From: Anaerolineae bacterium
GTDB taxonomy: Bacteria > Chloroflexota > Anaerolineae > 4572-78 > J111
Direction: 5' to 3'
DNA: 39,004 nt
Assembly (NCBI GenBank): GCA_020433805.1
Contig: JAGRBZ010000025.1
Coordinates: 1-39,004, forward strand
The translations under genes and the position numbers were made by a program. Positions 1 to 39,004 of the stretch are shown piece by piece. Below the pieces are notes generated by a model. It worked only from the letters and a program-made list of their open reading frames with translations. It was not told the DNA's origin and ran no database searches. Position 1 is the stretch's first letter. Every line of letters starts with the position of its first letter.

Positions 1-84
1 TATCACCAAAGTCACGCCAAAGGCTAAGGCTCCGTAATTAATTATCGCCGTCAGAAGAAAATCGGTGACGTTGATATCGGTCAC
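1..84 (-). CDS. DedA-family membrane protein, N-terminal fragment
   Basis: Only the first 28 codons are inside the window; the gene continues past the left edge. It starts with GTG, and its GTGA overlaps the TGA stop of the preceding gene, which implies translational coupling. The visible peptide (MTDINVTDFLLTAIIN followed by YGALAFGVTLVI) is hydrophobic and resembles the N-terminus of DedA/SNARE-associated membrane proteins, which often begin with an '..INYGALAL.. GALGVPLPG' stretch. DedA proteins are undecaprenyl-phosphate or lipid flippases/transporters in the cytoplasmic membrane. The family call rests on a short fragment and is an inference; another multi-pass membrane protein is possible. 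Confidence 0.5.
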   Translation of the reverse strand, partial: MTDINVTDFLLTAIINYGALAFGVTLVI

Positions 85-479
85 GGACCACCTCCGTCTG
101 TCGGCGGATGGTCAGCTTGGTAGAGACGAATTGCAGCTTTGACTGTCTCCACAATTGTGCCTTGCTCACCTGCCATCTGCTCGCGATTAAGATCTCGTAA
201 ACTCTTTTTTCCATTACCCTCAGCGGGAATACCGAGCTGCTCAAAAATAAATGTCTCGGGAACCTCGTAAGCTTTCGCTATGTAGGGAACGGTCATCCAG
301 CCCCGAATAGCCTCTACATCGGTTACGCCCGGTTCGAGACCGGTTTGCTGGATGCGAATGTACGATCGGGCGGCTCGTAGGCCAAAGAAACCTATTAACA
401 GCAGACCAACGACAAGAAGCCCTATAAAGATAAGCCGTTCGCCGGTAAAAACTTTGCGCGATGTTTTACTTTCAGTCAT
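81..479 (-). CDS. Small membrane-anchored protein with a helical 'WMT..' domain
   Basis: This encodes a 132-residue protein. The start is ATG at 479; the in-frame extension further upstream only re-reads the neighbouring gene in another frame. After a short basic N-terminus there is one membrane helix (about residues 15-34), then a soluble part with the pattern IRGWMTVPYIAKAYEVP...LGIP (about residues 58-85). From memory, similar short helical units occur fused or next to haem-binding and polyferredoxin membrane proteins, where they may dock a partner; this is not proven here. It lies 20 bp after the DUF4405-like gene and overlaps the DedA-like gene by 4 bp, so the three are probably one transcript. 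No enzymatic residues are recognisable. Confidence 0.7.
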   Translation of the reverse strand: MTESKTSRKVFTGERLIFIGLLVVGLLLIGFFGLRAARSYIRIQQTGLEPGVTDVEAIRGWMTVPYIAKAYEVPETFIFEQLGIPAEGNGKKSLRDLNREQMAGEQGTIVETVKAAIRLYQADHPPTDGGGP

Positions 480-499
480 AAAAATTTTCTTTGCTTTCT

Positions 500-1081
500 C
501 TAACCCACAGCATACTTTCTCGGCTTGTGGAGTACGGATTTTACCTGACGTCGGATGACACACGTTACCCAACGCCAATGGAACGCCAAATGAACTATCA
601 AAACAAGTATCAAACCCAATCCCGCCCAAAGATGTAAATCACGCCATGCGTGGCGGGTCAGGGTTAGAAAAAGCGTATTATAGAACGGATTACGCCCACC
701 TTGAAAACCCCCGCTCGGCAATACAAACGCTAAGAGCAGACCGGAAAAACTGACCAACGCGAAAACACTTAAGAGCAGTGCATCGAGCCAGAAGTTACAC
801 CGAGCTTGCTCGGCCACTTTGCCGAAGATACGAGTGGCTATACAGGTAATCCACGACCAATGGAGAATGATATGCACGGCCAGGCCGGCGAGCAGCCCGA
901 TTGCAATCCAGACGTGGATTGTAATCCAATCGTGATGAGTCAACCACAAAAAGGTGGATTCCTGATTACCGCGTCCACCGGGCACAACCTGCCACAGTAG
1001 CAGGCCAACAATGGCCGTCAGCATAAAAAGCCCAAAAAGAATTACATCGAGCCAAAAATTTACATTTGCCTTGTTTGTCAT
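500..1081 (-). CDS. Duplicated DUF4405-like haem-type membrane protein
   Basis: This is a 193-residue protein with four predicted membrane helices built from two homologous halves. Each half starts with NFWLD, continues with a helix ending in a Pro-Gly or Pro-Ser turn, and ends with a His-rich helix pair: H50, H56, H70, H74 in the first half and H144, H150, H164, H168 in the second, all exactly 94 residues apart. C80 and C174 (WITC/WVTC) keep the same offset. DUF4405 and related cytochrome-b-like proteins use such histidines to bind haem, so this is probably a transmembrane electron carrier. Its start lacks a strong Shine-Dalgarno. It sits at the head of the small-protein/DedA block and belongs to a redox locus with ApbE and a ferric-reductase-like protein. 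Confidence 0.75.
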   Translation of the reverse strand: MTNKANVNFWLDVILFGLFMLTAIVGLLLWQVVPGGRGNQESTFLWLTHHDWITIHVWIAIGLLAGLAVHIILHWSWITCIATRIFGKVAEQARCNFWLDALLLSVFALVSFSGLLLAFVLPSGGFQGGRNPFYNTLFLTLTRHAWRDLHLWAGLGLILVLIVHLAFHWRWVTCVIRRQVKSVLHKPRKYAVG

Positions 1082-1097
1082 GGTGATTTTCTTTATG

Positions 1098-1221
1098 ACT
1101 TACGCAGTTCAGAAATTCTTAACCACGAATTTCACGAATTTCACTGATTTTATCTTTTTAATTCGTGTAATTGGTGTAATTCGTGGTTAATTTTGAGACA
1201 AAGCGCTTCAACTGCGTAACT
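1098..1221. repeat. Palindromic repeat with TTACGCAGTT ends, carrying a nested foldback
   Basis: The left end ACTTACGCAGTT (1098-1109) is mirrored by AACTGCGTAACT (1210-1221), giving a 10-bp perfect terminal inverted repeat. A second element with the same ends lies at 27016-27139. The interior of this copy is a different palindrome (1119-1190). No open reading frame is inside, so it is a MITE-like or REP-like sequence. Confidence 0.7.
1119..1190. repeat. Foldback repeat TTAACCACGAATT, copy 1
   Basis: It begins TTAACCACGAATTTCACGAA and ends with TGTAATTCGTGGTTAA, so the two arms pair into a long imperfect hairpin. A second copy with the same arms is at 2239-2309. This copy lies inside the TTACGCAGTT element. 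Confidence 0.75.
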
Positions 1222-1242
1222 TCTATTTCTTACCTATTTTAC

Positions 1243-1286
1243 GACAGACAAAACCCTTTGGAGCGATGATTTCGCTCCAAAGGGTT
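1243..1286 (-). terminator. Rho-independent terminator of the Met/Gln/Gly-repeat gene
   Basis: AACCCTTTGGAGCGA (1252-1266) pairs perfectly with 1272-1286, giving a 15-bp stem with a 5-nt loop. Read on the minus strand, the stem is followed by TTTTGTCTGTC. It lies 38 bp after the stop of the gene at 1324-2169 and separates it from the DUF4405-like gene. Confidence 0.7.
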
Positions 1287-1323
1287 GCTGTTGTTTCTAA
1301 TTTTTATGTGTGGAAAAAATCAT

Positions 1324-2169
1324 CTATTGCCACCGGCTGCCGCTTTGGCGACCCATTTGTTGGCCGGTACCATCAGTGCTGTGGTCGCAGACACCATCGC
1401 CATCTTCATCGATAAAGTTGGGGCCTTGACCCTGACCGCTGTGGTCGCAGCTCGCGTTGCCGTTACCGTGACCGTGTCCCGATCCGTTCCCGTGTCCGGC
1501 TGTCCATTCGCTCTGCAACTGCTGGGTTACTTTGGCTCTCATCATAGCCAGATAGGAGTCGGCTTGCGCTTGCGTAATCTCTTCATTAGCAACTTTTTCG
1601 GCCAACTGCTCAACGCGAGGGGCTAAGAAGGCATCGACAACGGTATCAAGGGCAACGCCGTGTGCCTCAATAACCTCGGCCATCGTTTTACCTGATTGTA
1701 GTTCAGCCATCAGATCAGCTTGCTCCATACCGAGCTGCTCGGCCACGACCGTCAACATCGAGGCTTCCGGCGCACCTAATCCCAAACCATCGCCATTATT
1801 GCCCATACCCCGGCCCTGGCCTTGACCGCGCATCATTGCGCCACTCTGCATCATACCTTGACGCTGACCTTGGCCGCGCATCATCGTGCCCTCTTGCATC
1901 ATACCCTGGCCCTGACCTTGGCCGCGCATCATTCCACCGTTTTGCATCATCCCTTGGCCTTGACCTTGACCACGCATCATTGCGCCCTCTTGCATACCGG
2001 CGCGATTACCGCGACCCATACCAAGGCCGGTTTGGGCCACGATTTGATTAAGACCGAAACCGCTTCCATCTTCCGGCCCATAGGCCATCGCAACCGGAAC
2101 AATAAGGACAACGGCCAGAGCTACAACGACTGCACCAACAATAATAACGGCTAACATTTTACTATTCAC
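1324..2169 (-). CDS. Secreted Met/Gln/Gly-repeat protein, DUF2680-like
   Basis: This encodes a 281-residue exported protein. The start is GTG at 2169, because TAAGGAG lies 7 nt upstream of it; a longer in-frame extension has no ribosome site. Residues 5-30 form a membrane helix or signal anchor ending in VAMAYG. Next comes a block of four 16-residue units of type MMRGQGQGQGMMQxGx (residues 64-127). A helical domain follows (about 137-222, MLTVVAEQLGMEQADLMAEL... and ITQAQADSYLAMM), resembling DUF2680/YckD-like domains. The tail is rich in His and Gly and has two Cys and an EF-hand-like loop, DEDGDGVCD. Met/His-rich exported proteins often bind copper or silver, so metal binding is plausible but inferred. 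Its terminator is at 1243-1286, and three phased TTGTGAAG repeats lie upstream. Confidence 0.8.
   Translation of the reverse strand: MNSKMLAVIIVGAVVVALAVVLIVPVAMAYGPEDGSGFGLNQIVAQTGLGMGRGNRAGMQEGAMMRGQGQGQGMMQNGGMMRGQGQGQGMMQEGTMMRGQGQRQGMMQSGAMMRGQGQGRGMGNNGDGLGLGAPEASMLTVVAEQLGMEQADLMAELQSGKTMAEVIEAHGVALDTVVDAFLAPRVEQLAEKVANEEITQAQADSYLAMMRAKVTQQLQSEWTAGHGNGSGHGHGNGNASCDHSGQGQGPNFIDEDGDGVCDHSTDGTGQQMGRQSGSRWQ
1789..1980 (-). repeat. 48-bp coding tandem repeat (four units)
   Basis: Four 48-bp units encode MMRGQGQGQGMMQNGG and three variants. The units differ at several third codon positions, so the array is not a very recent duplication, but copy number may still vary between strains. Confidence 0.85.
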
Positions 2170-2238
2170 AATAAATCTCCTTATACAATGGGAGGCACTA
2201 GGTCCGCAAGATGGGATTGCGTACGAAGGGATAAAATC

Positions 2239-2309
2239 AACCACGAATTGCACGAATTTTCACCCATTTTATTATTCTATTCGTGTACATTTGTGTAATT
2301 CGTGGTTAA
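2239..2309. repeat. Foldback repeat TTAACCACGAATT, copy 2
   Basis: AACCACGAATTGCACGAATT at the left pairs with GTAATTCGTGGTTAA at the right. It has the same arms and nearly the same length as the copy at 1119-1190, but here without the outer TTACGCAGTT ends. It lies between the start of the Met-repeat gene and its candidate operator. Confidence 0.75.
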
Positions 2310-2356
2310 AACAGTTTCCCCATCGCATGGACCCAGTACTCAATGGGATTGTTTTT

Positions 2357-2407
2357 GTTTATTCGGAAAGATGATTGTTAACTCATCTTTATGGATTTAG
2401 AATAAAC
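2357..2407. repeat. Two-stage hairpin between ferric-reductase-like and Met-repeat genes
   Basis: An outer pair GTTTATTC (2357-2364) / GAATAAAC (2400-2407) encloses an inner pair AAAGATGA (2367-2374) / TCATCTTT (2383-2390). It has no T-run on the minus strand, so it is at best a weak terminator or an mRNA end structure for the gene ending at 2465. Confidence 0.45.
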
Positions 2408-2412
2408 AACCA

Positions 2413-2441
2413 TTGTGAAGAAGTTGTGAAGGTTTGTGAAG
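2413..2441. promoter_or_regulatory. Three phased TTGTGAAG direct repeats, candidate operator
   Basis: TTGTGAAG occurs at 2413-2420, 2424-2431 and 2434-2441, that is with 11- and 10-bp spacing on one face of the helix. Tandem half-sites of this spacing are typical for OmpR/PhoB-family regulators, and ResD of Bacillus is reported to prefer a TTTGTGAAT-like site. An OmpR-family regulator is encoded at 8251-8931. The assignment is an inference. Confidence 0.45.
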
Positions 2442-2464
2442 AAAGTTTCAGATTTCAAATCATA

Positions 2465-3280
2465 TCATAGGCGTGTCCTGGCGGGTGTACGGGCTTTGGT
2501 TTTCGATTTTGTCTTTAAGGTGAAGAGGCGATAGTAGGTGAGAAATAGTACTGTCGAGCCGGTAAACAGATAGACAAACTGCATCATCGCTGTATCGCTA
2601 TCGGTACCGGCCATAATGCCGTGCCCCAGAGCCAATGCATAGGCGAGAAACGAGATGTAGTGCATGGCGCGCCACACCTTTTGGCCAATGGTCTTGCGAA
2701 CATAAAAACTGATGGTAAGAGCCAGACACAGATAGAAGGCTATCGTCCCTACCCCCGTCCATAACGGCTCGTACGGCGCAGTAAACGGTATCGCCAGATG
2801 AAAAATGGTAAAGTCGAAATAGCTATCGCCCAACAGCACCAAACTATGCAGCACCATAAAGACGACGGATAAGATTGCCAGAAACTCATGGAGGCCGTAA
2901 ACCAATGGGGGTGCAACCCACCGAACTATTTTGGTGCTCATCACCAAACCCCACACCACAGACAGCCACAGCAATACATAAGCCACAATGCCTCCACTGC
3001 GGGCCATATACCAGTAGGCCGAGGTCTCACCCGTGAGCGGAAGCCCCATGACCTGAGCCTGATCGAAAAGGGTCGATTGCGCTCCGGCAGGTAGCCAGGC
3101 CATCAATTGGCTGCTGAGCATGGCTAAATAGCTTTGTGTTCCGGCAGCTTGATAATCGAGCCACAGCCACACCAGGGTTAGAGCGATAAAGCCACCGACA
3201 ATAACCCCCAAAGCGATAAAGAGAACGTCCAATACGGCTTTTCCGGATGATTGCGGTGAAGATTTTGAAAACGTAGTCAT
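2465..3280 (-). CDS. Ferric-reductase-like transmembrane haem protein
   Basis: This is an integral membrane protein of about 271 residues. AGGGAGA lies just before two adjacent ATG codons (3283 and 3280); the second gives the better spacing and is used here, though the first is also possible. It has about six membrane helices. Two histidine pairs, H131/H145 (LHEFL...VLHSL) and H207/H220 (MHYISF...LGHGIM), are spaced 14 and 13 residues apart, as in the b-haem-binding core of the ferric reductase-like domain (PF01794; NOX, FRE and YedZ/MsrQ relatives). No FAD- or NAD-binding domain is present, so electrons must come from or go to a partner. The neighbours are apbE, a Pro-rich anchored protein and a second haem-type membrane protein, which fits an electron route across the membrane. 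The C-terminus is strongly basic. Confidence 0.8.
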   Translation of the reverse strand: MTTFSKSSPQSSGKAVLDVLFIALGVIVGGFIALTLVWLWLDYQAAGTQSYLAMLSSQLMAWLPAGAQSTLFDQAQVMGLPLTGETSAYWYMARSGGIVAYVLLWLSVVWGLVMSTKIVRWVAPPLVYGLHEFLAILSVVFMVLHSLVLLGDSYFDFTIFHLAIPFTAPYEPLWTGVGTIAFYLCLALTISFYVRKTIGQKVWRAMHYISFLAYALALGHGIMAGTDSDTAMMQFVYLFTGSTVLFLTYYRLFTLKTKSKTKARTPARTRL

Positions 3281-3318
3281 CATATTCTCCCTAGACAGGT
3301 TTTTCATAAAGAGCAGAT

Positions 3319-3771
3319 TTAGGAGCCACGACTGCGCCGCGAACTCGATGAAGATGAAGCCGGAGCCGGGGGTGGCGCCGGCGGTGGCGTGGGAATGTCC
3401 GGCAGTGGCGCTAAGGTAGGCAGCGGGGCCAGCGTTGGCAGGGGGGCGATGTCGATGGTAGGCGGTACAAACGTATCCTCCGTCAGAGAGGATGCCGGCA
3501 ACCGGGTATTGAACATAGTCGATGTCGGGAGCAGGGTGGGAATGGGCGGCGCATCAGATAAGGGAATAATCGTAGGCCAGGATGTAGGTGAGGCTGTCGG
3601 CGATGGCGATGGGGTTGCGGTCGGTTCTACTTCGGCCTGGGCGGTTGCTATGTCAAACCGACTAATGACATTCCAGCCGCCGACAAAGCCGGCCAGGCTT
3701 AACGCAGCCAGGGTAATACGCGCGCGTTGGGTTAATTTACTGCGTTTGGGTTTGGAAATCATGGTTGTCAT
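3319..3771 (-). CDS. Membrane-anchored Thr/Pro/Ser-rich protein
   Basis: This encodes a 150-residue protein of unknown function. The start is ATG at 3771, preceded by GGAGAAACTT, and lies inside the 3' end of apbE (35-bp overlap), which implies coupled translation. A basic N-terminus is followed by one membrane helix (about residues 20-37) and then a low-complexity extracytoplasmic stretch: repeated TP/SP pairs, several PLPTLAP-type motifs, PPPAPPPAPA and a final Ser run with SRRSRGS. It has no Cys or His cluster and no FMN-binding motif of the Asp-x-x-(Ser/Thr)-Gly-Ala-Thr type, so it does not look like an ApbE substrate. A wall-spanning spacer or scaffold for the neighbouring ferric-reductase-like protein is a guess. 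Confidence 0.7.
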   Translation of the reverse strand: MTTMISKPKRSKLTQRARITLAALSLAGFVGGWNVISRFDIATAQAEVEPTATPSPSPTASPTSWPTIIPLSDAPPIPTLLPTSTMFNTRLPASSLTEDTFVPPTIDIAPLPTLAPLPTLAPLPDIPTPPPAPPPAPASSSSSSRRSRGS

Positions 3772-4771
3772 AAGTTTCTCCAATTCGCTTCGATATGTAG
3801 TAATGAAAGCCATCGGTTTGAACGATGGTCGAGTCGGCGGCAAAAATGAACCCTTCGATACCCGGTAGATGCTGCAAAAAATTCAAGCCTTGCTCAACGC
3901 CCAAGACGAGCGCCGCTTTGGCATAGACTTCGGCCATAACCGTTCGATCAGCAATGACCGAGACCGAAAGCGCGTCGGTTTGAGCCGGCTGGCCGGTGCG
4001 GGGATCGATCAGGTGGTGCATTGTCTGTCCATCGCGCTGCCAGCGCCGTTTGGTGATGGTCGAGGTTGCCAGCGCCCGATGATGGAGATCGACGTTGGCG
4101 ATAATCTGCTCCGGGTCAAGCGGGTGGCTAATGTCGATGGGCCAGCCCCGGCTGCCGGGGGGTGAACTGTAGGCAAACAGGTCGCCACCGGCGTTGATGA
4201 GGAACGGGCCAACCCCTTGCAAGGCATCCGCAGCCCGATCAACGGTCCAGCCCTTGCCCATGCCGCCTAAATCCAGCCGTAACCCCGTTGGTTTAGCAAT
4301 TTTCCGCCTGGCCCGATGAACCGTGACGGAGCGAAAGGTATAGGCCGGCCTGCGATGTTTGCTTGTTTGATGTTCGGTCACTTTCCGTTCAGGCAATTGG
4401 GTTAACGGGCTACGGTTGTCGATTGTTTCGAAACTGCGGTCGTAGCCCGCTTGTTCCAACGCACTCAGCGTAGTGGGGTCATACACACCACCGGTAGCAG
4501 CAGCCGCCCACAAAGCGACCTCAACCGCATCGATGAGGGTAGGGCTGGCAGCAAATATCGGCTGCCGGCAGGCGTTCAGTTGCGAGAGTTCGCTCGACGG
4601 ATTAAAGCGAGACAGCCGCCGCTCAAAGCTGGTAAAGAGCCGCTCTACATCGAGCAGAAGTTCGTGGTGGTTGGGCTGGCTTGAGAACAGCTCAACCGCC
4701 ACCTCGGTGTTCATCGCCCGGAAGTCGTGCCGGGTCCAGCGCCAGGTCGCCGGCGCAATGGTGCTAGTCAT
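3737..4771 (-). CDS. apbE: FAD:protein FMN transferase (ApbE family)
   Basis: ApbE enzymes transfer FMN from FAD to a Thr or Ser of extracytoplasmic flavoproteins, with Mg2+. This 344-residue protein shows the family landmarks in order: FRAMNTEVAVEL near the N-terminus, FERRLSRFNPSSELSQLN, YDPTTLSALEQAGYDRSF, LDLGGMGKGWTVDRAADAL, FLINAGGDLFAY, HHLIDPRTGQPAQTDALSVSV, and near the end MAEVYAKAALVLG, where the more usual Asp is Glu. The start is ATG at 4771, overlapping the TAG stop of the coiled-coil gene (ATGACTAG). A 50-residue Met/Thr-rich upstream extension is only an out-of-frame reading of that gene's Asp/His tail. No N-terminal signal peptide is evident with this start. No flavinylation target is visible nearby, so its substrate is unknown. 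Confidence 0.9.
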   Translation of the reverse strand: MTSTIAPATWRWTRHDFRAMNTEVAVELFSSQPNHHELLLDVERLFTSFERRLSRFNPSSELSQLNACRQPIFAASPTLIDAVEVALWAAAATGGVYDPTTLSALEQAGYDRSFETIDNRSPLTQLPERKVTEHQTSKHRRPAYTFRSVTVHRARRKIAKPTGLRLDLGGMGKGWTVDRAADALQGVGPFLINAGGDLFAYSSPPGSRGWPIDISHPLDPEQIIANVDLHHRALATSTITKRRWQRDGQTMHHLIDPRTGQPAQTDALSVSVIADRTVMAEVYAKAALVLGVEQGLNFLQHLPGIEGFIFAADSTIVQTDGFHYYISKRIGETYDNHDFQTQTQ

Positions 4772-5417
4772 CATCTTCATCTTCGTGGTCATCGTCGTGG
4801 TCCTCGTGCTCTTCGTGATCGCCATCATCATCGTCATCGTCGTGCTCTTCATAGTGGTTATTGTAACTATCGCCGCCATCATTAACGGGAACAGGTGCCG
4901 CCTGAGCCTGCTGTTGAGCAATCTCGTTGTAAGCGGCGTCTAACTGGTTCGTGACCTCACTTAATCGGGTTTGCAGTTCGCTCTCGGTCTGCTGCAATAC
5001 CGTCATTTCGGTTTGGTAACCGCTGTCATTCGTTTGGATCGATTGCTGTAGTGAGGCGGCATAGTCCTGTAATGATTGAATGTTGGCTGTGGTTTGTTCG
5101 ATCTGAGCCTGGACATCGACAAGCTGCTGCTGTAACTCGGCGATTTGGGGCTGTGATTGCTGATCTAATGTATTGATAGCCGCTTGCCGCTCATCAATTT
5201 GCGCCTGCCAGGTTGCTTCGTAAGCCTGGGCCGTAGCCTCGGCCTGGACAGCGAAATCCGGAGTCTTCGTCACAATCTGCTGCTCCTTAACCTCAACCGG
5301 GCTGGCCTGTTCCGCTTCGGCCGGTTGCGTTACAGCCGCTATTGCCGCCACAAAAATGGTAATTCCAACAATCGTCGTTAAAATCGCAGCGATAAATAAA
5401 GCAATGTTTCGTTTCAT
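4764..5417 (-). CDS. Membrane-anchored coiled-coil protein with Asp/His tail
   Basis: This encodes a 217-residue protein. The start is well marked by AAGGAG 7-8 nt before the ATG. It has one N-terminal membrane helix (residues 5-28), a Glu/Gln-rich helical region with heptad-like spacing (about 55-170), and a C-terminal tail (about 180-217) made almost entirely of Asp, Glu and His, such as EEHDDDDDDGDHEEHEDH. Such tails bind divalent metals weakly (Ca, Zn, Ni, Fe); a metal buffer or surface sensor outside the membrane is plausible but inferred. It has the same layout as the upstream coiled-coil protein, so the two may be paralogues or partners. Its stop overlaps the apbE start by 8 bp. I do not recognise a named family. 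Confidence 0.8.
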   Translation of the reverse strand: MKRNIALFIAAILTTIVGITIFVAAIAAVTQPAEAEQASPVEVKEQQIVTKTPDFAVQAEATAQAYEATWQAQIDERQAAINTLDQQSQPQIAELQQQLVDVQAQIEQTTANIQSLQDYAASLQQSIQTNDSGYQTEMTVLQQTESELQTRLSEVTNQLDAAYNEIAQQQAQAAPVPVNDGGDSYNNHYEEHDDDDDDGDHEEHEDHDDDHEDEDDD

Positions 5418-5432
5418 GGGTCTACTCCTTTT

Positions 5433-5461
5433 TAGAATAGAGAATAGAGAATAGAGAATGA
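5433..5461. repeat. Short 7-bp tandem repeat (AGAATAG)
   Basis: AGAATAG is repeated three times, followed by a diverged unit, between the two coiled-coil genes and just upstream of the ribosome site of the second. Such simple repeats can change length by slippage and could alter the leader. Confidence 0.7.
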
Positions 5462-5526
5462 AGAATTTTCACAGTTAAGTAAGAGAGCAAGTACTCAGAT
5501 AATTTTTAATAACAATCTCCCAATCC

Positions 5527-6036
5527 TCAACGCCCTAATCTGGCGTTGGCTTCGGCCAAACGCGCCTGGGCATCGGCGATAGCCTGTTGAATTTCGGTAA
5601 AACGTGTGGCGTACACGGTCTGAGCTTTGGTCAGTTCGTCTTGATAGGTAGCGACGCGACTGTCATGCAGCGTTTGCAATTCATGTGTCTGCTGGCTCAG
5701 AGTCTCGGCTTGGGCCTGTAGTTGGCTCAGTTGATTTTGCGCGGTAGCAAGCTGGCTGCTCATGTCCTGAATTTGATGGTGATAGATAGACTGTCGCTCT
5801 TGCAACGTTTGGTCCAGATCGGCAATCTGCGTTTGATACAGCGTCTCACGCCCGGTCAATTCGGTCTTGAGGCGATTCGGCTCAAACGATGCCGGAAGAG
5901 ACGGCACCGGGAGTGGCTCTGGTATACTTTCAGCCGCAGCCGGTTCGGCTTCGGTAGGCAAAAAACTAAAGACACCCACAGTAACTATAACAAACATGGT
6001 CAGCCCAACGGCTAAGATCGTACCTAGATATTTCAT
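5527..6036 (-). CDS. Membrane-anchored coiled-coil protein
   Basis: This encodes a 169-residue protein. The start is ATG at 6036, preceded by AAGGAGCACGTTG. It has one membrane helix (residues 4-26), a short Pro/Ala/Glu linker, then about 120 residues of Gln/Glu/Ala/Leu-rich helix with heptad character (for example LQERQSIYHHQIQDMSSQLA and AIADAQARLAEANARLGR). It has no Cys and no metal tail. It is the first gene after the repeat-rich gap and shares an upstream quasi-palindrome with the response-regulator gene, so it may head the regulated operon. Its layout matches the next gene (4764-5417), and the two could form a mixed coiled coil. Function unknown. Confidence 0.75.
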   Translation of the reverse strand: MKYLGTILAVGLTMFVIVTVGVFSFLPTEAEPAAAESIPEPLPVPSLPASFEPNRLKTELTGRETLYQTQIADLDQTLQERQSIYHHQIQDMSSQLATAQNQLSQLQAQAETLSQQTHELQTLHDSRVATYQDELTKAQTVYATRFTEIQQAIADAQARLAEANARLGR

Positions 6037-6122
6037 CAACGTGCTCCTTATTGGGTAACTTGCGTAGTAGCGTTATCTTTATCCAGCATAAGAGGTGGCC
6101 ATGAAAAAGCAGTGAACGGTTG

Positions 6123-6140
6123 ATGATAATTTTTTCATAA
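6123..6140. promoter_or_regulatory. Quasi-palindrome upstream of first coiled-coil gene
   Basis: ATGATAATTTTTTCATAA matches 15 of 18 positions of ATGAAAAAATTTTCATAA at 9007-9024, in front of the response-regulator gene. Both have ATGA...TTCAT dyad symmetry. It lies 87-104 bp upstream of the start at 6036. A shared binding site for the locus regulator is an inference. Confidence 0.4.
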
Positions 6141-6170
6141 TACCTTGAGTTCAATAATTAAAGCCGTGAA

Positions 6171-6202
6171 TGTCATTTCGGAGCCGGAGGCGGAGAAATC
6201 CC
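6171..6202 (+). repeat. GTCATTTCG...GGAGAAATCCC repeat, copy 1
   Basis: GTCATTTCG, about ten variable bases, then CGGAGAAATCCC. The reverse complement of the same pattern is at 6512-6541, so the two copies face each other across the foldback element. Confidence 0.65.
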
Positions 6203-6245
6203 TCAGACATTTCAAGACAGGAGGTGTTTGCCGGGAAAAAATGAA

Positions 6246-6468
6246 GATTGTTGCTTCACTAACATATACCCCCTCAATTTGGCAAACCAGAACCACTAAC
6301 AGATCGAATCACTGAGGCACTGAGGTGCTGATTTCACTGAAACGGTCACTTCTTTCAGTGGATTCAGCAAAATTCAGTGTTTCAGTGATTCAAACGATGC
6401 TGAGTTTGCCCCTGGTATAGCACGATTCTTGTCGAATCAGGGGGGTATATGTTAGTGAGATTGTTGCT
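6246..6468. mobile_element. Foldback MITE-like element with target site duplication
   Basis: The inverted ends are TCACTAACATATACCCCC (6256-6273) and its exact complement at 6441-6458. Directly outside them the 10-bp word GATTGTTGCT is duplicated (6246-6255 and 6459-6468), as expected from transposition. The interior also folds on itself (GATCGAATCACTGAGG... against ...TTTCAGTGATTCAAACGAT). No open reading frame fits inside, so it is non-autonomous; no source transposase is in the window. Confidence 0.8.
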
Positions 6469-6511
6469 TCAAATTTTCCCAAACGGACACCGTTTCAGGC
6501 GTATTGTCATA

Positions 6512-6541
6512 GGGATTTCTCCGCTACGCTGCGAAATGACA
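6512..6541 (-). repeat. GTCATTTCG...GGAGAAATCCC repeat, copy 2 (inverted)
   Basis: GGGATTTCTCCGC, a few bases, then GCGAAATGAC: the reverse complement of the pattern at 6171-6202. It is likely a REP-like dispersed repeat of this genome. Confidence 0.65.
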
Positions 6542-6628
6542 TGAGACGCATCACTTTCCGAACTCAGCAAACCGCGATGCAAGCCCCGCGTTTCCTTATA
6601 TAGTTTTTGGAAAAAGATTTTGATAGGT

Positions 6629-6729
6629 CGTCATGCCCGAATGTTTTTATCGGGCATCCACGTGGCTCTAGGCGATGGATTCCCGCTAAGCTTGTCCTCG
6701 CGTAGGCGGGGAAGCATGCGGGCATGACG
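6629..6729. repeat. Palindromic element with CGTCATGCCCG ends
   Basis: CGTCATGCCCG (6629-6639) is perfectly mirrored by CGGGCATGACG (6719-6729). Inside are two further hairpins, CCCGA...TCGGG and CCCGC...GCGGG. The sequence resembles widespread 'GTCATGCCCGC...GCGGGCATCC' intergenic palindromes. It lies about 85 bp after the histidine-kinase stop and could end or stabilise that transcript. Confidence 0.7.
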
Positions 6730-6814
6730 GGGATGGATTGCACATCTTTTATCCGTTTTATCTATTAGCAGGTTAACTTCGATTAGAATGAAAAAGAGAT
6801 GAAATAAAACCCGA

Positions 6815-8254
6815 CTAACTCTCGTCGGCTACCAACTCAAGGGGAAGAGAGACGGTAAACGTCGTGCCACGGCCAACTTCGCTGTCAACAACAATTGTCC
6901 CTTGGTGAACTTGGGCCAACCATTGGGCGATGGATAGCCCTAATCCCAATCCGCTTGCTTCCGAGGGAGACGCCAATTTGCGAGAGCGGGCTTTATCGAC
7001 GCGGTAAAAACGATCAAATAAATAAGGGAGATGTTCGGGGGGAATACCGGGGCCGGTGTCGCTAATTGCAACCTGAACACGATGGGAACGAGAGGTAACG
7101 TTCACGCAGACCGAATCGCCCGGCTCGGAATATTTGATAGCATTGTCGATAAGGTTGGTAAACAGGCGGGCCAACTTATCGGGATCAGCCGTCATAAACA
7201 GCGAAGAGGGGGCATCGAGGCGAAGGGTGATCTGTTTGGACTCGGCGCGGGGGGTGAGATGACGAACATCTCGGGCCAATAGTTCAACCACATCAAATTC
7301 TTCAAGCTGCAAGGGGTACTGTTTGTTATCAGCGCGGGCCAGCAGCAGCAGCTCTTCCACTAATCCGGTTAGCCGGTCGGCGGTGTGATTGACCATCTCC
7401 AACGTTTCGCGATACTCGGCTGCGCTACGAGGTCGAATGAGGGCAACCTCGACATCCCCTTTAAGAATGGTCAGCGGCGTACGCATCTCATGGGAAGCGT
7501 CGCCGATGAATCGTTTCTGCTGCTCGAAGCCGGCCTCAAGACGGTCGAGCATTTTATCGAACGTGGCGGCCAGCCGGCCCACTTCATCATTGGGCAGCTT
7601 GAGGTTGAGCCGCCGACTGAGGTCTTGCGTGCTTATTTGGGTAGCGGCGCGTGTAATCCGGTCGATGGGAGCCAGGGCGCTGTTGGCTAAAAACCAACCG
7701 CCGGCGCTGGCTCCTAAAATAATCAGCGGGATACTCAACCCCAACAAGATAACAAGCCGACGCTGAATATCCTGAAGTTCGGCGTAACTTTCGGCCACCT
7801 GTACTGCCCCGGCCTGCTGCTGATTGATAACAAAAGGTAACGTGTACAGGCGAACAGGCGTATTGTCGGCCAGCGCTCCATACTGAAAAGAGGGTTTATC
7901 GGTATCAAGCGTGCTATTTTTAAGGGAAGCATTGTCGAAATGGCCGGGATCGATAAAGGGCTGGCCGGACGACGTTAAAATCCGCCAAAAGACACCTGGC
8001 TCCGGGACATACTCCATTTCCGCTCTAACAGCCTGGGTCTGTTCAAACATCTCAACGGGGTGATCATCTTCATGATCAGAGTCACGCTCGAATTTGAGTT
8101 GGCTGATAATTTGATTGGCCTCGCGCTGTAGATGGTCATCGAGAGTGATTAGCAAGCTACGGCTAAGACCAAAATAGACAATGATCCCGAAAACAACCAG
8201 GATAATGGTCAGAATAGCCGTATACCATAACGTTAAGCGAAGCCGAATGTTCAT
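6815..8254 (-). CDS. Sensor histidine kinase (OmpR-partner type)
   Basis: This is a 479-residue membrane kinase. Membrane helices lie at about residues 8-30 and 167-190, enclosing a 135-residue outside loop. HAMP (about 190-243) follows, then HisKA with FIGDASHEMRTPLTILKG (H255 is the phospho-acceptor) and an HATPase domain with DTGPGIP and GLGLGLS glycine boxes. The outside loop contains DSDHEDDH (about 58-65), an acidic/His cluster that could bind a metal ion; this is inferred. Its ATG overlaps the stop of the response-regulator gene (ATGA), so the two form a coupled pair. As the first genes of a same-strand series with haem proteins, ApbE and metal-rich proteins, it likely senses a metal or redox condition. 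Confidence 0.93.
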   Translation of the reverse strand: MNIRLRLTLWYTAILTIILVVFGIIVYFGLSRSLLITLDDHLQREANQIISQLKFERDSDHEDDHPVEMFEQTQAVRAEMEYVPEPGVFWRILTSSGQPFIDPGHFDNASLKNSTLDTDKPSFQYGALADNTPVRLYTLPFVINQQQAGAVQVAESYAELQDIQRRLVILLGLSIPLIILGASAGGWFLANSALAPIDRITRAATQISTQDLSRRLNLKLPNDEVGRLAATFDKMLDRLEAGFEQQKRFIGDASHEMRTPLTILKGDVEVALIRPRSAAEYRETLEMVNHTADRLTGLVEELLLLARADNKQYPLQLEEFDVVELLARDVRHLTPRAESKQITLRLDAPSSLFMTADPDKLARLFTNLIDNAIKYSEPGDSVCVNVTSRSHRVQVAISDTGPGIPPEHLPYLFDRFYRVDKARSRKLASPSEASGLGLGLSIAQWLAQVHQGTIVVDSEVGRGTTFTVSLPLELVADES

Positions 8255-8931
8255 TCTACATCATCTAAGCGGTAACCCACACCACGCACCGTATGCAGCA
8301 GCGGCGATTCACCATTGGCCTCCAATTTCTGACGCAGATGCCGAACGTAGACATCCACGACATTGGACGCACCAAAATAGTTGTACCCCCAAATACTTTC
8401 GCGCACTTGCGTTCTGCTTAAGGGGCGACGCGGATGGCGTAAAAAGAACTCCAGCAAGGCATACTCTTTGGGGGTCAGCTCGATGTCGCGCTGACCGCGT
8501 TTAGCTTTATGGGTCACCGTATCAAGCTGGAGATCGGCAAACGTCAAGACCACGTCGGTGGTGGGTGTTGAGGCGCTGCGGCGCGTTAACGCACGAATAC
8601 GAGCCAGCAGTTCCTTGAAGGCAAAGGGTTTTGGGAGATAATCATCAGCGCCGGAGTCAAGCCCTTTCACCCGGTCATCTATTTCGTCCCGGGCTGTGAG
8701 CATTAAAATAGGTGCATCAACACTGCGCTGGCGTAAGATTTGGCAAACCTCAAAACCGGTCAGTCCGGGCAGCATCACATCAAGCAGAATTACGTCATAC
8801 TGAGCACCAGCCACCCACTCCAACGCGGAAACGCCATCAAATGCAACATCAACAGCATAGCTTTCTTCTTCCAGACCCTTCTTCAAAAATCCGGCAATCC
8901 GGTCTTCATCTTCTACTACGAGAACACGCAT
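8251..8931 (-). CDS. OmpR/PhoB-family response regulator
   Basis: This is a 226-residue regulator. Its receiver domain (1-115) has acidic residues VVEDED at the start, phospho-acceptor D51 (ILLDVMLPG), the conserved Thr in MLTARDE and the Lys in PKPF. Its winged-helix DNA-binding domain (about 125-224) has DIELTPKEYALLEFFLRHP, VDVYVRHLRQKL and TVRGVGYRL. It is transcribed first and overlaps its kinase gene by 4 bp. The ribosome site is modest (AGGGTG). A dyad at 9007-9024 and its near-copy before the coiled-coil gene are candidate binding sites, which would make it autoregulated. Confidence 0.95.
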   Translation of the reverse strand: MRVLVVEDEDRIAGFLKKGLEEESYAVDVAFDGVSALEWVAGAQYDVILLDVMLPGLTGFEVCQILRQRSVDAPILMLTARDEIDDRVKGLDSGADDYLPKPFAFKELLARIRALTRRSASTPTTDVVLTFADLQLDTVTHKAKRGQRDIELTPKEYALLEFFLRHPRRPLSRTQVRESIWGYNYFGASNVVDVYVRHLRQKLEANGESPLLHTVRGVGYRLDDVE

Positions 8932-9006
8932 ATTTACACCCTATATCTAATGGTAATGTGTAGAATAAAGTATACGTTGCTTCACTTAAGAGACGATGAA
9001 TGTTTA

Positions 9007-9024
9007 ATGAAAAAATTTTCATAA
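9007..9024. promoter_or_regulatory. Quasi-palindrome upstream of the response-regulator gene
   Basis: ATGAAAAAATTTTCATAA is a dyad 76-93 bp upstream of the response-regulator start. It matches 15 of 18 positions of 6123-6140 in the same plus-strand orientation; the distances to the genes (76 and 87 bp) are also similar. Confidence 0.4.
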
Positions 9025-9071
9025 AAACCCACTTTTACGTGTCAAAAAAGCTTAAAATCTCATCCGCTTTA

Positions 9072-9100
9072 TTGACGTGACAAACCAATTATCATACAAT
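9072..9100 (+). promoter_or_regulatory. Sigma-70-type promoter for the acidic protein gene
   Basis: TTGACG (9072-9077), a 17-bp spacer and TACAAT (9095-9100) make a near-consensus promoter. It leaves a leader of about 135 nt before the start codon at 9241. Confidence 0.65.
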
Positions 9101-9240
9101 GGGTTAACTCAAAAATTGGCTGACCTTTACCTAAAAAACCCAAAATCAGAGGCTCTTTACTGCATTTGAACGCGTAATTTGCCTGACATCAAATACATAG
9201 TTAAGATTAAAAAAAAACATCCTTGCTGTGGAGGACTTTA

Positions 9241-9522
9241 ATGAGCCGGAAAATTGTTTTTGAAGATGGCAGCGCTATCGAAGTTGCTACCGAAATTGTT
9301 ACACCCGGAGAGATGGCCAGTGATGCTTATCGAAGGTTAATGGATTTTATCGAAGCCGAATTAATCGAGGCTGACCAAACAGAAGAAGAGGATCTGAGCG
9401 ATCTGGACGAAGAAGATTTCGAAGATCTGGATGAAGAAGAGTTAGATTTTGATGACGATGATATGGAGGACGAAGACATGTGGGAAGACGACGAAGAAGA
9501 TTTTGATGACGGCTGGCGCTAG
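9241..9522 (+). CDS. Very acidic small protein of unknown function
   Basis: This encodes a 93-residue protein. The start is ATG at 9241, with GGAGG 6 nt upstream; the longer frame from 9223 would include the ribosome site itself. The first 45 residues (SRKIVFEDGSAIEVATE..., DAYRRLMDFIEAELIEAD) look folded, with a short beta pair and a helix. The rest is almost only Asp and Glu with occasional Leu, Phe and Trp (for example DLDEEDFEDLDEEELDF), ending in DDGWR. There is no signal peptide, so it is cytoplasmic. It has its own promoter and terminator, hence it is monocistronic and probably well expressed. Acidic tails are seen in RNA-polymerase delta, ribosome-associated and DNA-mimic proteins, but no such identity can be claimed. 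Confidence 0.8.
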   Translation: MSRKIVFEDGSAIEVATEIVTPGEMASDAYRRLMDFIEAELIEADQTEEEDLSDLDEEDFEDLDEEELDFDDDDMEDEDMWEDDEEDFDDGWR

Positions 9523-9565
9523 ATCGTCTTAACCTTATAGCCATATCATTCCAACCTGTTTTCTC

Positions 9566-9594
9566 AAAAAGACTGGGTAATACCAGTCTTTTTG
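9566..9594 (+). terminator. Rho-independent terminator of the acidic protein gene
   Basis: AAAAAGACTGG (9566-9576) pairs perfectly with CCAGTCTTTTT (9583-9593) around a 6-nt loop. The A and T runs make it usable in both directions, but its place 44 bp after the stop codon shows its role. Confidence 0.85.
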
Positions 9595-9739
9595 CTTTAA
9601 AATTATCTCCTCCTGCGTTTGTGCAAAATCTGTAAGCCGCATAAAATTTTAACATCCACTCTCATTTGTTCCTTTGAGCCGTCAACAACCCTCAATAGGA
9701 TCAAATAACAAACCAAAAAAAATTTAATAGGAGATTTAT

Positions 9740-10783
9740 GTGACACCCTCATCAGCTCAAACCGACCTGAGTAGTTCAGATTGGCGCAAGATTGTTCGAC
9801 AGTATCAAACCCCTTCATCCAGAGCGAGTATCTGGCAGGTATGTAACTCTTTCATTCCCTTCTTTTTGTTGTGGATTGTAATGTATTACAGCCTTAGCTA
9901 TAGTTACTTACTCACCCTGGCTTTGGCACTACCCACCGCCGGCTTTTTAATCCGCATCTTTATTATTCAGCACGACTGCGGCCACGGTTCTTTCTTTAAA
10001 TCGCGCCGGGCTAATGATTACCTCGGCACCGTGTGCGGTATTCTAACGCTAACGCCTTACTATAGCTGGCGCAAAAGCCATTCTATCCATCACGCTACCG
10101 CCGGCAATTTAGAAGAACGCGGTCCGCAAGATGTATTCACCCTTACGGTTGATGAATATCTCCAACGCACGCCGTGGGAACGTTTCAAGTACCGTCTCTA
10201 CCGCAACCCGATCACCCTTTTTATGATCATCCCGATGGTACTTTTTGTAATCATCTACCGCCTGCCGATGTCCAGCACCAAAGGCGGCAAACGCGAACGC
10301 GCCAGTATTCACGCCACAAACCTGGTTTTGGCCCTCATTGTTTTGGCGATGAGTTTGACCATCGGCTGGAAAGCGTTTCTTCTCATTCAATTTCCGATTA
10401 CGCTCATTGCCACCACCCTGGGCACGTGGATCTTCTTTGTTCAACATCAGTTTGAAGATACCTACTGGGCCGATCAAGACCAGTGGGATTATAAAACTGC
10501 AGCACTGGAAGGCAGTTCGTTTTACAAGCTCCCCAAAGTGCTTCAGTGGTTTACCGGCAACATCGGCTTTCATCACATTCACCATCTTAGCCCTCGCATT
10601 CCCAACTATCTCTTGGAAAAGTGTCATGAAGAAAACCCCTTGTTCCAAGAGGTTGTCGTTTTGACCTTATGGTCGAGCCTGCAATCAACCTTTTTAAGCC
10701 TATGGGATGAAGACGAAAAGAAGCTCGTTAGCTTCGGCCACCTGCGCAAGATGCAGCGTACTGTCGAAATGGCGCAAAGCTAA
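9740..10783 (+). CDS. Membrane fatty-acid desaturase
   Basis: This is a 347-residue di-iron desaturase. The start is GTG at 9740, with AGGAG 6 nt upstream; the ATG two bases earlier is directly followed by a stop. The three His boxes that hold the iron pair are present: HDCGH (78-82), HSIHH (114-118) and HHIHH (278-282). Hydrophobic helices lie at about 36-75, 155-175, 195-210 and 214-235. The box spacing and the FxxxPxxLQWFTGNIGFHHIHHL region resemble acyl-lipid delta-12/omega-6 desaturases (DesA-like), which insert double bonds into membrane lipid acyl chains using electrons from ferredoxin. It is monocistronic here, followed by a palindromic repeat and then by an iron importer. Regiospecificity cannot be read from the sequence. 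Confidence 0.92.
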   Translation: MTPSSAQTDLSSSDWRKIVRQYQTPSSRASIWQVCNSFIPFFLLWIVMYYSLSYSYLLTLALALPTAGFLIRIFIIQHDCGHGSFFKSRRANDYLGTVCGILTLTPYYSWRKSHSIHHATAGNLEERGPQDVFTLTVDEYLQRTPWERFKYRLYRNPITLFMIIPMVLFVIIYRLPMSSTKGGKRERASIHATNLVLALIVLAMSLTIGWKAFLLIQFPITLIATTLGTWIFFVQHQFEDTYWADQDQWDYKTAALEGSSFYKLPKVLQWFTGNIGFHHIHHLSPRIPNYLLEKCHEENPLFQEVVVLTLWSSLQSTFLSLWDEDEKKLVSFGHLRKMQRTVEMAQS

Positions 10784-10795
10784 AGCACATAGAAA

Positions 10796-10867
10796 CGCGG
10801 AGCAAGCATCCTCAGATGCGGATCGGCTCTCTATCCAACTGTTTGCATCTGAGAATGCTACGTTCCG
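10796..10867. repeat. Stop-proximal palindrome, copy 1
   Basis: The arm CGGAGCAAGCATCCTCAGAT, continuing into GC, pairs with GCATCTGAGAATGC followed by TACGTTCCG. It starts 12 nt after the desaturase stop. A second copy lies 5 nt after the iron-binding-protein stop (12278-12376). It probably folds at the 3' end of the mRNA. Confidence 0.75.
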
Positions 10868-10913
10868 AAATAAGCTAAGGAGCGTGAATTAAATAACTTC
10901 TACATTTGCGTTT

Positions 10914-10986
10914 AGGTAATTGGTAAATAGATAGTGGTTATTCAATCTCCAGTCTCTAATTACCAGTTACCAATTACAAATTACCT
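10914..10986. repeat. Inverted repeat AGGTAATTGGTAA
   Basis: AGGTAATTGGTAA at the left is mirrored by TTACCAATTACAAATTACCT at the right, with a spacer resembling the CCAGTCTCTAATT-type simple repeats scattered in many cyanobacterial and Chloroflexota genomes. Confidence 0.6.
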
Positions 10987-11231
10987 GACAGAATTGGGTA
11001 AGTTAATTAATTCTCATTCCTAAAGGGCATTCTTAACCTTAGTTAGTCTTGAAGTTACCCTCCTCTAGCGCGAAGAATAACTAAAGTCTATTGATCATCT
11101 CTTTAATATCCTGTAGGCTTGTTTCGTTCGTTCTATCTAAACCTACAATGTACGCAACAGCAAAAATCAGGGTGAAACCACGCATCTGAGCATCGGTTAA
11201 GCTCTAAAACCTGCAGGAGAAGTGATTTTCA

Positions 11232-12272
11232 ATGATCCGCAAATTTTTCATTATCCTTATATTGATAACGACAAGCGCCTGTCAACAGTCTGCCCCGGCC
11301 CCACAAGAAGCATCTGAACCAGTTGAAGACCAAGCCCCATCGCAGAGCGACTCACTCACCATTTACTCAGGCCGCAGCGAGAGCCTGGTCGGGCCATTAC
11401 TTGAGCAATTTAAAGAGGAAACCGGCCTCGACGTCGAAGTTCGCTACGGCGACACCGCCGAGATGGCTTCGACCATTTTGGAAGAAGGGGACAATAGTCC
11501 CGCCGACGTATACTATGGGCAAGATGCCGGCGCACTGGGGGCATTAGAAAAAGAAGGTCGCTTTGCTTCATTGCCGGAAGCCATTCTTAACCAGGTTGAA
11601 CCTGGCTTTCGTTCGCCAGAAGGGGGCTGGATTGGCACTTCCGGTCGGGCCAGAACCGTAGTTTACAACACTAACCTATTGACTGAGGCTGACCTACCCG
11701 ATGATATATTCGGCTTCTGCGACTCCCAATGGCTGGGGCGCATCGGCTGGGCACCGACCAACGGCTCATTTCAAGCCTTTGTCACCGCCCTGCGCGTTGT
11801 AGAAGGTGAAGAACGCGCTCGCGAATGGCTCTACTGCATTCAATCGAACGATCCGCTGGTCTATGCTAACAACTCATCCATTGTCGAAAGTGTCGGCAGC
11901 GGTGAAATCGAAGTCGGCTTTGTCAACCATTATTATCTGTTCCGTTATCTGGCCGAAGACCCCGATTTCCCGGCGGCCAACTACTTCCCGCGCTCCGGCG
12001 ATGTTGGGGCAATGATCAATGTGGCCGGTGTGGGCATCATCAACACCACCAACACCATGGACGCTGCCGAAACATTCGTGCAATTCCTGCTGCAAGAGAG
12101 CGCTCAGGAGTACTTTAACACCGAAACCCATGAGTACCCACTTTCAGCCGATATTCCTTTAGATCCACAACTACCGCCTCTCAACAGCTTAAACACGCCC
12201 GATATTGAGTTAAACAATCTTGATGATTTGGAAGGCACGCTCCAGTTGTTGCAAGAAGCGGGTATTCTGTAA
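11232..12272 (+). CDS. Ferric iron ABC transporter substrate-binding lipoprotein
   Basis: This 346-residue protein has a lipoprotein signal (hydrophobic residues 4-15, then TTSAC with C17 as the likely lipid anchor). The mature part starts with LTIYSGRSESLVGPLLEQF and continues EETGLDVEVRYGDTAEMAS, PADVYYGQDAG and GWIGTSGRARTVVYN, matching FbpA/FutA-type Fe(III)-binding proteins. These hold iron with Tyr residues; the NHYYLFRY segment (about 235-242) supplies the expected Tyr pair. The fit with the FbpB-like permease and FbpC-like ATPase downstream is clear, although a 449-bp gap with repeats and a possible promoter separates them. AGGAG is present but sits 12 nt from the ATG, which is long. 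Confidence 0.9.
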   Translation: MIRKFFIILILITTSACQQSAPAPQEASEPVEDQAPSQSDSLTIYSGRSESLVGPLLEQFKEETGLDVEVRYGDTAEMASTILEEGDNSPADVYYGQDAGALGALEKEGRFASLPEAILNQVEPGFRSPEGGWIGTSGRARTVVYNTNLLTEADLPDDIFGFCDSQWLGRIGWAPTNGSFQAFVTALRVVEGEERAREWLYCIQSNDPLVYANNSSIVESVGSGEIEVGFVNHYYLFRYLAEDPDFPAANYFPRSGDVGAMINVAGVGIINTTNTMDAAETFVQFLLQESAQEYFNTETHEYPLSADIPLDPQLPPLNSLNTPDIELNNLDDLEGTLQLLQEAGIL

Positions 12273-12277
12273 GGCGA

Positions 12278-12376
12278 GGAGCGGAGCATCCCTTCGACTG
12301 CGCTCAGGACAGGCCTCAGATGCGGAGCGGTTCTGTCCAACCCGTTCGCATCTGAGGATGCTTACTCCGCAGCTCC
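12278..12376. repeat. Stop-proximal palindrome, copy 2, with nested insertion
   Basis: GGAGCGGAGCATCC at the left and GGATGCTTACTCCGCAGCTC at the right form the arms. The inner arms CTCAGATGC and GCATCTGAG match copy 1 at 10796-10867. Between GCATCC and CTCAGATGC, about 23 extra bases (CTTCGACTGCGCTCAGGACA and a few more) interrupt the left arm; they are themselves a common bacterial intergenic repeat word. Confidence 0.75.
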
Positions 12377-12657
12377 TAATTCCTAACTCCTGATTTTCAT
12401 TCCCGTTGTCGTCTCATCTGAGACTATCTGGCTCCTCAGAAATCTGGCTTTCGCTGTATCGAAACCCGAATCGCTTGTAAAAGATTCCGCTTTTGTTATA
12501 GCTTCGTTGGAGATTATTTGAAAAAATTATGGTTCTATAAAGCCATCATTGGAAAATCCCTCGCAAATGTGCAGTTAGTTTAGCCCCCTTACCTATCAAC
12601 TTAACCAAGGTTATTCAACAAATTATCACCAGGCATTTCCGCCTATAACGGCAGTCA

Positions 12658-12686
12658 TTGATTAATCCATAAGCCAATTGTACTAT
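12658..12686 (+). promoter_or_regulatory. Candidate promoter for permease/ATPase
   Basis: TTGATT (12658-12663), 17 bp, then TACTAT (12681-12686). It lies 36 bp before the permease start, so the permease and ATPase can be transcribed apart from the binding-protein gene. Confidence 0.5.
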
Positions 12687-12721
12687 AAAGCGCATGCGAA
12701 ACGTGCCTTAAGGATTACCCA

Positions 12722-14368
12722 ATGACCGTAAACAACCTAAAACTATCCAGTCTTACCCTTGCTGTTCGATCTACCTGGACACAACGGACGAAACCTCATC
12801 AAGCTCCCCTATTCTTGAGGTTGGCGGCACTCATCGTAGCCGCGCTGGCGCTGCTCCCGCTGGGATATTTGATTATCCGCGCTACAGGAGCAGGCTATGA
12901 CAAAATCCTGGATATTCTTTTACGCCCTAAAACCCACGAAATTTTCTTTGGCAGCGCGGCCCTGGCCGGTTCCGTGACGCTGGCGGCAGTGACCATCGGG
13001 GTGCTGTTGGCCTGGTTAACCGTACGCACCGATTTACCGGGCCGCAAAGTGTGGGCCGTACTCACGGTGCTGCCGCTCGTTATTCCTTCGTACGTAGGCG
13101 CGTTCACATTGGTATCGGCTTTCGGGCCTAAAGGTTTGGTTCAAGGCTGGCTGGAGCCGCTGGGCATCGAGCGCCTGCCATCCATCTACGGCTTTCCCGG
13201 CGCATTTATCGCCTTGACCTTATTTTCATATCCGTACGTATTGCTCAGCGTTCGGGCAGCGCTGCGCGGCTTAGACCCCAGTTTGGAAGAAGCCGCCCGC
13301 AGTTTAGGACGCAGCCAACTGCAAGTCTTTCGCGAGATTACGCTGCCCCATCTGCGCCCATCGATGGTGGCCGGTGGTTTGCTGGTAGCCCTCTACACTC
13401 TCAGCGATTTTGGGGCCGTTTCGATGTTACGGTTCGACTCCTTTACCCGCGCTATTTATATGCAGTACAGCGCTTCTTTTGACCGCAGCGTGGCCGCCGT
13501 GCTGGCCCTGCTGCTGGTGGCGATGACGGTCGTTATCCTGATATTTGAACATCGCATGCGCGGTCAGGCCCGTTACTACCGCTCAAGTGCCGGCGCACTG
13601 CGACCGGCCCGTACGATTGCTCTGGGCAAGTGGCGCTGGCCGGCCTTCGCCTTCTGCGCAATTGTGACGCTGCTGGCTTTGGTGACGCCGCTGGCCGTTA
13701 TCGTCTTCTGGCTGGTGCGTGGTACGTTGGCCGGTGAAGCGCTCAACCTGCGGTTTGATGTCGTTTTTAACTCGCTGGTCGGCTCCGGCTTGGCCGGGTT
13801 GATGGCGATGGTCGCCGCCATTCCGGTGGCCGTGCTGGCTATCCGCTATCCGGGTCGGGTTAGCCGCTGGTTGGAGCGCAGCACTTATCTGGGCTATGCA
13901 CTACCGGGTGTGGTCATCGCGCTGTCGCTGGTTTTCTTCGGGGCCAATTATGCCCTGTTCCTCTATCAAACTATCTTTATGCTGATCTTTGCCTATGTTG
14001 TGCGCTTTTTACCACAGGCCGTCGGCAGTACGCGAGCCTCGCTGCTGCAAGTTAGCCCCCGCTTAGAAGAAGCCTCGCGCAATCTGGGCCGCACGCCGCT
14101 CCAGACGCTGTCATCCGTGACCGTGCCGCTGATCCGGCCCGGCCTGTTAACCGGCATCGCGCTGGTCTTTTTAACGGCGATGAAAGAACTTCCGGCGACG
14201 CTTATTCTCGGACCAACCGGTTTCAGCACGATGGCAACACGCATTTGGGACACTACCGCCGAAGCTTTCTTCACCCAGGCGTCCGTCCCCTCGCTGCTGC
14301 TGGTGATGGTTTCCGCTGTTGCCGTCTGGATTATCCTCTCTCAAGAAGATAAAAAAGCACGTCAATGA
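12722..14368 (+). CDS. Ferric iron ABC transporter permease (fused two-domain, FbpB type)
   Basis: This 548-residue membrane protein has two tandem binding-protein-dependent transport domains with about twelve helices in total. Each half carries the EAA loop that docks the ATPase: EEAARSLGRSQLQVFREITL near residue 192 and EEASRNLGRTPLQTLSSVTV near residue 445. This fused layout is standard for FbpB/SfuB/HitB permeases of Fe(III) importers. Its last codons overlap the ATPase gene (ATGA at 14365-14368), so both are made together. Codon use is richer in G+C than in the repeat regions around it, as expected for a core gene. Confidence 0.93.
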   Translation: MTVNNLKLSSLTLAVRSTWTQRTKPHQAPLFLRLAALIVAALALLPLGYLIIRATGAGYDKILDILLRPKTHEIFFGSAALAGSVTLAAVTIGVLLAWLTVRTDLPGRKVWAVLTVLPLVIPSYVGAFTLVSAFGPKGLVQGWLEPLGIERLPSIYGFPGAFIALTLFSYPYVLLSVRAALRGLDPSLEEAARSLGRSQLQVFREITLPHLRPSMVAGGLLVALYTLSDFGAVSMLRFDSFTRAIYMQYSASFDRSVAAVLALLLVAMTVVILIFEHRMRGQARYYRSSAGALRPARTIALGKWRWPAFAFCAIVTLLALVTPLAVIVFWLVRGTLAGEALNLRFDVVFNSLVGSGLAGLMAMVAAIPVAVLAIRYPGRVSRWLERSTYLGYALPGVVIALSLVFFGANYALFLYQTIFMLIFAYVVRFLPQAVGSTRASLLQVSPRLEEASRNLGRTPLQTLSSVTVPLIRPGLLTGIALVFLTAMKELPATLILGPTGFSTMATRIWDTTAEAFFTQASVPSLLLVMVSAVAVWIILSQEDKKARQ

Positions 14369-15390
14369 GTTCTATTGCTATCCGATGTGAAAAACTATCG
14401 AAGATTTTTGGAGAGGTTCGCGCGGTTGATGGGGTGAACCTCTCTTTGCGTGAAGGGAATTTCTTGGCTTTGCTGGGGCCAAGCGGCTGCGGCAAAACAA
14501 CCACGCTGCGGATGCTGGCCGGCTTCGAGTCGCCCGACGAAGGTCGCATCGAGATCGGCGGGCAGGTGGTCAGTGAGCCTCACAAATCGGTTCCACCCGA
14601 GCGCCGCAGCGTTGGGATGGTCTTTCAAGAGTACGCGCTGTTTCCCCATATGACGGTGGCCGACAACGTCGCTTACGGTCTGGGTCGCGGAATCGACAAA
14701 AAGAAGCGTGTGGCCGATGTCTTGGAGTTGGTTGGCCTGCCCAATCTGCACAGGCGGATGCCGCACGAACTGTCGGGCGGACAGCAGCAGCGGGTGGCGC
14801 TGGCCCGTGCTCTGGCTCCGCAGCCGCAGCTTATTCTGCTCGATGAGCCGTTCTCCAACCTCGATGCCGGGCTGCGCACCCAAATTCGAGCCGAGGTACG
14901 CAGCATCTTGCGCGAAGCCCACGCCACCGTCATTTTTGTCACCCACGATCAAGAGGAAGCGCTCAGCCTGGCCGATGAAGTGGCGGTGATGATTAACGGG
15001 CGCATCATGCAAACCGACTCGCCCTACAAGCTTTATCGCCGACCGATCAATAAAGAGGTCGCTACCTTTTTGGGTAACGCTAACTTTCTCCCAGGCCAGG
15101 CCGATAAAGGGCAGGTTGCCTGCGAGTTGGGCCAACTGCCGGTCTTTGGGCTGTACAGCGGCATGGTTGACGTGATGCTGCGCCCTGAAGATTTACTTCT
15201 CACGGCTAACGAGAGAGGCCCCGCCACCATTATCGAGCGCGAATATTTTGGACACGACCAGTTGCTCAAGCTGCAACTACCCTCCGGCCAACGCCTTCAC
15301 AGCCGTCTGCTCGGCTCCGAGGGCGATTTTCGTCCCGGCCAGCAAGTTGACGTGAGCGTGCGGGATAAGGTGGTGGTTTATCCCGCCTAG
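14365..15390 (+). CDS. Ferric iron ABC transporter ATPase (FbpC type)
   Basis: This 341-residue ATPase powers the importer. Motifs: Walker A GPSGCGKT (38-45), Q-loop Q88 (VFQEYALFPHMTV), signature LSGGQ (136-140), Walker B LILLDEP (156-162) and switch H194 (VTHDQEEAL). After the ATPase core, from about residue 240, comes a TOBE-like regulatory domain (VDVMLRPEDLLL...HDQLLKLQLPSGQRLHSRL). This fits the Fe3+/spermidine/sulfate ATPase class; the neighbours specify iron. The start overlaps the permease stop by 4 bp. A stem-loop lies 10 nt after the stop. Confidence 0.95.
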   Translation: MSSIAIRCEKLSKIFGEVRAVDGVNLSLREGNFLALLGPSGCGKTTTLRMLAGFESPDEGRIEIGGQVVSEPHKSVPPERRSVGMVFQEYALFPHMTVADNVAYGLGRGIDKKKRVADVLELVGLPNLHRRMPHELSGGQQQRVALARALAPQPQLILLDEPFSNLDAGLRTQIRAEVRSILREAHATVIFVTHDQEEALSLADEVAVMINGRIMQTDSPYKLYRRPINKEVATFLGNANFLPGQADKGQVACELGQLPVFGLYSGMVDVMLRPEDLLLTANERGPATIIEREYFGHDQLLKLQLPSGQRLHSRLLGSEGDFRPGQQVDVSVRDKVVVYPA

Positions 15391-15400
15391 AGGGATGGCT

Positions 15401-15433
15401 GGAGCATCAAAGCAAGCTCTAATGCTCCTCTTT
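15401..15433. terminator. Stem-loop between convergent ATPase and acyl-CoA ligase genes
   Basis: GGAGCAT (15401-15407) pairs with ATGCTCC (15422-15428), and an inner AGC/GCT pair extends it; CTCTTTCT follows. It probably serves as a terminator from the left. It resembles a shortened form of the stop-proximal palindromes at 10796 and 12278. Confidence 0.5.
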
Positions 15434-16984
15434 CTACGCTGACCGCAATTCCTTCTTCAAAATCTTACCGGTGGCCGTCATTGGCAGCGTGTCGACAATC
15501 TCGACCAGGCGGGGGTATTTGTGCGCGGCCATATTTTCCTTACTCCAAGCCATAATAGTGTTGGCATTGCTGGTAGCATTCTTGTTCAGAATGACATAGG
15601 CTTTAATTTCCTCGCCGTGCTGCTCATGTGGAACACCGATAACCGCCGCGAGTGAAATATCCGGGTGGGTGATAAGTGTATCTTCGATTTCACGCGGATA
15701 CACACTATACCCGCTGCGAATAATCATATCTTTGATCCGGTCAACAATATAGAAATACCCATCCTCATCCATTGTGGCGACATCACCGGTGTGGAACCAG
15801 CCGTCGTACAACACTTCGGCTGTATCGTTGGGGCGATTGTAGTAACCTTTCATCACGCTGTGGCCGCGAACAACAAGCTCCCCACGCTCGCCGGGAGACA
15901 GCGTTTGCCCTTCCACATCAACGATCCGGGCTTCCATGCCCCAAATCGGTGTGCCAATTGAGCCGGGTTTACGCTCACGATCCAGGTGGTTAAACGAAAC
16001 CACCGGCGAACACTCCGACAGACCGTAGCCCTCCAAAATCGGCACGTTGAACCGCTCCTCAAAGCCTCGTAAGACCTCAACCGGCATCGACGAGCCGCCG
16101 GAGACGCAGAGGCGCAGGTTTCGGGCGATGGTCGCCAAATCGTACTTCTCGGCGTCGGGATGGTTGAGCAGCGCCCAATACATGGTTGGCACGCCACAAA
16201 ATACGGAGACCTGTTCCTTCTGCATAGCAGACAGTACGGCATCGGCATCGAAGCGGGGCAGCAGCACGTTGGTCGTACCGGCGTAGATACCCGCATTCAT
16301 CAGCACGGTTTGCCCAAACGAGTGGAACAACGGCAGCACAATTAGCGTGGTATCATCAGGCGAGAGGCGCAGCATTTGGCTGCTGAACAGCGCATTGAGG
16401 AACATATTGGCGTGGCTCAGTTCCGCGCCTTTCGGCTGTCCGGTTGTGCCGGACGTATAGAGGATAACCGCTCCATCTTCCACCTCGGTTTGAACGGTAT
16501 CGAAAACGGGCGAACGGTTGTGCATCAACTGCCCAAGAGTGGTGGTATCTTCGATAGGTGAGGCGGTCGAGGGGTCGGCCGTAATCATAACAAAATGCTC
16601 GCATGATGATGTGTCGGTAAACGCAGCGTGGCCTTCCTGGCCCATCGGCAACTGGGGGGTGCCTTGAAAACAGAAGTAGGCTTTAGCCTGCGAATCGGCC
16701 AGATGATAGGCGATTTCGCGGCGTTTGAACAGCACATTGAGCGGCACGACTACCGCGCCGATTTTCAAAATACCGTAGTAAACAATGGGAAAATAGGGCA
16801 GATTGGGACAACTCAGCGCAACTTTATCGCCACGGGTAATGCCCAACGCGGCAAGGCCACGCGCTACCTGATTAGCCGCGCCATTCAGTTGCGCATAACT
16901 GAGGCGTGTATCGCCAAATGCGATGGCTGTGGCTTGCGGCTGTCGGCGAGCCTTTTCTTCTAATGCAATGACCAAATTGAACAT
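15434..16984 (-). CDS. Long-chain fatty-acid--CoA ligase (AMP-forming)
   Basis: This 516-residue ANL-superfamily enzyme activates fatty acids to acyl-AMP and then acyl-CoA. The start is ATG at 16984, preceded by AAGGAGG at ideal distance; a 29-codon upstream extension is rejected. Motifs in order: ATP-binding loop ILYTSGTTGQPKGAEL, YGLSECSPVVSFN (adenine binding), GWFHTGDVATMDEDGYFYI, DRIKDMIIRSGYSVYPREIE (hinge region) and near the end MTATGKILKKEL with the catalytic Lys. Length and motifs fit FadD-like acyl-CoA synthetases rather than acetyl-CoA synthetase, which is longer. With the desaturase in the same region this is a lipid-metabolism gene. Chain-length preference is not readable. Confidence 0.92.
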   Translation of the reverse strand: MFNLVIALEEKARRQPQATAIAFGDTRLSYAQLNGAANQVARGLAALGITRGDKVALSCPNLPYFPIVYYGILKIGAVVVPLNVLFKRREIAYHLADSQAKAYFCFQGTPQLPMGQEGHAAFTDTSSCEHFVMITADPSTASPIEDTTTLGQLMHNRSPVFDTVQTEVEDGAVILYTSGTTGQPKGAELSHANMFLNALFSSQMLRLSPDDTTLIVLPLFHSFGQTVLMNAGIYAGTTNVLLPRFDADAVLSAMQKEQVSVFCGVPTMYWALLNHPDAEKYDLATIARNLRLCVSGGSSMPVEVLRGFEERFNVPILEGYGLSECSPVVSFNHLDRERKPGSIGTPIWGMEARIVDVEGQTLSPGERGELVVRGHSVMKGYYNRPNDTAEVLYDGWFHTGDVATMDEDGYFYIVDRIKDMIIRSGYSVYPREIEDTLITHPDISLAAVIGVPHEQHGEEIKAYVILNKNATSNANTIMAWSKENMAAHKYPRLVEIVDTLPMTATGKILKKELRSA

Positions 16985-17020
16985 AAGACCTCCTTGTCTG
17001 AGATATGCTATTTTTGGACG

Positions 17021-17049
17021 ATTATCATTTGACTTGGCGAGATATGCAA
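17021..17049 (-). promoter_or_regulatory. Sigma-70-type promoter for acyl-CoA ligase
   Basis: On the minus strand: TTGCAT (17049-17044), 17 bp, GATAAT (17026-17021). One GAGATATGC repeat overlaps the -35 box and the second lies just downstream of the expected start of transcription, so they may form an operator. Confidence 0.55.
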
Positions 17050-17147
17050 CTTTTATGGAACACGATAGCAAGGAATGCGAGCGTGTGGCCCAATTTGAAG
17101 GTGCTTCTTACCATTTTTATGGTAAAATAGAAATCCACAATGCATCA

Positions 17148-17250
17148 TCACGATAGGCGTAGCCACCTAAGCCCGTTGCACCAATTTTGGTGACGCCAAA
17201 GCCTACCTCGATACAGGCTCGCCCGTTCAGGATGCTATGGACTACGGATA
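17148..17250 (+). ncRNA. Possible structured leader, GEMM (c-di-GMP-I)-like
   Basis: TAGGC (17154-17158) can pair with GCCTA (17201-17205). Inside, CACC (17179-17182) pairs with GGTG (17189-17192), followed by the unpaired ACGCCAAA and then GCC. GEMM riboswitches have GG-GACGCAAA-GCC at this place, with a GGC-AAA-CC left strand; here one C is inserted and the left internal loop reads GTAG. A downstream CAGGCTCGCCCG segment could be the second arm. The match is partial and was judged by eye, so this is a hypothesis. It ends 37 nt before the receiver-kinase start. Confidence 0.28.
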
Positions 17251-17286
17251 ATTGCCAAAGTTAGCAGCGTTTAGATTGAGGGAAAA

Positions 17287-18609
17287 ATGTCCAAAATCTC
17301 TGAAGATCCACACGCAGACGACGATCGCCTTGTTTTTGATGAAGAAGCCCAGCATGTTTCAGCGGACAAGGTCGATCACTGGAAAATCATGTTGGTTGAT
17401 GATATTGCCGAAGCCCATCACGTTACCCGGCTGGCGCTACAAAAATTTGAGTTCGAAGATAAGCCGCTTAGATTTATCTCTGCTTATTCGGCTAAAGAGG
17501 CCCAGGAGTTGATCGAAGCTCATCCGGACACGGCCCTCATTCTGCTGGACGTGGTTATGGAGGAGAACGACTCCGGGTTACAACTGGCCCGCTATATTCG
17601 AAAAATCCTCAAGAATCGGTTGGTCCGTATCATTTTGCGCACCGGACAACCGGGCCACGCGCCGGAGGAAGAGGTAATCCTTGCCTACGACATCAATGAT
17701 TATAAAGTCAAAACGGAGTTAACGCGGGAAAAGTTGATGACCACCGTGCTGGGCGCGCTGCGCTCGTATCGCGATATTCAAACGGTGGAGATAAATCGCC
17801 AGGAATTGACTCAACTCTTGACCGATTTGGAAAAAAGCCACACTGACCTGGCTCAAGCCAAAGAGGCCGCGGAGGCCGCCAATCAGGCCAAAACTGCTTT
17901 TCTCGCCAATATGAGCCACGAACTGCGCACCCCCCTGAGCGCCATTTTAGGCTACACCCAACTTTTGCATGAAGATGCCCGAGAACATGGCTACACCGAC
18001 TTTGAGGCAGACCTGGGCAAAATTCAAAGAGCAGGCGAACATCTACTTCATCTGGTCGATGAGGTGTTGGATATTGCTAGACTTCAAGCTGAAAAGTTGG
18101 AGCTTCAGATCGAGCCGTTTGATATAAAAGCAATGGTTGAAACGGTGATTAAGCGGATTCATCCGGCAATCGTTGCCAACGGCAACACATTAACAACCGA
18201 GTTAGCCGATGACCTGGGCACGATGACGTCCGACTCGGGACGTGTCCGGCAAATTCTACGCAATATTCTCGACAACGCGGCCAAATTCACCCAGCAGGGA
18301 CAGATTACGCTCAATGTCCGACGAACGGTCCCTGACCCGACCGATCCGGCCCAGGCATATATTATCTTCCAAGTGAGCGATACGGGCATCGGCATGAACC
18401 CGGAACAGACAGAGCATATCTTTAAAGCGTTTACGCAAGTTGATATGTCGACGCGGCGCAAATATGGTGGCACCGGTTTGGGTTTAGCCATATCACACAG
18501 CTTGTGCCGGCTGATGGGCGGTGAAATTAGCGTCGAGAGCGATCCGGGCCAAGGCTCAACTTTTACGGTACAGCTTCCGTTAAAGCTCTCTAAATCGCAA
18601 AAGCCATAG
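17287..18609 (+). CDS. Receiver domain-histidine kinase fusion (soluble)
   Basis: This 440-residue cytoplasmic protein starts at ATG 17287 after GAGGG. The N-terminal receiver domain (about 32-160) has phospho-acceptor D88 (LILLDVVME) and the unusual segment [21 protein letters not shown], then [12 protein letters not shown] and GALRSYRDI, typical of the receiver type found before DUF3369 in HD-GYP regulators. A short coiled coil leads to HisKA with [15 protein letters not shown] (H211) and HATPase with DTGIGM and GTGLGLAIS. With the receiver first and no membrane segment, it likely takes phosphate from, or is tuned by, another kinase of the cluster. It is closely related to the receiver of the gene at 25016-26398. 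It is 8 bp from the next gene. Confidence 0.92.
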
Positions 18610-18617
18610 GGACGGTA

Positions 18618-21600
18618 ATGACGAAACGTAGGGGGAGTCAATGGCTGGCAAAGTCGCTAGGGCAGGTGTCACTCCGAACTTATATTATTGCACTCTTTGT
18701 TATCCCTATCACCATAACGGTCGCTTTAATTAGCACCCTCTCTTTTGCCAGCGGGCGTCAGGCGGTCGATGAGTTGGCCCATCAACTCCAGCTTGAAATA
18801 GCCGCTCGCATTGAGCAAGAGATTGATAGCTATCTTGAAATTCCCCTTCTTATCAATGAAATCAATGCCGATAATATTCGCACCGGCTTGATTGACCCCA
18901 CCGATCAAAGCGCGTTGGAAAGCTATTTCTGGCATCAAATTCAGCATTTTGATAAAGCCAGTTATATCTACCTGGGCAATCAAGCCGGCGGTTTTGTGGG
19001 AGCCGGGCGGGTGCGGCAAAGCGACAGCCCTTTTACGATTGAAGTCACCCCCCACTTCGAACCGGGAGCATTTGAAATTTACGCTACGGATGATCAAGGC
19101 CGGCGCACGGAGCTGTTGAGCGCTGCGCCCGACTACGACGCCCGCATTCGGCCCTGGTATGCAGCAGCCCAGCAGGCCGGGCAGCCGGTCTGGAGCGATA
19201 TTTTCGCCGAGTTTACCAATCAAACATTATCCGTAGCAACCAGCCGACCGGTTTATGACAGCAATGGAACATTGCAAGGTATCTTAGGTACGGAGATCGC
19301 GCTCGAACAAATTGACACTTTTTTACAAGGCTTGGAGATAGGCAAGACGGGTCAGGCCTTTATCATCAACCGCAGCGGACAACTGATTGCCGCATCAACG
19401 TTTGAAGGCGTACCGCTGGCCGATAGATTTTTCCAGCAGCCGCCCACGGCTTTCAACAGCAAAGAGCCGCTCGTCCGGGCCGGGGCGGATTATCTAACGT
19501 CGCGATTTGGCAGCCTGGAAGGCATCGAGCAACCCCAGCAGTTGCTATTTTCCCACGAAAATAGCGACCAATTTTTGTACATTACTCCCTTCTCCGACAA
19601 TTCAGGGCTGGATTGGCTCATTGTAGTCATTATTCCTCGCTCAGACTTCATGCAGGAGATCAACCAAAATCTTTATACCACGCTCGGACTATCGGTGTTA
19701 GGCTTGACCGCCGCCATCGTTTTAGGCGTTTTGACCTCGCGCTGGGTTACCAAGCCACTTTTACGGTTAAACGACGCTACGCAGGCTTTAGCGGCTGAAG
19801 CCTGGCAGGGAGATACCGATACGGCTATCAAAACTACGGCCAAACGGGATGACGAAGTGGGGCAGCTAGCGCGATCGTTCTTAATGATGGCCACACAACT
19901 TCAAACAACCGTTGGTGAACTGCGTCGTCATCGGGACCATCTTGAAGAACGGGTAGCCGAACGGACGGTAAAACTTAAAGAGGTTAATGAGGCACTCACA
20001 GAAGATATAGTTCGACGCGAGAAAATCGAACAAGAATTATCGATCTTTGCTCAAATTGTAGAACACGTGGGGTACGCCGTCGTCGATACGAATTTACACA
20101 TTCGTTCGAGCAATGATCGCTTCAAGGATTGGATTGAAGACGATTTCGAGTCGCTGGCCGGACAGACAATTACCGATGTGTTACCGGAACTAATGGGGCT
20201 TGAGGGTCGTTTACAGCAAATGATACACCAGCATACGGGTATCGTGAAGCTATCAAAAATATACCGGCCTGCGGCTGAGGGCAGTGGTCGGTACTTTAAC
20301 TTACAGGTAGAACCACTCCATGCATCCGACTCGCTGCTGCTGGCTCGAATTAACGATGTGACGACTGAAGCCCAACTGGAAATCGAACTGCGCAACGAAA
20401 GTAATAAACTGCGCTTGAATATCGAACAACGCGAGCAGGCAGAACGGGCCTTACGTGAAAGCGAACGGCGTCTGGTTGAAACGCAGCGGTTGGCGCAGCT
20501 AGGCAGTTGGGAATTTGATCTGGCGACGGAAACATTTACCTGGTCGGAAGAGATGTTTAGAATTACCGGGCTTGATCCGCAGGCCGAAACTCCGTCGCTA
20601 GCGGCCTATCTTGAGACTGTGCATCCGGATGATGCGAAACGTCTGGCCAAAATGTTCAAGCAAGCCGCTGACAAGGGTACGGTCTATACCATCGAACTAC
20701 GCCATCTTCATCCGGACGGCAAAATACGGTATGTTGTAACGCACGGCCAGCCGATTAGCAGCGACGCTACCGTGGTCAAACTTATCGGCTATGTGCTTGA
20801 CATTACCGAGCGCAAACGGACAGAGCATATTATACAAAGTGCTCACGATGAGCTGGCCCAGCGGGTCGGTGAGATGGCCTTACTGAACAGCGTAACCCAA
20901 ACGGTAGCGACCGTCACCGATCTGCCGGAGGCCTTGGAGCTTGTGGCCCGAGAAATGGTTATGGCCTTTAACGCCCGCAATTCCGGCATCACGTTGATTA
21001 ACCACGAGCGCACCCATCTTGAGGTAGTAGCCGACTATTCGAAAGACCCTGGCGAATCGAGTGCTAAAGGCATTATTCTGCCGCTAGAAGGCAATCTGGC
21101 CACACAGAAGGTGTTCGAGACAAAACAGTCGATTGTCGTTGAAAAAGCCCAAATAAACCCGCTGCTGGCCTCTATTCACGACGTTATGAAGGCCCGCAGC
21201 ACCGAATGTATTATGATTGTACCGCTGCTGGCCAGAGGTGACGTTATCGGGACGATCGGCCTGGATACCACCAATCCCAACCGCGTTTTCAGCCAAGAAG
21301 AGATGACGCTGGCCGAAACGATTGCCGGTCAGATTGCCGGAGCGATTGAGGTAGCACGTTTGTTTGAAGAAGAGCACCGCCAACGGCGCATAGCGGAAAG
21401 CCTGCGTCACGTAGCCGCCACGCTAAGCAGCAGTCTGGATTTACAAATCGTCCTCGACAAGATTATGGAAGAGCTACGCAACGTTATCGACTACGACAGT
21501 TCCGGCCTGTCGTTGCAAGACAAAAACGATTTGGTTTTATTTGCCAGCGCCAACTTACCGGCACATTGGGACGGAGCACACATCCCCTTGACCAGCGATG

Positions 21601-23729
21601 ATCCGGCAGCCCAGGTGTTTAGAAAACGCACGCCGATGATCATCAGGGATTTGCATGAACCACCGTATGACGACATCTGGGCCGGTAGCAAGCAGGTTAG
21701 AGCCTGGATGGGCGTCCCCCTCATGGTGGGCAACGTGGCGATTGGGATGTTAGGAGTCGATAGTTTTACGGTCGGCGCGTATACAGAAGAGGATGTTAAG
21801 ATTCTGCAACTCTTCGCCCATCAGGCTGCCGGTGCTATTCAAAACGCACAGCTTCACCAACAATTGCGCCATGAAAAGCAGTTGTTTGAAACGCTGCTGT
21901 TTAATAGTCCGGTCGCCGCCGTGATGATTTTGCCCCACAGTTATGAAGTCACCTCCTGGAATCCTGCTGCCGAAACATTGTTTGGCTACACGCAAAAAGA
22001 AGTTATCGGCCAAAGTATCTACGATCTGGTCACGCCCGACCCCATTCGTACCCACGCCGTAAAATATGGTCAACAGATTAGTCAAGGCCAGTCGGTTCGC
22101 GTCATCGAGCAACGGAGCCGTAAAGACGGCAGCCTGGTTGATGTCGAAATTTTAGCGGTTCCGGTTATGATCGATCAGGAACAGGTGGCTATTATGATTA
22201 TCTATCATGATATTACCCAATTGGAACAAGCCAGGCAGGCCGCCGAGGCCGCTAATCAAGCAAAAAGCGAGTTTCTTTCGAACATGAGCCACGAACTGCG
22301 TACACCGCTCAACGCGATCATTGGTTTCTCGCAGCTTATGATGCAAAATAAATCAACAAAAGAGCACGCTCTGCCTTTGGAGTACGAAGAAAACCTGCGC
22401 ATTATTCACCGCAGCGGTGAGCATCTGTTAACGTTAATCAACAATGTGCTGTCGCTATCAAAAATCGAGTCGGGGCGGACAATACTTCATGAAAAAGACT
22501 TTGATCTCTATCAAATGCTCGATGACTTGGAAGATATGTTCCGGTTACGGGCCAGAGTCAAACAATTGCAGCTTACCGTCGAGCGAACGAAAGCCCCACA
22601 GTTTATCCGCACCGATGAAGTGAAATTACGACAGGTACTGATCAATTTGCTTAACAACGCCCTTAAATTCACCGAGGAAGGTGGAGTCGCTTTGCGTGTC
22701 TGGCAACAACGAAATGCATCACCCACAGAGGCAACAGCCCTAGAGCCTACATCGCCCTCCATCGCCCTCCATTTCGAGGTCGAAGATACCGGCCCGGGCA
22801 TTGCCCCTGAGGATATAGAAACTATCTTTGAGGCGTTTACGCAAACACACACCGGTCAAATTTCACAAGAGGGTACGGGGTTAGGTTTAACGATTAGCCA
22901 TAAATTTGTACGGTTGATGGGGGGTGAACTATCCGTGCGGAGCACATTGCGACACGGTTCTGTTTTTCAGTTCGATATCATCGCCCATCCGGCTCAGGTT
23001 GGTGATGTCAGCCCGCCAAGACGAAGCCGGAGCGTGATTGGACTGGCTCCCAATCAGACGACCTACCGAATTTTGGTGGTCGATGACAGTAGCACCAATC
23101 GACAGTTGGTGAAGAAATTGTTGCAACCGCTGGGCTTTGAGGTGCAGGAAGCCGGTAATGGACAAGAAGCCGTTGAAATTTGGCAAAGCTGGGAGCCTCA
23201 CTTAGTTTGGATGGATATGCGCATGCCCATAATGGATGGCTATGAAGCCACACGCAAAATTAAAGCGACTGCCAAAGGCCAAGATACGGTCGTTATTGCT
23301 CTGACAGCCAGCACGTTTGAAGAGGAGCGGGCAGTTGTCGCCTCGGCAGGCTGCGATGATTTTCTACGAAAGCCTTTTCGAGAAACAGAGCTTTTCACCA
23401 TGATGCAGAAACATATCGGCGTGCAGTATATTTTCGAAGAGAGTGAAGCTATCGACGGCCAAACAGCGGGTGCGGAAAAGGAGTCAGCGCCACCGCTAGA
23501 CGAAAGCGCATTGAGCCAAACGCAGATCAAAACGGCCATAGTGGCTCTGCCCGAAAACCTGGTCGAAAAGCTAAAAGAGGCAGCAACGCGCAGTGACATG
23601 GTGCTGGTCGATGACGTAATCGCCAGTATCGAACAGTATAGCCCGCCTTTGGCCCACGTTTTGGCAAATCTAGCCCAAGACTTTGAATATGACGAAATAT
23701 TAGCTTTACTTGATGCGGTTGAAGAGTAA
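18618..23729 (+). CDS. 1703-residue hybrid sensor kinase (CACHE-HAMP-PAS-GAF-HisKA-REC)
   Basis: This is a very large membrane sensor. Rough layout: helix 22-43; outside double-CACHE-like sensor 46-345 (with DYDARIRPWYAAAQQAG and VATSRPVYDSNGTLQGILG typical of it); helix 352-374; HAMP 374-430; coiled coil 430-475; PAS 476-580; PAS_3-type 620-735; GAF 755-915; GAF 925-1082; PAS 1085-1205; HisKA with [18 protein letters not shown] (H1225); HATPase with DTGPGIA (about 1390) and GTGLGL (1419-1424); receiver 1484-1600 with D1533 (WMDMRMP). A helical C-terminal domain (1635-1703, ALPENLVEKLKEAA...FEYDEILALLDAV) has the place of an Hpt domain but lacks its His motif. The start has a weak GGGACGG site; the stop overlaps the next gene by one base. 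Confidence 0.95.
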   Translation: MTKRRGSQWLAKSLGQVSLRTYIIALFVIPITITVALISTLSFASGRQAVDELAHQLQLEIAARIEQEIDSYLEIPLLINEINADNIRTGLIDPTDQSALESYFWHQIQHFDKASYIYLGNQAGGFVGAGRVRQSDSPFTIEVTPHFEPGAFEIYATDDQGRRTELLSAAPDYDARIRPWYAAAQQAGQPVWSDIFAEFTNQTLSVATSRPVYDSNGTLQGILGTEIALEQIDTFLQGLEIGKTGQAFIINRSGQLIAASTFEGVPLADRFFQQPPTAFNSKEPLVRAGADYLTSRFGSLEGIEQPQQLLFSHENSDQFLYITPFSDNSGLDWLIVVIIPRSDFMQEINQNLYTTLGLSVLGLTAAIVLGVLTSRWVTKPLLRLNDATQALAAEAWQGDTDTAIKTTAKRDDEVGQLARSFLMMATQLQTTVGELRRHRDHLEERVAERTVKLKEVNEALTEDIVRREKIEQELSIFAQIVEHVGYAVVDTNLHIRSSNDRFKDWIEDDFESLAGQTITDVLPELMGLEGRLQQMIHQHTGIVKLSKIYRPAAEGSGRYFNLQVEPLHASDSLLLARINDVTTEAQLEIELRNESNKLRLNIEQREQAERALRESERRLVETQRLAQLGSWEFDLATETFTWSEEMFRITGLDPQAETPSLAAYLETVHPDDAKRLAKMFKQAADKGTVYTIELRHLHPDGKIRYVVTHGQPISSDATVVKLIGYVLDITERKRTEHIIQSAHDELAQRVGEMALLNSVTQTVATVTDLPEALELVAREMVMAFNARNSGITLINHERTHLEVVADYSKDPGESSAKGIILPLEGNLATQKVFETKQSIVVEKAQINPLLASIHDVMKARSTECIMIVPLLARGDVIGTIGLDTTNPNRVFSQEEMTLAETIAGQIAGAIEVARLFEEEHRQRRIAESLRHVAATLSSSLDLQIVLDKIMEELRNVIDYDSSGLSLQDKNDLVLFASANLPAHWDGAHIPLTSDDPAAQVFRKRTPMIIRDLHEPPYDDIWAGSKQVRAWMGVPLMVGNVAIGMLGVDSFTVGAYTEEDVKILQLFAHQAAGAIQNAQLHQQLRHEKQLFETLLFNSPVAAVMILPHSYEVTSWNPAAETLFGYTQKEVIGQSIYDLVTPDPIRTHAVKYGQQISQGQSVRVIEQRSRKDGSLVDVEILAVPVMIDQEQVAIMIIYHDITQLEQARQAAEAANQAKSEFLSNMSHELRTPLNAIIGFSQLMMQNKSTKEHALPLEYEENLRIIHRSGEHLLTLINNVLSLSKIESGRTILHEKDFDLYQMLDDLEDMFRLRARVKQLQLTVERTKAPQFIRTDEVKLRQVLINLLNNALKFTEEGGVALRVWQQRNASPTEATALEPTSPSIALHFEVEDTGPGIAPEDIETIFEAFTQTHTGQISQEGTGLGLTISHKFVRLMGGELSVRSTLRHGSVFQFDIIAHPAQVGDVSPPRRSRSVIGLAPNQTTYRILVVDDSSTNRQLVKKLLQPLGFEVQEAGNGQEAVEIWQSWEPHLVWMDMRMPIMDGYEATRKIKATAKGQDTVVIALTASTFEEERAVVASAGCDDFLRKPFRETELFTMMQKHIGVQYIFEESEAIDGQTAGAEKESAPPLDESALSQTQIKTAIVALPENLVEKLKEAATRSDMVLVDDVIASIEQYSPPLAHVLANLAQDFEYDEILALLDAVEE

Positions 23730-25015
23730 TGATGAGCCAAGAAAATATTGCAACCCCAACCCAAGATGATTCACCGGCTACGATTTTGGTGGTCGATGAC
23801 ACCCGAGCCAATCTGCGGCTGCTGGTCGAGATTTTATCAAAACAAGGCTATCACGTGCGACCGGCCATGAACGGCGACAGGGCGCTGGCAGCAGCCCAAG
23901 CCGATCCGCCGGATTTAATTCTGCTCGATATTATGATGCCTGATCCGGATGGCTACGAAGTTTGTGCCCGGCTTAAAGCTGATGAGCAAACGCGCCAGAT
24001 CCCTATCATCTTTTTAAGTGCGCTCAATGAGGTTTTTGATAAAGTAAAAGCATTTTCCGTAGGCGGGGTTGATTACATTACCAAGCCGTTTCAAGTAGAA
24101 GAGATTTTGGCCAGGGTTGAAACCCATCTTGCCTTGCGACAGCTACAAAAACGTTTGGAAGCAAAAAATCAGCAATTGGAACAAGAAATTTCCGAACGCC
24201 GACGGGCTAACGAAGCTTTACAGCAGACCCTACAAGAATTAAAAGCTACCCAAACCCAGTTAATTGAGTCAGAAAAAATGGCCGCTCTGGGGGGATTGGT
24301 AGCCGGCGTAGCCCACGAGATCAACAATCCGGTCGGTTTTAGCATTACGGCCGCTTCGGTATTAGAAGGTGAGACCAAAACGCTGCTTAAGATTTACGAA
24401 GCCGATAACTTAACACGCTCTGATCTGGCAGACTATTTAGACACCGCTCAGGAAAGCAGCCAGCTTATTCTTAGAAACCTTCAGCAAGCCGCCGAACTGA
24501 TTAAAAACTTCAAGCAGGTGGCCGTCGATCAAACCAGCTTGGACAAACGGACCTTTAATCTCAAAAGCTACCTTGAAGACACCGTGTATAATTTAAAACC
24601 AAAGTTAAAGAAAACGACCCACACGCTTTCGGTTAATGGTGACGAAACCATTACGATGACCAGCTACCCCGGCGCTATCGCACAAATTGCGACCAATTTG
24701 GTAATGAACTCGATCACGCACGCCTATCCTAACGAAGAAGCCGGAAACTTGCGTTTTGACGTTAGTCAAAATCAAGGTAAAGTTACTATTCACTATTCCG
24801 ATAATGGTATAGGCATACATGCTAAACATTTGGCACAAATATTTGATCCTTTTTTTACCACAGCTCGCCACCGGGGAGGAAGCGGGCTTGGACTACATAT
24901 CGTTTACAATTTGGTTACCCAAAAACTACAAGGACACATTCGCTGCGAAAGTACACCCTCCGAGGGTACACACTTCATTCTTGATTTACCGATTCAATTG
25001 AATGCTAAGGAGTAA
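23729..25015 (+). CDS. Receiver domain-histidine kinase fusion
   Basis: This 428-residue cytoplasmic protein has two adjacent ATG codons (23729, 23732) as possible starts, overlapping or touching the TAA of the giant kinase. The receiver (18-135) is of the classical type: TILVVDDTRANLRLL, phospho-acceptor D67 (LILLDIMMPDPDGYEV), TKPF. A coiled coil (about 135-182) follows, then a HisKA segment with VAGVAHEINNPVGF (H196), the variant found in DctB/NtrB-like kinases, and an HATPase with DNGIGI and GGSGLGLHIVYN. It differs clearly from the other two receiver-kinases of the cluster, so it is not a simple duplicate. It may act as an intermediate between the giant sensor and the last kinase. Confidence 0.92.
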   Translation: MMSQENIATPTQDDSPATILVVDDTRANLRLLVEILSKQGYHVRPAMNGDRALAAAQADPPDLILLDIMMPDPDGYEVCARLKADEQTRQIPIIFLSALNEVFDKVKAFSVGGVDYITKPFQVEEILARVETHLALRQLQKRLEAKNQQLEQEISERRRANEALQQTLQELKATQTQLIESEKMAALGGLVAGVAHEINNPVGFSITAASVLEGETKTLLKIYEADNLTRSDLADYLDTAQESSQLILRNLQQAAELIKNFKQVAVDQTSLDKRTFNLKSYLEDTVYNLKPKLKKTTHTLSVNGDETITMTSYPGAIAQIATNLVMNSITHAYPNEEAGNLRFDVSQNQGKVTIHYSDNGIGIHAKHLAQIFDPFFTTARHRGGSGLGLHIVYNLVTQKLQGHIRCESTPSEGTHFILDLPIQLNAKE

Positions 25016-26398
25016 ATGATGAAAAAAGAGTCTGATCAATCCCATGAAAAAAGCAACAAACTTTTTGCAGATGATGATACCCCACAAAACAGCCGGCTTG
25101 ACGAAGAAGTAATCGCCTACTGCAATTGCTGGAAAGTTTTAATCGTCGATGACAAGCTCGAAGCCCACCAGGTAGCCAAACTGGCTCTTAAAAAATTAAA
25201 GTTTGAGGAGAGAGAGCTGGAGTTCCACTCCGCTTTCTCGGCTGAGGAAGCCCGGAAGGTATTGCAAGACCATCCCGACACGGCGCTCATACTGCTTGAT
25301 GTTGTGATGGAGAGCGATAAGGCCGGTTTGGATCTCGCCCAGTATGTTCGCCAAGTGATGGAAAACAAACTGGTTCGCATTATCATCCGCACCGGTCAAC
25401 CCGGTAAAGCACCGGAAGAACTGGTTTTTACAGATTACGATATAAACAACTACGCCACAAAAACCGAAATGACCCGCGAGAAAATGATTACGGCGGTTAT
25501 TGGGGCATTACGCTCCTATCGTGACATTACGCTTATCGAAGAACAAAAGCGCGAGTTAGAGAAGGTCAACGAGCAGCTTAAGCAAGAAATAGAACGACGC
25601 AAGCAACTGGAAGCAGAACGCATAGAACAGGAAAAACTGCGGCTTGAGAAAGAGTTTCTCGCCATACAAGCAGAGGAACTAAGCAAGCTTAATGCCGACA
25701 AAGACAAGTTTTTTTCAATTGTGGCTCACGATCTAAAGGGGCCTTTTTTACCGGTGTTAGGCAATGCCGAACTGCTCATCGAGATTGCTGAGCATGCCAA
25801 AGCGGAGGAAATTCGAGAACGCTGCAAAGTTATTTACGATGCCGGCACCCGGGTAATCGATTTGCTGGACAACCTGCTGCAATGGTCAAGAATGCAGATG
25901 GAGCGCATGAAATTTGAGCCAAGGCATTTTGACCTGAAAGAAATTATTGAAAACAATATATGGCTCTTTAGCCAGAGCGCCGCCAACAAAGAAATCACGC
26001 TACAGAACAAGGTCAACAGCAGCATCCCTGTTTTTGCCGATATTAATATGGTGAGCATCGTCATCCGCAATTTAACCTCAAATGCAATCAAATTTACCCC
26101 CATTCAAGGCCAAGTCACGATTTTTGTAAACGATTACAAGGATAAAGCTCATGAAAATTCCGATGCAATCAGCGTATCCGTTCGAGATACGGGAATTGGG
26201 ATCGCGCCGCAAAACCAAGCCAAGCTGTTTAAAATTGATGAATACCATACCACTCCCGGCACTGATGACGAGAAAGGAACCGGATTAGGCTTAATTATTG
26301 TTAAAGAGATGGTTGAACGCAACGGAGGTCAAATTTGGGTCGAAAGCGAACCCAATAAAGGGACAACTTTTACTTTTACTGTGCCCCTTTCAGATTAA
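25016..26398 (+). CDS. Receiver domain-histidine kinase fusion (soluble), paralogue
   Basis: This 460-residue protein starts at ATG 25016 (a second ATG follows), directly after the preceding stop, with AAGGAG upstream. The receiver (about 38-170) shares long blocks with that of the gene at 17287: [14 protein letters not shown] (D95), RTGQPG.APEE, YDIN.Y..KTE.TREK and [10 protein letters not shown] strongly charged coiled coil (about 172-228) follows, then HisKA with FFSIVAHDLKGPFLPVLG (H238), the bacteriophytochrome/SasA-like variant, and HATPase with DTGIGI and GTGLGL. The two paralogous receivers therefore carry different kinase modules. It ends the kinase series; the next gene is convergent, 41 bp away, and no strong terminator is visible. 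Confidence 0.92.
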   Translation: MMKKESDQSHEKSNKLFADDDTPQNSRLDEEVIAYCNCWKVLIVDDKLEAHQVAKLALKKLKFEERELEFHSAFSAEEARKVLQDHPDTALILLDVVMESDKAGLDLAQYVRQVMENKLVRIIIRTGQPGKAPEELVFTDYDINNYATKTEMTREKMITAVIGALRSYRDITLIEEQKRELEKVNEQLKQEIERRKQLEAERIEQEKLRLEKEFLAIQAEELSKLNADKDKFFSIVAHDLKGPFLPVLGNAELLIEIAEHAKAEEIRERCKVIYDAGTRVIDLLDNLLQWSRMQMERMKFEPRHFDLKEIIENNIWLFSQSAANKEITLQNKVNSSIPVFADINMVSIVIRNLTSNAIKFTPIQGQVTIFVNDYKDKAHENSDAISVSVRDTGIGIAPQNQAKLFKIDEYHTTPGTDDEKGTGLGLIIVKEMVERNGGQIWVESEPNKGTTFTFTVPLSD

Positions 26399-26439
26399 CG
26401 TCTCGTCATATAAGCAATCGATTGTATTGACAAAACGCT

Positions 26440-26976
26440 TTAGAAATAAGCGTACACGGCATACAACAAATAAAGCCAGCAAACGGTATTGATCAAATTC
26501 TCAACCGGCCCGCCGGTCTTGATCCGAAGTGGTTTAGGTAAAATTGAAAAATTCCGGCGGCGAAATGGGCCAAAGGCCGGAATACCAACCCGCGTCACCC
26601 AATCAGCCAAAAGATGCAGCAAATACCCCCAGCCTATCCACCATAGCAGCGAATTGCTATAGTACCAACCCAGTGCCCCAAAAATTAGCGGCCAAAGCAA
26701 GTAGTGCGTTGCCCCCCGGTGACCAAAAACAGACCGCAGCGATGAGCTAATAGCCTGAAAAGGCGTATTGAGAAAATCTTGTACCCAGCGGGGCATAATC
26801 TTGTTAAATAAACTGGCCGGGTTACTGGCCGTCGAGCGCGGCTCATCGATATCCGGGATCAGGGCCGCACCTAAAACAACACCCCATTCAAAAACCCCCG
26901 GCGGTAAATGCCCCGTTTCCCGACCCAAAATTATAGTCGCCGCAGCAGCGATAACAATATGCGTAGCTCCGGTCAC
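26440..26976 (-). CDS. YdjM-like membrane-bound metal-dependent hydrolase
   Basis: This is a 178-residue membrane protein. GTG at 26976 is chosen as start because GGAGG lies 5 nt upstream and family members begin with MTG-x-TH; longer ATG starts at 26988 or above lack a ribosome site. Motifs: MTGATHIVIAAA at the N-terminus, LGAALIPDIDEPRSTASN, FGHRGATHYLL and LHLLADWVTRVGIPAFGPF, giving the His/Asp pattern of the YdjM/YfhO-type 'inner membrane metal-dependent hydrolase' family (DUF457), resembling the catalytic part of membrane phospholipase C-like proteins. It has about four helices. Substrate is unknown. It is transcribed toward the kinase cluster, and a palindromic TTACGCAGTT element lies upstream. 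Confidence 0.82.
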   Translation of the reverse strand: MTGATHIVIAAAATIILGRETGHLPPGVFEWGVVLGAALIPDIDEPRSTASNPASLFNKIMPRWVQDFLNTPFQAISSSLRSVFGHRGATHYLLWPLIFGALGWYYSNSLLWWIGWGYLLHLLADWVTRVGIPAFGPFRRRNFSILPKPLRIKTGGPVENLINTVCWLYLLYAVYAYF

Positions 26977-27015
26977 AATCTCCTCCATGTGGTCCACTGA
27001 TTTGTATCGTATATG

Positions 27016-27139
27016 AGTTACGCAGTTCAAAAGGTGACAGTCACTTTTTGGTAAGAATGAACGTCCGTGAGGCCTAAATAGGTCGGTTTATTGCGTCCAA
27101 GTGACTGACACCTTTGTCGATGCATACAACTGCGTAAGT
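27016..27139. repeat. Palindromic repeat with TTACGCAGTT ends, copy 2
   Basis: AGTTACGCAGTT (27016-27027) mirrors AACTGCGTAAGT (27128-27139). The inner arms AAGGTGACAGTCACTT (27031-27046) and AAGTGACTGACACCTT (27099-27114) also pair, with one mismatch. It has the same outer ends and the same 124-bp length as 1098-1221 but an unrelated interior. Confidence 0.75.
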
Positions 27140-27284
27140 TATATCTTATTCAGATTAAGGCAAAATGGTGGTTTTTGGCAAGTTTCTCGTCGAAAAGGCC
27201 CTCCAAGATTTTTATAGAATTCTTGATGGGCTTTTTAATATTGTACCCTTTTTATCGAAGGGAAATTCAAATTATCTACTTAGC

Positions 27285-29432
27285 TTAATGCCACCCGTCG
27301 CTCGCGACTACAGGTACACCCTCATAGATGTGCCCGTTAGGTTTTTCAGAGATAAATGCAGGGTTAGACATCACCAAAGGCGATTGTGGTGCAGACTGTG
27401 CTTCATCCTCAGCCAGCTTGAATTGAGCTATGAGAGACTCTAGTGCTTGAGCCATCTTGCTCAATGTCTGGGCCGAGCTACTGACTTCTCGTATCTGAAT
27501 ACTCATCTCTTGTGTAGCAGCGCTCACTTCTTCCACAGCATAGCTGTTCTGTTTACTCACACTGTCGATGTTACCAACTGCCTGAGAAACCTCACTGGAC
27601 CTGATAGCGATCTCTCCGGTCGCAGACTTATTTTGATCAACAACCAAAGAAACCGCATCCATCGCGCTCATCAATTCATTAGATGAGGTGCTCATTTGCT
27701 GTGCCTCTGTGGCAATGCCTTCAATTTGTTGATTAACCGTTTCAATTGCTTGCAATATATTAACCAAGGCGGCCCCCGAGGCATTCGCTCTGCTTACCCC
27801 AACCTCTACTTCTTCTGCTCCTTCTTGCATCGCCTGAACAGCTTCAGTCACCGTCTCCTGAATGCCTCTGATCAAATTGGCAATCTCTTTTGTCGCCTCA
27901 GCCGATTTTTCCGCCAGTTTGCGAACCTCATCGGCCACCACCGCGAAACCTTTACCATGTTCTCCTGCTCGAGCTGCTTCAATAGCTGCATTTAAGGCCA
28001 ATAGGTTGGTCTGAGATGCGATGTCGTCAATGGTCTCTACGATAGCCCCGATCTGCTCAGAGCGTTGCCCCATCTCCTGTACCTTCTGCACCGACAGCCC
28101 AACCTTGGCTTTGATGCTTTCCATACTTTCAAGGTTAGCATCAACTGTGGACGCTCCATCTCGGGCTACCTGGGCTGCCTGAGCGGCACCTTCTGCTCCG
28201 GCTTGAGCATTAGCCGCAACCCACTGGATGGCTACCGCTATCTCGGTGGTGATATGAGAAGATTTGGCTACGGCGGCGGCTTGCTCTTGAGCACCTTGTG
28301 CTACACCATCCAAAACATAAGCCATTTGTTCCACCGAACTGGTAGTTTGGTTAATCGCCTCGGCTTGTTGGGTTGTACCGCCGGCAACCTGCTGGGCTGT
28401 AGTTGCTATTTGAGCCGTAGCCAGACCGGCCTGATCAGCGATCTCAGCTAGTTGACCGGAGGCGGTTGCTACCTTGGAAGCATTGTCATTGACTTGTGTA
28501 ACCAGATGGCGTAAGTTAGTAATCATTTGTGTAAAAGCGTGCCCCAATACGTCGTTCTCTGATTGAGGTGACACCTCAACCGTTAGATCACCTTGAGCCA
28601 AGTGATCCGCCGTATTAGCCATTTTTTGTATGTAAGCGCTCATCCTTCGGAAGGCTGTAGCCAATTGACCAACTTCATCTTTTCCTGTGTACTTGATTTC
28701 TTGATAAATATTCCCTTCAGCAAAACCCAATGCCGCAGTCGCCATAGCACTCATTGGGCGCGAGATAGAGTGGGCCAATACAAACGATAAAGCAATTGCA
28801 ATTCCACCAATCCCCGCACCTATAAGTAAAAAATTCTGTGTTAGTAAGGCTATTTCCGCTTCTACATCATCCACATAGACTCCAGAACCGACAATCCATC
28901 CCCACTCAGGCAACAACTTTACGTAAGAAACCTTAGGGGCTAACTCTTCTTCATTTGGCTTAGTCCATTGATAATCTACATACCCTTCCCCTTGTTCCTT
29001 ACTCACTTTTACAAATTCCACAAACAGCTTTTTTCCAGCCGGATCGGCATAATCAACTAATCCGTCTGTTTCGTACCATTCGGGTTTCTCATTCGCTGGA
29101 TAGTTAGGATGCATAATCATCTTCGGTTCAAGGTCGTTAATCCAGAAGTAATTGTCACCTTCATACCGCATAATTTTAATCGCTTCCATGGCCGCATTTT
29201 TTGCCTCTTCATCGGACATAGCCCCGTCCCTAGACAACCCAGCGTAATGCTCTAACGTGCTGTGGGCGGCCAACACAAGATTTCGGGTTTGATCTCGCTT
29301 GGCCTGCCATTTACTAGCCCTAAACTGGCTATTAACATAAACTAGAGCACCAACAAGGCATAAGGCTATTACAGCTCCTAAAGCGATAATCTTGGGCAGC
29401 ACTTTAAATCTGGATAACGTACTCTCTATCAT
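27285..29432 (-). CDS. Methyl-accepting chemotaxis protein with CACHE sensor
   Basis: This 715-residue chemoreceptor starts at 29432, with AAGGAAACAATAA before the ATG. Helices lie at 13-34 and about 201-221. Between them is a single-CACHE domain with [20 protein letters not shown] and [16 protein letters not shown], the pattern that binds small organic acids. HAMP repeats (about 222-330) follow, then a long signalling coiled coil with the conserved hairpin tip [20 protein letters not shown] and [14 protein letters not shown], which binds CheA/CheW. No C-terminal CheR-docking pentapeptide (such as NWETF) is seen; it ends in VVASDGWH. No other chemotaxis or motility gene is in the window, so it works with a remote array. 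It may share inputs with the CACHE kinase next door, an inference. Confidence 0.95.
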
Positions 29433-29719
29433 TTATTGTTTCCTTATTGTATTTGGATGGCTTCTTTAGTAATAATAGTTAACCCACAGCATATCTTTTA
29501 CTCGTAAAAGAGTTTTTTGAAGGATTTCGCAATCTACGGTGTATAAAGCAAGAACCATTCGTTTGGGCTATTGAGTGGTAGCATCGAAAACAATCCTGAC
29601 GATAGCTCTCATTTATTATGGTCCATCAGATTAATTTTCTTGATAGCACTAAAAGATCTCCCCCGTTAATATAGCTAAAGCCCCTACTGCTTCAGATGCC
29701 GCACTATCTCACCATCACT

Positions 29720-31717
29720 TTATCTTGCAATTATAATTGGAATAAAATATTGTTTTATTTCTTGAACCTGAACTTCACGACTAGCAGCGTTCACTTCAAC
29801 ATTTCCCTGGTCATCCGTAGCTCGAGCCTCAATGGTATAGGTGCCTGGGTCAAGTTCTATCGAATTCGGATCGATTCTAAAGTCTTCGTAAGCGCTGTTA
29901 AAGGCACCGTCTGAGGGTACTGCCGGCTGCCACAAACCGCTGTCAATTCGATATTCGACATTCACGACCTTACCACCTTGCATATGGTATGCTTTGCCGT
30001 AAATTTGAGACAGATCATTCACTGTAATTTGACCCAAAGGGTAGAGTTCGGTGTTTAAACCACCGTCAATCGGATCAAGAATGATTACCGAATGGGTAGC
30101 GTAATTACTAGACATATTCCCGGCTGAGTCTGTGGCGGCTATTTGCAAAGTATGTTGACCCGGCGTATTAATAGTAGCAGAAAAATAATATTTTTCTGCT
30201 GTTCCGTTGAATTTTCCATCAATGGCTGAGGCTATCTGCCAAGGATTAGTACCAAAGCGATATTTAACTCCGGTCAATGTATTTATCGTTACGCCGATAC
30301 GGCTCGGTGAAGGATAGGCAATAATATTCGTGTTTCCAGTTAATGTAACCGTATTATTCGTCTGCGAAAAAGAGTCAATAGTTATCGGTAAATCCGTATC
30401 CATCGGATCGAAAATATTGTCGTTATCGCTATCTTTCCAGCCAATTTGTCCAGCAGCATAGACATCAATTAACTTCGCGTCAAAGGGAGAAATCTGTCCA
30501 CGCATAATGCTTCCTGTGTTTGATGCACAACTCCCATACTGACTATTTTGATTTTCAATATCCAGATAACCCGCGCGTCGGTCACACGTTTGGCCGGCAC
30601 CTGAATATTGATCGAGAGCGAGGAAGATATGCCCCATCTCGTGGGCAGCAACAGCATCCATATAATAAGGCCCGTATCCGTTGTTGCCATAGGTCATTAC
30701 CATAAAAGGGCCGCCTAGATAAGCATAAGCAAAGTAGCCATCGCTAAAACGATTGTCGCTATCGTTCGAGCTATCGGCAACGAAAATGGTAAAAGCCCAA
30801 TCAGTTTTGTGCTTGTCACGCATGTCGTTATTGTAATCGCGTACCAGGTTAAAGTAAGAAGAAGATTTGTACCCCAAAGCCCCCATCGCATCTTTAATCC
30901 AAAATTGCTGATCTGAATAGGGTCGGGTGATAGGTTCGACACTGGTTGGTAATGGATTAGTAAGGTGATCTTCGTACACAAAGCTTAAATGAGCACGCGG
31001 TTCTAACTCAGACCACCAATTCATTGCGGTAACAATCTCGTTAAAAACCAGTTGCTTTTCGTCATTAGTCCAATTTTCGGTTGAAGCATCCTTTGCCCCA
31101 TTGCTCTCGACCAAAACAATTCCAACCGCTACAGAACCTATCATATATTCGCTAGTTTGATAGTAACCCGGTGTCACCGAACTGGCGGCTGAAACTTCTT
31201 TCTCGCCACTCTGGGGCCAATCGGGAGCAATAAAGGCATGTTCTTCTTCACCAAAATGGGCATCAAAGGATTCACTCATAACGTTGTTGTTAACTGGAGC
31301 AGCAATAGCATTCCAAGTGGCTATCAGTTGGCGTGCTTCATCGTCATAGTGTTCAAATTCGGCTACATCGACAGATTTAGTAAAAAGTTCTGCTACACCA
31401 GAAAACGTTTTAAGCTTTGCTATCGTATCGTTAGGGACTTTAGCGATGAGCGCTCGATGAGGAAAAATATGGTTTACTTGACCGGCGCGATCTTTAATAA
31501 AATTTTGAAGTTGGCTAAATTTCTCGGCGCTGCTGGCATTTGCCATTAGAACAAACACTTGAGGAAACTGTTGTGTTTGAGCAGCTAAGATATTACCGGA
31601 GCCGCTGTATATCAGTCCGATAATCACACTTAAAACTATAGCACAGAATTTTCGATTGTTATGGAAACCAATTTTATTGACAGTGCCAGGCGCAGTTCTT
31701 GAAATTCTAGAGGGCAT
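29720..31717 (-). CDS. Secreted zinc-metalloprotease-like protein with Ig-like repeats
   Basis: This 665-residue exported protein starts at 31717 after GGAGA. A signal peptide or anchor lies at about 24-46. Residues 52-117 (QVFVLMANASSAEKFSQLQN, FPHRALIAKVPNDTIAKLKT) look like an I9-type propeptide. The catalytic region holds AAHEMGHIFLALDQY (H359, E360, H363), an HExxH zinc site with D369 six residues on as the possible third ligand. Several Cys (378, 397) may form a disulfide; DSDNDNIFDPMDTD (429-442) looks like a calcium-binding type-3 repeat. Two Ig-like beta modules follow (about 448-546 and 565-650). The C-terminus KQYFIPIIIAR resembles short tails at the end of many Chloroflexota surface proteins. 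Substrate unknown; could also be inactive. Confidence 0.78.
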   Translation of the reverse strand: MPSRISRTAPGTVNKIGFHNNRKFCAIVLSVIIGLIYSGSGNILAAQTQQFPQVFVLMANASSAEKFSQLQNFIKDRAGQVNHIFPHRALIAKVPNDTIAKLKTFSGVAELFTKSVDVAEFEHYDDEARQLIATWNAIAAPVNNNVMSESFDAHFGEEEHAFIAPDWPQSGEKEVSAASSVTPGYYQTSEYMIGSVAVGIVLVESNGAKDASTENWTNDEKQLVFNEIVTAMNWWSELEPRAHLSFVYEDHLTNPLPTSVEPITRPYSDQQFWIKDAMGALGYKSSSYFNLVRDYNNDMRDKHKTDWAFTIFVADSSNDSDNRFSDGYFAYAYLGGPFMVMTYGNNGYGPYYMDAVAAHEMGHIFLALDQYSGAGQTCDRRAGYLDIENQNSQYGSCASNTGSIMRGQISPFDAKLIDVYAAGQIGWKDSDNDNIFDPMDTDLPITIDSFSQTNNTVTLTGNTNIIAYPSPSRIGVTINTLTGVKYRFGTNPWQIASAIDGKFNGTAEKYYFSATINTPGQHTLQIAATDSAGNMSSNYATHSVIILDPIDGGLNTELYPLGQITVNDLSQIYGKAYHMQGGKVVNVEYRIDSGLWQPAVPSDGAFNSAYEDFRIDPNSIELDPGTYTIEARATDDQGNVEVNAASREVQVQEIKQYFIPIIIAR

Positions 31718-31943
31718 CGTAGGCTTCTCCGGACGTGAAAGGAGGATGGTATAGATAACGGTTGAGAATTTACGAGCACTATCGTAACAAACAATCTAAA
31801 CAGGTTCTATATACAGAACGTACAAATGGATTAAATTTTCGTTGGCTTTTTTACACAACTCAACAAAAGGAATGTCTTAATGAGAGAGAGGCACTACACA
31901 ATCTAGTAAAAAACCGCAAAGTTTTTTGGGGAATAAAGCTGAA

Positions 31944-31977
31944 AAACTACGGAAATCAAATCATTTTTCCGTAGTTT
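31944..31977 (-). terminator. Perfect 12-bp hairpin, possible terminator or attenuator
   Basis: AAACTACGGAAA (31944-31955) pairs with TTTCCGTAGTTT (31966-31977) around 10 nt. On the minus strand it is followed by TTCAGCTTT, a weak U-run. It lies upstream of the metalloprotease gene and could end read-through from the LysM gene. Confidence 0.4.
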
Positions 31978-32153
31978 CTACGGACGAGAGGCACCCTAAA
32001 ATACAACAATTATGGAGGTTATTTTCCAATGATTTCAAACTTTATACTGTCATTCTCCAATAATTTTTGGCATAGAAAGATAAAAGTGTAGAAAATGTAG
32101 AACTTTATTAGGAAACAAAGACTATATTAACTCTTAAGTATCGACTTATAAGT

Positions 32154-32188
32154 AAAAAAAACGGGGATGGCCATCGAACCATCCCCGT
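32154..32188 (-). terminator. Rho-independent terminator of the LysM gene
   Basis: On the minus strand ACGGGGATGG (32188-32179) and CCATCCCCGT (32170-32161) form a perfect 10-bp GC-rich stem, followed by a run of T residues (complement of 32154-32161). It lies 26 bp after the stop at 32214. Confidence 0.9.
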
Positions 32189-32213
32189 CTTGCGAATTAC
32201 TCAACTTAAACTA

Positions 32214-33581
32214 TTAGGGTAGGAAGAGCACTTGCCCCACATAAATTTGGTTAGGATTGCTCAACCCATTCGCCGCGGCTAAGGCATCAGCAGAAGTACC
32301 GTACCGGGTAGCAATAGAGAACAATGTTTCACCCGGAGCAATCGTATGGGTCCCTACATTTGGGTCGGCATAGGTGTTATCTTGCGAAGGATAGTATCCC
32401 TCTGCTTGAGGAGCCCCGTAACCATTATCATAGGGTTGCTGAGGAGCAGCATCATAACCCTGATATGGTTCTTGATACGGTTGCTGAGGAGCAGCATCAT
32501 AGCCTTGATATGGTTCTTGATACGGTTGCTGAGGAGCGGCCTCATAACCCTGGTATGGTTCTTGTTGATACGGCTGTTGAGGAACGGCCCCATAGCCTGG
32601 CTGCTGATAATAACCATCGCCCGGAGCAGGCGCGTTAGCACCAGGGATAACAAGCTGTTGTCCCGTTTGAATAATATAGGGATAAGGAATTCCGTTTGCA
32701 GCCGCAATAGCATCGACAGAGGTTGTATACTGCAGAGCAATTCTAAACAGGGTTTCGCCCGGTGCAACAACGTGCATGCTTCCGCTACCATCATTGAAAT
32801 AAGGCTGCTGCTCGTATGCTGGCTGCTGGTAAGCCGGCTGTTGATAACTGGGCTGCTCATAGGTAGGAGCAACATAACCACTACCATTGCCCGATACACT
32901 TAAAACCTGTCCCACGCGAATGACGTCGCTCGCCAACCCGTTAGCATACGCCAAATCTTCGACAGAAGTACCAAACCGTTGCGCGAGGCTAAAGAGCGTA
33001 TCACCCGGCTGTACCGTATAGGTTCCTCCGGCTGGAGCCGCCTCAGGAATAGTGCTGTAATCGCCGGTAGTAGCACTGTAAGGCGGATTAGCTGCTACGG
33101 GGCCACCGACCGGCAAGTCGTCCGTAGTCGTCGCATCAACAACAATTGCTTCCTCAGCCGAAGGAGCTACTCCTTCAATTACATTTTCCTCAGCAGCAAC
33201 CTCAGTTTCCGCTTCCGGTTCAACAAACTCATCGACAGCAGCTACTTCAGCCGGTTCGTCAATCACCACTTCCGATGACTCATTGGAAAGATCGATAGGG
33301 ATCGAGGTAGGAGCAGCACCATCTTCCATAATAGCTGCCGCATCTCCTGCAGCTAACGTTGAGGGAGTAGAGGTAGCGTTGACATTAATTACCGTCGGTA
33401 CTACTGTTGCTTCAGCAGAAAGGTCAGTTTCAGCATTTAAAGGAGCTAATGTAGGGGGAATTTCAGAAACAGGGCCGGGATCCGAGATATCAGCCTCATC
33501 ACGGCGTAATTCACAGCCGGCAAGACCAATGATCAAGATGAGCAGCAGTAGCGAATAAGTTAGCTTTGATAGTCTCATCAT
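32214..33581 (-). CDS. LysM-repeat lipoprotein
   Basis: This is a protein of about 455 residues. The start is taken at the ATG pair 33581/33578, which follows GGAGG at a somewhat long distance (11-14 nt); an upstream 16-codon extension would include the ribosome site. The signal ends in GLAGC with Cys23 as lipid anchor. A Thr/Glu/Ala/Val-rich linker (about 30-185) follows, then three peptidoglycan-binding LysM domains: 187-230 (GTYTVQPGDTLFSLAQRFG), 268-313 (MHVVAPGETLFRIALQY) and 411-455 (GTHTIAPGETLFSIATRYG). The joints between them are Tyr/Gln/Pro-rich; the second holds 15-residue repeats. It is probably a surface protein that holds the envelope to glycan. It has its own promoter and terminator. 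Confidence 0.88.
   Translation of the reverse strand: MMRLSKLTYSLLLLILIIGLAGCELRRDEADISDPGPVSEIPPTLAPLNAETDLSAEATVVPTVINVNATSTPSTLAAGDAAAIMEDGAAPTSIPIDLSNESSEVVIDEPAEVAAVDEFVEPEAETEVAAEENVIEGVAPSAEEAIVVDATTTDDLPVGGPVAANPPYSATTGDYSTIPEAAPAGGTYTVQPGDTLFSLAQRFGTSVEDLAYANGLASDVIRVGQVLSVSGNGSGYVAPTYEQPSYQQPAYQQPAYEQQPYFNDGSGSMHVVAPGETLFRIALQYTTSVDAIAAANGIPYPYIIQTGQQLVIPGANAPAPGDGYYQQPGYGAVPQQPYQQEPYQGYEAAPQQPYQEPYQGYDAAPQQPYQEPYQGYDAAPQQPYDNGYGAPQAEGYYPSQDNTYADPNVGTHTIAPGETLFSIATRYGTSADALAAANGLSNPNQIYVGQVLFLP
32436..32573 (-). repeat. 45-bp coding tandem repeat in LysM linker
   Basis: Three units encode PYQEPYQGYDAAPQQ (the first with one extra Gln and a Glu for Asp). The last two units are nearly identical at the DNA level, which suggests recent duplication and possible length variation. 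Confidence 0.85.
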
Positions 33582-33647
33582 AACGTTGTTGTCCTCCGCA
33601 AGGTCACAATAAAGTTCGTAACTAGACATAATACCTAATTACTTTAC

Positions 33648-33676
33648 ATATTATCACAGCTACTATATTACGTCAA
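33648..33676 (-). promoter_or_regulatory. Sigma-70-type promoter for LysM lipoprotein
   Basis: On the minus strand: TTGACG (33676-33671), a 17-bp spacer and TAATAT (33653-33648), close to consensus. It lies 67 bp before the start codon at 33581. Confidence 0.65.
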
Positions 33677-33726
33677 GTTACATTTTTGATATATAAACCT
33701 TTTTCCTATACGATTTACCCGGCAAC

Positions 33727-33753
33727 TTGCCATCCTTTTGGCTTGGGTATACT
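33727..33753 (+). promoter_or_regulatory. Candidate promoter for rRNA methyltransferase
   Basis: TATACT (33748-33753) is a good -10 box; the -35 (TTGCCA, 33727-33732) is 15 bp away, shorter than ideal. Transcription would begin about 5 nt before the ATG at 33765, giving a nearly leaderless mRNA. Confidence 0.4.
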
Positions 33754-33764
33754 ATCGCTAACGT

Positions 33765-34967
33765 ATGGTATTGATTAACGCAACCCCCAAATCACCCATC
33801 CAACTTCGCCTAACGCGAGACCTGGTACGGGTTATCAAGCGCGGACATCCCTGGGTCTATGCCGATGCACTTCGCCACACACCTTTGGCTCCTTCAGGAT
33901 CACAAGCTATCCTTCTCGATAATAAAAAAGGGCGACCCATCGCCCTTGGTTTTTACGATGCCCACAGTCCACTAGCCTTTCGTGTTTGCACCACCGACCC
34001 TGCTGAGAGACTCGATGACACCTGGGCCGAACGCCAATTAACGCGCGCCTTAGAATTACGCCGCACGGTGTTCGATGCCCAGACGACCGCTTATCGACTC
34101 ATCAATGGGGAAGGTGACGGCTTGCCCGGCCTCATTTGCGATGTCTATGCCGATACCGCCGTCATTCAGCTCGATGGCGACGGCCCTGCCGGATTTTGGA
34201 ATGCTGCCGGTATCGCCTCCTGGGTGGCCGACACGCTGTCGCTCAAATCGGTTTATCGAAAACCGCAATCCCGCCGCCGCGAAAAGGGGCAAGCTCTTTT
34301 TGGTCCAACGCCAAACCGCCCCGTAACATTTCTTGAAAACGGCATCCGATTTCAAGCCAGCTTACTCGACGGACAAAAAACGGGCTTCTTTCTCGACCAG
34401 CGCGATAATCGCCGCCAAATCAGCAGCGTAGCCGCCGGTCGGCGCGTACTTAATCTGTTTGGCTACACCGGCGGATTTTCGGTCTACGCCGGCATCGGTG
34501 GGGCTACTCAAGTTACTACCGTTGATCTAGCTGCTCCGGCATTGGACATGGCCCATCAAAACTGGCTGCTCAACGCACTGCCACCGGATAATCATCAGAT
34601 CGTCGCCGCCGACGCTTTTGAATATTTAGCCCAAGCCACCCGCCGAAAAAAACAATGGGATCTCGTGATTGTCGATCCGCCTTCATTTGCGCCTACTAAA
34701 GAATCGGTCAAAAAAGCCGTTGCCGCCTATAAAAAACTCTTTACTGCTGCCGTAACCGTGACCACCTCCAACGGACTTCTCGGGGTGGCATCTTGTTCAA
34801 GCCATATCGATTTACCCACCTTCCTATCCATCTGCGAAGAAAGCATTTCCCAAGCACGCCGTCAGGCCACTATCCTCACCATCAATCACCAACCCGCCGA
34901 TCACCCCACCCCACTGCCCTTTTCCGAATTTCGGTACTTAAAATTTGTACTGATGCGCGTAGAATAA
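33765..34967 (+). CDS. 23S rRNA (cytosine-5-)-methyltransferase, RlmI family
   Basis: This 400-residue enzyme of the RlmI/YccW class methylates C5 of a cytosine in 23S rRNA (C1962 in E. coli) with S-adenosylmethionine. An N-terminal PUA-type RNA-binding domain (about 14-85, LRLTRDLVRVIKRGHPWVY) is followed by TTAYRLINGEGDGLPGLICDVY, then GQKTGFFLDQRDNRR, the SAM-binding VLNLFGYTGGFSVYAG, VTTVDLAAPALDMA, the active-site VIVDPPSFAP, and ASCSSHID with the catalytic Cys. Length matches the family. No Shine-Dalgarno precedes the ATG, and a -10 box ends only 11 bp upstream, so the mRNA may be leaderless. It converges with htpG on a shared terminator. Confidence 0.93.
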   Translation: MVLINATPKSPIQLRLTRDLVRVIKRGHPWVYADALRHTPLAPSGSQAILLDNKKGRPIALGFYDAHSPLAFRVCTTDPAERLDDTWAERQLTRALELRRTVFDAQTTAYRLINGEGDGLPGLICDVYADTAVIQLDGDGPAGFWNAAGIASWVADTLSLKSVYRKPQSRRREKGQALFGPTPNRPVTFLENGIRFQASLLDGQKTGFFLDQRDNRRQISSVAAGRRVLNLFGYTGGFSVYAGIGGATQVTTVDLAAPALDMAHQNWLLNALPPDNHQIVAADAFEYLAQATRRKKQWDLVIVDPPSFAPTKESVKKAVAAYKKLFTAAVTVTTSNGLLGVASCSSHIDLPTFLSICEESISQARRQATILTINHQPADHPTPLPFSEFRYLKFVLMRVE

Positions 34968-34998
34968 AAAAAGGCGACCTCATGGGTCGCCTCAATTT
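34965..34998. terminator. Bidirectional terminator between methyltransferase and htpG
   Basis: AGGCGACC (34972-34979) pairs with GGTCGCCT (34985-34992) around a 5-nt loop. A seven-A run lies on the left (T-run for htpG on the minus strand) and CAATTTTA on the right, so it can stop both convergent genes. Confidence 0.85.
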
Positions 34999-35015
34999 TA
35001 TACTGAACAAAAATC

Positions 35016-37067
35016 TTATTCTTCAGACGCTTCCGGTTCTGTCTCAACCTCAGCTTCCGCTGGTGCTACATCGTTTTCCTTAGCCTCAACCTTAGCCTCA
35101 GCCTTTTCCCTCCCAACCTGTGCCGCAGCCTGCATCAGTTCCTGAATACGCGGCAGCATATCAGCCGGGTTGGGATGAATCCCTTCCGCCACCAACTCAT
35201 TCTCAAAAAGCTGCTCGATGAGCGGATTGATGAGGGCATCGCCGCTGTTCGTGCTTAACCGCGTTGAAATACTTTGGATCATCGTGTTGCCGCGATTGAT
35301 CTCCATAATCTTCTTCGGTACCGAATAATCTTTGCCGAGCAAGCGCTGGACGCGATGCATATTCGCGTTCATGGCATCGGGCGGGTTAACCAGACGGGCC
35401 GGGCTGTCGGTGAGCAGCTTGCTCTCACGCACATCCTCAACGCGGTCGCCTAAAACTTCTTTGAAGCGGCTAACGAGTGCCTCAAAAGCATCGCCCGATA
35501 TTTTTTCATCGGCTTTCGTTTCAGCTTCGGCGGTTTCTTCCTCCGGCAGATCGAGGTTCGAGTCATCGACATTTTTGAGCGTTTTACCATTGTACTCGGT
35601 CAAACCGATGAGCATAAAGCTATCAAGCGGATCGGTAAGGTACAACACTTCGATATCGTGCTTTTTAAAGTATTCCAGGTGAGGGCTGCGCGAGACCGTA
35701 TTAAAGTCATCACCAATAATATAGTAGATTTCACTCTGGCTCGACTTCATGCGGTCGGCATACTCTTTTAGCGAAATCAAATCGTCGGCATCTTTGCTCT
35801 GGCTCGATTGGAAACGCAGCAGATCGGTGAATTTACTCTTGCTATCGGGGTCGCTGGCCAAACCTTCTTTGATGAAGCTGCCGAACTCTTTCCAGAAGGT
35901 ACGATAGTCATCGGGCCGATCACTGGCCATTTCTTCAAGCTGGCTGGCAACGCGGCGCACCAGCGTTTTCTTGATTTTATCAATGAGCGCCGATTTCTGA
36001 ACCATCTCACGCGAGACGTTCAGCGGAATATCTTCCGAGTCAACCACCCCTTCAACAAAACGCAGGTACTGAGGCAGAAGCTCTTTGAAATTTTCCTGAA
36101 TCAAAACCTTACGCGCATACAGCTTCAAACCATAATCCTCTTTCGCCCCAAATAAGCGATAATCTTTCTTCGAGGGGACAAAAAGAAGCGCATAAAACTG
36201 GACCGGCGCATCAGCCGAAGTGTGAATTCGCAGCAGCGGCTCGCCGAAATCCATCGTCAGTTGGCGGTAGAAGGATTGGTACTTTTCATCATCTACCTCG
36301 CGAATTGACTGCCGCCAGATGGCAGTTTGCTCGTTGATCTGATTCCACTCGAACTCTTTTTCCTGATCGGCATCTTGCTCTTCGTCGCCGGTAGGCCGTT
36401 TCTCTTCTTTGATGTAGATCGGGAAATCGACAAAATCGGAGTGAGTCTTGATAATTTGACGAATTTTGTAATTTTTGGCGAACTCTTGCGATTCGTCATT
36501 CAGTTTGATTTCGATGGTCGTGCCACGCTCGCTTTTTTCAGCCGAGCCAACCGTATAAGTCCCCTGGCCGGTCGAGGTCCACACCACGGCGTCGGCATCC
36601 GGTTTATACGAGCGCGAAGTCACACTGACTTCATCGGCTACCATAAAGACAGAATAAAAACCGACACCAAACTGGCCGATAACGTCAGCCGTTACGCCTT
36701 GACCTTTCTTGCCCGCTTCCTCCATAGCCTGCATAAATTGCTTGGCTCCAGAGTGGGCAATAGTGCCCAAACTCTGCACGATTTCGTCATGCGTCATACC
36801 GATACCGGTATCACGAATAACAATCGTATTGGCCTCTTCATCAACCTCAATCCAGATACCTAACTCTGCATCAGGGTCGAGCACATTGCGATTGGTCAGC
36901 ATCTCAAACTTGAGCCGATTGATCGCGTCTGAGGCATTGGAGATAAGTTCTCGCAGAAAGATATCCCGGTTTGAATAAAGGGAGTGGATGATAATATCCA
37001 GAAGCTGCCGAATCTCGGCACGAAATTCAATTTGCTCAGGTGCTGCGTCTTTGACCGTCTCAGTCAT
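35016..37067 (-). CDS. htpG: Molecular chaperone HtpG (bacterial Hsp90)
   Basis: This is a 683-residue ATP-dependent chaperone. The start is ATG at 37067, preceded by GGAGG; the 35-codon upstream extension is non-conserved. The N-terminal ATPase domain has LYSNRDIFLRELISNASDAI, VIRDTGIGMTHDEI and IGQFGVGFYSVFM. The middle domain has NVSREMVQKSALIDKIKKTL. The C-terminal dimerisation domain ends around the AQVGREKAE segment, followed by a tail of about 25 mostly Glu/Ala residues. A charged insert (KRPTGDEEQDADQEKEFEW) extends the first linker, so the protein is longer than the roughly 620-630 residues of E. coli HtpG. It is on the same strand as dnaK, 161 bp downstream of it, so chaperones are grouped. 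Confidence 0.97.
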   Translation of the reverse strand: MTETVKDAAPEQIEFRAEIRQLLDIIIHSLYSNRDIFLRELISNASDAINRLKFEMLTNRNVLDPDAELGIWIEVDEEANTIVIRDTGIGMTHDEIVQSLGTIAHSGAKQFMQAMEEAGKKGQGVTADVIGQFGVGFYSVFMVADEVSVTSRSYKPDADAVVWTSTGQGTYTVGSAEKSERGTTIEIKLNDESQEFAKNYKIRQIIKTHSDFVDFPIYIKEEKRPTGDEEQDADQEKEFEWNQINEQTAIWRQSIREVDDEKYQSFYRQLTMDFGEPLLRIHTSADAPVQFYALLFVPSKKDYRLFGAKEDYGLKLYARKVLIQENFKELLPQYLRFVEGVVDSEDIPLNVSREMVQKSALIDKIKKTLVRRVASQLEEMASDRPDDYRTFWKEFGSFIKEGLASDPDSKSKFTDLLRFQSSQSKDADDLISLKEYADRMKSSQSEIYYIIGDDFNTVSRSPHLEYFKKHDIEVLYLTDPLDSFMLIGLTEYNGKTLKNVDDSNLDLPEEETAEAETKADEKISGDAFEALVSRFKEVLGDRVEDVRESKLLTDSPARLVNPPDAMNANMHRVQRLLGKDYSVPKKIMEINRGNTMIQSISTRLSTNSGDALINPLIEQLFENELVAEGIHPNPADMLPRIQELMQAAAQVGREKAEAKVEAKENDVAPAEAEVETEPEASEE

Positions 37068-37121
37068 AACTTTCCTCCATAGAAATAAATTTTTTAGGTT
37101 TGGGGGGTTTACACATGGAAA

Positions 37122-37215
37122 GGAGAGACACCTGTAAAACTTATCTCTCCCTTCCCTCTCTCTTATTTTCAATTTAAACGACCAAGAGGCCAGATATCAT
37201 TATACCTGACCTCTC
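37122..37215 (-). terminator. Two hairpins in the dnaK-htpG gap
   Basis: AGAGGCCAG (37186-37194) against CTGACCTCT (37207-37215), one mismatch, lies 14 bp after the dnaK stop. GGAGAGA (37122-37128) against TCTCTCC (37145-37151) lies further on and is followed on the minus strand by TTTCC. Neither has a strong U-run, so read-through from dnaK to htpG is likely. Confidence 0.35.
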
Positions 37216-37228
37216 AGTTAAAGTTCAA

Positions 37229-39004
37229 TTATGCTTCGGTAAATTCGCCTTCAACAACGTTTTCATCGTCACCGGACTTTTCGGAATGACCGTTGGTTCC
37301 GTTGGTTCCGTTAGTTTGAGGCTGCGGTTGGCCGGGTTGCTGCTGGTAAGCGGCTTGACCCAGAACCGACAGGGCTTGTTGCAGCGCTTCGGTAGCACTT
37401 ACGATGCGAGCTTTGTCGTCTGTTTCGAGGGCTTTCTTGACATCCTCAACTTTGCTTTCGACTTCAGCTTTCATCGTCGCATCGACATTGTCACCTAACT
37501 CGCGCAGGGTTTTTTCCGATTGGTAAACCAGATTGTCGGCCATATTCCGCGCTTCAATCATCGCTTTCCGGTCGCGGTCAGCTTCGGCATTGTTTTCCGA
37601 TTCCTTAACCATCTTGTCGATCTCGCCCTGGTTCAGGTTGGTGCTGGCCGTAATCGTGATTTTTTGTTCTTTGCCGGTCGCTTTATCAACCGCACTTACG
37701 TTCAAGATACCGTTGGCGTCGATGTCGAACGTTACTTCAACTTGCGGAATACCGCGCGGTGCAGGCGGAATGCCCTCCAGCCGGAATTTACCCAGCGTCA
37801 TGTTGTCGGCGGCCATCGCGCGTTCACCTTGTAAGATATGAACATCAACAGCGGTTTGGTTATCTTCGGCGGTGCTGAAGACTTCGCTCTTTTTGGTCGG
37901 AATGGTCGAGTTGCGTTCGATGAGTTTGGTCATCACGCCACCCAGAGTTTCCAGACCCAGGCTCAACGGCGTTACGTCGAGCAAGAGTACATCTTTTACA
38001 TCACCGGCCAAAACGCCACCTTGAATAGCTGCGCCGATAGCTACAACTTCGTCCGGGTTAACGCCTTTGTGCGGCTCTTTGCCGCCGGCCAGCTTTTTAA
38101 CCAACTCTTGAACCATCGGCATTCGGCTTGAACCACCGACCAACACAACTTCATCAATTTGGCTGGCGCTAACACCGGCATCTTTGATGGCCTGGTTAAA
38201 CGGGGTTTTCACACGTTCAAGTAGGTCTTCTGTAATCTGTTCAAACTTACTGCGGGTCAGTTTAAGCTGCAAGTGTTTCGGACCGCTGGCATCTGCCGTA
38301 ACAAAGGGCAAGTTGATTTCGGTTTCAACAACGGTCGAGAGTTCGATCTTGGCTTTTTCAGCGGCTTCTTTCAGACGTTGCAGCGCTTGCTTGTCTTGGC
38401 TCAGGTCAATGCCCTGCTCTTTCTTGAACTCGGCCACGATCCAATCGACAACGCGCTGGTCCCAGTCGTCACCACCTAAGTGGGTGTCGCCACTGGTTGA
38501 TTTCACTTCGATCACGCCATCGCCAACTTCCAAAACACTGACGTCAAACGTGCCACCACCTAAGTCGAAGACCAAAATAGTTTCGTCATCTTTCTTATCG
38601 AGACCGTAAGCCAATGCAGCAGCGGTCGGCTCGTTGATGATGCGGCGCACATTCAAACCGGCAATTTTACCGGCGTCTTTGGTCGCCTGGCGCTGGCTGT
38701 CGTTGAAGTAAGCGGGAACGGTAATAACCGCTTCGGTGACGGTTTCGCCCAGATACGCTTCGGCATCAGTTTTCAGCTTTTGCAAAATCATCGCCGAGAT
38801 TTCTTGGGGGGTGTAGTTCCGGTCCATAACGGGAATGTGAACACGCGCGTCATTACTGGAGCCTTTTTGAATTTGGTAAGAGAGCATATCGCGCTCAACC
38901 GTCGTATCTTCGTAATTACGGCCGATAAGACGCTTAACCGAATAAACGGTATTGTCAGCGTTGGTAACAGCCTGACGTTTTGCCGTCTGGCCGACCAAGC
39001 GCTC
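37229..39004 (-). CDS. dnaK: Molecular chaperone DnaK (Hsp70), N-terminus cut by window
   Basis: The visible 591 residues lack about the first 50 (the phosphate-1 IGIDLGTT region lies outside). The frame runs to the window edge ([15 protein letters not shown]), so the internal TTG at 38998 is not a start. Landmarks: [54 protein letters not shown], the linker [15 protein letters not shown], the substrate-binding [18 protein letters not shown] and [20 protein letters not shown], and the lid helices. The flexible tail is Gln/Pro-rich with TNGTNGTNG and ends in [10 protein letters not shown], a variant of the usual acidic DVVDAEFEE. It is probably the housekeeping DnaK; grpE and dnaJ are not in the window. 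Confidence 0.97.

Follow-up and report, generated by a model that had tools for sequence, protein, structure and literature searches.

What does ApbE modify in a genome in which no partner of the usual kind is found? The FMN_bind domain is the usual substrate of this enzyme. The window examined here (39,004 nucleotides, contig JAGRBZ010000025.1 of the Anaerolineae bacterium assembly GCA_020433805.1) carries the sole ApbE found in its genome, matching PF02424 with 187 bits against a gathering score of 25.6, while no FMN_bind, DUF2271 or NqrB/RnfD was found there. In one survey's flavinylation set, 17% of the genomes were reported to have ApbE but no FMN-binding protein (PMC8238504). Beside the ApbE gene of the window lies the gene of a small protein, TP, which has no recognised domain. 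Its conserved tail, overlooked in the initial annotation of this DNA, is in our opinion the most informative feature of a locus with ApbE in a genome without FMN_bind.

The genes concerned are listed in Table 1. They all lie on one strand, as initially annotated, and ten are complete open reading frames; the start of the eleventh, DedA-like gene is present, but it amounts to 28 codons alone, the contig ending at the window start. The overlaps reported earlier were also recovered, namely 4 nt between RR and HK, 11 nt between CC2 and ApbE (sequence ATGATGACTAG), 35 nt between ApbE and TP, and 4 nt between the small protein and DedA. The two different haem-type membrane proteins were correctly recognised as well, FR having invariant histidines and the DUF4405 protein scoring 91.4 bits with PF14358 (gathering score 26.7).

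Table 1. Genes and candidate acceptor site at the start of the window
Feature	Coordinates	Strand	Remarks
RR, OmpR-type response regulator	8251..8931	-	Response_reg + Trans_reg_C
HK, sensor histidine kinase	6815..8254	-	2CSK_N, HAMP, HisKA, HATPase_c
CC1, anchored coiled-coil protein	5527..6036	-	N-terminal hydrophobic anchor + coiled coil
CC2, anchored coiled-coil protein, Asp/His/Glu tail	4764..5417	-	conserved position
ApbE, signal-less, candidate FAD:protein FMN transferase	3737..4774	-	PF02424
TP, N-terminal helix + Thr/Pro-rich linker + tail S-R-G-S	3319..3771	-	orthologue tails
TP candidate acceptor Ser codon	3322-3324	-	S-R-G-S tail
FR, bis-haem NOX/MsrQ-like membrane protein, without flavin/NAD domain	2465..3307	-	invariant His pairs
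MQG, Met/Gln/Gly-repeat anchored protein, DEDGDGVCDH motif	1324..2169	-	module 2
DUF4405 membrane cytochrome	500..1081	-	PF14358; module 2
Small single-TM protein	81..479	-	ORF alone, no family match; module 2
DedA/VTT-like gene start	1..84	-	28 codons; module 2

The eleven genes had been read as one unit, a metal-response or electron-transfer module. The common strand, the overlaps, the CzcS/CopS-like kinase and the Asp/His tail of CC2 accord with this, but the eleven genes are two modules with separate distributions, which refutes them as one conserved unit and leaves the single module most improbable. Module 1 (2465-8931) consists of the two-component system, CC1, CC2, ApbE, TP and FR. Module 2 (1-2169), with MQG, DUF4405, the small protein and the DedA start, is found elsewhere without module 1: MQG, DedA and DUF4405 occur together in genomes without FR, with a different two-component pair. 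MQG homologues co-locate with DUF4405 in G012 and G013, FR being found in neither; a VTT/DedA gene lies between the module 2 homologues in G012, and a VTT_dom gene adjoins DUF4405 at locus L127. Palindromic repeats fill the 295-nt gap between FR and MQG and the 242-nt gap between MQG and DUF4405, and with these gaps and the separate occurrence of the MQG/DedA/DUF4405 set a single eleven-gene operon was rejected. Within module 1, about 775 nt rich in repeats lie between HK and CC1. The two-component pair also falls below the cut-offs of the heavy-metal families, the nearest NCBIfam models being cztS_silS_copS for HK (276.6 bits, cut-off 292.55) and cztR_silR_copR for RR (243.7 bits, cut-off 279.2). 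This similarity and the Asp/His tail are the whole basis for speaking of a metal response.

For the core of module 1 the conserved neighbourhood expected in the initial annotation does exist: ApbE, TP and FR occur together class-wide and in other classes, and the system extends to Chloroflexus, Roseiflexus and Herpetosiphon. ApbE was present in 113 of the 117 FR-bearing genomes of the class versus 17 of the 279 without FR, and TP lies at most 60 bp from ApbE or FR in 49 of 60 loci. FMN_bind is present in 28 of 396 genomes of the class; it was not found in 93 of the 113 genomes with both FR and ApbE, nor in 28 of 32 genomes of other classes, and 93 of the 102 ApbE genomes without FMN_bind carry FR. 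A scan of genome contigs for FR matched one locus, in Anaerolineales bin12. No description of this system was found in the literature on Chloroflexi or Chloroflexus with ApbE, or on flavinylation of C-terminal tails.

TP orthologues in nearly every genome end in [S/T]-x-[G/S/T/A]-S, followed by at most two residues, as in [S/T]-x-[G/S/T/A]-S(K/R). An HMM built from the N-terminal helix of TP alone matched 55 proteins, all adjoining ApbE or FR; 52 of them end in the tail and two more carry it with extra residues, while the background among other ORFs is 11 of 821 (1.3%). The final motif residue is Ser in 52/52 tailed TPs. The linkers differ in length and sequence and the tail is constant, also in other classes, for example in Chloroflexus aurantiacus J-10-fl (RTRSSR). 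Such a Ser-ended tail suggests a flavin attachment site for membrane electron carrying. The canonical motif D-x-x-[S/T]-G-A-[S/T], which FMN_bind partners within the class carry (DTISGAT, DAVTGAT, DGVTGAT), is absent from TP, which has no Asp, mostly Arg at position 2 and Ser/Gly at position 3. This absence would fit a tail that serves another partner as a docking or targeting signal, with ApbE modifying some protein, encoded elsewhere in the genome, that has escaped recognition; the substrate types looked for in the window genome were FMN_bind, DUF2271 and NqrB/RnfD. However, TP is the one small protein that nearly always adjoins ApbE, in about 27 families, and [S/T]GA[S/T] was found in none of the CC, TP or ApbE proteins and in only 6 of 71 FR proteins, so a docking tail appears quite improbable. 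Flavinylation of FR itself was rejected, since the same motif is not conserved there.

The membrane side of the tail bears on how it could be modified. By the positive-inside rule, the charges flanking the TP helix would place the tail outside in 50 of 52 cases, and no signal peptide was found in the core-linked ApbEs, so the tail would need to be modified before export. A frameshift fusion of CC2 and ApbE that would export the enzyme, by way of the long frames that run upstream across the Asp/His codons, was rejected as a general solution, because L021 and L022 carry other genes between CC2 and ApbE and because in 52 loci the ApbE frame extends no more than 24 codons upstream of the domain. 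Tat export of TP was also rejected, no RRxFLK-type signal being seen by eye at a fixed place. On a Hessa-type scale the TP helix proves only weakly hydrophobic, with a median of about +1.8 where CC anchors have -0.8, and its role as membrane anchor is therefore not certain. It is conceivable that the tail is flavinylated but cytosolic, the TP arm feeding NAD(P)H-derived electrons into FR in place of the NOX flavin/NAD domain. Export of ApbE would then not be needed, and the signal-less ApbE, the weak helix and the lack in FR of the dehydrogenase domain of its 8qq7 relative would all be accounted for. Against this stand the charge bias and the loci L021 and L022, where a second protein ending in SGGS is lipoprotein-like, i.e. 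predicted to be exported, and we consider a cytosolic tail unlikely.

The ApbEs of the core are distinct from those paired with FMN_bind: in the tree the two are split by a 100/100 branch, the TP-paired enzymes forming their own clade. Catalytic Ser238 and His254 are kept in 64 of 64 core-linked ApbEs, while the metal-site Asp is changed to Glu in 60 and the Thr to Lys in 52 of them (Glu282/Lys286), Thr286 being kept in nine; FMN_bind-linked ApbEs have Asp/Thr in 14 of 14. E282 and K286 align with D284 and T288 of T. pallidum Ftp, which we take to be metal-site residues. Activity is uncertain with Glu/Lys at this site, and FMN transfer by the window-type ApbE is a candidate activity deduced from sequence. 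The exchanged residues could also mean that FMN transfer has been lost and that the enzyme now acts as an FAD hydrolase, as a flavin binder or as a transferase of some other group to the tail. FAD pyrophosphatases do occur within the family (PMC4767422); but with both catalytic residues invariant and Thr286 kept in some members, this is improbable. Residue 241 of ApbE is acidic where a residue follows SS in the tail and mostly not otherwise, in other classes too, a covariation that is confounded by kinship.

FR (280 aa) is nearly all membrane part and lacks the FAD/NADPH dehydrogenase domain that NADPH oxidases of the SpNOX type possess. The histidines of H140-x13-H154 and H216-x12-H229 are invariant in 9 relatives, which gives two His pairs for two haems. 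PF01794 does not match the window FR and matches four of the nine relatives weakly (best 2.5e-6), while the FR profile matches the FAD-binding FR-type protein of PDB 8qq7 (E 0.015) with the membrane part alone aligned. An AlphaFold model from a two-sequence alignment (pLDDT 45) was of no use. Transmembrane electron transfer, as initially proposed, is supported by the bis-haem FR, by the c-type Haem_bd or multihaem cytochromes that adjoin some core loci and by acid-tailed anchored proteins, present within 3.5 kb at 38 of 65 class loci versus 0 of 14 FMN_bind loci. CC1 homologues occupy the corresponding place in families f1, f2, f3 and further ones. RR and HK are both near in 47 of the 65 class loci, and in G007 an RR copy, 78% identical, stands before a homologous locus.

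A comparable arrangement has been described in MsrQ-like flavinylation clusters (Meheust et al. 2021, PMC8238504), where a bis-haem MsrQ/ferric-reductase-type protein is encoded together with apbE and a partner. That partner contains an FMN-binding domain, and the membrane protein frequently carries an NAD domain at its C-terminus, whereas the Chloroflexota core has no FMN_bind domain and its partner is disordered, with a C-terminal Ser tail. Orphan apbE genes with DUF2271, DUF3570, Flavodoxin_4 and FMN reductase substrates are also known, and flavinylated FMN reductases have a C-terminal extension missing in a non-covalent relative (PMC8238504, PMC11334425), but these substrates are folded domains, unlike TP. 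Also comparable is the engineered flavin tag, best at the N- or C-terminus, in which a short terminal peptide is enough for ApbE modification (PMC12052999); it uses the known motif ending [S/T]-G-A-[S/T], whereas the TP tail is natural and differs in motif. A signal-less, cytosolic ApbE serves a soluble fumarate reductase in Klebsiella (PMC12052999), while TP is a candidate membrane-tethered tail. The DUF4405 family, one member of which binds haem b, is flavinylation-associated (PMC11334425), and the window protein belongs to it, but in module 2 and not adjoining apbE in the relatives read.

We lean towards regarding the core as a Chloroflexota version of the MsrQ-like flavinylation system, in which a disordered tether replaces the folded FMN_bind carrier. 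The cytosolic ApbE would move FMN from FAD to the TP Ser that forms the C-terminus or lies no more than two residues from it, the N-terminal helix would hold TP in the membrane and the Pro-rich linker would let the flavin swing. FR, lacking its own flavin/NAD domain, would pass electrons through the membrane to or from the tethered flavin, and onward acceptors outside may be acid-tailed CC2, metal ions or, where a locus has them, the c-type Haem_bd or multihaem cytochromes; the RR-HK pair would control the core. More tentative, and to us possible but somewhat doubtful, is the full proposal of a natural C-terminal flavin tag, i.e. that a phylum-wide Glu/Lys ApbE subfamily flavinylates the near-terminal Ser of a disordered, tethered TP that is the swinging arm for FR. 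The locus gives a concrete Chloroflexota candidate for what FMN_bind-less ApbEs modify, which is testable in Chloroflexus aurantiacus. If true, TP would be nature's equivalent of the engineered flavin tag and an ApbE substrate without a folded flavin domain; its tail would offer labelling work a new recognition motif, and TP itself would be a mobile flavin carrier of a new kind.

The eleven genes of the locus lie on the minus strand throughout and are read from 8931 to 1 as response regulator (RR), sensor histidine kinase (HK), two anchored coiled-coil proteins (CC1 and CC2), candidate FAD:protein FMN transferase (ApbE), Thr/Pro-rich anchored protein (TP), NOX/MsrQ-like membrane protein (FR), Met/Gln/Gly-repeat protein (MQG), DUF4405, small membrane protein and DedA-like protein, of which the window holds the first 28 codons only. 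The gene overlaps described in the initial annotation were borne out. Long gaps full of palindromic repeats, which may be mobile or REP-like elements, separate HK from CC1, FR from MQG and MQG from DUF4405. The window spans one entire contig (39,004 bases), and the source genome is a 9.78 Mb Chloroflexota draft, about 90% complete, with Anaerolineales bin12 as a named relative; the loci compared also come from draft genomes and their ORFs are mechanical calls.

CC1-CC2-ApbE-TP-FR is kept as a group in relatives' loci: one genome (G007) has the complete set together with RR (78% identity) and HK (64% identity), and four more (G008, G016, G018 and G004) have most of it. In G012 the MQG protein is grouped with a VTT/DedA protein, DUF4405 and a different RR-HK pair, and in G013 with DUF4405 and a different RR-HK pair, without a DedA gene; FR was found in neither genome. 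The initial annotation had proposed a single redox/metal envelope module, and although all its genes are present, the grouping of MQG, DedA and DUF4405 where FR was not found divides the set into two neighbouring modules. Haem b binding was shown for a DUF4405 protein, and flavinylation has been connected with this family (PMC11334425), so either module is compatible with electron transfer. The DEDGDGVCDH motif at the end of the MQG protein may be a Cys/His element that binds Ca or another metal.

Features observed in the window and in the compared loci (L-numbers; G-numbers denote relatives' genomes).
Locus	Positions	Feature
Window	1119-1190, 2233-2309, 6190-6730	Palindromic intergenic repeats setting gene blocks apart, TTAACCACGAATT... 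among them
Window	1380-1440	End of MQG protein, DEDGDGVCDH motif
Window	11232-14368	Resembles binding protein and permease of iron(III)-type ABC transporter (by eye)
Window	17287-26398	Row of four large plus-strand ORFs similar to histidine kinase and receiver
L016 (G009)	1142-1621	MQG homologue, three copies of the motif
L016 (G009)	6762-9274	Multihaem c-type cytochrome (Cytochrome_C7/CIII-like) and another membrane protein, upstream of TP-FR
L021	6519-7307	Second lipoprotein-like protein between CC2 and ApbE, also SGGS-ended, globular-looking domain, no Pfam match
L022	7143-7871	Second lipoprotein-like protein between CC2 and ApbE, also SGGS-ended, globular-looking domain
L113 (G012)	1818-3232	Signal-less ApbE adjoining FMN_bind protein with one N-terminal helix and DTISGAT
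L145 (Chloroflexus aurantiacus)	7568-8425	PepSY domain within acid-tailed anchored protein

H140-x13-H154 and H216-x12-H229 are invariant among nine FR relatives, and this is the His-pair spacing of the ferric-reductase/NOX membrane domain. Pfam Ferric_reduct matched four of the nine weakly. Among solved structures, the best profile match was an FAD-binding FR-type protein (PDB 8qq7; E 0.015, second His pair only); FR is without a dehydrogenase domain. Of 396 genomes in the class, 117 carry FR, 130 ApbE and 28 FMN_bind, the usual ApbE substrate domain. ApbE is found in 113 of the 117 FR genomes but in 17 of the 279 others, and FMN_bind was not found in 93 of those 113. This class-wide count carries the argument; absence of FMN_bind from the window genome alone is weak in a draft about 90% complete, where DUF2271 and NqrB/RnfD were not found either. 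The system extends to other classes, the carriers including genomes resembling C. aggregans, Roseiflexus RS-1 and Herpetosiphon aurantiacus. Chloroflexus aurantiacus J-10-fl (PMC3150298) is also among them, and FMN_bind was not found in 28 of the 32 other-class genomes tested.

TP-linked ApbEs form a separate clade (100/100) in which a signal peptide was not found; Tat-type leaders were seen by eye in 12 of 14 FMN_bind-linked ApbEs of the same class, whose partners, where read, carry DxxSGAT or DxxTGAT. L113 represents a second signal-less ApbE lineage in Chloroflexota. The metal-site Asp and Thr are kept in all 14 FMN_bind-linked enzymes. At the positions aligned with D284/T288 of T. pallidum Ftp, the TP-linked ApbEs have Glu282 (60/64) and Lys286 (52/64), an altered metal site that could mean another activity; Ser238 and His254 are kept in 64/64. 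Where TP continues beyond SS, residue 241 of the class ApbEs is acidic in every case; where TP has no such extra residue, it is acidic in 3 of about 19. This rule mostly holds in other-class loci (exception L150). This pattern, confounded by kinship, suggests that ApbE reads the TP tail.

TP is a small protein whose basic N-terminal stretch is followed by one helix (often ..GGW..) and by a Pro/Thr-rich or Gly-rich linker that varies greatly in length. Its end is constant: the window's relatives have SGGS, SRGS, SWGS or TGGS, most other families have TRSSR, and some have TRGS, TRTS, TRAS or TKAS. In 49 of 60 loci, no more than 60 bp separate TP from ApbE or FR. An HMM built from the helix region alone, to avoid selection by the tail, retrieved 55 proteins, each adjoining ApbE or FR. 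In 52 of them the C-terminus is [S/T]-x-[G/S/T/A/P]-[S/T] followed by no more than two residues, always with Ser as the final motif residue, against a background of 11 in 821 other ORFs of the same loci. In a further two the motif is followed by an extension, and the remaining one (L045) ends differently, perhaps through a frameshift. Tail-bearing orthologues occur in about 27 families, as numbered in the genome search, and such constancy beside such free linkers is not easily explained by kinship alone.

The site of FMN attachment by ApbE is the final residue of [S/T]-G-A-[S/T], and the published flavin tag performs best at protein termini (PMC12052999). Here the gene for a divergent ApbE, in genomes in which its usual substrate was not found, adjoins that of a protein whose constant C-terminus reads [S/T]-x-small-S, which points to that Ser as candidate FMN acceptor. 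FR would then be served by a flavin carried on a flexible tether. Flavinylation itself and FR haem binding are likewise predictions, and metal regulation is possible. The topology is a puzzle: ApbE appears cytosolic from its sequence, while the positive-inside rule places the TP tail outside in 50/52, though the helix is weak. Either the tail would be modified before export, or TP would remain on the inner side and act as FR's flavin arm.
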